From Spinacia oleracea (lineage: Eukaryota > Streptophyta > Magnoliopsida > Caryophyllales > Amaranthaceae): a DNA stretch of 64,000 nucleotides. Every line of letters begins with the position of its first letter. Within the stretch, counting starts at the first letter, position 1. The position numbers and the translations under genes are program-made. A model generated the notes under the pieces. The model was not told the DNA's origin. It searched no databases and saw only the letters and a program-made list of their open reading frames with translations. The DNA is taken from NCBI RefSeq assembly GCF_020520425.1, contig NC_079491.1, forward strand, positions 20,575,449-20,639,448, given 5' to 3'. This document shows positions 1 to 64,000 of this stretch, in pieces.

Positions 1-64
1 ATAAGCCCAACGGATGGCTAGTAACAATAAAACATCAATACAGAAGCAGATCATAAGCATTTAC

Positions 65-3000
65 CTTCTCAACAGTTTTATTTACTATCTCCTTTTGCTT
101 TACTCCCACTGCAATTGCCAACAAATTCAAAGAAGGTTTCAGCTTCTCCTGAAATAATCATATGTTGAAGTTCAACTCGTTAAACAGCTGAAAGCTCAGA
201 TAGTATAGGATGATATCTTTAGTGCAATTAAATATTGTCTTAAATTCATTTCACACACAGACAATATGCGACTCAATAGTAGCAAATAATTCTTGGACAT
301 CAAGGGACTCAATAGTAGAAAAGTTCTGGAATGGCCCTTCATTTCATACTTAATGCTTTTATATATCTTTTTTGTTAGGAAATAAACGGACTTAATTAAA
401 CCGAAGAGGACTTGAATTGGAGATTGGAGTCAAAATCAGACTATCCGTCAACATGCAAAAACATTACGAAGAAATATAGCTTTAGAATATTACATGATTG
501 TTACCTAGAAGCTTTGAGCTTCATAGGAAATCATGTGGGGAAAGCAAGTAGCTTAGGAAAATCAAGACAACTTGATGTTTCATTCACAAAGGCTCTGGAA
601 GATTTGTTAATTACTTTACATCCTAGGTTAATGTAAATTGCAACTAGGAAACTAGTAGTATTTCGGTATGTAACAATCTCTAGAATCTTTTAGGCTTGAG
701 GAGTAAGCATAATTCTAGTAGACGAGGGTTTCTTTTTAGTTTAGCCTACAAAAGGAGTTTAGGCCTACGTAAAAGAGGGAAAATACAATTGGTGAAAGGA
801 ATCATCAAAAAGGGTTATTGTGTTATTTTGCAGGAACTTAATAATAAAATATTATTTGAGGGGAGGAAATATAAGTTTCCTCACAAACACTTGTCTGGTT
901 TGTTCCTAATTCTTCGTGGCACGCGTTGGTTATAACATCTTTCGCCATGTTCTTTTGTGCCTAAATACAAAGTTCCGATTATACATCGGATACCATTGTT
1001 TTCTTAGGTCATACTGAAAGAAATTAGACTTAAGTTATAGCAGAAAAGAGATAGTTACACAAGCATAACAGCGTTGCTGCATACCTTGGCTAAGGAAGAA
1101 TCCCATAAGGGTCGCAATTCGAAGTTGGATGTTCGGACAATAATTCCCTCAGGCAAAGACTCACTACCTGGAGGCCTACATTGATTCTAAAAAGGGAAAT
1201 AGATCAATAACAAATATTTTAAAAGATTCAACATGCTAAAAGTTAAACACTCAACCAACTAACCCTGCAGAAATTAGATTTTGGACTATGTTCAGTGCCC
1301 ATCATTTCCATTGGCCATTTAGATATTTTCTGCAACAAGTGACTTAACCATTACGATTGAATCACAAAAGCTAAAACAAAATAATTACAAAATGGAAATT
1401 CCAGCAATATATCATTCAGCAGTTAAATCAACGGTCTTTGCCGAAACACAAAACTGAAGTCTATAAGAGACAATTAAAACATCACATCATAGACTACAAG
1501 TAGAACCGCTAACTTGAATTTCATTTTTGATTATTCTGACTGTATTAGTATATTTCACTGAGCGAGCAGTATTTTACAAGAACGGTCAAGATACAGGGTC
1601 AACTAATGACATCAGACTCAAGTCAGATGAGTGAGATGACAGGGGGTTTGCCATTTTGTTTCAGGCAGGACTTTACCAACCCATATTGCTCAACATTCCG
1701 CTTGGAACAGGCAAGTCAATGAGTAACAGATTCACCGGCTTAACTAAGCAAAGACAAACCAGGTCCCGCCTACTTCCATTTTAAGTCACTTGCTGGCGCT
1801 ATTTAGTTGAGGGGGAAAGTAAGAGCTTTTCCATTAAATTCTGGAACAAATACGAACATATCTAGGTTTAGGTACTGGATTAAGCATTTATTAAATTGAC
1901 AAAGTGGAACATGCCAATTTTTGTAACTTAATAGTACAGTTTTTACTTTTTAGGATGAAAGGTTCTCCCTCGGTTTAATTCTTGTACACATACTAGAAGG
2001 CATAAACTTCATAATCTTTACCCCAAATATATTCACCCTGAAAGTTCCCTATGAGAGACAAGCTCTATAAAGGAGCAATGGGAATTTATACCTATAGAAA
2101 TTCTTCTCAAAGAATCCTACTTCAAACTTTTCATTGCTTAAGAAATAAATATATTTTCCATACAACTTGTAAGACTTTTCACAAAGAAGAACAAGCCATA
2201 AATTTTGGGGGGATAAGCCAAAACAACATAACCTCCTAACACATGTGAGCGCAGCAAAACAATAACAGTTTCAACCAGAAATTTCCAACCCTCCAAAACC
2301 CCCAGAAAAAATTTAAGCATTGCATGTAGAGCAAATATTCCACCATTTCCATTCTTTCAAACTATTCATTTCAAACTCAGCTAATATTCATTATTCCACA
2401 ACCTTTTTATGTCTATGAATAGTCATTGTACCAAATATCTCAGAAAATTGTCCTCTATTCAGTTGAACATACAAAAACCTAACGAGTTTACTACCATTTC
2501 AATCAAGTCTACAACTAATCAAGTTCTTTACATTAGCAGAAGTTTTAGCTAAACATATTTCCACTCCACCCAAATGACGCCCCGTTTACATAGGCGCCAT
2601 ACGCAACCCGGCCTACCCACGGGGTTGTGCTACCCCTGTGGTATCTACTAAACTTCAAACAACATAATATTATACTCCGTACTACAATTAGTTGATTACT
2701 ATCCCTTCCAAGTCGAAAAGATGACTTAATAACTTTGATGACTTCATACAAGATCACAATGATATGTTGCTAAAAAAAACTTGACATATAATTCAGATCA
2801 AATACTATATGGGATAAAGATACTAACTTCTTTATAATCCTCCGCAATTAAAGCACTTCCAATGAAATAAGTGAAGCAAATTAGAGACAATCCAATGAAA
2901 ATTCTGTACAAATACAAGCGGTTCTTTGAGTCTGAGAACGCAGAAATCTGACAAGGAAAAAGGCGTTAGTATCAAATATCAATTAAACATTAATAACTGC

Positions 3001-3305
3001 AATCAGGCAAGAAATCCTTTAAAAAAAATATTGTAAATTGAATTTCAAAAATCAATTGATATATTTATTTTGGAAAAATACTGGCTGTTTTTCTCAAAAA
3101 AATGCAGCACAGTTCAGAAAACAAAACCCAATAACGATAAACGGAGAGAAATTATTAGCAAACTTCAGCTTAATTAATTACACTTAAAAAAAAGTTATAC
3201 TAAACAAACAGCAGTTCGCAAAAAAAAATTCTAAAAAACCCAGAAATGGAAAGCTTGAAGTTTGAATATACAGAAAGAGAAACTTACAGAAAAGGGAGAA
3301 TTCAT
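65..3305 (-). CDS. DUF707 family protein, 5' part (gene runs off the left edge)
   Basis: Four coding exons are seen on the minus strand: 3288-3305, 2828-2947, 1085-1186 and 65-148. All are multiples of three and every junction has GT-AG. The start ATG (3303-3305) gives MNSPFS. The second exon encodes a membrane anchor around LYRIFIGLSLICFTYFIGSA (residues about 19-38), as expected for a type II Golgi or secretory protein. The third has QCRPPGSESLPEGIIVRTSN, and the fourth has LKPSLNLLAIAVGVKQKE. This order of anchor, RPPGSE.LPEGIVVRTSN and KP.LLA.AVG..Q is known from the plant DUF707 family, which has a glycosyltransferase-like fold but no settled enzyme activity. A further small exon between 1187 and 2827 cannot be excluded, but joining the exons directly keeps the frame. 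The catalytic-like C-terminal two thirds lie outside the window. Confidence 0.8.
149..1084 (-). other. DUF707 intron
   Basis: This 936 bp intron has GT-AG ends on the minus strand. It contains short open frames on the plus strand but no recognisable domain. I see nothing else in it. Confidence 0.6.
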
Positions 3306-6049
3306 GGTAGAAGAAGCTAAGGAGAGAAAGACATGAAAGGGGCCTTTTGGAGGACTTTATTGGGTTGCTATTCGAAGAGAAAGGCACGCCAGAAAAGTTA
3401 AGTAAAGAATATTCAAAAATTACTGGATAAATCCTTACTAATTATACTTCTACTTCTTCCTGTTCAGGTGTATTTGTAAGCAAAGGCAAGGAATATGTGC
3501 TTTTAATTGTTTTTAGATTATAATTTTTAGTTTTTAATTTTTAATTTTTAATTTTGTAGGGGGTGGTGATGGGAGCTAGCAGGTGTTGGAAGTGGTGGAG
3601 ATGGTGGTGGTCAGGGGTGGCGACTTTGCAGTTGCCAACTGTTGGTGATGGAAATGGGAATGGTCGTGGGATTGAACAGAGAGAGATAATGACGAGGTGG
3701 TTGGTTTAGTGCGGTTCAAAATTACTACTGTTATGCAAACAGTTTGATTATACACTGTCGTGCATGCTTGAAAAACATAAATGTAGGACCGTTATAAATG
3801 GAAAAATAAATACAAACAAGTATCATTATAAAAATAAATACTCCCTCCATTTCTTTTTGTTTGTTACGTATTTCTTTTTAGGCGTTTCACAATGTTTGTT
3901 ACGTGAGAGAATATTTCCTCTTATAAACTTATTATACTATCATTTTTTGTGTCATCTTTTAATTTTAATTGGTCTAAATTTTTCAACTCATTAAATTTTT
4001 TTACAATTTCCCAAGTATTTTAAGTTAGCAATCTTTGTACTTTTCCATTATTAGTTCATTTTATAAATAAAATAATCTTATTGGTTGTTTTAATGATTAG
4101 TGGATTGGGGTTTTACTTGAGTTTATTTTTTTAATAAAAAAGAAAAAGAATATTTATTATACGTTAATGAACGTGCAAAAGTTCAAACGTAACAAACAAA
4201 AAGAAACGGAGGGAGTAAATATTTATGACGTGTGGTTATAAAAAAAAAAAAAATACTTTTTTATCTAAAAAGATTCACCTTTACGCTTGTTAATGTAAAT
4301 CTTTGACTATTAATATTGTTAATTATAGATTAAAAATATATAATTGTAAATTTTAGAATATTCTTTACTTTTCTTTTGAACTACAATAAGTAAATAGCGG
4401 GAAAAAACAAAGTAACATCCATCCAAGGCTAGACCTAACGTACCATACCACTTCTGAACAAGCCATGAAACAAGGAGTTTACTTCCGAGCTCTCGATCAA
4501 GCTCGCAATTTTGTCTTGGGGCTTGTATATAGGGTAGCTCATCGTCCTTTCTTGTGCATGCGAAAACTTTTATAGACTATCTCGGACTTCACCTCGAGCA
4601 AACTACCCAAACAACATTTTAGTATATTGTATGATTGTAAAGTTAGGATGTGTCAGGTTGTGTAGGCCAACGTGCCTCGTGCCTTAATGTGTCATGCTGA
4701 AACGAGCTAAGAAATTTGTGTGTGCACGACCCAACCCACGTGTCGTGCCAGACGAACAACCCCTTTATTAATTTAATAGTTTTTGTTAACTGGTAATAAG
4801 TGTGCCTACGTACGAGGATCGGTCCGTCATGTCCGTGCCAAGTTTTTAAAATAATATCGATGAGAACTTGAGAAGCTATGGCATATCGGATTATCTTTTG
4901 TGTTGCGATGTGCTTGCAAGGAGATTGTGCCCATTCTATATCGGGGTCGGACAACCTGCATGTTGGCCCTACCAATGCTCAGATTACATGCGAGAAGTAT
5001 ATAAATTTGGCTTTTGGAATTTTTGAAGCATTTTAGTTGCACGACTTCACACGACATAAAAATTGCATAATACTTCGGTATACATTTTCAGATGATGTCA
5101 TTATAAATTGCTGGAATTTAGTAACGTATTAAATTTAAGTCTATTGATTGTATAAATTTATCTAAGAATTGTACCGACTTTTTTTTAACAATATATATAA
5201 TGATATATCGACTTATCTTTTAGTACAATATAAGATGGATTAAAAACGCGCCTTTGAATTTTCTACGTCTGCAACATTTGTGGACTCGTGACGTTTTATG
5301 GGGAGTGGTATTTGGACATACACCTTTTTTGTTGCTCCAATTTTTAGATGATTTCAAAGAAGGTGAAGAAGGTCACTTGAGCCTTGAGGGGGTGATTACA
5401 CGGGAATTAAAAAAATAAAGATAAATGAAATAAAATATATATTGTAGCTCCAACATAATGTACGACTTCCCGCTGCCCATATTTGGTGATGCAAAGTGCA
5501 CCGGCTTTATGTTGTGTTGTTGAGCGCACCTTGGTCATGGTTGTCTGGTTGGTTGGTGCCGATTTGACTATTTAAAAAGATTGGTATGTTCTTTCAGGGG
5601 TAATTTTAGACGTTGGACCAACGAGTTACTCATCACCTCGAAGCGTTCCATGCCTTCCCTCCCATTCTTTCTCTTCTTTTCTAAAATTATGGACAGGAGA
5701 GGAACAAATGGGACCAACTCTTTTGAAAATGGGCTGATATTTATTTCAACTGACTGGTAAATTCATAGGAGTATAGAGGTAAAATGTCTTATGCACAACC
5801 CTCTTTTTCTCTATTTTTCTATCACAGGGATTGTCTTTCAAAGTAGCTGCTGAAGTAACAGTGGTCTGAAGCATGTATCCTGTAGTCGAGTTAAACGCCA
5901 CAGGAAAGAAATGCCCTGCTTCATTTCGTGTCCATCCTATACGCAACTTCATATGTGGACAGAATTTGCCAAAAGCACTGATACTCGCGCATGACTTTGC
6001 CAAGAGCGTAATGTTACCCGGTTTCTGTTGTAGCCTAAGTGTGGTTTTC
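3306..6049. other. Intergenic region between DUF707 and MURG
   Basis: No gene is supported here. The left part holds the DUF707 leader and promoter (the genes share no promoter, since MURG ends here). 3545-3680 is a G-rich stretch of GGTGGTG-like words. A Stowaway MITE lies at 3841-4215. 4640-5060 has a moderately GC-rich, repeat-like segment that I cannot classify. About 5640-6049 is probably the MURG 3' UTR. Confidence 0.5.
3841..4215. mobile_element. Stowaway-type MITE (375 bp)
   Basis: The left end CTCCCTCCATTTCTTTTTG pairs with the inverted right end, which reads through a matching run of about 28 bp including GTTTGTTACG. Both ends are flanked by TA (3839-3840 and 4216-4217), the target duplication of Tc1/mariner-derived Stowaway elements. 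No coding capacity. Confidence 0.85.
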
Positions 6050-9000
6050 TCATGCTTTCACAGATGATGATTCAACCAAAGCAATCACACGCTCAGCAAT
6101 CTCTTCACCAGCATTTGGCTTTGCGGCCTGTAATGCTCTATCTGACATTGCTGACATGAGCACATCATTATCTGCAATCATATTCCAGATTACAAACCTT
6201 CAGTATAACCAATAAGCACAATTCAAGAAACACTATGGAAAATTTTGAGATTTCTACTCGTGTTTCTTGTTTCAATCTTAGGAAGCAAATGAGTTCCCCA
6301 AACAACAAAATAAATCATAAAAAGCTAAAAACCAAAAGCAAAAGTAGTTGATAAAGGAGGAGAAATTGCAACTAAAATTTTATGTAATTGATCAAGTTTA
6401 TGTAATTCATCACATTAACTCTGCTTAAACCCAAACAGACAAAAATATACTTGTCATATGTAGCTTTCATACATTAGAAGCCAAGTCTGAGACAATTGGC
6501 CTTACTCTTACCCCTGGGTGTGAGTGTGTGGCTGAACATCCTCAGGGTTTTGTTCAAAGACTACTGAGTATTGACAAATGATTCCAATCTGTGACATTAT
6601 TCAATAACATTGACGGTAGAATGTAGTACAACTTCAAACATAGTACCAGAATGGCAGAATACACCAACTTCTTTGTAAAACATGATAAAATTTCAGGAAA
6701 ATAAACTAGAAGGGTTTCATTTACTTAAAGGACTTTGTTATCGAACTCTGCAGTTTGCTTCGACATTTGAAGCACTTGTTTAACTTGTATAACATACCAT
6801 AATGTACTAACAGATGACACTAAGTTGAAAACAATCTAGCATCTCGAAATGCCCAAGTTTCTTTGTTTCAGCTTTTAGCTTGTCCATGGACAACTGTATT
6901 CGGACATTATGTTTGACATTACAGATCATGTTTCTGTTATACATTCCCGTAGCTATTTTCCAGCAAAAACGTTAATCCAGTATGACATTGTCTGTTTCAA
7001 AACTGCCTGCATCCTCGTTGTGTATGGATGAAAACCTTGCTCCAAAAAGCACATTAACAGCCATAAAGAAGTTATCACAGGGTCAATGCCCTGCTGTCTA
7101 CGGTCTACGGTCTACCTATTTTTCTCTAAATTTCCTATTTCCTTTCTCCCTATAACCTTGCACTTACATGGCAAAAGGAAGGCACTACGACTTTGTTTCA
7201 TCCACAGGAACATTGTTATATAAGGTTAAATTTTCACAGGAAAAATTGACATGAATAATCCCAATTTTCACCAATCTTCTCAAAATGATCCCAACTTTGA
7301 ATTATTTTAGAATGATCCCAACTTTAGGGGTACCTTCTCACAATAATCCAAACTATTAATTTCAACATATTATAGACCTAAAATGGATTAGTGAGGCAAG
7401 AAAAAAAATAGTTTGGCTTATTTTGAGAAAGTCCCCTCAAAAGTTGGGAATATTATAATCCAAAGTTTGGATTATTTTGAGAAGACGGGTGAAAGTTGGG
7501 ATTATTCATGTTAATTTTTCCAATTGTCACAGGATACATTATCAGTCCATAACTATATTCATGAGAAAAATATTTTAGATTATCCAACCACAAAGAATTT
7601 TAGTGTTCGTTACATTTCTGGTATTTCGTAATATCTTACTATCTGGTGCCCACTTCATAAGTTGACAAATTCTTCCCTCCACACAGCATTACGTTTCTCA
7701 TATATACTCAGTATAAACTGCACACTTACATTACAAACCAGCTTGCTGTTTTAATGTCAATTCACATCCATTGACATTAGCCTAGGCTGCACAACAGGCT
7801 TTTATCTTAAGTTTGGGGGTGGTGGAGGGAAAATAAACACCTAGCTCATCGCAAAAACATAGATGGTATTTCTAGTAAACACTTGATTATAATTTTTAAA
7901 AAGAGAAGAAGAGTGAATAGTTGGCTTCTTAAAAAATCATCAGATGCTTTTATATCTTTCTTAAAATAAAAGAAAGGTTAGACTATGTGATGAAGAAGAT
8001 TTGATTCCAGAATTGTAGTCATTACAGTCTCAAGTGTCTCCATGGTGCATAATTACAACACACCTGCTTACATCCTCATACAACACTCAAAACATATAGC
8101 CTAATTCTCTAAAACAACTTAATAACAATCTGATCTTCCTCGCAGCAGACATTAACTGGTATTCGGGAGAAATATACAGTATATAGGATGGTTGCCTACT
8201 TTCCCCTGAAGCCTGCCATGGCCTTTAGATTTAGAGAAGATTTGGCTAGTCTTTCAACTTTCCTGTTGTCAAGAAGATTTGTGTCTAGTTTAAAACCTTA
8301 TACTACTGACAGGCCTTGACTAAGATGATAAGGTTCTACTTCTAGCTTTTGATTGTGATGTTTTTGAACTAGACACAAATCATCTAGCTCACATTGGTTC
8401 TAGCTGACAACATCTTCAACAGTAATCGCAGGCTCGACGGGCTGCTTAAGAATGGAAATGTTGTCAGAGAGCAAAACTGTGAGGCTGACTTACTGGCCAA
8501 GAAAGATTTCAGCAGAGAATGAATATATGCTTGGCTTTCATGTACTTTTGGTGCTTTTGTACCTTTTATTTTGGGTTTCCTTGCTTGATCTAGTCACTTA
8601 CTTAGCTTTGCTCTGAAAACGACCTAGGAACTTAATGGTTGATTTTTTGGCATTTACGCCTTCGCAATGGTTCGTCCATTTCCGATGGAGCCAAAAGATT
8701 CATTTTTTCGTTTGGCTGTGGGATGTAATGGACTAAATCAAAATGGCTCTTAAAACTTCTTCGCTTCCTTTCCATGAAGTAGAAGATGGTCGTTCCGTTG
8801 TCGTCCCGTTATCGCTTCTGGGTCAATTGGAAACAACCTCTCTGCAATTGCAGGGGTAAGGTTGCGTACGTCCGACCCCCCCTTACCCCGTTTTTTGTGG
8901 GAGCCTCTTTGAGGCAATGGAGTAATGATGATAATGACGCCTTCGCAATAGTCCATATTGCTTACCCAACCAGCCAACCAACAAATCACCCCCCCCCCCC

Positions 9001-12000
9001 CCACACACACACACAAACAGACAACGGACATGGTGTCCATGCAACTGATTATTCTCAATCTCTTTGGAAACTTAGTTAAAATATCTGTTACCAATTTCAA
9101 AACAAGAAGCTTCTAAAGGTGATGTCATGGAGAAATGTGAAAAAATTGTCACTTTCGGAAAGGTAACAGTCTTATAAGAATGCATAAACAGAATTTTCAA
9201 GTCTTAGGCTCTGTTTGGTTCAACTGAATTTGACTGAAATTAAAGTATCTGGACTTATCTGAACTTGTGTGTTAGATTGTCTGAAAAAAACTTAATTTTG
9301 CTGAACTTATCCGAACTGATCTTATGCTGAAATAAGTTTTAAAAAAAAGTTGAAACAAACAAACCCTTACTCTTACTATGGCCGAGGGACAATGCAGTAA
9401 CTTCGTATTTTATTTGGGGGAGGGGGGGGGGGGATATAAGTCATATCTTAATGTTGCTTGTATAATAGCACAGTTATAGCAGTTTTTAAAAAATCTGTAG
9501 GAAATGTGCATACCAATAATGTCCGTGATCGCATTTCGTAGCGTTGTTGAGTCAAGTTCATCTTCAGTTAGAATTCTTGAACCAGCTAAATCTGCCATTA
9601 AAGATGCATTTTGAAATTGATGTCCTTCTGCATCATTTGGAGATGGGATCTGCAAATTGTTTGATAAGAGTCACTTAAAGATATATAGACTCATACAGAA
9701 ATAATGAGGGCCAATGTAGCCAAAACACTTGTCGGTATAAACCAAAGACACTCTCAGAAGAAATTTTTGACAAAAGTTAATAAAAGAAACTACAGCACCT
9801 ATAAATAATAAGTATAAAAGTTCTACAGATTCAGCAGAAAAACAAAATATCCAATTTGTATACTGAAAGAGACTATGCTTTTATTTACCAATTGGGTACG
9901 AGAGAGGTGATTATGGCAGAAGTTTTCGGTACATTGCATACAAACGCATTCATGTCAATATGTCATTCCTAATTTGTAAAACACATAGACGAAAAGCCAG
10001 GTGAACAATCTGAGCTGCAGCTAATCGCTACTGGAAGTCTGGAATCTCTTAAGTTTTTAGTTTAATTTTTCAGTTAATGATAAATGAGAAGATACTATTG
10101 CAATAAAATAAAAACAATTCACCTAAAAGGCTAAAATTGTTTGGTCTTAGGGATACCTTCTAGGAAGAACCCCGTAACGCTAACAGTTAACCATGACAGG
10201 ATTATCAGAACTCGATCAACTAGTTACATCACTTTGTTGTAACATACTAACATCACAATGACCTAAACCATTCTTTATCTTCTGCTCAAATTCTGTTCAT
10301 GAATACTCTCTATTCTAGTCTTCACAATATAGTATATTCGGTAAAGTTACTTCTGGTTTCACTGCTTTATGATACTAAATTGCTCCGTTTCTGATCTACC
10401 AAACATTATATGCCACTGTTTCGAAGTTCCAAGGTAGCAAAAGTCTCTGTTCTTCTAAACTTGGTGCCTGTATAACACCTCCTGACCTAGTGTAGAGGTT
10501 GAGGGAGACTTAATCAGGGAGCCTAACTCCCACCCATGCTTCAAAGCAGTCATGCGACACATTCCCAGAACAAGTGTTTGTGTGTCTTGTGCAGATTGCA
10601 GACCCTTAATATTTCACTTTCTCCCTGGTTCGCAGCCTCTCATTAACTGTCAACCAAACTATAAAATATAGATACCCTGTTCCACACTACAGAATTCATA
10701 TATTAGACAATTTAGGAACCAAATGCCACTGCTGTGTCATAAACCCTTCTTAAATCTCATCCTTTTAATTAAAAAAACATTTCCAAGCTGCACTTAGATT
10801 GTGACGTTGCATACCCCTACCAGTCTTTATCTTTCTATATCATGATATTCCTAACACCCAGGTCACCTAATATCTTAGGCTGTCCAACTTTCTCCGAAGC
10901 AATACCCAGGTTCAGAACTGTTACGCAGCTCAGACAAAAGAAAAGATCAAGAGTTCCACAACTGCATTCCTGCCTGCAAAAGGCAGGTTTCTGAAACTTC
11001 ATATCTTGATTTTCACACCATTTTCACAATTATCTGCTCACTGCCAGCTGCTTTAAAGTTTTGGTGGAATTGATGGGAATACCAACATTCCTAAATGGTA
11101 GAGTTCCTACCTGAAAACAGCAGCCTCAGAACTTCTTCCCACCTCATCATCTTGCACTGTTGCACAACTGTACAGTAATTACCTGACTTAGCATGGCTGG
11201 CTTGCAAGCCAGTGGTAGAAGAGAAAAGTTCTAACCATTATTAAGGGAGCAGATATATACTCCCCCTTACAGAACATATGGCCATGTTCTCTTCACCATA
11301 TTTTAGGATGTTCCGACTTATTCTTGTTAGAATCAGATGAAATCAGACAAGGTCTTCTTATTTCGGCTAACTTATTACTCCCTCCGTCCGCATTTACTTG
11401 AACACTTATCAATTCACATAGTTTTAGGAGATAAGTACTGGTTGGCTTATATTAGAATAGAAAAATAGATGATGTGAATTAGCGGGGTAATTTTATACTT
11501 CGTATTAGTTATTTTGATGAAAAAGTAGTGTGGAAGGAGATATTGAATCGAAAATGGGGAGTAAAATATAATAAAGCTTGTGGGACCATGCCAAAAAAAA
11601 TGAAGAGTTCAAACTAATTTGGGCCTTGTGAAAAAGGAAAGTGTTTAAACTAATTTCGAACTTGTAAAAACGGTGAAATAGATATTTTAGAAAAGACACA
11701 TTGAGACAAATTTAACAGAATTTCTCGTGATATTATTTTATCTTAAAAATTAGCATAAACATATGGTCAAAGTTCAATTAGACCTAGAATAATTAAATCA
11801 AACTAGACCAGAAAGATTCAGACCTTTAAATTCAAACCAGATTACTTTATTTTTGGAGAAGAGAACAAAGCGTAAGTAGGCCATCTGCAAAGCTTTAATG
11901 GTCAAGCTTGAGACTTGAGCATCTAGGGTGGAAGATAAATTGACCCTTTTCACCCACATAATTCATTAACTCCAGCTAAGTATTCCATGAGAGAACATAT

Positions 12001-15000
12001 AACAAGGAGAAATGGGGTCACTGTATCTTAGACCTCTTTTGGATGTAAGGAAACCATAAGGAGTTATTGACAGGGGATAGAATTATAGGGACGTTACACG
12101 TGCCATCAACATTCGCACCAACTGAGAGGGGTAACCAAGAAAACCTCAAAAAGAAAAAACAAGAACACCGTACAACAACAGCATATGCCTTCCTTAAGTC
12201 GACCTTTAAAATGTCAAAAAAATATCGAAAAATCATGACATTATGCAGAACATATCTGCCAGAAGAAAAAAAAATCACCCTAGTTAGGAGCAATTTAATA
12301 AGGCTGTCAATCTTTCACATAAAATTTGGGTGATAAGCTTACAAAAGAAAGTACATGGTATGGAATTAAATCCAAATCCCTAAAAAAGCTAGACATTTAA
12401 CCTTGGAAACCAGGATAATGAAAGTGTCTCCTTAAGCAAGGTATCTTTGCTTAAGAAAGACAACTTGAGAGATACATGGACAAATCTCCTATTGTTAAAT
12501 TTTAGAGAATATGAAATGGATCTGGACAACCCAATAAGGAGGAGGAGAGTTTGTGAGAGTCCTCAAGTTTATAAGTTGGTATTTTTTCTCCTCTTTTTCC
12601 AATGTGGGACAACTCACATGTAGGTAACATTGGGTTTCAACACTCTTACACTCCCCCTCACATGTGTGTCCTTGTAATAAAAAAATTTGGGAATGGGTCT
12701 AGGCAACCCAATAAGGAGGAGAGTTCGGTCCACTTATAAGCCCAATGAAAGTTCCACACTAAAACCAATTGGCAATAGTGGGAGTAAATCCTCAAGCTTA
12801 TAAATTGGTATTTTCTCTCTTCGTTCTCCAATGTGGGACAACTCACATGTGGGTAACATTGGTTTTCAACACCTACCATGGTTGCTTATTGTAAAAACTC
12901 TTTAAACCATCCATAACAAGTATTTAGCATTTGAAATGGAGAAAATCATTGTATTAATATCGCCAACAGTGAAATCACGCTTCAATTACTGACTATGGTG
13001 CTCAGACAGTTTATGTCTGTATCAATAACCCTAGCATTCACCTTAGATCAAATCATTCTGGCAAATGCCAAGAAACTGTGAATATAACTGTAAAAAAGCA
13101 GCAATAACACCATCAATATCAAATTATCAATAATGCATAATCCTACATCATCCAAAGTAGAATGGATCTTTTTGTGGACCCTTATTTTAGTACTTCGGTG
13201 TAAACTATGAGAGTTTTCTTCTCTTTTCTTTGAGCCATGTCACTATTCGGCTCGAGCAAGAGACATACTTAGTATGCACACTCCTGTATTCATCACTAGC
13301 ATATCTCTGATCTTCTATTAGTAGATGAGTTCTTCTTGTATACTAGTCAACTTCTGTAAGGCCTGGCTGCATTGCATTTCATTGGAACCTCCTAGCTTAG
13401 CTTCTTCAGTTGCACCTTTCAATTTCTTCATTTTTTGAGTTATAGTAGACATACCTAAATCTGAATTTGATGTTCTGCACAACCTCATGAAATTTGGAGA
13501 AGAGTACTACATTTTGAAGAATCTGAAAGGCTGTTTACCTTGATTCTCGGGAAATACAAACCCAAAAGTTAAATACTGCCTTTTGTCAGATTGATTGCGT
13601 TTATGTGGATGATCTTATGGAGTTATGGTTGCTTGGTCCGTAGTTGAGATACTCTGTAAATTTACCATCTCTCTTGTGTCTTGTCATCCACATTAAGAGC
13701 TACAACATGGTCGCTTCGTTTCTATCTTTCTTATCTTCTATATGTTCTGTTTCTTCTTATACCCTTTTTGCATAACATTCCCATGCAAAATGGCCATATT
13801 TTCCACAATTGTAGCATCAACATTAGCCTACATTTTCCAGGACCTCTGGTACATGTTTCACCTATATAATTGTTTTGGGAGTTTTGGTTATATCTCCCTC
13901 CTTGGTCACTTCCGCATTAAAGCGGGATGCCTTTACCATGTGATTGAAACATTTATCTCTAAAAAGACTTGGTCATGGAAACTAATTCCTTAATTTATTC
14001 TTCGACAACATCCATTACATGGTTAAGGGAATGTAGAAATTTTTCAACTGCGCAAGAATCTCGTACTAATACCCTAAGCCTCTTGATTTGATTTACAACG
14101 TACCATAACTCCTATGAAGTAATCTCAGATGGATCCTTTATCCAACATCTCAAGTTTTTCAAACTCTCCTCTTACGGTTTGATGGATTCTTTATCCATCG
14201 TCTCAAAATTTTCAAACTCTCCTCTTAGAGTTTGAAGACGAACCTTAGTTACTCTACTTACTTCTTCAAAAGAATTTTTTAAAGTCCCATGCTAGTTTAG
14301 AACTAGTTGCATACCGAATTTCTCAAACATATCATCATCCAAAACCTTGATGGTGATCATAACTTCGTAAGTGCACTTTGGTCCTTTTTCCTCTCATTTT
14401 CTAAAGCTTCTTTTTCAGTTTGGTTCATTGTATCCTCGCTGTCAGGTTGAGTATAACCTTCCTAACAAACTCCATGTGCACCTAGGATAGTTTTCAACTT
14501 CTCATCTAAGACACCCAAATCATCATGTATTTATGTTGTGAGACTTGGATATTGGGAAGCTAGTGCATTATTTTTGTTGTTGTGTTCTTTAACGTGGCTC
14601 TAATACTAGTTTGTTAGAAGCAAGATGGAGACTTGCTCTAATTTCATACAGCCAACTGGAAGAAGAAAACAACACACTTACAATAATTTTTTAACTTTCA
14701 GAGTATGAGTGCAACTAAATGAATTGCATCCTATGAATAGTGTTCCCATTGTACTGTAAGCCTCCTAAGGACCTAACAAATGTCACGATTTCAATTCTAT
14801 TCCTACCCATCTAGTGGTCAACATTATAGGCAACTTCAGAATCCCAATCTAATACACACCCTATCCTCTTCTCTCCCCCCTACTAAAATATCCAAAGACT
14901 AGATTGTGAACTACCTTCCACCCTCCCCCTTCCCATTTGTTTCATCCATGTCATGTTCCATCGTCTTTCCCGACATCCACAAACATGCTGCTAATACGAA

Positions 15001-17165
15001 GTATGAAATTTGGTGCTATTATTTGTTTTATTGACACTAGCTGCACTGTTCTCCTGGATTTGTTCTATCTGATGTCATGAGAATCGTAACAACAAAAACA
15101 TGTTTGAGTTCCTCTAAAAAGACTAGTACACGCTAGCTATCTGACATGCTTTTAGCAATTCAAAAATTGAAGAGACCATAAAGGAAGCAAAGGTTGTTAC
15201 CAGGATGGCAGGTTTCCCTGTAACTAGTAGTTCAGTACAAGTCATCGATCCAGCCCTAGAAACAATAAGATCTGCAGCTCCATATCCCATGTCCATAGAA
15301 CGCAAAAACCTTATAAAAAACGAAAATTATGTTCAGATCATGTACGGGAAAAAAAAAGAACAATCAGATGGACTTTACTGATCCTAAAGATGATAGTAAA
15401 AGTTTTGAGACACACACGCAAGCATATATATATATCTGAAACAGACAAAAGAGGTTTACGGATAATGATTTCGTGTTCAAAATCAACACAAAAAGTCAAG
15501 TACAAAATTGACAGTTGAAGCAGGCCTGTAAACCAAAGAAAAGATTTGGATCAACAACATTGACTTCCAGGAACAGAATTGGGTACTGAATAAAAGATAA
15601 AACATATACTCCCTTCATTCTATAACATAGGGGATTATCACACATTTTGATGAGGCCCATGTGATAAGGAGAGGAAGGGTGACAACTGACAACCACAAAC
15701 CCCAAAAGGAATGTGACAATCATTTCATTTCAAAACAGCTAAAAAGGACATTGTTAAAATTAATCAAGTATTCAAGAGCTGAGGGAATAAACTTGCTTCT
15801 GGGATAGGTTATTCTCTAGTCACCACTTATTAGTTATTATATGAATTTCTTTACAGGATAACAGTGAATTGGAACACGAGCAAAGATGCTCTAACCTAAC
15901 GTAACAATGACTTATTATCTATGGTGAAGATAGGACACTTGTGGGACAGCAGTGCCAAAATATCCTCTCCAAGGAACCAAAATCTTATGCATTTGGTGTA
16001 CAAGCTTGGCATGTAGCCTGCGGATTTATCTTGACAAATTGTAATTTGTAAATCAACATAGGCTAGGATTATCTATAGTTATATGAAGCAATTGAAGAGG
16101 AGTAAAACTACTCAGCTAGTTAGCAACTTAGTACAGTATGACAATAGCTTTCTCATAAATAAACATCAATGGAACATTGGAACAGCTATAATGGTGAGTT
16201 AAAATGGAATGGGAATCGAAAACTCACGGTGCCAATACCAATCGAGGATGGTTTCGAACAAGGCTCTCCATCTCATTGAATGATTCAACACCAGTCTCCC
16301 AAATTATATGCAAATTTGGCCGCTGCTCCAACATCTGAAAATAAATATTGAATAGAGCAATGTTCATAGAATTAGCCCCAAAGGATCCCCCAAGCACCAG
16401 CAGCACCACCGCCTCCGATTCTGATACCTTAGCCAACCTAGGGAAAAAATACGTCCTTGCCACGGCTTTTGACACAAACTTCTTTATTAACAACCTAACC
16501 GGATTCCCACTCACCACAATCTTCTTCTTGTCAGTAGGAAACCGGTCAACAGATGAATTATAAGCTACAAAAACTAAATCAGCAACAAGGGAAAGAAACC
16601 AATTGGCCAACCCAGGAATGGAGCTTTGTTCTTGGATCACCATTCTCAACCCTTTAATAGCAGCAATTAGGCAAATTGGGAAAGACACATAACCCCCAGT
16701 TCCAACCACAATTTCGGGTTTGAAATCTTTCATTATCTTCCAACTTGCAGCCATTGACTTCACCCATTTCAAAGGAATACTCAAATTGTTTACAGATAAA
16801 ATCGGCCGGCTTAATGGGGTGGCGGGTATGGCGGAAAATTCGTATCCGGAAGCCGGCACCGCCGTGCTCTCCATCCCTGCATCAGTACCAATAAATAGAA
16901 TTTGTGCATCTGGGTTTATAATCCTGATCTCATCTGCAATTGCTACAGCAGGGAATATCTGCCCCCCAGCTCCGCCGGCGGCAAAAACAACTCTTAATTG
17001 CTTCCCCTTTCTCTCCTCTACATTGGAAGATTCAAGTGTTGGAGGGTCAATTGACAAGCAACAGAAAACTTGGGACCTGGGTTTTGGTGGGTAAATGGGT
17101 TTGAATTGGGTATGTTTTGGTGGGAATTGTAGGGACAGTTGAGAGATTGTTGCAACCACCACCAT
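6050..17165 (-). CDS. MURG: MurG-like UDP-GlcNAc : undecaprenyl-PP-MurNAc N-acetylglucosaminyltransferase, plastid type
   Basis: Exons on the minus strand: 16228-17165, 15201-15309, 9514-9649 and 6050-6171. Together they give 1305 nt and 434 aa, close to other plant MurG proteins. Residues 1-55 look like a plastid transit peptide rich in S, P and Q. The N-terminal domain has the donor GGAGGQIFPAVAIADE loop (G-rich, normally GGTGGH), VGTGGYVSFP and the EQ-S-IPG-N segment. The C-terminal half has VLVLGGSFGA-like LLVLGGSFGANSMN, then SRAGSMTCTELLVTGKPAIL, and GHQFQNASLMADLAGS. MurG adds GlcNAc to lipid I in peptidoglycan synthesis. Land plants keep several Mur enzymes, and in moss they act in chloroplast division. 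In this copy the usual H of GGTGGHI is Q. Introns 2 and 1 are 5.6 and 0.9 kb, intron 3 is 3.3 kb, and several are filled with mobile DNA. Confidence 0.9.
7239..7521. mobile_element. MULE-type MITE, 283 bp
   Basis: Long inverted ends of about 70 bp: the left begins GGAAAAATTGACATGAATAA and the right end, inverted, begins GGAAAAATTAACATGAATAA. They continue with similar CCCAA.TTTCACC and TTCTCAAAAT words. The flanks 7229-7238 and 7522-7531 are a 10 bp near-perfect duplication (AATTTTCACA / AATTGTCACA). The duplication length suggests Mutator-type transposition. Non-coding. Confidence 0.7.
8440..8525 (+). pseudogene. RNase H-like fragment of a LINE or similar retroelement
   Basis: One frame reads N-G-N-V-V-R-E-Q-N-C-E-A-D-L-L-A-K-K. 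This matches the end of plant retroelement RNase H domains (V.REAN..AD.LAK). No further domain can be followed on either side, so this is a short relic in a MURG intron. Confidence 0.45.
8676..8936 (+). mobile_element. SINE with TS/Au-like 3' region
   Basis: The 3' part contains GGGTAAGGTTGCGTACGTCC, the C-rich block and TGGGAGCCTCTTTGAGGCAA, typical of a widespread plant SINE 3' domain. It ends in an ATGATGATAATG tail. ACGCCTTCGCAAT stands at 8656-8668 and again at 8937-8949, a likely target duplication with slightly diverged continuation (GGTTCGTCCAT / AGTCCAT). I did not find a clean tRNA-like box A and B head. Confidence 0.6.
9210..9368. mobile_element. Possible hAT-like MITE
   Basis: Starts GCTCTGTTTGGTTCAAC and ends GTTGAAACAAACAAACCC, which are imperfect inverted ends of the common plant type GGCTCTGTTTGGTT. 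The internal sequence has repeated CTGAACTTATC words. I cannot define a target duplication. Confidence 0.4.
11379..11690. mobile_element. Degraded Stowaway-type MITE, one clear end
   Basis: Starts TACTCCCTCCGTCCGCATTT, a standard Stowaway end. The expected inverted partner is not recognisable. The internal 'gtgggaccatg' and 'gttcaaactaattt' words resemble other members of this class, so the right boundary is approximate. Confidence 0.4.
12493..12871 (-). mobile_element. LTR fossil: two short direct LTRs, TRIM-like
   Basis: Two related copies lie in direct order (12493-12642 and 12673-12871). Each begins TGTTGAAA on the minus strand and contains CCAATGTGGGACAACTCACA in plus orientation. About 30 bp lie between them, including a purine-rich GAGGGGGAG just before the downstream LTR, which suits a polypurine tract. 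CCTAT and CCTAC flank the unit, near-identical 5 bp duplications. The element is broken and non-coding. Confidence 0.55.
13320..14990 (-). mobile_element. Ty1-copia-like LTR retrotransposon fossil (gag, primer site, LTR edge)
   Basis: On the minus strand a gag zinc knuckle CYNCGKYGHFAWEC (CX2CX4HX4C) reads at about 13770-13814. A primer-binding-like sequence complementary to initiator tRNA-Met lies near 14592-14608, next to an LTR edge ending in CTAACA. The segment is heavily broken, no polymerase is recognisable, and both outer limits are estimates. It looks old. Confidence 0.5.
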
Positions 17166-18217
17166 TGTTACTGTAATTAGAAAGGTGGAAGTTGCAGAAG
17201 ATTTTTTTTTAGCACATTTTATTTGTTTGTGGTGTTATAAATGCAACAGAGGTTTTGATTGGTAGTGAAAAGGAAAGGGAAAACGATGTTGTTTGGATTT
17301 AGTGAGTTAGTGCAATACCATGAACTGTCTTAGTTACTGGGTTTCAGACCTTCTATTGTCCATGCATTGTCCGAATGAGGGATGAACAAATGGTCCATGG
17401 TTTCCTCGCGCCAAAGGCGGAGATTCAGAGAAAGAAGACAGGCAAAACATACAACACTCATTGGCTTGAATCGCTTGGTGATGGGCTGTCCGCTGTGTCG
17501 TTTGGATGGTTAGATCGGTTGTTTCATAATTTCATTTGGCTTTTGTGTTGGATGTTTTAAAATGATGTTTTGTACATCTTACTTTGGTAATTATAGAGTA
17601 CCCGTGTGAAAAAGAGTTCGGTAGTTTTCGTTCTATTATTCGTGATTTTTTTCCGTTGAAAATTATATTGTTGAGAAGACGATTAGTAACGATGTACAAA
17701 TCTCTATTTTATAAGGGAATTTCTAATATCATTAACTGTAGAATCCTCAATGATAATTGAAATAATACAATTGCAATAAATAAAAAGCTACGGAAAACTA
17801 ATTTGAGGTGAGTAATTAAAAACAGGAAAGCAATATAGTAAAACAGAAAAAACAATAAAAAGAAAGTGATAAAACCTTGTTGACAAAAATGTCAAACAAT
17901 TTGTCACTGACAGTTATTTTATGAATCAATCACGCAAACAATCACCAATATTATATCCCAGCTAATTTTTTCAAATAATATTCCGAAATAGGACTCAAAC
18001 TAAATATGGAAAAGTAAATGTTGCCACTCCTATATAAATGTAATATGAGTAAAAAAAAACTAAATCATACAAATATAAAATTTTAAAACAAACTTCATTC
18101 CAAAATTCCACCACGATTCTCCAAAGCTTGACATCGATCGCGCTGATACACGTAAGTTTCCTTTAGCCTTGATGCTAATTACTTCTCTTGAATCCATGCA
18201 TTAAAAAAATGAATTAG

Positions 18218-18683
18218 GATCCGGTGAGAACCACACCCTAATAAGAATTAAAAACCAATTTCAGCCCTTAGATCATCAAAATCGGATGATCCAAATGATT
18301 CTCATGTCATTAGTGGCATTTTCGTAATTATGCAACTTTTCAAACTGGTTCTTAATTTCATTTGGCCAATTTCATTTACTTTGACTAGTTTTTCTTTTAT
18401 TTCATTTACTAGTTTTGGTTAGTTTACGTATTAATTTAACGTAAACTTAACCAAAATCATATTTTAATAAAAGAGATTGAAATGTAAGACGTCAATGATG
18501 ATGTTTTATGGCAATTAATTCGTTTTCTTCCCTAAAAGTTAAAAGTATGAAGTATAAGAAATTGCATATTTGGTTATATACTTTTCAGTCAATATGATTT
18601 ATGTTTATGTTCTTTTGACTATACTTTTAAGGGGCGAAATTGATTTTCATTCTCATTATATACTTGGTTCTCACAGGAACATG
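18218..18683. mobile_element. Possible MITE with GTGAGAACCA inverted ends
   Basis: GGATCCGGTGAGAACCA at the left pairs with an inverted GTTCCTGTGAGAACCA at the right, with two mismatches in the overlap. The content is non-coding and AT-rich. No target duplication is evident, so the call is weak. Confidence 0.35.
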
Positions 18684-18767
18684 GTCCTTGACAAAATATT
18701 TTTGATATTTCATGATTAGAATTGTAAAAACAAGATATTTAACAATATATACAATTCACTGGGAAAA

Positions 18768-18870
18768 TTTATCAATTACTACCTAGGTTGTTAATGTGTT
18801 TGTCAATCACTACCTAGGTTGTTAGGGAGTTTGTCAATTACTACCTAGGTTGTTAAAAGTTGTCAATTAC
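18768..18870. repeat. Short tandem repeat, about 32 bp x 3
   Basis: The unit TGTCAATTACTACCTAGGTT followed by GTTA and a variable spacer is repeated three times, with a fourth partial copy lacking the CTAGGTTGTT part. The copies are nearly identical, pointing to recent slippage or unequal exchange. Confidence 0.8.
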
Positions 18871-19618
18871 TAGCTACCTACATTCCTAAAAATAGATTGC
18901 AATTGCTTCATTAGTCCATATTCCTACCAATTTCTACGTTAGGATATATGGAGCATAATTTTTGTATAAAAAAAATTGTGTGAAATACTTAGTCATTCAT
19001 GGGTGCATCCAAGCTTAACTCTAATATAAAGTAATCCCATACAAAATTGAATTCTGGAACTTCAATTTAAAATATGAAAAAAATTCGTAAAATCAAGATA
19101 TCTTTAATCTCCTACAATTAACTCCATACTTTTGTTTTGACAAATATTAAACTTTTAAGTGCCGTATTTTTACCTAGGTAGTGAGTACAACATCAACTTT
19201 GAAGTTGATAAAGGAAGATCGAAGGAAAAGAAAGAAAAAGAAACTTGGAACTTTAATAATGTTACTATTCTCGAAGGAATAGAGCTATTATTGAACAATA
19301 CTTAAACTTTCTTGTAGAACCGCGGACCATTATTAATAGTCGATTAATTAAATAAAAATTTAGAATTGAAACATTAATGTTTTGTGAGATCTAGATGGAA
19401 CGATCTAATAATGTTATTTTTTTATTGGCAGATTGATCTTATATAAAATTTTGGTGTTTTGGAGCATTCAGCGATTGATCACACTTTAAATAGAAATCTC
19501 TTTCATCCGGTCTGATCTGATCTTATTTATCTATTTTTTGCTCTAGTTACTTTCGCAATAAAGACAAGGTGAAAAGAACAAAGTCAAACTTTTTCATCAA
19601 TCATCGAATTGCCGGTCA

Positions 19619-22600
19619 ATGGTTTCTTACGTCTCTTCCTTGTTCTTTTATTTTATCCTCCTACAATTACTCCTAAAACAAATTTCCCCGGTAGCCGGTA
19701 GTAAGATTCCGGCATTGATTGTATTTGGTGACTCGACCGTCGACACCGGGAATAACAATGGGCTAAATACAATACTAAAGAGCAACTTTGCGCCTTATGG
19801 TCGAGACTTTGAAGGTGGCCGCCCCACAGGTCGATTTTGTAACGGCCGAGTGGCATCAGATTTCTTCTCTGAATACTTAGGGCTCAATAAAACTTTGCCG
19901 GCGTATTTGGACACTAGTTTTAATATGAGTGATTTTGTTACTGGAGTCAATTTTGCTTCTGCGGGTACCGGTTATGATAATACTACTACTGCTGTCTTTG
20001 TAAGTTTCTTTTATACTTACGTTTTTTAAATATCACATCATTTTAATTTTTACCCTATTTACACTGAATATTAATTTAGTCTTTTGTGATTCATACGTTA
20101 GAAAATTATGGTCATGTGGTATCTTATGTGATTTGTATTGATATACTTCATATGGTTTTTAAATATAAATTTTTTAGAATTTTTACTTATACATAATTCG
20201 AGATATTAAAAATAAAAAATATGTATAGGAATATAGAATATACTTCCTCAGTTTCAAAATAGTTACAACACTTTGCTTTTTGCACTATTTAAATAATCTA
20301 CTTTGTTATTTTTTATGATCTATACTTTAGGAAAAACATATACGGAGTATCTTGTTAGATTCGTCTTAAGTGTATTTCGTATATCAGTTCTTTTATAATT
20401 TTTATTTAACGATAACTAAAGATATTAATTGTTGATGATAAAGGTCGCAAGCTGCAACAATATTTGTCGCAATCTTACGTGTTGGAGTTTAATTGGTACA
20501 TATGGGCACGTAGGCTGCGTCATCAGAATATTTTTACTATCAATGCAATATTTTTACTATGAAAATATATAAATAAAATGAAAATATATAAATAAAATAT
20601 TCGATATAAAGAAAACAAATTAGAATATTAAGATTTTCCTACTTTTTTTTTTTAACATGTATAATAGGTTATATAAGTTAAATATTTTAGTTTCTAATTT
20701 AAATCATGACATATAAGCATGTCATATCATCATTGTGACACGGCTTAAAGGTCGCATGTTGCGACCTTTATCATTTTCGTTAATTGTTAAAATTATACAA
20801 TGGCAAACGTGAAAAGCAAAGTTGCAACTAAAAGAAACGGAGGAAGTATATATTAAGTTAGAAAAACAAGATAGACATCAATATTTCGCATTTTAAGAAA
20901 CTTCTCAATGTGTGTCTCCTAAATAGTACTATGCAAATAAAAAAGGCGAAAGTTATAAATTTCAAAATAAATGCAGTGATCGAGAAAAAAATGTAGTTAC
21001 GCTCGAGTAAGGATGATATCAACATGTTCTCCCAGTCCCTTGTTAAATTAGGTTCTTTTTTGGTGTTAACACCCGGTTCATCCTTAGGGTTAATCCGGAT
21101 TCGGGGCGAGTTCTGGGTGGATAGGTTCCAGTCCCCTCCCAATTGTTGTTGCGGGGGATCGAACACGAGTTCTCCCTACCAAGTTCAGCCCCAATCACCA
21201 CTGAACCAACAGACAATTGGTGTTAAATTAGGTTCTTGATTGTTAGCTAAAAGTAAAATTGTGAAATAATGTACATGTACTCTCTCCCTTGTATTTTGTT
21301 CGTTATGCTTTAATTTATACTCAATTTGTATTTTTTGTTGGTTTATTTTTATTTTGGTAAAATTAGAAATATGGAACGAAGAATATTGTGCACAAGCCTC
21401 GAGTCTTAACTCTTAACTATTATGACAGTTTTTTTAGTCTTACTATTTGGTTCATGCTTATACAAAAAAGGGTTCTACTTAAATTTACTTATGAGATGGT
21501 TTAATTACTCAACGTAACAGAATGTGATACCACTAACAAAGGAAATCGAATATTACAAGGAGTATCAACAAAAACTACGAGACTATATTGGGGTAGACAA
21601 AGCAAACGATATACTTAGCAGAGCAGTATACATAATGAGTATGGGAACGAATGACTTTCTAGAAAGCTACTTCTTACGGCCTACACTCAAGATTAAATAC
21701 ACAGTCCAAGAGTACGAGGATCATCTTGTAAGTATCGCCAAGAATTTTGTTGAGGAGATTTACAGTCTTGGAGCTCGTAAAATTACGTTGGCAGGGCTTC
21801 CTCCCATGGGTTGCTTACCATTAGAGAGGACTATACATTTTAAGGCAATTACTAAGTGCAATGAATACTACAACAATGTTGCCCTTGAATATAATGCTAA
21901 ATTGAAGGCCATGTTGGATTTACTTAGTACACAATTGCCTGCCATCCAACTCTATTTTTCTGACCCTTATTACATTATTCTCCAAATGATTCAAACACCT
22001 TCACAGTTTGGTAAGTTTAATTTTTTTCATTCTTTATATTATATCAAAAACTAAAATCTTTTTTAGGGTTTAGGGCTTAGTATACCTTAAAAATACATGC
22101 ACCACTTTATCAATTTATCTATCCTTATACAAAAAGAAGAAGAATGATTTTTGAATCAATTAAAACGGTTAAACACGAAAGAGGTATTTTAGTTATAAAA
22201 TGAGAAAATCGTCAAAGTGATCGATAGTGTATCCAACAAAAAAAAACATATTTTAAGTTAGTAAATAACAAATTCACTTTCGTAAGGTAGTTAGTGATAA
22301 ATAGGTATGTTTTTAGGGTAGTTATTACCAAAAATTTCTATGTTTTAATCATTAAAAGTGAGAAAAACAAAAATAAATCAACTACGAAGTATAAAGAGCT
22401 GTGTATTTAAATGTATACTTTTGAATATGGCTTTACTTTTAGAATGTTAAATTACGATAATTATTTTGAAATATTTGATACACTAGTACAATAGTACGTA
22501 GTTCTCTCTATTGCCTTGGATCAAATTAGTTGCACCACTTTGACTAGTAAAAGATTTTATGCAAAATAATTGATTTATACATAATTCACTTTAACCATAT

Positions 22601-25600
22601 GTTAGTACTCCCTCCGTCCCTTAATACTCGAACCGGTTTGACCGGTGCGGAGTTTAAGACACTTGAATTAGTTGACAGTGGGTATTTTTTTAATATAGTT
22701 AGTAGGAAATGTGTAAGAGGTGGGAGTGGTGAGTGTGAGTGTGGATTTTTAAATGATTTTTTGTAGGGAGTAGGGGTGTAGGTGGGGTAGTAAGTAAATG
22801 TGAAATAATATAATATTGGTGAAGATTTCCATTTATAGAAGTGGTGCAAGTATTAAGGGACGACTCGAAAAGGAAAGCGGTGCGAGTATTAAGGGACGGA
22901 GGGAGTATATAATATATTGTTGGCTTCATTTTAATATATATTTTTAAAATATTAATATTTTATAAGTTTTTCGAATATGTAGTTGAATATATTACTCCAT
23001 AGTAGTCAAAGTTTTGCATTGGCAAGCGTGCCTAATCAACCCGGGGAAGTAATTTGGGACATATGGTTTAGTATGGTACTCCCTTTGTTTCTTATTGATA
23101 TTCCTATTTGGAGTATTTGGTGATTTTTAAGAAAAACGTTTCTCCCCCGTCTCATATAATTGAGACTTCTTTTGTTGTTCCCGTTTCTATTTTTAGTCAT
23201 GTATTTTTCAACCTAACCAACCCGCATCCACTTTTTGGTTTAATTTTTCATTAATCAACAATTTAATTTCTCCCTTTACAAAAACAAACAACCCAACCAT
23301 CCCCACATCAACTTTTTATTGTACTTTTTCCTTATACAACAATTTATTTTCTCCCCTTCCAAATAAAAGTACTCCCAATAATCGTTTTTATTCTTACACA
23401 TGTTTGTCGTGTTTTTTTCCAAACAAAAACGATAATTTGAAACATATGGATTAGTGTCTTACTTACGATAGGAGAGAGAAACAATTAAATAATGTTAATG
23501 TCCACTTGCATTAGGAGAGAGAAATTAAATAATATAAAAATCCACTTGCAACACTAGGAGATAGAGTAAATAATGTTTTTATTTATTTTATTTTATACAG
23601 AGTAGTAGAGTAAATAATGTAGATGGGCGGGAGAGGGTAAAAAAGAGAAATATAACAATGATGGTGGGCCATTTTAGGGGAATAAATAGGGACAAGCAAG
23701 AGATCTTAAAAATTACGGATTTTTCATGAAATACCCCCGAATTTTAGCGTAATTCACCAAATGCCCCTCGACTTTCAGAAATTCACCAAATGCCCCTCAC
23801 AAATGACTTAATACCCAAAATACCCTTACTAATGATGCGCCGTTAGTCCTCCGTTAACCTAATTTTCAAATTCACCAAATACCCCTATTTTAATACTTAT
23901 TTCACCAAATACTCTTATTCAGAAACTTAATTCACCAAATACCAATAACTTAAAATTACTCATTTTGATGCTCAACGGCTAGTTTTTGTGTTTGAAAATT
24001 AGCCGTTGCTTATTGTTTGCTTATAAATACTCTTTTTCTGACGGTTTATTGTAGTTTTCCTATTATTTTGTTAATTTCATATCATTTTTGTCATGAGTTT
24101 TCTTTCAAAATCATCATCCACACCCAATGAGTCCACATATGTAAGAGTCCCAAATAAATTTTGTTATCATGGGAGAAAATTTGACATCCGAATATCTGAT
24201 ACAACACTCAATCTGAAACTCCGGTACAACACGTACTAAAACAGAAAACACTCCTAAAAACACCTCAAAACGTCGCAACTCTTCAAGAAAATAGCTACTT
24301 CTTTTGTACCTTATTCTTTACGTGACCAATTAATTATATTTACCACGCAATCGGAAGGTATTCCTTTTTCAATATGGGAAATATCTTTAACATATGCAAA
24401 CAGATTAAAAATAAAGCTCTTATTAATTTTATTCTAACGCATATGTTCCAGCTACCTCGGCTTCTATTGCTTCCATGCCACATATTTAACGTTAACTCCC
24501 TTTTGTCTCCTGTCTCTACTGCCTCCAAACATCTTTCTTCAATCTCCTAACTTTCTCTCAACCTTACAGTCGAGGCATAAAGGTTTTCCCACTTTTCTTT
24601 TGAGCTAGGTCCTATTGACATGGTCAGATTTATGGACAAATGTCTATTTTTGGATTTGAGGGAACAAGAAAAAAAAATGAAACTAAGGTATGTTCCAAAG
24701 CTCATGAACCAGTGAAAAAACATGAATCTTGGCACAAAGATTTGCCTCCAAACTCAAGATTTTCACATCATGAATCCAAGTTGAAATCGAGGTTGTGATA
24801 AAAATGTATGTGTTATTGAACTTGATTTCTTAGTTTCTTTACCATTCGGACAATAAGAAAATTAAGGTGTTAGCTTTAGATTGAATTACTTCAGCTTCAC
24901 TTACATAAGATCCCTTTGAAAATGGGGTTTTTTGGCCTTTTGCTCAGCTAAAGTGCATTGTCTTTACTGGATGAGGCCTGAACTTATTGGATCATAATTG
25001 AAACTTACTGAGTGTTGTATCGGAGCCTCAGATGGAAATTTCCTCCCATAATATTAGAAATTGTTTGGGACTCTTACATATGTGGATTCATTGGTGTGGA
25101 TGATGATTTTGAAAGAAAACTCATGACAAAAATGATATGAAATTAACAAAACAATAGAAAAACTACAATAAATAGTCAGAAAAGGGGTTTTTATAAGCAA
25201 ACAATAAGCAACGGCTAATTTTCAAACATAAAAACTAGCCGCTGAGCATCAAAATGGGTAATTTTAAGTTATGTGTATTTGGTGAATTAAGTTTCAGAAT
25301 AGGGGTATTATATGAAATAAGTAATAAAATAGGGGTATTTGGTGAATTTAAAAATTAGGCTAACGGAGGACTAACGGCGCGTCATTAGTAAGGGTATTTT
25401 GGGTATTAAGTCATTTGTGAGGGGCATTTGGTGAATTTCTGAAAGTCGAGGGGCATTTGGTGAATTACGCCATAATTCGGGGGTATTTCATGAAAAATCC
25501 GTAAAAATTATGAGTATATTTTGGTAAAAAGTTTACTAAAAATGGAAAAGATTCTAAATAGGAAATTTTTGAAATACCTAAAATGAAAACACTTCAAGAT

Positions 25601-26696
25601 AATTTAGAAACGAAAATAATACTCCATCTGTATTTATTTAAGAGATATATTTGACCGGACACGGGTATTAAGAAAAAGAATTGAATGAAATAAAGTAATA
25701 AAATAAGTGGGGTTGGGTAAATATTTTAATATGTAAAATAAGTAGGGACCATGTCATTTGAAGGGGTGGGAGGTAGATAGATTTTTTTTTAATTGCACCA
25801 TCTGGGATTTCACGCTTGCCAATGCACTATTTTAACCACTAATATCTATCATTATTCATTTTAAAAAATTATAAAAATTTGATAATTTAAAAGTATATTT
25901 CGAGACAAATCTAACAAGATCCCACATGAATATATTTTTCTTTACCTATAAATCACAAAAAATAACTATATAAGAACATGTGAATAGTGCTAAAACCAAG
26001 ATGGTGCAATTATTAAAAAATGGAGGAATTATTTTAATTTGATGGTGCGGTTGATAAGTTACTAAAAATGACAAGTGTATCTCTTAAATAAATACGGCCG
26101 GAAAAGGCAAGTGTATCCCTTAAATAAATACAGATGGAGTAATATTTTATTATAGTTAGTGAGAAGTAGATCATTGTTTTTTGAATTTTATTATAGTTAG
26201 TGAGAAGTAGATCATTGTTTTTTGAATTTTATTATAGTTAGTGAGAAGTAGATCATTGTTTTTTGGAGGCTGCGAATGAGATTTTTTTTTTAAAGAAAGT
26301 ATTCTTAATAAATAAAGTCATGGTGCCAAAGTAAGTGAGAGAAACAATAAATAAATAGTTAAATCATTTTCTTCACACAAGTGTTGCAACTTACAAGTAG
26401 TTTTGGACGGTTTGGAAGCTCTTGCAAGCTAAGTAAAGGACGGATAAAGTTGTAACTTTTATGAGGTGTTGATTGACAAAATGAAAGTTTTTGGATTGAC
26501 AGGGATGACTGAATCATCAAAGGCATGTTGTGGAACTGGCTATGTGGAGATGAGTTATCTGTGCATTGTGGATGATAAATTAAGTTGCTCCGATGCTGGA
26601 AAATACGTTTTCTGGGATTCTTTTCATCCAAGTGAAAAAGCCTACCAGATTTTGTCTCAAGATATCTTTAATAATGTCTTGTACAAATTTCTTTAA
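19619..26696 (+). CDS. GDSL esterase/lipase
   Basis: Exons 19619-19999, 21521-22010 and 26503-26696 give 1065 nt and 354 aa, the usual size for plant GDSL lipases. Residues 1-27 form a signal peptide (FFYFILLQLLL core). Block I is FGDSTVDTGNNN with nucleophile Ser39. The oxyanion block III is MGTNDF with Asn171. Block V is WDSFHP with the Asp329/His332 pair. LAGLPPMGCLPLER and ACCGTGYVEMSYLC are family signatures. Such enzymes are secreted hydrolases acting on lipids, cutin precursors or acetylated wall polymers; the substrate here is unknown. GT-AG junctions keep phase, and the third exon was placed at AG|GGATG because it gives the family spacing between TPSQFG and ACCG. Introns carry nested mobile elements; intron 2 is 4.5 kb. 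Confidence 0.9.
20243..20846. mobile_element. Stowaway-type MITE in GDSL intron 1, host of a nested element
   Basis: Left end CTTCCTCAGTTTC and inverted right end CTTCCTCCGTTTC continue with AGTT.CAAC..TTTGCTTTT. Both ends are flanked by TA. An independent MULE-type MITE sits inside at 20434-20779. Confidence 0.75.
20434..20779. mobile_element. MULE-type MITE nested in the Stowaway element
   Basis: Inverted ends share TGATAAAGGTCGCAA. The element is flanked by a perfect 9 bp duplication TTAATTGTT (20425-20433 and 20780-20788), the signature of Mutator-type insertion. It contains a tandem duplication of an AAAATATATAAATAAAAT unit around 20560-20600. Confidence 0.8.
21058..21221 (-). mobile_element. 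Au-like tRNA-derived SINE
   Basis: On the minus strand the head reads TTGGTTCAGTGGTGATTGGG, then GGTAGGGAGAACTCGTGTTC and GTTCGATCC, which matches pol III box A and box B spacing. It continues with GGGAGGGGACTGGAACC and AACCGGGTGTTAACACC, and has a short A tail. GTTAAATTAGGTTCTT occurs on both sides (21042-21057 and 21222-21237), a 16 bp target duplication without mismatch. Lies in GDSL intron 1. Confidence 0.85.
22608..22905. mobile_element. Stowaway-type MITE (298 bp)
   Basis: Ends CTCCCTCCGTCCCTTAATAC and the inverted equivalent are identical over about 22 bp and extend imperfectly. TA flanks both sides (22606-22607, 22906-22907). Non-coding. Confidence 0.9.
23716..25501. mobile_element. 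Foldback-type MULE with about 500 bp inverted ends
   Basis: The ends starting CGGATTTTTCATGAAATACC are inverted copies of each other over roughly 500 bp (about 23716-24225 and 24995-25501), including repeated TTCACCAAATGCCCCTC words. Direct 9 bp duplications TAAAAATTA flank it (23707-23715 and 25502-25510). The 0.8 kb middle has no long open frame and no transposase. The arms differ at scattered positions, so the insertion is not brand new. Confidence 0.9.
25622..26139. mobile_element. Stowaway-type MITE with an inner insertion
   Basis: Ends CTCCATCTGTATTTATTTAA and the inverted equivalent are flanked by TA. It is a sibling of the element at 35167-35491. Relative to that copy it has about 220 extra bases (about 25793-26009), whose borders are inverted TTGCACCATCT, so a second small element inserted here. 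Confidence 0.8.
26144..26267. repeat. Tandem repeat, 41 bp x 3
   Basis: Three copies of a 41 bp unit (starts 26144, 26185 and 26226) containing ATTATAGTTAGTGAGAAGTA and GATCATTG. The copies are nearly identical. They stand about 235 bp upstream of GDSL exon 3. Confidence 0.85.
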
Positions 26697-26979
26697 TTTA
26701 AAGTCATATGAAAATATATTGTAGCTATAATTTTTTATTTTTTTTGTATTTTTTTAGGATACAGAGGGCCTTGGAATTTAGCAAGTCCTCATTTGTTTAT
26801 AAATAATAGTTGTATCAGTATATTTATTTGAATATATAACTTTGATTAGACAAATTGTACAATGTTTAAAATAATAATGTGAGGGGGTGAAAATTCACAT
26901 CATTTTTGCATGTAAACGTTCTCTCGATATGTATAGGGGTAGTTTGATTAGGATAGGATGACTTGTCTTTTTTTTTTTT
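26697..26979 (+). other. GDSL 3' flank
   Basis: Likely 3' UTR and downstream DNA, AT-rich with several T runs. No other gene is supported. Confidence 0.5.
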
Positions 26980-27790
26980 GTACTAGATTGGAGTCGCCTT
27001 TGAATTTTGACTTTGTTCAGAGAAACTCACAAATCCGGAAATGCACAACATGCCATGAACCTTATGAATGAGCGCCGACCTGCAAGAAGCCTTCCATGCT
27101 TGGTGTTGGAAGTAAAGCTTTAAAAAAGTAGTCCGCCCGATGGTCATCGGGCGAATTGCGCCCGATCGGGCGCGCGTCCAAAGAAAAAATGGGCGAGTAA
27201 TTCGCCCGACAGGGCGGTGGGCGCCCGATCGGGCGGTGGATCGGGCGAAATGCAAAAAGACGTAAAAAGACGTTTTTTGGACGTTAGTTTTGCTTCCTTG
27301 GGATTCCTTTTTTGGCAGCCTTATTAAGTATGGTTTAAGGGTTGTTAACCTTTCTGATTATGGTGAGTTAAGTGAGTTTAACTCCTTATTGATTAAGGGG
27401 GTTTCAACTCTTCATTTTCATATGTTAATTGTCATGATTAAGATCATTGGATTCCTTTGAGTCCTTTGATTTCTTTGGGCTGTTTGATATCCTCCACTAA
27501 TCCTATAAATACATGCTTCATTCTTTGTGTTGTTTACAGAAAAAACATTCTCTTATCATCTCCTTTTCTTCCTCTCTTTTGGGCATAAGTTCTAGTAACT
27601 CCATCTCACACCCAAGAGTGTCACTGTGTGTTGAGAGTTGTGTAAACCTTAGGGAACGAATCGGTGAATACAATTGTGCACCCCGGTTGCACCGAATCTC
27701 GTTTTCAAGGCAGTGGTTTGGTTACCACGGCACAACAAGTTCCGTAAGTCTTACTTTCTTGTTCTTCATTTTAGCCTTGAAAACACTTAT
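26980..27790 (+). mobile_element. Probable LTR-like fossil with GC-rich palindromic cluster
   Basis: Starts near TGTACTAGATTGGAGTCGCC, a wording common at plant LTR starts, and has a CCTATAAATACATG TATA-like block at 27502-27515 followed by a transcribed-leader-like stretch. The 27130-27250 part is dense in CGCCCGATCGGGCG. No gag or polymerase belongs to it clearly. The limits and class are uncertain, and it abuts the copia relic. Confidence 0.35.
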
Positions 27791-28824
27791 AATACAACAC
27801 TTGGCAGCATGTAGTCGGATTTTGACAAATATTGTGCAATCCAAAGATCCTTCAACTTGCAATAATATTCACTCACACTCATATTATTTTGTTCAACGAA
27901 CCATAGATCTTTCTTCGGTTGAAATAGTTGAGGTGCACTTGTCTGTCCATACCTCTCAACTATCTCTTCCCGAAGTCTTTTGGTGGATGGCATAATCACC
28001 AAGCTACTTGCAATTTCAGGCTTCATCGTGTCTAGTAACCAAGATCTCACCATATAGTCATACCTAGTCCATTTCTGCATTTCATCTGCTCCTTCAGTGG
28101 GCTTTGGATGCTTTCCTTTAAGGAATACAAGCTTGTTCTTTGCACCAAGAGCAATTCTAATGCTTCTGCTCCAGTTCATGAAGTTGTTTCCATCAAGAAG
28201 TATGCTTCCCAAAGATGTTGTTGCATTCTCATTTACAGCAATAAAAAGAGGATCTTTGTAGGGGTTAAGATTTGTGTTTGAGTTTGTTTCAGTCATTTTT
28301 CTTGTTCTGGTTTTGATAAGCTTTAAGCTTTCTTAGGTTCAGAATTGTGTGAGCCCTTGTATTTCTTCTTCGACGAAAAATATCTCAACCTTGCTCTGAA
28401 ACCATGTAGAAAAACAAGAACTCACTGGGTTGGGTTTCTGGGTTCAAATGAACCAGTTTTCTTTTGTATCCTATTTCTGTGTGTATTGTGTCTTACAAAG
28501 CTGCGGCTCTTCTCCTCTCTTCTTTATGTACAGGAGCTGTCTATTCTAACTAGGACATGTTGTACAAATCAACAAAATAACGGCTATATATGATATATCT
28601 TCCTAGGATCAACACAAAGACAGAAAAGACAAAACTAATATATAAAAAGCCATACACAATTCTACATGTGACTGTTGATGATGTGGAATATTCATATGTA
28701 TGTATATGTCTGTTATCAATAAGTTGTTCTTTGACACTATATATGTAAAAAGGGTTGTTTGGGATCAATATTATTAGCTTTGATTCCACGTTAATATTAT
28801 CGTGGAACATGTCCACACAAGACA
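27787..28824 (-). mobile_element. Ty1-copia retrotransposon fossil: 5' LTR, primer site, partial gag
   Basis: On the minus strand an LTR-like unit runs 28824 to 28405 (TGTCTTGTG to TTTTTCTACA, about 420 bp). Right after it comes TGGTTTCAGAGCAAGG, a good match to the initiator tRNA-Met primer site. A gag frame begins at 28296 with the copia-type N-terminus (NPYKDPLFIAVNENATTSLG, LLDGNNFMNWSRSI). The element lacks its polymerase and 3' LTR in this window and is a truncated copy of moderate age. Confidence 0.8.
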
Positions 28825-29184
28825 CTTCCGATTTAAAGTAGAATCACGATTTTGATAAATTTGACTATAGATATTATTGTTTTTAGATCATGATTTTCAT
28901 TATAAAACATATGACTTTCAAAATCATAAAAACTAAAACCCGAAACTAATAGTGATTGAACGGAGTTTTACGTTTTTATTTTAAGATAATTTGGAGATAA
29001 ACATATTTGATAAAGTTACGTATAAGATGCTAATCATATAAACTGAAATAATTATTTGTTCTTAGAATACAAGACACATTACCTTCAAAAAAAAAAAAGA
29101 ATACAAGATATATTAGGGCATTACATATAGTTGATTATATTGTGACATATTATCCTACAAATATAGCAGAATTGGAAAAATACA
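28825..29184. other. Gene-free stretch
   Basis: AT-rich sequence between the copia relic and the 3' end of the PB1 gene. Probably includes the PB1 gene 3' UTR. I see no gene or repeat. Confidence 0.5.
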
Positions 29185-29677
29185 TTATGATGTTGGGGGT
29201 TGCTTAGCACAGTCAGCTGTTTTAGGTAACTGCAAAGAAGCTTCAGCAATCATAGCCGCTTGAGCGGGTGTTATGCTTTGATATTGAGAAGTATTCACCG
29301 GTGCAGCAGCAGCAGCAAGTTGTCCTGTATAATATACCTGATTATGAGCGTAATCGTAATGGCCATAATTCCCCGGACCCCCGTTGATTGGCTGAACAAC
29401 TGCATTGTAACCAAGGTATTGTTGAAACTGGTTATTTGTTTGTGCAACAGCCGCTCTGGTGGCGTAGACAGGTGGTTGAGCATGAGCCACTGACGAAGGC
29501 TGAACCATTGCCCGCGGTTGAGCAACATTGTAAGGCTGAGTTTGGTTGACAGGTAGATAATACATTGGGTATTGCTGATGATCTAGTTGAGGGTGGATTG
29601 GTTGTTGTGGCGCGTAGACTGGCCGATATGATGGTGGCAGTTGTGGGATGTAATGCATGTTTTCTTGGATGAACTGG

Positions 29678-29725
<48 letters not shown>

Positions 29726-32027
29726 AGTTGTTGTTGCTGTTGTTGTTGCTGTTGCTGTTGATCATGTTGTTGTGGAGGATACATGTATTGATTGGTAGGG
29801 TCTTGTGGTTGTTGAAGTTGATGGTTTTGATTTTGAGGTGAGGGAGTGCGGTTGTCTGATCTTTGTTCTTGGTTATTAGTTGGAGGTTTGGTCTCGTTGG
29901 AGCTGGTAACTTGAGCTAGATCATGATGGAACGGTTGTTAGGTGAGAGAAATTCCCGAAGCTATGCTACTGTCACTGCAAAAAAGAAATCCGACATGGGT
30001 ACTTGAGGTGAATGAATTAAAAACAGTAGTGGTCATAGTTGCGCATTAACAATTGAAACAGGACTGATCTGATGAAGTAGTACCTGTTAACAGAATCAGG
30101 GGATGGCAGGTTAAAGCCAGCAGCAGCATACTTTGAGTCATTTGGGGATAGCAAATTGAAACCGTCACTCATTCTCTGTGGCATTGGAAGAGGCAGTGGT
30201 GGCTTCCTTGACGCCCCGTGATCCGACAACCTCTCGTCGTTGTTATTCATTATTATAGGATTAACAACTGCAGCATAAGTTGGTGCTGAAGTAGGAATTG
30301 GAGGTGGAGTAACTCTGAGTTGTGATGAAAAGTGATCTTCTAATGCTCCTCTTCCCTTCATTTCTTCCTGCAACCTAGTATTTCCATCGCTCATCTCTTC
30401 TATTCGGACACGAATCGGAGGCAAGTGAGCCATGGATGGAGATGAGGTTGATGAGTCGAAGGATGATGTGTTCTCAACCATTGGCGAGTCTGACATTACA
30501 GATTGTATGGAGTGTACATCCTTTCTCAAGGAAAATATATTAAAAAGAAAATCGAAAATTATAATCAGTATCAAAAAAATGGAATACCAATATACTCAAT
30601 CATACAATAGAGCAATATTTACTGTTTTCTCTTACTGATATGAAATTCTCAAAACCATTGGCGAGCAATATGCATGTGATTTAGGTACTCGGATGAACAA
30701 TGTTCATTAGGTACCCTATTTTTAAATGAACATAGTTCAAATCACAACAAAATAAGGTAAACTAATATATAGTTCAAATTCAAAAAACATATTGTAAAGT
30801 GTTCTACGTACTTATGGACGCTTACAATGAAATTCTTCCCATATTCAATGAGTCCACATTACAAATCACAACCGAGTGCATAATCTAAATTGCCATTGAT
30901 GAGTACTTGACTAGTTGACTCGCATGATTTAGCTATCTCTATTTATTTGACACATTTACCTTTGTTTCCATGAACCAATTATTTTTTTATTCTTCTTTTT
31001 TGTTCGTTTCAAATCCACATCCAACTAATTATACGGAGTAGTGAACAAAACTCACCAGCATCCCTTATATCATAAATCATGAATATTGAAAAGAGTACTC
31101 AAAGTACTCCGGTAAACATCTGCCATTGCTAACAAGTGTATTATTGTGCTTCAATTCCCAACACATATAACCTTAGTTACTAATAAAGAAATATGTAAAG
31201 GAATAGAAGAAGTAACAGAAAACAAATGTGAATAAAGAAGTCAATTAATTCCCTTTGATATTTATGCTGGTAATAGTAGTTGATTAGATTATGTAATAAT
31301 AAGATAAAGTTGTAGCAGCGCAAATAGAGGATCTTACTTGGGCAAAGACTTTTGGTTGTGCAGGAATATGAGTGCACCCAGGTGGAAGTTGTTGCATACC
31401 AGGATCACTATCAAGTCTTAACAAATCACCAACAGCGGCAGCTGAATCAGATAACCCTCTAGACAACAAATCAGCTCCATTGAGAGCATCCACAAACCAA
31501 GTTTCAGACTGCGCTTCATCCATCAAGGCTCCCATGGTCTGAGCCGTTTCCGGCTTAGCCAAAAACAAGAACAAACGAACCCTGCTTGAAGCCGGCTTCA
31601 AAAATGAATCATTATTAGCAGCAATACGATCATACTCTTCCACCATGTTATCCAGATCTTCATCACTGCTTACAGAAATCAATGAATCTAACTCCTCATT
31701 CGGGAGTTGATACTTTAGGGTGAACTTTCTACCGTCGAGTAGAGTATGAGAAAGACGACTCGTAAGATCAGAGAGGGATGAGTTTCTTTCGGCTACTACG
31801 ATTCGAGTCTCTCCTCCTACGTAAAATAGATTCTTATCGTGTGGGCGGGGGATAATGTGGCCTCCATAGCTGCACATTAGTCGAAGTTTCGCCCCGGGTA
31901 CTGGTGGTAGCGGCTCATCCCAATCTGCTTGTTGGGTGGACGACTTAGGAGAGGATTCCACTGATTCCGCATAGTTTGCGCTAGGTTGGGACTGAAAGCC
32001 CACCATGTTTGCCAATGGTGGCTCCAT
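29185..32027 (-). CDS. PB1 (octicosapeptide/Phox/Bem1p) domain protein, last exon with in-frame stop
   Basis: Exons on the minus strand: 31338-32027, 30084-30520 and 29185-29974. The PB1 domain lies at residues about 48-155 (KLRLMCSYGGHIIPRPHDKN, YQLPNEELDSLISVSSDEDL with the OPCA-type acidic motif). PB1 domains mediate protein-protein assembly. The rest is low-complexity: VENTSSFDSSTSSPSMAHLP, a Q-run of CAG/CAA codons (about 29680-29765) and a Q-, Y- and P-rich tail, as in plant relatives near 530-640 aa. In the predicted frame a TAA sits at 29938-29940, shortly after the exon 3 acceptor, at a site where CAA would give SLTQQPFHHD. The frame then stays open for 250 more codons to 29185. So the annotated protein is 387 aa if the stop is real, or 638 aa otherwise. 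Sequence error, a null allele and an unseen splice are all possible. Confidence 0.8.
29938..29940 (-). other. In-frame TAA in PB1 gene exon 3
   Basis: The codon context is S-L-T-stop-Q-P-F-H-H-D. Upstream and downstream parts both read as family-like sequence in one frame. A single C-to-T change of CAA would explain it. Confidence 0.6.
30521..31337 (-). other. PB1 gene intron 1
   Basis: 817 bp GT-AG intron, AT-rich. No gene or clear repeat is seen. Confidence 0.6.
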
Positions 32028-32511
32028 TCTTGTGCTTGTTAATTTTAGCTTAGAACTTAGAAGATGTTTCCCTTCCCTTGTGAGCTAATATTTATCGACT
32101 TAATTTGATTAATAACTAGTTTGACTATATATATTGATTAGAATGTGCCAATGTGGTATAGAATATAGATGGCCTGGGGAAAATACCAAGAAAACTAGAC
32201 TACGGACTACTTTTTAGGACATTAAATTAAGTCCTTAATAGTCGAGACTTTTTTTGTTTATAGGAAAAAATGTTTGTTGCTTACAAGTTGAAGAAAGAGC
32301 TGTCTTAATGGTGTAAATTTTTTCTTTTATCGTGTTTGGGTTAAGTAATGGTAAACCCGGTGTTGATACGGAAGTAATAATGAAGCAAAGTTCAATGGAT
32401 CTTGCTCTTATAATCATGCTCGGCTTGTGCCACCAATTTTTTTAAAAGTGGATCGGTTATGTAATACACTAATAGTCTAATACATATGGCAATGGTCCAA
32501 TTGGTAGAAAG

Positions 32512-32843
32512 TACACCCGGTTATATGTAGTTTTATATCCAACCGGATCATTTTATATTTTTAATCATTTAAAAAACACATTTTTATTGTTAAAAAGCGC
32601 ATACTTATTAATTAAAAGCACGTTTACAAAAACAAAACAAAAACACATCCTTTTTAAAATAATATAGTAATAAGTTTCTAATGAATGTGCTAAAATAAAA
32701 AGATTTTTTGTGAAAATCAAATGTATGTGCTTTTACATTGTAAAATTGTCCTATTAAACTGCAAAATGTGATTTTAAATCAGAAATATATACTTTTAAAC
32801 CGTAAAAATGTGTTACGTAGAACTAGATACAACCGGGTTCACC
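32512..32843. mobile_element. Possible MITE with ACCCGGTT ends
   Basis: The left end has ACCCGGTTATATGTAGTTTT; the right end inverted has AACCCGGTTGTATCTAGTTC. The inside is built of repeated poly-A-like and AAAACACA words. No target duplication could be fixed. Confidence 0.5.
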
Positions 32844-33248
32844 TTTTAAGTTGTGTGGTAGAGGGAATAAACAAGTGGTGTTTTGAGAAGGGAGGCATCA
32901 GGGGTAGACCGTTAATTCTACATACACTCAATTAAAAGTAATTGTATGCTAATTTGAATATCGAATCTTTAAATTGTTACATTCAATTTAGAGCTTCTAC
33001 AAGTACGCATATAGCACACTTGGTTCATAGGAGCTAAGCATACGACGGTGCTCAAATCCTCGTATGCTCAAATCCGAGGTCTTCCTTAAGTGGAATAATG
33101 TTGCTTACCACTTGACCTAACTCTATGTTGGTGAGCGTCTACAAATACATATTCAAAAATTAAACAGTTTTGTATACTCATATATTCCTTCCATTTCATA
33201 AAAATGTTTATGTTTACTATTTAAGTTATCACAAATTCTTATTTACAT

Positions 33249-33536
33249 GGGGTGTACGATAAATATTGTACACCGAAGTTAAAGTTAACGTAAGATGATT
33301 AAAAGTTACCCTTATATATGTAAAAGTTATCTAATTTTTAATGATAAAAATTTTCAATTTAATAAAAAATATTTCTTCAAAATTACTAATAATGTATAAA
33401 ATTAATCATTTAACACTTTAAAATGTTTATCTATCAACTTTTTCTTTTAATAATATAAAAGTTGGAGAAAACTGGATAAAAGTTAGAGAAAACTGGATAA
33501 AAGTTAGGTTGGTGTACAGTAAATTTATTGTACACC
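33249..33536. mobile_element. Possible MITE with GGTGTAC ends
   Basis: GGTGTACGATAAATATTGTACACC-type short palindromes stand at both ends (33249-33272 and about 33512-33536). The ends are inverted copies, GGTGTAC(G/A)(A/G)TAAAT. Contains a tandem doublet AAAAGTTAGAGAAAACTGGAT. The palindromic ends could also form small hairpins. Confidence 0.5.
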
Positions 33537-34143
33537 TTGAACATACAAGAAATTTTGTTAAGTTACATGATGGATCTTGTTGAGTTTGCTTTAATGTGTG
33601 TTTTAATAATATAAATGTTTCATTATGTTACCTGTATGGAACTAAACTTATTATTGATCAAAGTTGTACATTGAAATTGGATATTAAGAAAATTGCAACA
33701 TCTTTTATCGAACAGACGAATTTATATACAGGTTGTTATACACCCCTTATTTTTCATTTATTTTGTGTCTAGTACGTTCAGAAAGTAAAAGTTTATGGCG
33801 AATTAGTAATACTCAAGTCTCCTTGTCTTATGTTTACTTATTTTAAGACTAATAAATAAGTTCATATAACACAAGTTAAAAGCTACTACATAGCTACTAA
33901 TAAGTTCAAATAAAATAATTTTATGGTTCGTAAATTCAAAAACATATATCTTAGTGGATAATAAGTAGATCAGATAGCTCAGGACCAATAAGTTTACATA
34001 ATTTTTCGTTTAAGTTCACATTAGATCTAAGTTCTACTAAACAAGACTAAAAAAAGTTTAAAACATTATAGAAAAAGAGGTAGAAGAAGGAAGGGAGAAG
34101 GGCATATTAAAAGAACTCGATCTAATTAACTTATTATTACCAA

Positions 34144-34589
34144 CTAGCATTTGAGCCCGTTCAATGAACGGGTACTTATATAGTGGTTATTAAGCCGTCT
34201 TTTAAGTGCTAATTTTATTGAGGGTTTGCGATTTTAGTGCGAATATATGATTTATATAGAGGTGAAATTTGAAAGTTGAAAAAATGTATTCCGTATAAAT
34301 TAGATGGTGAATTATGAGTGTTAAAGCGGAGAACAGAGTGGAAGAGGTTGAATGATCGAATGTATAAATTAAATGGTGAATTGATGTTTAATGAGCAAGA
34401 TAGAGTGAAAGAAGTGTTGAAGCTGTAAAATAAGTACTTCTTATAACAACCACAAAAGGGAAAATTGAAAAATAAAAAAATTATGGATGAAAGATGGAGG
34501 TGACACTTGTCATATAATAATCAATAAGATGGAGGTAACACTTGTCATATAATAATCAATGGTTATCCTTTTTAAATACTAGGTATAGA
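34144..34589 (-). mobile_element. Small non-autonomous Helitron (446 bp)
   Basis: Read on the minus strand it starts TCTATACCTAGTATTTAAA and ends with a hairpin CCCGTTCATTGAACGGG, a short spacer and CTAG. It sits between A and T, the Helitron target. No Rep/helicase. Inside, at 34486-34561, a unit with AGATGGAGGT.ACACTTGTCA is duplicated in tandem. Confidence 0.8.
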
Positions 34590-35009
34590 TTATAGTTCTT
34601 CGTTCTCTTTCAGTTGCAACGTTTTGACTTTTGCACTATTCATATGTTCTCCCTGACCGGCGATGATGATTTATACGTAAACTAAAGCATAAAACATGTG
34701 AGTTCTTGTTAGATTCATCTCGATTTATATTTTCACAATTCAACTTTTTGTAACTTTTACTACGTACACAATTAGAAAATATTAATGGTCAAAGATATGC
34801 ATTAACAAGTGTGAAAGACAAAACATTACAAGTGGAAGAGAACGACAAAGTATTACAACATTTTAGATGATTTTCTAAAATTTTATTTATACTACTCCCC
34901 CCATATTTTAAAAAAAAAATACACCTTGACCAGCACATAGTTTTAGGAGGGTGAGTTGAATTTATTAAAATAAGATGAAAGTAGGGTAGTGGGTAAATTA
35001 GTTATTATA

Positions 35010-35656
35010 CTCCCTCCGTCCCATAATCATAGTCTCGTTTGACCAAAAACACGAATTTTAAGAAAAATGAAATATAGTACATGAAAAAGTGAAATAAAGT
35101 ACAAATGATATATAATTGAGTTATATGAAAAAATGGAATAAAGTACATGTGAGAGAGAATATAGTACTCCCTCCGTATTTATTTAAGAGATACACTTGGT
35201 AGGGCACGGGTATTAAGAAGAAAAATTGAATGAAATAAAATAATAAAGCAAGTGGGATTGGGTAGATATTTTAATAAGTAATTAAGTGGGGACCATGTCA
35301 TTTTGAGGGGTGGGAGGTGGGGGTGGGTTTCAAAAATTATTTGTTTAATAGGATGGTGGGTCATAAGGTAAATTAGAAGTATTATTTAATTAGATGGTGG
35401 GGTTGATAAGTTACTAAATATGGCAAGTGTATCTCTTAAATAAATACGGCCGGAAAAGGTAAGTGTATCCCTTAAATAAATACGGAGGGAGTATATAGGA
35501 AAGTGAAATATAGTACATGGGTGGGGTTTTCAATACATTTTTAATTAATATAGTACATGAAAAAGTGGGGGCCTTAATAGCCAAAATTAGAAATATGACT
35601 ATAATTTTGGGACGCCAGACTTAGAAAACAAGACTATAATTTTGGGACGGAGGGAG
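35010..35656. mobile_element. Stowaway-type MITE, itself invaded
   Basis: Ends CTCCCTCCGTCCCATAATCA and inverted CTCCCTCCGTCCCAAAATTA, flanked by TA. The element at 35167-35491 interrupts it. A short inner repeat of the right end (GACTATAATTTTGGGACG) is seen at about 35597-35615. Confidence 0.85.
35167..35491. mobile_element. Stowaway-type MITE, innermost layer
   Basis: Ends CTCCCTCCGTATTTATTTAA and its inverted copy, TA on both sides. A sibling copy lies at 25622-26139 inside the GDSL intron. Non-coding, 325 bp. Confidence 0.9.
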
Positions 35657-35841
35657 TAGTAAAAAGATGATGTGAGTAAGTATGGGGACCACAAGGAAGA
35701 GATTAATGTTTTTTTTTTTTTTTTTGGCAATTAACAGTATATTAATAACCAAAGCAGAGAGCAAAAGCTCAAATGTTACAAAGAGGACCAGACCTCCAAA
35801 ACACCAGCACCAACAGAAAACACAGAAGGCCTAAACCAGCC

Positions 35842-38800
35842 CTACAACTGCACTAGCTTATCTCTAAGCTCTTCTGAGCATCTACATGACACTCTAAACA
35901 GGATTTCTCTTATAATACAAGAACTAGACTTGACTGCTTTCTTGAAAATGACAGCATTTCTAGCAAGCCAGATGTTGTATACAGTTTCAGCAAAGCACAT
36001 CACATACAACTTTGCAATGTTCCCAGTTTTCCTACCCTTCTTTGCAGCAATCACCAACTCCCTAGAGAAACCATAACCACCTCCATTAAGACCTAAATGC
36101 CTCAAAATTGCTTGCCAAATTGCAGCAGAGAAGCTGCAATCAAAAAACAGATGCTCAACTGTTTCCTTCTTTGCTTTGCATAACACACACAAATCAGCAC
36201 ATGGGATCCCCCAAACTTGAATTCTATCTGCAGTGTATAGCCTATTCAATCCAGCCAGCCAAGTTATAAATATGCTTCTAGGACTGGCCCTGTTATTGCA
36301 CAAGACCCTTTTCCATGAAATTTTAGGGTGATCCCCCTGCAGCTTCCTATACACTAGCCCAATTGAGTACTTCCCTTTCGCATTAACATTATTCCACCCA
36401 CCAATTTGCTGAATCAGTTCTCTTGCACCCAGGATCTTCTTCATTGACCAAGAACAGGAGTTAGGGATAGGGCATACTAAAGGATCCCTCCCTTTCATAT
36501 AGTAACAGTCCACCCATCGAACCCACAGCTTGTCTTTTTTATGAGCAAGAGCCCACAACAGCTTCCCAATGGCTACTTTGTTCCACATGGCAATGTTCTT
36601 TATATTCCACCCTCCAGCAGACTTAGGCAAATACATCCTCTCCCAAGCTACCAGAGCTTTTTTGGAACAACTTGTATCACCAGTCCACAAGAAAACCCTG
36701 CAATAAGCCTCAACTTCCTTCACTATTTTCTTTAGAAGTATAAATATCTGGCACCAGAAGGTTTGCATCCCAAAAAGTATTGTTTTTATGAGAAGCAATC
36801 TTCCTGCATAAGAAAGAAACTTAGCAGACCACACTTTAGCTCTAGCCAGAATCTTCTCCACAAGAGGCTTGCACTAATGATAATTCAATTTCTTGGAGGA
36901 GAGGGGGACCCCCAGGTATCTAAAAGGAAGAACTCCTTCAGGATTGTGAACCTGTTCCAAAATGTGAGCTTTCTCAGCAGCAGTAACACCTCCAAAATAT
37001 ATATTACTCTTTCCCATGTTGGCCTCCAAACCAGACACAGAAGAGAATTTCTGAAAAGCTTCCAACAACAACTGAACTGAAATTTTGTCAGCCCTTGCAA
37101 ATAACAACAGATCATCAGCAAACATCATGTGAGAAATGTTCAATTTCTCACATCTGGGGTGAAAATTAAAATCTGGCACAGCCTTCAATTGAGTCATACA
37201 CCTAGTTAAGTATTCCATTCCAATGGCAAATAGAAAAGGAGACAAAGGGTCTCCTTGTCTTAACCCTTTCTTAGCAGGAAAGGGTTTACTAGGGAATTCA
37301 TTTATCAAAACTGAATATGAAACAGTAGTAATGCAAGCCATTACCCACTGGACAAAAAGAGAAGGGAATCCCAACTCATGTAACACAGTTTCCAGAAACC
37401 CCCATTCTATTGAATCATATGCTTTTTTCAAATCTATTTTAAGCACACACCTTGGTGATATATGAGCTCTGCCATACCCTTTAATAAGTTCAGTAGCAAG
37501 TAAAATGTTGTCAGCAATATACCTTCCAGGAATGAAACCAGATTGGCATTCACTAACCACTTCAGCCACTACCCTTTGCAATCTAGCAGTAAGCACCTTT
37601 GAGATGATTTTGTACACCAAAGTGCAGCATGCAATTGGGCGAAAATCCTTCACATGAGAAGCATTAATCACTTTAGGAACTAAGGTGATTGAGGTGCAGT
37701 TCACACCCAAATACATCTGCTTGCTTTGAAAAAAGAACTGAACAGCTCTATACACATCTGTTTTGATAATATGCCAAGCCTTTTTAAAGAACACAGCATT
37801 AAAACCATCAAGGCCTGGAGCCTTGCTATCATCAATGATATTTAAAGCATCATCAATTTCACCATGGGTGACTGGTCTAACCAAAGACATTGCAGCTTCA
37901 GTAGACAGCCTAGGACCTGATCTCAAAATAGGAATATTAGCTGTATGGATACTACTGGCAGCATTCCCTAACAGCTTATTATAGAAATTTTGTATTTCTC
38001 TAGTGATATCATCAGGATCAGTCAACTTAAGCCCTTGATCATTATACAGCAATGAAATTCTGTTGGTATTTCTTCTTTGTTTCACAGAAGCAAAGAAGAA
38101 TCTAGAGTTAGAATCACCATTAGACAACCAGTTAATTCTAGATTTTTGCTTAAGAGATGACTCCTCAACAGAGAGCCACTTGATGAGGTCCTTTGTGCAC
38201 CTTTTCTCTTCAACTTGCAACAAGATATCTGATGGATCATCCACCGATTGTGCCTGAACACTATCAAGAGATACCTGAGCTTGCTGAATTCTCATATCAA
38301 TCCCAGCAAATTCCTCTTTGTGCAATTGCTTTAGCTTACTTTTAAGCCTTTTTAACTTGAACCAGATGCAACTAAGTGGATTGCCCTGTATAGGTCTATT
38401 CCAATCAAGAGTGACAACAGTCTGAAATTAAGAATGATTAGCCAAGAAATCAAAGAACTTGAATGGTCTACCTCCCCCTGTGTGATCATTCCCAAACTGT
38501 ACCAACAGAGGAGAGTGATATGAAATTGAAGTATTACCATATTCCACTGCAATGTGACCAAATTGAAGCATCCAACATCCATTCCCTAGTGCTCTGTCAA
38601 TCCTACTGGCCACCCTAGCATCACCTAACCCCTTGTTGCTCCATGAGAAAAAATGTCCAGAACTCCTAAGTTCACTCACACCTGTATTAGCTATGAATTC
38701 TTCAAAATCATGAGTTTCATATCTACTAACAGCAGCACCACCAATCCTATCCTGGGTATTCAACACAGCATTAAAGTCACCTATAATCAACCAGGGGGCA

Positions 38801-39199
38801 TTACTAACACTTGCAGCAATCCCTGTTAAGGAAGCCCACAAACCTCTCCTTGTTTCTACTGTATGTAAGCCATAAACAGCTGTAAAAAAAACACACAAAC
38901 ACTCCCTTACTATCCATGATCTCCCCATGGATGAACTGCTCATGAGTAGTATGAACCAATACTGACCCATTCACCATGTTCCAGCCCACCCAAATTCTGC
39001 CTCTAGGGTTACAAGCAGAGTTACAATGCCAAGTCCAAGCCTTCCCTATTTTTTGCTGAACTTTGTCTTTATTCTTATCCTTTACTCTAGTCTCCAAAAC
39101 TACTATCACATCTACATTATTCTTACTTAAGAACTGCTTCAAAGTTCTTGTTTTATTAGGATCATTAAGACCCCTTATATTCCAAGCACAGACAATCAT
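35842..39199 (-). pseudogene. LINE ORF2: endonuclease, reverse transcriptase, zf-RVT
   Basis: Starts at ATG 39197-39199, overlapping the ORF1 stop as ATGA, which points to termination-reinitiation. The AP endonuclease region has ETRVK, IGDFNAV and SYHSPL (the usual D before H is Y). The RT has FIPGRYIADNILL, LKIDLKKAYDSIEW and the FADD box MFADDLLLFA near 37110. The zf-RVT tail reads CADLCVLCKAKKETVEHLFF. The frame has one frameshift near the A8 run at 38884-38891 and in-frame stops at 38428-38430 and 36874-36876, so this copy cannot make full ORF2 protein. Confidence 0.9.
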
Positions 39200-40581
39200 C
39201 CTGGGTGGTTGGTAAAATCAGATACCCCCCCTTCATTCTCCTCCTCAACTCCAGTTATGTTCTCATCCTGTTGCTCCATAGATAGCAGACTAAAAGAGTT
39301 CTGCACTGGAGTACCCTTTAACACAGGTCTCTCCTCCCTATGTTTAGTTCTCCTAGCATCCACTCTCCATTCTGTTGTTTCATGATCTTCCACATTGTTA
39401 CCCACAGGAGTAAGGTGATCTTCAACAACCTGTGGCTTTTGTACCGGTTTTGGTACCCATTTCTTAATCACCTTTTTAACAGGAGCAGCTGCTTTGAACA
39501 CTTTCACGTTGCAGTTATGCCCCACCATACAACACTTCTTACAATATTCTGGTTTCCACTCATAATCTATTGCTTGTTCAAATTCTTGTCCTGAGGGATC
39601 TGCTACAGTAATACTGGTAGGCAATGGTCTAGTTACATCTACCTCAACAAGCACTCTAGCAAAGGAAATTCTAAGCTGCTGAGAGGTGCACTCATCTGCA
39701 TACAAAGGCACCCCAACCACACTACTCAATCTACTGAGAGAGTCTTCTCCCCAACAGTTCAAAGGCGTGTTTGGGAACTTAATCCACAGAGGAATGACTT
39801 TCAACACTTCCTCATGAAAACGAAAACTGGGAGACCACTGCTTGAGAATAGTAGGCTTCCCATAGAAGAAGTGTGGCCCTGCAAACAACACAGCATCCCT
39901 ATCCTCTACAGATCCAAATTTCAGCACAAAATATCCTTCAACATGTAGAAAAACCTTAGGCATAGCTACATGATTCCATTCTTTTGTGATAAACCTCATT
40001 ACAGAAGCAATTGTGGGTGTCTCACCAATAACAAACATCACTACAGCATTAGACCACAGGGCATTGCATCTATTAAGTTCAGACTGTTGCAAGCAAGCAA
40101 TTACTTTCCCATCAGTACATACAGGGGCGACAAACGATAGTGCTTTCCCTTTTGAGGCAATAGAGCTACCCTTCACCTTATTAGCCCAAGTTTCAGTTGG
40201 TTTAGGAGTCCCATTCTCACCCCCTCCCCCCATCTGCAATCGTCTACTAACAATACGAGCAGATGATGACTGACCCCCATCCTTTTCAGCCACAACAAGC
40301 ACACCACTCGATTTTCCAGCAGAATGTAAAGATTGGTATTCACGAATTACCTCCTGAAGACGAATTGATACTGGTCCAGCACTAGGATGCACCAATTTTG
40401 GGTCAGCAATTGATTCAGGTTCAACCAGCAATTCCTCCACCATTGCGTAAGTTAGATCTTGCGTGTTCTCTAAGTTTTCCGGCGTATCATCAGTCTGACT
40501 GGCGATTACCGACGAAGAGGTTCCCGTAGTTCCCGTCGTTCCCGGCGAAACAGCTCGTGTAGTCTTCTTCCTCCTTCCCAT
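39196..40581 (-). CDS. LINE ORF1 protein (DUF4283-like, zinc knuckle)
   Basis: An intact 461-aa frame. It has an N-terminal S/T-rich tail, a DUF4283-like domain at about residues 160-290 (VMRFITKEWNHVAMPKVFLH, FHEEVLKVIPLWIKFPNTPL) and a cysteine zinc knuckle YCKKCCMVGHNC. Such ORF1 proteins bind RNA and chaperone the LINE ribonucleoprotein. No break is seen, unlike ORF2. Confidence 0.9.
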   Translation of the reverse strand: MGRRKKTTRAVSPGTTGTTGTSSSVIASQTDDTPENLENTQDLTYAMVEELLVEPESIADPKLVHPSAGPVSIRLQEVIREYQSLHSAGKSSGVLVVAEKDGGQSSSARIVSRRLQMGGGGENGTPKPTETWANKVKGSSIASKGKALSFVAPVCTDGKVIACLQQSELNRCNALWSNAVVMFVIGETPTIASVMRFITKEWNHVAMPKVFLHVEGYFVLKFGSVEDRDAVLFAGPHFFYGKPTILKQWSPSFRFHEEVLKVIPLWIKFPNTPLNCWGEDSLSRLSSVVGVPLYADECTSQQLRISFARVLVEVDVTRPLPTSITVADPSGQEFEQAIDYEWKPEYCKKCCMVGHNCNVKVFKAAAPVKKVIKKWVPKPVQKPQVVEDHLTPVGNNVEDHETTEWRVDARRTKHREERPVLKGTPVQNSFSLLSMEQQDENITGVEEENEGGVSDFTNHPG

Positions 40582-40779
40582 CGGTGGACGTGGTGCAGGA
40601 TAAGCACAGTACCTTATCGTGCGCTACACCCCATGAGAGAGAAAGTTTTTTTGACTGTTATATTAATTAATCGAAATTTTACCTCCTGAAGACGAGAGAT
40701 TAATGTTAATATAATTGGAAATGAAGATCAAAACATGTCAAAAAAAGGAAAGTGTATCTCTTTTAAAATACAGAGGGAG

Positions 40780-42139
40780 TAATATTTCAGAGCAATTTGA
40801 ATGTTAAACAACAGTCATAGCTAGTCATGTTAGCATTATATCCCAAAAGAAATGGTTCATACTCCATAGCTGCTAATTAGTAATGTAAATGATGATTGAA
40901 AATGAGATGGTTACGTTCTACTAATTGAATCTGCACTCTCTTTTAAATTTAAAACATGAAATGCATAGAAGTTATAAAGTAAATATTGTGAAATCCTGAA
41001 AGCAAAAGCCAGGGAAAGCGTGATATAGAGATTTGAGAAGTGATAGTACGAATAGCGAGTTTTTTTAAGAAATAAAAAAGTATAAATAAATGGCTGTGTA
41101 TATAATTCATTCGATGGATCATAGATTGAGAAGTCAGATGATGACATGTAAAGCGCAAATATCAATACTAGATCAACGCGAATGCATGTACTACTACTAC
41201 TACTACGAGCTGGACTTTTACTGGCCAATGCCTGAACGTAATCTCCACGTGAGCTATCAAATGGATCCAGTGGCGCTATTCATGCAATAGTGTAAACGCG
41301 TAAAACAACAACCTAGTCAGACGGGACAAGATTGCTCGTTGATTGATGCTCAACTCGGTGATATATACCTGGGCTTAAGCAGGCTAGACTCAAGTAGAGT
41401 TGTTAAATTGGCTCATCGGTTCGTATTTTGGTGGGAGATGATACAGTTACCCTGGGGGTAACCTGACTGGACTTACCCTGCAATCAGGTAAGGACATGTC
41501 AGCTTGAAATATTAGGTTTTAGGGGGGAAACTTCTGTTTTAAGGGGGAAAATTTTTAAGGCTTTCCGCCATTCTTGCACTCAGCAGCGCGCAAGTTACCG
41601 CCCAATTCTCTCCCAAAAAAAATCCCGCCCAAATTTTGTAACCTATTCCTTAAAAAAAAAAAAAAAAATAAGAATTCAACCTGACATTTCTGGAAAGAGG
41701 TAAATTTTGTTGAAACTCCATTTGATTTCTAATACCTTATCAATTTTCACTGTGATATAATTCTTTAAAATAGAACAATTAAAATCGATTCTTTGGTATG
41801 TCTTTTTGTGTTTTTTCTTGTAGTTTATGAAATACTTTATTATCGATTATGTTTATTTATAGTTTATCAGATTGTCTGTATATCCTATAAATCTGGTTTA
41901 ATGCGTTTGATTTGGAATGGCGGAGAAAACAATGTGACTGTTAATATGTGCAACAATTAATTATTTTATTAAATTTTGTATGTAATACAAGTGTACTTTA
42001 TTTAATGTGTATGTAGGTTTAATAATCATTAAATTTGCAATACTTTTTTATAAATTAAATGGCCGATGATTTAATTTAATATGTATGAATATTAAATAAT
42101 CTTGAACTAGTGTTAATTATTTATGTATTTTACAGTGAA
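40780..42139. other. Gene-free region before the FAR1-like gene
   Basis: Contains no supported gene. 41500-41650 has TTAAGGGGGAAAATTTTTAA and CCGCCC/CCCGCC-rich words and may be promoter or the edge of the element. An A run lies at about 41654-41669. A 3' splice-like TTTTACAG stands just before the ATG at 42140, so a leader intron is possible. Confidence 0.5.
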
Positions 42140-44982
42140 ATGGTTAGTATAGACCTAAATGGTGAACCAGAGGCCGACGATGGTACTGTTGTCAATTTTA
42201 CTACGCCGAACCCCCCTAAAGAAGGAATGCGTTTTGACTCCGGTTTTGAATTTAGTGAATTTTGTCACCGCTATGCTTACAACGAAGGTTTTGAGATGTT
42301 TGTGAGTAGTGATGAGATAAAGAAAGAGTATAAGGATAAGGGTGTAAGTAAGAAAGGTATAGGAGAACTTGAGGCTAAGGCGCATATGATGCAACGAATA
42401 AGATTAAAATGCAAGAAGGGAGGTGTTAAAAAAAGCGAGGGGTCTAATGTTACAGGTTGCAAAGTCTTTGTTTATGGTTCATGTAAAAATGGAGAGTTTA
42501 TAGTTGTTAATTGTCATTTGGTGCATAATCACCCTCTAAGCCCCGAATGTAGTCGAATGATGGTTAATTACCGTAGCATTGATGGAGCTACCTTCGATAG
42601 GATAATGATAAATGAAAGGGGGGGTGTGAGCGTTAGTAGAAACTTTGGCACTCAACTGATTGAAAAAGGTGGTTTTGATAATATTACGTTCAACAAAAGG
42701 GATGTTAGAAATGCCATAGCTGTTGAACGTCGTAAAACAATGTTTGAGGAAGGAGATGCTGCTAGTCTTGAAAAGTATTTCAAATCACAACGAGAATTGA
42801 ATAGCGATTTTTATAGTTCTATGCAACGAGATGAAGACGGTATTTTAAAGAACGCATTCTGGTCTGATGCGCGTAGCAGAGGAACTTGCAAATACTTCGG
42901 GGATGTGATTAGTTTCGACACCACCTTCTCTAGCAATAGGTACGTAAATGTATATCGTACTTTTATTAATTAAGTCAATTATTATTATTTTTTGAAATAT
43001 ATTAGGATGTCATAATGGTTATTGTGTTGGTTTAGTTGTTGTTACTTATTAGGGTTATATATGTATGTGTTTAGTGTATTTTATTTTAATATATTTATGC
43101 ATGTTGGTTTGCATGCTGATCATCACTAACGTTAATTAAAAATTTGTTCATTTGTATTAGCATGTCGTAGATAATTGGTTACGTGGTAGTACACAGTTCA
43201 TGATGATTATATGTAATATTATTAAATAATTTCAATCAAGCAGGTATCGTATGCCGTTTGCCCCTTTTGTTGGCGTCAACCACCACGGGAAATCAATTGT
43301 ATTCGCCGCCGCTTTAATATCACATGAAGATACTGAAACTTTTGTTTGGGTTTTTGAGGAATGGTTGAAGTGCATGGGAAAGCCTCCAAAGGGCATTTTA
43401 ACCGACCAAGACAAGGCAATAGGTAAGGCAATTAGCCTAGTTTTCCCAGGTGTTCCACACCGTCTTTGTTTGTGGCACATGCTACAGAATGCCTCTCGGA
43501 ACCTTGGCAAACTTGCTGAATGGAAAAGCATTGATACACTTATTAGAACGGCCGTTCATGATATGCTCGATCCTGAGGAGTTTGATGAGGCTTGGTGTCT
43601 TGTGATGGACACATATAATCAACGTAAGGGCTGGATGCTGGATGCTTACGATAACCGTCAACAATGGGCTCCAGCCTACAATAGAGGTAGATTTTGGGCC
43701 GGAATGTCATCAACACAGCGAAGTGAAGGTATGAATCGTTACTTCAAAACTCAAGTAGACCTAGAATGTGGATTGCTGCAGTTCATTAAAAACTATGAGT
43801 TTTGTATGAATATAAAGGCAGAGGAAGAAAAGGAGGATAATTTTGATTGTGTAGATAAGCCTCCTCAAATTGATGTTGACAAGAGTGTGTTAGCTGAGTA
43901 CGTTTTCCATAAGGTTTACACCAACGAAATGTTTGCTGATATCGTGCGTGAGCGTAAAGGTTTAACCCACACAAATGTTACCAAAATTGATGCAATAGGA
44001 TCACTTATGTTGTATAGAGCTGATGAGAAACTGACCTCCCCTCATTGGAGGAAACGGTTCAAAAGCTACACCGTTAAAGTAGATAAGGTTATAGGAGAGG
44101 TAAGTTGTTCATGTCAGTTGTTTGAATTTAGAGGTATTCTATGTAGGCATATACTCAAAGCCATGGATGTGGAGGATTTTCAATTTATACCTGAGAAATA
44201 TATACTAGATAGATGGAGGAAGCAAGTTAGGTCTTATGAGAGCTTGAGGGTTTCATACTATGATCCGGAGGAATCAAGACGGCTAGCAAAAGCTAAAGAG
44301 CTATCTTTAAGGCACAATTATTTGAAAGAATTGGCCATGCATAATGACGTTGCATACAAGCTGTATACGGAAGCTACTAATATTGTTAGGCTAAAAATGG
44401 AGGATGCGGTGGGGATACGTAAAACGGGTGACCAAGGAGATACGTCTATTGTGTGGTGGGATCCTGAAGCACGTAATGTGTTTGGTCGTCGTAGGTTAAG
44501 GCCAAGAGAGTGTAATGAGCGTGCTTTAAAAAGGACAGTTCAACCCGTTCAAGATGATGTGATTAAAACCCCTGTTGATAAGAGGCATGTTGGTAGGGAA
44601 AAGAAAGGACCTTGTTCAATTTACGACAAATCTAAGAAGAAACAAGCATGTACGCACGCCGAGATTGCAGCCAATGAGGTACTTTTAAGTTGTTTTATAA
44701 TTATTTTATTAGGTTATTATTTGAACTATTAAAATTTAATAAGGTTTACTCTCATTGTAGGAACTTATCGGCTCCATGTATGGGCATATTCCTAGCTACC
44801 GGGCTAGGCAAGAACATGCAAACAACGTCAACGATGAACGCGTACATCCTTACTACAATGGACCTGTGTTTGACGACATTCCCGAAAGTTCGCAAATAAA
44901 TTTATGTGAAGATATATCTCAGACTTTCGATTACAATACATATGAATGGCGTACACGACTCGGCGGTCGACTTACAATGTAG
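42140..44982 (+). CDS. FAR1/FRS-like MULE transposase
   Basis: Exons 42140-42939, 43244-44678 and 44761-44982 give 2457 nt and 818 aa with no internal stop. Residues about 25-150 are a FAR1-type zinc-binding DNA-binding domain (FSEFCHRYAYNEGFEMFVSS, then HNHPLSPE). The MULE transposase core has ISFDTTF (Asp about 260), ILTDQDKAIG (Asp about 321), CLWHM and STQRSEGMNRYFK. A SWIM finger CSCQLFEFRGILCRH follows near residue 550. The family includes both active Mutator-like transposases and domesticated light-signalling factors such as FHY3/FAR1. The neighbours are element-like, so I infer a transposon origin, but the intact frame and three clean exons leave domestication open. Confidence 0.85.
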
Positions 44983-45803
44983 TTGTTCTTATGTTGTATT
45001 TGCTTTAGATTTTGTGGGATGTGGGAATATATTCATTGATGTTTGCTTTGCATTAAACTCGGGCAGTCTACTTTTACATATTCAAGTTAATCCAAAATGT
45101 TGCATGCATGGATGTAATTTAAGGAAATCAAACTTTTTGTCATTAGCGTGTAAGACTTGTATTAACAAAATATTTCCAGAAGTGGTATATTGTGTTGAAA
45201 AATCCAGTGTTGTTTATCTAATTTTCTGTCCAAAATTAATGTTGGTCCATTTCAAAAACCAAAAAAAAACGGGGGGAATGGGAGCTGTTGAATAATATGT
45301 TCATATTGCGCGTATCAAGTGTCGAACCTCAGACCAAAGGGGTAGCGTTGCTCTATAATAATGCAGTAACCATTGTGACGTGAGGCCGAAGCCATTGCTC
45401 TTACTGGTGGTTTAATGTACATATATTGTGGTCTGCTTAATATCCTCACCTGTTTATACAACGTTAATTAATGAAATTCCCCTTTGAATACAAACAATAA
45501 TATATATATGTTTTATATAATTAAATGTAACAAAATTAATGCAGTTAGAATATTAATTCATTTATTTCGTTCACACGTTAGTTGAACTAAAGTATGTAAC
45601 ACATTGGTTCATACTAAGTAATTATAGATAATTTTGAAATTCATGGTCATGGTGTTGTGCACCTATGTTGAATTGGGGACATGATTTCTACAAGTAATTA
45701 ATTATCTCGTGGACTCTACATTTTATTCTGTTTACACCTTATTTGTATATATAGGTTTTTATAAACATAATATTACTCAAGTAAATCAAATTAAAGCAGA
45801 GAA
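44983..45803. other. Gene-free stretch between the transposase and XRCC3-like genes
   Basis: Mostly AT-rich. 45305-45400 read on the minus strand has a weak tRNA-like look (AGGTTCGACAC box B, GGTTACTGCATT), possibly a SINE fragment, but no duplication or tail was found. Confidence 0.4.
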
Positions 45804-46622
45804 ATGTCAAAAGCAGTTTCAAATGAAAAAACAATTGTACAGAAAATTGCAACTAGGTGCAACGCCATTGACAGAATTATGCAAGGCGGTGTAAGTGTTG
45901 GAGAAGTGACTGAGTTGTGTGGGGAGAATGCAACCGGTAAAACTTAACTTTGCCTGCAAACCAGTATTGTATGTCAATTACCTCCGTCTTTGGGTGGAAT
46001 GTTTGGAGCTTCCATTTATATCCACTCAATTGGTCCATTTCCTATTCGTCGTTTAACAGGTATAATGCCCCACATTTTACAATCTCCCATAAATCAAATT
46101 GATAACCCTTGTGATCATATAACAACCAAGCAAGTGGAATCCCCGCATGAATTACCTGATGTTCTTGATTGGGTTGTAAAACTGATTAAGTATTCACATA
46201 ACACATGCAGGCATATCCGTTTAGTTGTTATAGACTCAATCGCTAGTATTTGTGCTAGCCATTTTGAGAACACGGTTGAGGGGTTAGACTCACGAACACA
46301 ATTATTACGTGCCATTGGATACGGCTTACATTCCATCGCCTCTACATACAATGTTGCTGTTATCGTTGTTAATAATGTTGTTGATGTGTTTCCAAGCGAC
46401 CGTGATTCGTCTACAAACTTTATGATGTCATCTGGTCGGAAGGTTCGGCCCGCTTTGGGGAAAGGATGGACTCGAAATATTGCAACAAGGTTGTTTTTAT
46501 CCAAAGCACTTAATCCCGTCACTCAAACGTCTGATAGATTGTGTAGTGTTTTGTTATCTCCTACGCTCGAGTTAGATGCTTGTAGGTTTAAAATAACAGA
46601 GAAGGGAGTCCGAGATGAGTAA
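45804..46622 (+). pseudogene. XRCC3-like RAD51 paralogue, intronless, with one in-frame stop
   Basis: One frame of 273 codons starts at ATG 45804. It covers nearly a whole plant XRCC3. Walker A is GENATGKT at residues 40-47, Walker B is IRLVVIDSIASIC, and the C-terminus has SSGRKVRPALGKGWTRNIAT, then ITEKGVRDE, which is XRCC3 wording rather than RAD51, DMC1 or RAD51C. LPPSLGG and NPCDH are also as in plant XRCC3. XRCC3 acts with RAD51C in homologous recombination and crossover formation. Here TAA at 45945-45947 follows GKT directly, where relatives have Q (GKTQLCLQ), so it may be one C-to-T change. Host XRCC3 genes are split by introns and this one is not, so it is a captured or retro copy. 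It sits 0.8 kb after the transposase on the same strand. Confidence 0.75.
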
Positions 46623-46837
46623 ATTATGTAATTTTAAAGTGTATCCATGAATATTCCTGCTGCGTTAGTCAAAAAATGTTCGAAATGTATTCATTGTAGG
46701 AGTGCTGACGTTGTTATAAATAAATACATACGTTGAAAATGATCGGTCGTTAATAAAAATACCACAAATAAACCATCCAAAATAAGTAAACATAATTCCA
46801 AAATACACTCAAACAAGTATACAAAAAGTGGTCTTAT

Positions 46838-49800
46838 TCATAATGAACCAACGTTTTGGGTGATTGTGTTCAGGACCTCATCCATGCCTATGTCGTTGAC
46901 GGAGCTGCCGATTAGTCGTCCGAGGATGTATTTCCGGGCGTCCATCTCATTCTTTTGATAACACTACACGCAGATTATGATATTGTTATTATCCTCAGAG
47001 GATGTTTTTGAATAACAAGATGTTTACATAATAACCTTAAAAAAATTGAAGACAAATTAACATACCTCCATCCATTTCCAAGCATCTTCACACGACAACA
47101 ACAAAAAAATCATACACAATAACCCTCGATCTTCTGAACATTTTTCAGTTATTGGATCCTTTTCATATAAGACACTACTCTTAAACGCTTTATCAAAGGT
47201 CAAGACATTTGATCCATGAATTGGTTCCAGGTCGCTAAAAATCGGGCCCTGCAATAACGCTTGATTCAGTATAATATTATCTACGTGTTAATGTGTAAGA
47301 TTATTTAGTTTGGAAATCACTTACAATTTTGTTCACAACGGTGTGCAAAAAACACATGTCTGTACGAGCAGGGCTCAGTTTAGGAATTTCCCTAGTTATC
47401 CTAATCACCATCCACCGACCTTTAAACGCGATAGGAGCATATGTCTGCGCAGGTGAACCCCTCTAAAATTAGTTTACAAAAGATTAACAATTATACTCAT
47501 CGGATCCTGAATACTATCGTAAGATTTACCTTTCTCACTACATCCAAATCAATGCCCTTGTTCATGTCATATTTGATCCTATTTCCCATCATTGATAGTG
47601 TTTCCACGTAGTCTGCCGACATGTCTTCTGACTCCATCAAGTGACTCTGCAAATAAAAAATTGTTAGCTACAACTGAAGCTCTAGACACCAGTTTGTATT
47701 ATGGAACAACAATTACTAGAGTTACCAAGTAGTCTGGATGTAGCACGTAATTGTTAAGGCCATGCATTTGAATTATTTCGCCGTTGAGAAAAGAACACCA
47801 TGCAGACATAATCTAAAGTATTGATATACAACTCAATTAGTATGATAATAAGTTTAGTACTAGAAAAAAAAATTAAAAATTCATGTACCTCCATTGTTAT
47901 TCTTCCTTTCCTTTTGAAAGCGTCGTAAAGCATTCCTCTAGTGAGCTCAATTACACCGTCTCGATACAGAACCTGGTCCCTAAATTTGTTCGCAGCGAGT
48001 AATTGTTCTGACACCTTTTGTTGTGTTGGGTCAATCCTTGTCAAAACTTTCTTATGCCCTTTGTGTCTTAGATCATCATCGGACTGTGTGTGTTCATCAC
48101 TGTCTTCATCGGACTCTCCATCGTTCCTCTTCTCCTCATCGGATTCTCTGTCATCTCCATTGTTTTCATCGGGCTCTCCGTCATCTCCCTTGTCCACACC
48201 ACCATCTGTCGACTTGCCACCCTACAATTTTATTAGCGTCAGTATATTTCCAAATATAGGACACATGTTATATATTACGTGACGCATAACAAATGTTTGT
48301 GCACTGACCTCCATCCGGGAAGGCTGCCTCCGTCGTTTTGGACGTAAATTTGTTTTCAGAACCTCTGTTGGTGGTCGGGCTGCTGGACCTCCCTTCACTT
48401 CAACTCTTCTTTTTAGCCATGGTGGTAGCTCGGACAAATTTCCAATTGGGTAAGGTTTCCCGTACACGACATCACGAACAACCTTAAACACACACACATC
48501 AATGTTAAGTAACTCCTTCATTTTGGAGTAATTTATAAAGGTATAAGTTTGTAGAAGAAGTGTGTTACCGGTGCGTGACCGTAAGATCCATCTGGTCCGG
48601 TGTCTCTTGATATTAAGGCATTTACCTCTTTGGTCTGCCAAGCACCGAGTCTGGGTGAATCCATCTTCCATCCTTTGATTGTTTTCGGGTAATTTATTCT
48701 ATCTAGATATGCAATCTGATAATTGACATGTGAGTTGGGTATATTATGTATTATTTAAAAAATTCAACATTCAAAGCGGACTAATAATAAAACCCTTACC
48801 AACAAAACAAAGGGAGAAGCTCTTCCAGTCTCCTTCCCACGACCAACCATCCAATCGTATACGAAGCCACACCAATTCCAATCATGAGGGTTTTTTATAC
48901 ATTCGTCCTTAAGAATGTGCAACAACTTTGGCGTAACAAAGTTGTATCTATTCATGCAGAAGAGACTACCGAAAGTCAGTAGTATAAAATGCCTTAAAAA
49001 GACGTGTTGATTATCGACTTCCAGTACTGCCCTGTTGAATAGCTCAGTGTAATCAATCCCAAAGTTTTGGTCGTACATGTCCTCTAACTGAATTAGCTCA
49101 GGGTCATCGAATCTCATTTTATCAAATTCTAAATGGCCCATAGGTAGCCCAGTAATCCAACCTATCATCTCCTCGTCTATGACAATGTGATAATCATCTC
49201 TAATATGCAACGTTTGTGCTTTCCAATCCCACTTACTTTCTAACCAAGTCATGAAATACCTATCTACCTTCGTAATTTTCAAGTCTAACACGGACCCAAA
49301 ACCAGCAGCTTCAATCCAATTTTTCCTAATATCACAACAGTTACTGACCAAATCAAACACCAGACCCGGATACGCTCTCAATGCGGTGTGCTGTGAAACA
49401 AATAATTACGCCGGACTAATGTCAATTTTCTCTACATCTAATACATACACAAAATCAAAGCACTCTAATTGATATATGTGAACTTACCTGTGGCTTAGCT
49501 TTGCTCTCCCCCTTCCCCCTAGGAGGCCTACCAGGCCCACCTTCAATCCATCTCCCGATTGGTTTGGGTTTAGCAGCCCTTTGTTCATCGGTCATTGGTG
49601 GCCTCCCTCGCTTGCGGCTTCTAGGTAGTCCATTACGACGACTCCCTCGTTGGGGCTTAAATTACTTAAATTGATTTTAGTACAAATGAATTGGTAAGAC
49701 AAAAAATTCAATTAACATGTACAAGTTGTGCAACCTGGGGGATATCGGTCGTTCGGTTTAGAGTGTCCCAAATTTCGTCCTATATTGTAGAAATTTGAAT

Positions 49801-50479
49801 TAATTACCAGCTATATAAAATTTAAAGCATGCCATTTGAGCTTGGGGGGTTATAACTAACAACATATTAAAGTTAAAGCATACCATTTGAGCTTGGGGGG
49901 GTGGGATTTCAAAAATAGTAGACCCACTTGTACCCTGATTGTCCTCAATTCCACTAAGTAATGGAGATATATCCTAATATAGATTCATACATTATTTGTT
50001 AACAATTTTTCTAATTCACAGTAAAAAAACTACCTTCATTGCACAATAATGTATAAAGATTATCAGGAAATGTGCAATACCTCATTTGACTTTTCCGACC
50101 GTTCGCCTGTTTGCTCTACGTTTGTCTTATTCGTCTGTTTCACCGAATCGGAACGGGTTTTCCGGCGATGCTGGGTGGTGCCTTCTTCTCTAGTTTTCCG
50201 GCTACCTTGGGTGATGCCGACTTCTGGAATTTTAGGGTCAAGTTGAGATGCATCGTCTTGGTTTGTAACAGCTTGGGTTGTTGGGTTTGGCTGGGCTGTT
50301 GGGTCTGGTCCAGTTGTTGTACCAGCTTCGGTTGTTGGGTCTGACCCCACCAACTCGGACACATTCGTACCGGCGGTAACCGGGGACTCCTCCATGTCGG
50401 ACAAACTAGACAGAATATCAACGCAAGTTTCAAGTACAGACTCAAAATTTGATGTTCCAGGATCTTCTTCCCTACACAT
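46838..50479 (-). CDS. Element-type protein: AT-hooks, plant-mobile-type domain, degenerate Ulp1-like C-terminus
   Basis: Thirteen minus-strand exons join without a break to 865 aa: 50081-50479, 49884-49973, 49735-49779, 49488-49655, 48800-49390, 48569-48715, 48309-48482, 47889-48221, 47726-47812, 47530-47646, 47325-47462, 47066-47248 and 46838-46963. Every intron is phase 0. Residues 1-178 are low-complexity and T/Q-rich, and 179-234 carry AT-hook-like RKRGRPP and PGRPPRGKG. 235-480 is the domain found upstream of Ulp1 in KI-type MULEs (YFMTWLESKWDWKAQTLHIR, IGWITGLPMG, FILLTFGSLFC, IAYLDRI). 539-600 is very acidic (GKSTDGGVDKGDDGEPDENN). 620-865 resembles Ulp1/C48 (ELTRGMLYDAFKRKGRITME, IMSAWCSFLNGEI, then GRWMVIRI) but the catalytic HW is RW and no DCG is seen. 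So a SUMO/Ub-like binding role would be inference. Confidence 0.7.
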
Positions 50480-51214
50480 TAACTAACAATGAACATTATT
50501 TTTGGAATTAAAACATCTTAAATTATAATTTTGGGTATAATGAAATGTGAAGATTTTATACAGATCCGAAACAATTAAAAACCAAATTAAATAACTATAA
50601 TTAATTGGTTGTAAAAACAATTCGAAAATGTTACCTGATTGAGTAGATTGATAGTAGTTTGGGGTTTGAAGCAGAGAAATTCAGTTCATGTAGAAGAGAG
50701 AGAAAAGGGAAAAAAAGAGACAAAAAAAAAATCAGTTTTTATAGTACCCCTATTGTTTATTATTTAACACCGGAAATAAAAAAAGTTAAAAGATAGTTAG
50801 CCTTGTTCTTCAAGGCGACCCAAATTAAAATTAAAAAACGTTGACCTTGTTCTTCAAGGCAACCGAAATAAAAAATTATTATACAACATTTATTAATTAA
50901 GACCATTTATTATAAAGGGAGTTATGGGAAGTTATCTAATAAAGGTGTGTTTTTACCACTATTTAGTTATGGATACAGCTTTGCACATACAGATCAAATT
51001 AAATTGCAATACGGGCCAAGGAAAAACGAACACTAGTCACCAACAAAGTAGCATGGTCAACCTAGAAATCTAATATGGTTTGTGATTGAATGAAATAAGT
51101 CGCAAATTTGTTAACACAAACATAAAGCACGAAAATTAGGACCCTACGGTATTCGTTAGGCGTCCACGTGCACACCAATTAGTTAACAGCTTTAACAAAT
51201 TATGTGACACATGG

Positions 51215-51790
51215 GTTTTGCGTTATGTGTCAACGTGCTCACCATTTTGATAGCAACTAAAACAATTCACGGATCATTGGATTCTACTACATACTTTCAA
51301 CGCATGAAGTAACGCTTAACTGGCGGAGTTAGTTACCCGCATACGTAACTTCCCACGGGTAACATTCCACAATGGTTTTGCGTTATGTGTCAACGTGCTC
51401 ACCAATTTGTTAGCAACTAAAACAATTCACGGATCACTGGATTCTATTACATACTTTCAACGCATGACGTAACGCTTAACTGGCGGAGTTAGCAACCCGC
51501 ATATATCGCTATTAAATACTTTCAACGTATGATGTGTAACTATAAACCACAATATCACTAGAACTTAGCTAATTATTGTGTACGAGGTCACAAATTATTG
51601 TGTACGAGGTCACAAAGTAACGCTTAACTGGCGGAGTTAGCAACCCGCATACATAACTTCCCACGATAATTCCACTAGGGTTTTGCGTTATGTGTCAACG
51701 TGCTCACCAATTTGTTAGCAACTAAAACAATTCATGGATCACTGGACTCTATTACATAGCTAATTATTGTGTACGAGGTCACTAATTTGT
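51215..51790. repeat. Irregular tandem array, about 160 bp unit
   Basis: Units begin GTTTTGCGTTATGTGTCAAC at 51215, 51375 and 51680, and include TTAACTGGCGGAGTTAG and CTATTACATA words. The third copy is preceded by a partial unit from 51617. A second short unit, GCTAATTATTGTGTACGAGG, recurs at about 51568, 51592 (partial) and 51757. The copies are alike but interrupted. Confidence 0.8.
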
Positions 51791-52154
51791 TAGCCAGAAC
51801 ATACTATTATCGTATCGTCTAGTAATTGTGTTTAAATTATCATGGACATACAGTTATAACAGATAAGAAACTTGGATATTCACGCAATAGCGTAGTATGT
51901 GGCCAAATCCAACCTTGTATTAAACTATAAGAACTTATAATTTAACGTTATAACATAAATAACACGTGGAATTATTTATAATAACGAAATAAATATAGAT
52001 ACAACCACAAAATTATACTTTATACAGACAATATCCGTTGTAATTTAATGAATCAGAAACTCCACCTAATATCACTTTTAACACTAGTAATAAAAGCCTA
52101 TTCCACCTAAGTTGTCACTGTATTGGTCAGTCCCACCGCCCAACAATGTACTTG

Positions 52155-52365
52155 GCGGGAAACACAATATAGAGTATTAGAAATTCTGAGATAAAACAAA
52201 AACATTAACGACAAATCCAATACATGCAAATAATATATTTCGATATTATTTTTTAAATACCATTAATAATTAAAACCAGATTAACAAAACATTGTACAAG
52301 CAAAAATAAATTGTTGTGTAACTATACATTGACATACTTTCCCGCCAACATCAATGCTATATATA
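52155..52365 (+). promoter_or_regulatory. E2F-type sites and TATA box before the 187-aa gene
   Basis: GCGGGAAA at 52155-52162 and TTTCCCGC at 52338-52345 match the plant E2F consensus TTTSSCGC in both orientations. A TATATATA-like box (CTATATATACT) lies at 52358-52367, about 90 bp before the ATG. S-phase expression would follow by family knowledge only. Confidence 0.45.
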
Positions 52366-52453
52366 CTAATTACAACTACCATGGTTTCCATTCATCAAAT
52401 ACATCCATAACTCATACAGTTAAACAACTCATCTATCCACACTATTTCGCAAT

Positions 52454-53017
52454 ATGGTGAGCACAAGGAAACAAGCATCAAAGGGAATGAAGGCATCCGC
52501 ACAAGGTGCAAACAACCCGATTAAGGTTTGCGGTAAAGGTAAATTAATCACTGTTCAAGTTCACTTACATGACTTGAAGTTCGTTTACAAAAAAACTTAC
52601 GTAACATTGGATCTCATTGCTCATTTTTGTTGTGTATCAGATGTACCACCAACACGGAAATGGTCCAAATATATGGAAGTTGAACTAAAACAAGAACAAT
52701 TTAGAATTGATTGGAGGAGGTTTATGCGCCTGTTGGTGAAACGTTTAGGTCCTTCGGAGATTTCCAAAATGCTTAGCGAACTATACTACGCACCAAATGT
52801 TAGCGAAGTCTTTATGGAGGAACGGGATTCATATCTTTTAGAGAATTTTTCGTGGCAAGATATCGAGCCAAACACAAAAGGCGAACGAGTCGTTGCTGTG
52901 GCGAAGGCGGACGACAGACTTATTAAACGTGAGCCGATAACGGAAGATACGTACGCATTAAGAGCAGGGAAACAGAAAAAAATTGTTGTGATCGATTTAA
53001 CTGATGAAACTGATTAG
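52454..53017 (+). CDS. Unrecognised 187-aa protein ending in a SUMO-interaction motif
   Basis: A single open frame with a TATA box about 90 bp upstream. I do not recognise the fold. The N-terminus is basic (MVSTRKQASKGMKAS). The middle has alternating hydrophobic strands and a WRRFMRLLVKRLGPSEISKM helix. The C-terminus reads KKIVVIDLTDETD, a textbook SUMO-interaction motif of the V-I-D-L-T plus acidic type. It is transcribed divergently from the 13-exon gene, whose C-terminus looks Ulp1-like, so a SUMO-linked role is a reasonable inference but is not shown. Confidence 0.55.
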   Translation: MVSTRKQASKGMKASAQGANNPIKVCGKGKLITVQVHLHDLKFVYKKTYVTLDLIAHFCCVSDVPPTRKWSKYMEVELKQEQFRIDWRRFMRLLVKRLGPSEISKMLSELYYAPNVSEVFMEERDSYLLENFSWQDIEPNTKGERVVAVAKADDRLIKREPITEDTYALRAGKQKKIVVIDLTDETD

Positions 53018-53443
53018 TTGATCTGAATGTTGTTTTTTAAATAATTAATGTTGGATATTATTTAAAATCCAGTGTTGTTTTTTAATTGTTCTACAGCAGT
53101 TACTGTATTGTACTTTTATTAATTAATGGAATGTTTATTGTTAAAAGTTTCTTTAATTTGTATCATTATACGTATCTCACTCAGAGTGATGAATTACTCA
53201 CTTGGTTAAACCTTTCAAACCGGTTCCAGGTGAACCCGAGCATCGATTCGAATCACAGCCCCTGTCTGTTTTGGGAATCTTTTGTACAAAAAATTATTTT
53301 TACTATTATCTACTTTTGTGAGTTACTCAATTTGTCTTTGAAAACATCACCATCAACAAAGAAATTTCCAGAAAAACCGGTAGCACTTTTCCCCCAATTT
53401 TTTTCATAGAAAACCCTAACTTTCGCAATCTAAACCCAAAAAA
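53018..53443. other. Gap between the 187-aa gene and the PB1-like gene
   Basis: No gene. 53170-53300 contains GGTTCCAGGTGAACCC and ATTCGAATC, which may be a SINE head or tRNA relic, but no element borders were found. Confidence 0.4.
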
Positions 53444-55047
53444 ATGGAAAAAGTCGCTGCAAATTTGAGGTAAGATCTTCAGTTTTATTTCATTGTCATT
53501 TTTTGTTGGTTGCTCAATTAAATTGATTTCTTGTTCACTAAAATCTCCGAAAAATTGCAGCAAACAACGGAAGTATAACTACGTTTTCCTCAGCATCTGG
53601 CATCGGGGCAAATTCGTTTTCCATCCAATCCGAAGTTACGAAAAAGGCCATAATGAGATGTATATCATTCCTAAATCTAAACTTGAATACAATTATTTGA
53701 TTTTTTTAGTTAACGCACTGGGATACGAACGATTCAAGATCTGGGTTGTTCCAGATCTAAAAAAATTTAAAAAGGAAGGAACTGTGGTAGCAGACGCAGA
53801 GCATTTCGACGAACTGATACAGGGTATTGGGATGGTCCAAGTAATTATCCAGCCCACAGATGACTTAGGACAAGATCTAACAATGGCCAAGAGGAAGATG
53901 TTGGTTCCTGTTGTTCATACCAGCCCAAAAAAAAAGGTAATTTTTTTGTTTCCTTTTTTATTTTGTGCACAAAAATTTGTTATGCAATTTTATTCTTGGT
54001 TATCTGCAATGTTTAGTATTTCATAAAATGTTATGCAGAATTAATTTTGGTTACCTACAATGTTTAATTTTAATTTAGTGGCAAACTGAGGAATCGTTTT
54101 TTTTTTTTTTTTTTTTTTTAGTACACAAATAAATTTGGGTTATGGAGATCTAAGTACATGATTTTATATTCTAACAGAAGCTTGGAATGAGTTGTGGTGT
54201 TAATCAATTTGCAAAACTCGTAGCAAAGTTAACAACTTACCAAAGAGAGTGGGTTGTGGATATGGGTTTCGAGGAATTACTACACATGAGGGTAATTAAC
54301 ATTGAACCAAAGTTCGGTTTTTGGATTACTTCAAAGTTTGATCCTGAAACATTAGAACTAAAGATAAGGGACAATTACAAGGTTAAATTAGATGAGGAAA
54401 TGGTTTGTTGGGTACTAGGTTTGAAATCCGGTGAACATCTGATCAATCCTACAAGATCGGAAATGTGTGTTGATTACCACAACAAAAGGCAGGAGAAGAA
54501 AAATAAATATTATGGTGCAATCAAGGAGTCGGAGGTGTATTCACAGATTATTCAAGGTGACCCAAACGAACAAAAATTCAAAACCCAATTCCTGCTATAT
54601 GCACTAGGAACAATTCTGTGTCCCATGAGGGAATGTGGTTGGATTAGCCCGCTTCATGCAAACGTTTTAGAATATGCGACAAAGGCGAGTCATTGTAATT
54701 GGGCAAAGTACTTGTTAGATTGGCTAGTGACTTGTGGCCAGCACCTAAATACACCGGAAGAGGGTTACGGGGGATGCACCCTACTGCTACTTGTAAGTGA
54801 TTATTAACCAACTTTTTCCTTGCAAATATTTTCAATCTAAATTACTAATCTGTGTAACATTTTTCAGATAATATACATCGATAGATTGGCATGCTCAAGC
54901 GTAAACCTCAATATAATACCAACTGCGTGTCGCCTACGGATGTGGGACCAACACAATGTCAACAGACTCCTGAAATACGACCAAGGACCAAATGGTGAAT
55001 ATGGTTTTGGTGAAGTGGATGAACAATTCACCTACGGAGATGTGTGA
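53444..55047 (+). CDS. PB1-like plus plant-mobile-type domain protein (398 aa)
   Basis: Exons 53444-53469, 53561-53936, 54178-54792 and 54868-55047 give 1197 nt with no break. Residues about 12-100 are the PB1-like domain common at the start of plant MULE proteins (FVFHPIRSYEKGHNEMYIIP, YNYLIFLVNALGYERFKIWV). A K-rich linker follows. Residues 140-398 are a paralogue of the 13-exon gene's central domain: FGFWITSKFDPETLELKIRD, MVCWVLGLKSG, FLLYALGTILCPMRECGWIS, NWAKYLLDWLV, then IYIDRLACSSVN. It lacks any Ulp1 catalytic part, so it is shorter than full KI-MULE proteins. The function is unknown; element origin is inferred from the domains. Confidence 0.75.
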
Positions 55048-55402
55048 TCATAGCGCAACAAGTTGGTCACTTAATCTTTATTTCATTTAGTAATGAGACT
55101 TCATTTAATTCACTGGTTCTACATTTTTATAGTTGTACAAGTGTAATAATCGTGTTTACTTCTTATTTGTTTCGTTTTATTTTTGGGACAAATATTGTAT
55201 GCCAATTACATACTCGTTTTTTTTTTTTTGTGTGGAAATTATGTGTGACAATTAAGGGAGTATATGAATTTAAAACAAAAAGTCCAAGAATACTCAAAAA
55301 CACAACGGTAATATATTTTGAATAAGAGCACTATAAATTGGAATCATTTCAGCCCATTTTTAACAAAAACACAATACACTATTCCAACAAAAATTACAAG
55401 TC
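55048..55402 (+). other. Gene-free stretch
   Basis: 3' flank of the PB1-like gene and leader of the GRF gene. AT-rich, nothing else visible. Confidence 0.5.
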
Positions 55403-55921
55403 ATGGTTGTTGAGGATGGAGCACCAAAATCATCAAGTTCAATTAGAAGTAGTCCTTGTAAAACTCGGTCTCAAGTTAGATGCCATCACGGTTATCCAGC
55501 AAAACTGCAAGTGTGCAAACACACTAAAAATGCGGGACAAAGATTTTACTCGTGCCCGACTTGGAAGGTACGTAATTAGTGATTCAGTGTATAGTTTCAA
55601 AATAACGCACATTTGTAATTTATTTATTTGAATCAGGATGATACTTGCGGTTTCTTCTATTGGGAAAATGAAATAAACAATAACATAGTGCAAATGTTAC
55701 AAGATGACAACTACAACCTCCGGGAAGAGATCATGCGCCTTACAATAGAAAACGAAAACCAAAAAATGGAGAATAGGTTGCTGAAGTGTACGGTCACAAG
55801 CTTTGAAGGGAATAATATGAACATGGTGAATCAAATTGTTGAAGCAAAAAAGGAGAAATTATTTTATACCATTTGTTTCATGTTCTCCATTTTGTTACTC
55901 ATTATCTCGACTAAGTTTTGA
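55403..55921 (+). CDS. GRF-type zinc finger protein with coiled coil and C-terminal membrane segment
   Basis: Exons 55403-55567 and 55637-55921 give 149 aa. The ATG at 55403 leads into the frame with RCHHGYPAKLQVCKHTKNAG and QRFYSCPTWK, and exon 2 begins DDTCGFFYWENE. These are the Cys/His and GRRF-like residues of the GRF finger, C.HG..A.L..C.HT.N.GQRFY.CP....CGFF.W. GRF fingers bind single-stranded DNA or protein. Residues about 75-125 look coiled coil, and KLFYTICFMFSILLLIISTK is a single membrane helix at the very end. Many plants have this GRF-coil-TM layout in element-rich DNA. Confidence 0.75.
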
Positions 55922-56425
55922 CTAATGTACGTACCATGTACGAATTTTAAATGTTTAATTTCAAAGTTCAATTGAGTTTTCATTTTAATAATTTCTTTTT
56001 ATCCTTTATTTTTTTTTACCTTTCATTACATATGCCTAGGAGACATAATAATTACCTTTACCATTTGCGCTTTTCAATGTCACAAAATACCTTTACTAGA
56101 TTTGTTACGTTTTACATAAATACACGCATGTTGATTATTTAAAATACAACTTGAATTAACGACAACATCGTATAATAATAAAATTAAAACATTATAATTA
56201 AAGAACATATAAGATATATTAATGAAGGTTGGAATAGAGGAAAGAGGTCCCAAAAAGTCAAAAAAGACTCTTACACAACCAACACTACAACCTAAACACT
56301 TCCCAAGTTCAGCGTGTCAAATCACTTCCCCCAAATCTCTCCTCTACAAAAACACTCCATCCCTTCACAATCTTCCACATTACTCCACCCAAAACCAAAA
56401 AAAACCTTCAAAATTTGAAAAAAAA
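55922..56425. other. Gap between the GRF gene and the NAC gene
   Basis: AT-rich. 56225-56425 is the probable NAC leader and proximal promoter. I looked here for a partner of the left edge near 41500 and saw none. Confidence 0.5.
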
Positions 56426-59400
56426 ATGGAGTCTGACTTGGGATACGAGGTTCACAATGTTGAAGATCAGGGGAAGAACGGAAAAGACGACGGCACGGTG
56501 GAGGTAGACCCAATTTCTTTGTTGGAAAAGGTATGAAACTAGCTCAATTCACTTTGACATAACTGATCTACCTTTGTAAGTTACACTCTTGGGGTTAATT
56601 GTATGTTTCTTTTGAATTGATGTTGAGTTTCCAAGTTCTATGCCCTTATTTTTGCGTAATTCGAAGTATTTTCCATGGATTTTTCGACTGAATTTTGTTT
56701 GGGTAGGTTTATTCTTAGATGTAACATTCATAAATCTAAAATATTTTGGGAATTCAGCTGAATTAGGTACTTAATTCAAATTGGGGGTTTGATTTTACCA
56801 TGTAATGACCTTTGATTAGTTGATTATATAGTGTGGTTGATAAAATTAATCGACAAACAGTACAAATATGAGGGTTTTAATTGAGATAATTGAGATCATA
56901 ATCTTAATACAATTTGGTATTCTTCCTTAGTTTGTTTTATAAATTAATTGGATGACAATGTACAAGTCATAATAATAACATTAAATTCTTTGAGGAATTT
57001 GCTAGTTTACCAACCTAAGCATGCACACAAAAGGGGAAAGGGGTAAAACAAAAAAAACATACTACTTTTGGTTCACATTTAAAGTGGGGGAGAAGTAAAC
57101 AATATGGTGATATTTTAGATGTAGTAGTGATATTAACTAAACAATGATTTGTCAAATATTTTCATTGACAGCTGCCACCGGGTTTCCGATTTAACCCGAC
57201 GAAAGAAGAGTTAATTATGTTCTATTTACCGAAGAAATGTTTGGGCCAAAACATGGGTCCGAAATGCATAAATGACGTAAACATTTATGATCACTCGCCT
57301 TGGGAATTACCATCATTGTCATACCTACATTCTAAAGACCGTATTTGGTATTTCTTTTGCCCGAGAGTAATGCAAGATAATGGTAAGACCCCTAGGAAGA
57401 CTCTAAAAAACGGGTATTGGAAAGAAACGGGCAGGGTAACCACACTTACTCATAAGCAATATCATGTTGGTGATCTTAAAACGTTCATCTACCACATAGG
57501 GGTGGCACCAAAAGGAGAACGTACTAATTGGGTTATGAAAGAATTCAACTTAACCGAATACATGATACAAGAAATGTGTGTGGTAGATAACTCATACGTG
57601 CTTTGCAAAGTGTATGAAAAAAGTGGTCCGGGGCCAAAAAATGGAGCAGAATACGGGGCTCCATATGACAAGAGTGAATGGGACAACAAGTTTGATAACC
57701 AAAACACACACAACTGTCCTAGTGTGTATGTTAACCAAGTACAAGGAAGTGATCCTAGCAACTCGAATTGTGGTCAGAACATCAATGCTAGTGAAACCAA
57801 TGCAACAAACTTTGCAGGCATCGACCCTCACTAGTAGAAAAAACCCTTATTGCAGCGGGCTTTTAGACCCCTGTTGCAGCGTACATCGTATGCTGCAACT
57901 GGGGGGCCTGCAACAAGTCTGAACTTGTTGCAGCGTACAATGTTCGCTGCAAAAAGTGATTTGTTGCAGCGGGCTTTTAGATGTACGCTGCAACAAGTGC
58001 CAAAAAATTGGCAAAATTTTGGACTTGTTGCAGCGTACATATATATGTACGCTGCAAAAGACTCAACTTTTTGCAGCGTACATTTATTTGTACGCTGCAA
58101 CAAGTCTGAATTACTCAATTTTTTGCAGCGTACATTTATTTGTACGCTGCAACAAGTCTGAATTTTTGCGAAAATTTTTTCCCTTGTTGCAGCGTACAAC
58201 ATATATGTACGCTGCAAAAAAGCACTTTTGGCGGGAAAATTCTAATTTTGTTTAGGGATACCTAGAGTGCCTTGCACCAAATATAGAAACCTGTCAAAAC
58301 AATAATAGAATAACGCAACCTGTATAACAAATATAAAAACAACAACTGGAGTTTTGTATACTATATATCCCAAAACCAAAGTGCACATATTACATTTAAA
58401 TGTATGTTCCAATTTCAACATAAACATACATTTTAATATAAAATTTATTCTATAACAACTAAACCAACTCGATCAAGCGCGCTAAAGCCAATAATAAATA
58501 CTTGTTGGTAAAAAACTTAGCCCATTGCTCACGAACCACATCAAATTCCTCGCATAAGGCGCAATCCTCGGAGTGTAGACCTTTACAAAAACAGAAATTT
58601 AAATTAAACATTAGATTAAATACAAATTAAATATCACATTTTAACATTCAAGAAACTAATGACAATGTCCTAATAGTCTAAAATGAGTCCTTAGGTTCTT
58701 TAGTTCAAAGTTGGGAGCGAAAATGTCATTTTAGCCTAAATATGACCTATAACGACCCAATGAGCCTATAGGTGCATAAATAGATTGGAACGAGTCTTAG
58801 ATCGTTAAAATTATGCATATTAAACATGTAATAAGTTTTAAATGAGTCCTTAGGTTCTTTATTTTAAAGTTGGGAGCGAAAATGCCTTATTTTAGCCTAG
58901 ATATGACCTATAACGATCAAACAAGCATTAAATGGGTATAAGTAGATTAGAATAAGTCCTAGAAACTCAAAACTAAGCTTATTAATCATATAATAATTTA
59001 AAAATGAGTCCTTAGGTTCTTAAGTTCAAAGTTGGGAGCGAAAATGTCATTTTAGCCTAAATATGACCTAAAACGACACAATGAGCCTTAAATATGCATA
59101 AATGGATTGGAACGAGTCTTATAAAGTTAAAATTATGCATATTAAACATGTATTAAGTTTAAAATGCGTGCTTAGGTTCTTTATTTTAAAGTTAGGAGCG
59201 AAAATGCCTCATTTTAGCCTAAATATGACCTATAACTATCAAACAAGCATTAAATGTGCATAAACAGATTAGAATAAGTCTTAGAAACTTAAACTAAGCA
59301 TATTTATCATATAATAAGTTTAAAATGAGTCATTAGGTTCTTAAGTTCAAAGTTGGGAGCGAAAATGTCATTTTAGCCTAAATATGACCTATAACGACAC

Positions 59401-62400
59401 AATGAGCCTTAAATGTGCATAAATGGATAGGAATGAGTACTAGAAAGTTAAAAATAAGCATATAAAACATTTAGTAAGTTTAAAATGAGTCCTTAGGTTC
59501 TTTGGTTCATAGTTGGGAGCGAAAATGTCATTTTAGCCTAAATATGACCTATAACGACCAAACAAGCCTTAAATGTGTATAAGTAGTTAGAATAAGTCTT
59601 AGAAACTTAAAACTAAGCATATTAATCATGTAATAAGTTTAAAATGAGTCCTTAGGTTCTTTAGTTCAAAGTTAGGAGCGCAAATGCCTCATTTTAGCCT
59701 AAATATGACCTATAACGATAAAACAAACATTAAATGTGCATAAATAGATTAGAATAAGTCTTAGAAACTTAAACTAAGCATATTTATCATATAATAAGTT
59801 TAAAATGAGTCATTAGGTTCTTAAGTTCAAAGTTGGGAGCGAAAATGTCATTTTAGCCTAAATATGACCTATAACGACACAATGAGCCTTAAATGTGCAT
59901 AAATGGATTGGAATAAGTCCTAGAAAGTTAAAACTAGAATATAAAACATTTAGTAGGTTTAAAATGAGTCCTTAGGTTCTTTAGTTCATAGTTGGGAGCG
60001 AAAATGTCATTTTAGCCTAAATATGACCTACAACGACCTAATGAGCCTTAAAGGTGCATAAATAGATTGGAACGAGTCTTATAAAGTTAAAATTATGCAT
60101 ATTAAACATGTATTAAGTTTAAAATGAGTGTTTAGGTTCTTTATTTTAAAGTTAGGAGCGAAAATGCCTCATTTTAGCCTAAATATGACCTATAACTATC
60201 AAACAAGCATTAAATGTGCATAAACAGATTAGAATAAGTCTTAGAAACTTAAAAATAAACATATTAATCATATAATAAGTTTAAAATGAGTCATTAGGTT
60301 CTTAAGTTCAAAGTTGGGAGCGAAAATGGCACTTTAGCCTAAATATGACCTATAACGACACAATGAGCCTTAAATATGCATAAATGGATTGGAATGAGTT
60401 CTAGAAAGTCAAAACTAAGCATATAAAGCATATTTTAAAGTTGGGATCGAAAATGCCTTATTTTATCCTAAAATCCACTGACACTTCAAATCCACTGGAA
60501 ACAGAACAAACATATGGACATTTTGATCCGGTAATAATCTTTTTATCACAAACATATGGCAGATAGTTCCTATTGAAGCCATTAACAAACAGGAACAGAA
60601 TTTAATGCAACCAAGATTCTGAATGGCAACAATAGAAACACAAACATAACCGTACGTTTCCAAGCACCAGATAATACAAATAAATCACCAATGACACGTT
60701 CAAATAGGAGCAACCACCCAAATTTCAGAGAGGAAGAAGGAAAATAGAAAAATAAAACTTTAAGAGAAGTCACTCACCCCGAATGTGACTGTTTGTCGAA
60801 AGTAACAATCATACTAGACCACAATGCAAGGAGCCTAACTCCACAATGCGCCTCAACTTGTCCTTGTACTCACCAATCACCATTTCTGCTGTCGTAGCCT
60901 CCTCTTCGTCAACAGAAAGTACACTCTCAGCCATGCGCAACTTTTCCTCTAAATTGCGAAGTTCTTCCTCTCTAATAACAATCTCTCTCTTGTACTCTTC
61001 CACAAGTGCTTTTGTACACTGAATCTTGAATTTCCGTTCAGTTTGAGTCTTTCTCAATTCGGATGATGGCCCAAGCATAGGGATAGCTTTCTTTGCTTCG
61101 TAAATCTCAACGAGCCTCTCTTTGAGCCATCCAACTTCTATACATGCTCCTTCAATATCACTAAGGCCAGCTACCATCTTTTCAAGCTCACTCGTAGTGA
61201 TGAATGCAATACTAGTCTTCTTCAAAGTTTGAACAATGTCACATACATGTTGTATGAACAGAGAACGAACTGATGGTGTTTTGAAATTGCAGTTATCAGC
61301 AATATCCCCATGCTTGGAAAGAATAGAGCCGAGGAGGCCCGAGTCTTCAGATTTTACCTTATAACCCCCAACGAAGACATGACTGCTATCACATACAGAG
61401 TTCACAATGTCATCATCATCATCATCAACAGCCATCTGTTGAGCCAGCTCCGTCAGAGTTAAGCTTGTGGTCTTTGTGGATGATTGGTCTTTATGATTGT
61501 TCATTGCAAAGATTGTATCTTCTATGCTGTTGGTATCATCTATTTCCATATCTATATCAGCATCTCCCTGTGATATATTCTCGACAGTTTGCAAATTGAC
61601 AGCATCACCAGGAGTTCCTTCTCTTTCTACAGCAGACTGCATTTTCAGCTTCACTGCTTCTGAATGCTGAAATATAAGGGATACAAGTTCCATATTAGCA
61701 ACAAAAGTTCATACAGGAAATTATTTAATGTATTCTCCATATTTCATATTCAGGGTAAAGTAACAGCAACATAGACATAGACATTACTGCTTAAATGCGG
61801 CAATTAAAATGTAACTTGCTGCAAACCTAGAAAAATGCAGCAAATAAGGCGAGGGAATTCAAATTATTCTGCTAGTGTAGGAAATCTTCTTAAACACCTG
61901 AATCATACCTGTACAGCAGACAACGGGATATCAGGTTGAGCGGCATCTGAACCAGAAAGATATTTGCCTTGTAAATTGTTCTGAATGAAGCTTGTGTTTT
62001 CTCCAATGTTTGGACTTAACCCTTGAGTCACTTCCACTATCAGATTCTCGAAATTTCCGGTTTCTAAATCCTTCTTTGGCATCCTTGTTCTCCGTCTTTT
62101 AGGAGAGTGTGTAACCGCGTTCTGACAATGATGCTTTAATACATCAGAAAAGAGGAGCCTAGCTCCTGAATTTGTCGATTGTGGTATAACAGTTTCCTAT
62201 TCAATGGATGCACAAAGATGAGTGAAACTATTTCATTCAAAATTCTGCAGGCAAAGAGGTTGGAACATCTCATCTCCTAATTGAAAGTGAAACTGGTACA
62301 GGGCATATGGATATACATAAATTAAAAACAAACCATTCTCAGTTCATACAACTAAATGGCAGATGATTAATATTTACCCGAGCTCAAGGACTTCAAAAGC

Positions 62401-63749
62401 ATGTTAAGATACTCAGAAGAGTCGGAACATTAAACTTGTTAATTATATACCAATATAGCAACATACAAAGAAGTCAACAACTCACACAAACTATACTCAA
62501 ACACAATCACCTTCTTATAATCTTGTAGAGCCCTCATTTGACCACTCAAAACTTCTCCATCATTTCACAAGCGTAAACAACAAAAACATCCAAAATTCCA
62601 ATACTATTCTTAAACTAAACCCTAAATATCCAACATTTCGCACAAATCAAGATTTTGTATGAAGTAATGAATGATTAAAAACCCATAAACATCATTTGAA
62701 CAAACCCTAAGAAACCCATAAATCATCGAACTCAAAACTATGTGATTTTTTCAATCATAAACCTAAAATTGAACCCTAATCTGAAAACGAAAATCAAAAA
62801 CTAAAATTGAACCCTAATCTGAAAACGAAAATAAAAAACGAAAATAGAAATTGAACACACCATACCGAAACCGCCGGAACCACGATGCCGAGCAACCACC
62901 GGAACCACGACGCGACGGGGAGATGCTGAACCCCCGGCCGACCAAGAATATATCTTTCAGTGACAGGCCGCGCGAGAATTGAACGGGATGGGGGAGATGA
63001 GGCGAGAACACCACACACCGGCGAAGACAGCGACGCAGGGCTGAGCAACGCTTGGGTTCGACGGCGACGCAGGGCTGAGTTCGACGGCTTCTTGGATATT
63101 TGTTTAAGGGAAAAAGCTTGGAGCTAGAAGAGAAGGAACAACGTACGTTTGAGCCCGCTGGTTTGAGCGCGGTTTGTTGCAACCTAGGAAAGTAAAAAAT
63201 TTTGAAACGCGGACTTGTTGCAGCGGGCAATAACATGTACGCTGCAATAAAGTCGGGTTGTTGCTGCGGGCTTTTATTTTGTACGCTGCAACAAACACAT
63301 TTGCTGCGAACAACTAAAATGTACGCTGCGATAACCCTTTAAAGGGTTTGACCCGCGTTGACCGACTGGTTGTTGAAGCGTATTTATACATGTACGCTGC
63401 AACAAGGGGGCTGCAACAGGGGTTTTTTCTACTAGTGCCTACTTTCAACATCGAAGAACTGCTAAAGGGTTTCACAAACCAAGAACAAACCACTACGGCA
63501 GATGTGCAAATGGAGGATGCATTCACGATTGAAGAACTAGTCCAGGGTAGGCAAAACGACAACAACAACAACACCTCAAGTCTAGTTCAAATGGTAAGTG
63601 ATATAGATGATCTAATGGGTGATCCAAACCAAGATGACACAACTTGGATCGATGCGATGGTAGAACCTAGTTTCACGATTCAAGAACTTTTTGGTGGTCC
63701 GGATATTACTCTTGATGAATTTCTTGATTTGGATTTTGGGAAACTATGA
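56426..63749 (+). CDS. NAC-domain transcription factor, exon 2 interrupted by a CACTA transposon
   Basis: Exon 1 is 56426-56530 (35 codons) and exon 2 is 57172-57828 plus 63441-63749. The NAC domain starts at the exon 2 boundary: LPPGFRFNPTKEELIMFYLP (A), NIYDHSPWELP (B), WYFFCPR and GYWKETGRVTTLT (C), KGERTNWVMKEFNL (D) and YVLCKVYEK (E). It should be a nuclear DNA-binding regulator. The tail is acidic (TFNIEELLKG, AFTIEELVQGR, DITLDEFLDL), a likely activation region with an imperfect repeat of F.IEEL. The 5.6 kb insertion splits codon-complete sequence after ATC GAC CCT; both halves are open in a matching frame and the total would be 356 aa. The insertion blocks normal expression unless the element is lost or spliced out. 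Confidence 0.85.
57850..58225. repeat. CACTA left subterminal repeat cluster
   Basis: At least ten copies of TTGCAGCGTACA or its inverse, often in face-to-face pairs around a short spacer such as TATATATG, so the segment can form small hairpins. The opposite end (63170-63420) has more copies. Confidence 0.85.
58676..60480. repeat. 160 bp tandem array, about 12 copies, in the CACTA
   Basis: Each unit has CCTTAGGTTCTTTAGTTCAA, then AGTTGGGAGCGAAAATG and TTTAGCCTAAATATGACCTA. Two unit types alternate: AAAATGTCATTTTAGCC and AAAATGCCTCATTTTAGCC. In the right half the order is A-A-B repeated, a 480 bp higher-order period. The last unit near 60440 is diverged. Confidence 0.9.
60809..62196 (-). CDS. 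Captured PEARLI-4-like gene fragment inside the CACTA
   Basis: Two minus-strand exons (61909-62196 and 60809-61666) join in phase 0 with clean GT-AG ends. The first begins at a 3' splice site, so further 5' exons are expected but not found. The product has a basic patch THSPKRRRTRMPKK, an acidic AVDDDDDDIVNS, then GGYKVKSEDSGLLGSILSKH and GDIADNCNFKTPSVRSLFIQ, followed by a long coiled coil rich in K and E (LVEEYKREIVIREEELRNLE). GLL..I..KHGDIA.NC, VGWL.ERL and the coil fit the plant PEARLI-4/phospholipase-like family, from memory of its pattern. Function unknown. The open frame and introns show capture as genomic DNA. Confidence 0.6.
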
Positions 63750-64000
63750 AGAACTTCACCAAGGTATATATGTCTAAAGGTACAAAATTAACTACTAATT
63801 GTATTAGTTTCTCTACTAATACTAACTAGAGTACAACTTTTGGTGTATTGGTGGTACTTGAACATTATTTTGTATTGGTGCTAGTTGAACATTATTTTGT
63901 ATTTTGGTGTATTGGTGCTACACACAAGTATGGCTTGTAGCCAATGTATAACTTTTTGATCATATGGCTGCCTTTAGTTTGTTGGGCAAAGGTACAGGTA
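63750..64000 (+). other. NAC 3' flank
   Basis: Likely 3' UTR, with repeated GTATTGGTG(G/C)TA and TTGAACATTATTTTGTATT words (63843-63920). No gene starts here. Confidence 0.5.

Follow-up and report, generated by a model that had tools for sequence, protein, structure and literature searches.

A non-TIR MULE that follows the plan of KI-MULEs, VANDALs, and MULE-Solanaceae_1 is our preferred reading of at least part of a ∼14-kb stretch in the 64-kb window (the whole stretch of DNA that was analyzed). We give a probability of about 0.5 to such an element, comprising at least the transposase gene and a gene on the opposite strand at about 42–52 kb. The candidate stretch contains the MULE transposase and five other genes, packed close together; five of the six genes have open frames, and the XRCC3-like gene is broken. 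A first-pass annotation had claimed six genes between positions 41400 and 56220, and all six were found when gene models were rebuilt from the sequence (see the table). Its proposal of a non-TIR MULE is good for the transposase and the opposite-strand gene, because this pairing and the missing terminal inverted repeats (TIRs) match published elements, whereas the unity of all six genes is neither shown nor refuted.

Features of the candidate element and its surroundings (positions in the window)
Feature	Position	Strand	Description
Left host gene with PB1 domain	31287-32084		Pfam E 1.7e-17
LINE	35711-40694		Between candidate and left PB1 gene; directly left of candidate
MULE transposase gene	42140..44982	+	Exons 42140-42939, 43244-44678, 44761-44982; 818 aa, no stop
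XRCC3-like (RAD51 paralogue) gene	45804..46622	+	Single exon; one in-frame stop directly after Walker A
Minus-strand gene	46838..50479	-	13 exons, 865 aa; AT-hook-like motifs, plant-mobile-like domain, acidic repeat region
Tandem repeats	51208..51808	.	160-bp unit with partial copies and 22-bp unit; noncoding gap between divergent genes
187-aa protein gene	52454..53017	+	Single exon; basic N terminus and SIM-like C terminus (both by eye)
Second plant-mobile-like gene	53444..55047	+	4 exons, 398 aa; paralogue of minus-strand gene
GRF-finger gene	55403..55921	+	2 exons, 149 aa; GRF zinc finger, coiled-coil-like stretch and hydrophobic tail (latter two by eye)
Right host gene with NAM domain (NAC gene)	57169-57831		Pfam E 2.7e-33

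The transposase carries the whole MULE domain (PF10551, E 2.3e-30, positions 1–99 of the 99-residue model) as well as a SWIM finger (E 2.7e-08), and thus provides the MULE/DDE transposase expected of the MULE superfamily. Candidate acidic residues are present in the translation (by eye), assigned to what we take to be the DDE motif. Whereas the full MULE domain, the SWIM finger, and the open frame bear out the earlier description as a complete MULE transposase, the FAR1 match is weak and stays below the Pfam cut-off (14 and 12.6 bits versus 28.1 bits). The comparison with sequences of known structures (PDB) gave no relevant match.

Opposite to the transposase lies a genuine multi-exon gene. 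All 12 introns in our model are GT–AG and phase 0; the splice sites were picked by eye, and individual exon ends could be misplaced. The best phase-0 spliced reading obtained here extends over 2874 nt on the minus strand versus 1044 nt on the opposite strand. Indeed, 60 Markov control sequences gave a mean of 1421 nt and a maximum of 1944 nt, which the observed 2874 nt exceed, demonstrating a real spliced gene on the minus strand. Its protein displays two motifs that resemble AT-hooks (by eye). The C terminus contains no known Pfam domain and yielded only two weak matches among PDB sequences, both to RecA. A Ulp1 domain suspected there by eye was discarded, as neither a Pfam match nor a Ulp1 among the PDB sequences was obtained.

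The minus-strand protein is homologous to the 398-aa protein (27% identity over 251 aa, E 1.3e-25; when only the domain exons are aligned, 26% over 177 aa), and the domain-carrying exon starts and ends at corresponding places, in phase 0, in both genes. Paralogy together with matching intron positions indicates that the pair was duplicated as DNA. The two genes are 3 kb apart on opposite strands, at either side of a common repeat region. Of the earlier claim of two paralogous plant-mobile-type genes on opposite strands, strands and paralogy are thus confirmed, but the family receives no backing from Pfam: no match of any kind was obtained for either protein at E up to 10, including the PMD, DUF1985, and DUF287 models, all three assumed to be in the library. 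The label “plant-mobile-like” is therefore a tentative one for both proteins, shared with the first-pass annotation. A two-row profile of the pair retrieved nothing among PDB sequences, and a structure prediction for the plant-mobile-like exon with the two-row alignment was too poor to use (mean pLDDT 35.3). The PB1-like N terminus previously ascribed to the 398-aa protein was recognized neither by Pfam nor in a follow-up search.

Tandem Repeats Finder (TRF) reported three rows in the minus-strand gene, within exons 1 and 8, two in the gap at 51.2–51.6 kb, and a sixth at 55991, outside any gene. With 6 of the 35 TRF rows of the window within 41400–56220, tandem repeats are no denser in the candidate. 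As raw counts, words from the repeat array were found again 14 times within the candidate and 14 times in the more than threefold longer sequence outside.

KI-MULEs (KAONASHI) from Arabidopsis resemble the candidate in lacking TIRs and in combining a MULE transposase with an opposite-strand gene. They are described as non-TIR elements whose ULP domain is oriented oppositely to mudrA (PMC2528002) and as a group with three coding genes (PMC13317346); ULP sequences are also reported from Jittery-like MULEs in grapevine and melon (PMC2528002). In contrast, the candidate features more genes and no ULP1 protease domain detectable in Pfam or PDB searches.

VANDALs are multi-gene MULEs with degenerate TIRs and the source of the VANC anti-silencing proteins (PMC5735166, PMC10398659). 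VANC proteins possess variable parts, often with tandem peptide motifs, and the noncoding parts of VANDALs contain tandem repeats bound by VANC (PMC5735166). Similar to VANDAL/Hiun (VANA, VANB, VANC), the candidate exhibits several genes, degenerate or missing TIRs, and tandem repeats that lie in noncoding sequence as well as in variable coding regions of a single protein. Differences are the missing DUF1985 or DUF287 match, the weak FAR1 match in the transposase, and the XRCC3-like and GRF genes, which the relevant parts of PMC5735166 and PMC10398659 do not mention for VANDALs; TIRs of 46–174 bp are given for part of the VANDAL group (PMC6446971). Because the plant-mobile-like proteins have no Pfam match and no Ulp1 appeared among PDB sequences, kinship with VANC/KIU would be one of architecture only.

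MULE-Solanaceae_1 (group 42) is listed with SWIM, “unknown ORF and PMD (antisens)”, a TSD of “9 bp and not indicated”, and TIR “None and amino acid sequences” (PMC6446971, Table 1). It shares with the candidate the SWIM finger, the lack of TIRs, and the antisense PMD (plant-mobile-like here), but has one PMD instead of two plant-mobile-like genes and a 9-bp TSD where none is convincing here. Pack-MULEs carry gene fragments between TIRs and no transposase (PMC6446971, PMC6431247); those first reported measure at most 7 kb, and transposition is said to fall above 6 kb of cargo (PMC6431247). Sequence from host genes is part of Pack-MULEs, and the XRCC3-like copy may be of this kind; in contrast, the candidate possesses a transposase, and no TIRs were found. 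Capture of PMDs by MULEs has been proposed, with a suggested anti-silencing role, and the PMDs of PMD-C clade MULEs are fused to the transposase (PMC5418596), from which the plant-mobile-like domains are separate here. Among the open-licence papers listed, neither “XRCC3” nor “GRF zinc finger” occurred as a term, and the literature covered here names no XRCC3-like or GRF gene for a MULE.

TIRs had not been visible to the first-pass annotation, and we likewise found none among the 25 longest of 231 inverted pairs and none convincing by gapped local alignment against shuffles. When the left flank was aligned with 16 inverted blocks, three scored above shuffles, of which two represent the same AT-rich match and the third is a poly-A/T match. 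Of the other block pairs, one (46620 versus 51600) also exceeded the shuffles, with a score of 33 (28 for shuffles) and the match lying within a coding exon. Neither of the proposed borders, 41400 and 56220, is marked by any feature that we found. Exact duplications of 8–11 bp around the borders (starts 40601–42120, ends 55901–57160) gave 66 candidate pairs, a raw count in which nested lengths are counted apart; the best inverted end match comprised 10 of 20 bases, and no pair stands out. Self-comparison revealed no second copy of the region within the window, and self-BLAST (E up to 1e-4, matches of at least 60 bp) found no repeat pair inside the region except the tandem array. Scans of viral and prokaryote contigs found no relative of the transposase, the plant-mobile-like exons, or the XRCC3-like part; by their descriptions these collections are plant-free, so that blank scans are expected and say nothing about copy number.

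Coding parts of the candidate have a CG share of 0.201 and noncoding parts one of 0.130, which falls to 0.115 when the repeat array is excluded. The remainder of the window, with its satellite removed and coding and noncoding sequence pooled, has a share of 0.129, and four segments of host genes give 0.131, 0.205, 0.132, and 0.131. In CpG content, the candidate is therefore like the ordinary gene-rich DNA of this window. An initially striking CpG excess was considered as evidence that the region escapes methylation but was dropped, because it stems from the coding parts, and the noncoding parts are at the level of the remaining window. The level fits a young element, a methylation-avoiding element, or host genes alike and chooses none of them. 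The LINE is CpG-poor (0.041), and segmentation separates 40446–53810 (0.186) from 35668–39440 within the LINE (0.007). Segmentation also sets a boundary within the candidate, at 53.8 kb, which counts mildly against a uniform history.

In favor of a non-TIR MULE we counted the transposase with full MULE domain and SWIM finger, the real opposite-strand gene, the nearby paralogue pair, the resemblance to published elements including the placement of tandem repeats, and a CpG level unlike that of the LINE. Against it we counted the lack of a TIR, of a TSD that stands out, and of a copy in the window, the missing Pfam and Ulp1 matches of the plant-mobile-like proteins, the unremarkable density of tandem repeats, the recurrence of repeat-array words outside, the CpG change at 53.8 kb, the ordinary host-like CpG, the size, the TIRs of VANDALs, and the fusion to the transposase in PMD-C MULEs. 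Neighboring or nested insertions are a possible explanation that we hold only tentatively: a MULE that perhaps included the XRCC3-like piece would have come to lie by chance beside an independent plant-mobile-type element and the GRF gene, in intergenic DNA that the LINE also entered. No common ends were found for the genes, the CpG level shifts at 53.8 kb, and the interval does receive insertions, as shown by the adjoining 5-kb LINE, which is bounded by a 13-bp direct repeat (copies at 35698 and 40695) and encodes a reverse transcriptase (E 1.6e-37) in interrupted reading frames. This LINE also corrects the previous picture of the flanks: the PB1 and NAM domains of the two host genes were detected, but the left PB1 gene does not adjoin the candidate. 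However, self-BLAST gives no LTR or long TIR pair that would separate the genes, which are tightly packed, and the plant-mobile-like paralogues flank a common repeat region. If the genes were separate insertions, the finding would be an ordinary one.

Quite improbable in our view are ordinary or domesticated host genes, namely a FAR1-related (FRS-like) gene beside plant-specific genes that are merely transposon-like. Open frames, spliced genes, and a CpG level as in the rest of the window agree with this explanation, as does the abundance of FAR1-type genes, which are MULE-derived and number 18,744 in 80 species (PMC8599713). It is opposed by a strong MULE domain next to a FAR1 domain under the curated cut-off, and a stop-broken XRCC3 copy would not be expected in a conserved host cluster.

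In a non-TIR MULE of this type, the transposase would act on short or degenerate ends to cut and join the element. The opposite-strand AT-hook/plant-mobile-like protein may bind AT-rich sequence within the element, possibly the 160-bp repeats, and by analogy with VANC in VANDALs such binding would keep the element from silencing. The candidate MULE perhaps includes a self-protection module. The SIM, second plant-mobile-like, and GRF proteins could, more weakly, be further element genes beyond the repeat region, and the XRCC3-like gene may be a captured host recombinase, broken in the present copy. That all six genes form a single autonomous ∼14-kb non-TIR MULE, in which the transposase is joined by a break-repair set (XRCC3-like recombinase, single-strand-binding GRF finger) and a double silencing-escape set, is a reading that we regard as unlikely. 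The escape set would then consist of the two plant-mobile-like proteins and the SUMO-interacting protein, with the recombinase stop confined to the present copy. As one element, the region would be a relative in plan of VANDALs that combines a pair of plant-mobile-like proteins with a SIM protein and a recombinase of repair type, and it would offer direct tests of silencing evasion and of element-borne repair of excision breaks.

The XRCC3-like frame comprises 272 codons ahead of its end stop and is continuous apart from the one in-frame stop among them. From 45948 onward, it matches 56 distinct PDB sequences at E up to 0.01; the three top matches are all XRCC3 (E 4.2e-18, 5.3e-11, and 7.3e-11), and the fourth, archaeal RadA, is close at 1e-10. 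The description as an XRCC3-like recombinase copy is thus upheld, with XRCC3 as the closest of the RAD51 paralogues among PDB sequences. Plant XRCC3 genes contain introns, so that the single exon found here would mark a retro-copied gene. We simulated neutral substitution in the copy with 500 runs per level, at assumed divergences, so that the figures are no measure of selection: with 0.05 substitutions per site, 60% of the runs had no more than one stop, a fraction that fell to 27% at 0.1, to 5.2% at 0.2, where runs averaged 4.6 stops, and to 1.8% at 0.3.

The 187-aa protein shows no Pfam domain above cut-off, and its structure prediction without alignment was too poor to use (mean pLDDT 40.5). 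In agreement with its earlier designation as a SIM protein, its end resembles by eye what we take to be a SIM motif. The GRF finger protein was likewise correctly named: the zinc finger scores 43.5 bits in Pfam (cut-off 25.9, E 3.5e-11) and matches NEIL3 GRF chains among PDB sequences (E 6.7e-10 and 2.3e-08), so that, judged from sequence, its identity is certain. A long ORF over the first GRF exon (55326–55631) is in the wrong frame; the finger-encoding frame begins at 55403.

The LINE to the left of the candidate element (a possible non-TIR MULE with six linked genes) is bounded by 13-bp direct repeats and strongly depleted in CpG, and its frames are broken by stops or frame changes. A ∼0.5-kb inverted repeat, with 92% identity between its arms, possibly represents the TIRs of a small element.

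Between the NAC-like host gene to the right of the candidate element and a PEARLI-4 gene lies a tandem array of ∼11 copies of a 159-bp unit, which can also be read as 321 or 480 bp. Short repeats with a core of GTACGCTGCAA-like words self-match on both strands and are seen again at the right of the window. Segmentation by CpG level marked a short stretch with a very high CpG share (0.415), which a minus-strand 174-aa frame overlaps.

Positions of repeats, retrotransposon sequences, and the CpG-rich stretch
Feature	Position	Strand	Detail
Inverted repeat	23713–24210, 25009–25504		
Copia-type gag fragment	27787–28332	−	Retrotran_gag_3, E 2e-11
LINE	35711–40694	−	RT, zf-RVT, DUF4283 frames
Direct repeats	35698–35710, 40695–40707		
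Short repeats	57829–58244, 63194–63437		
Tandem array	58671–60438		
CpG-rich stretch	62788–63395
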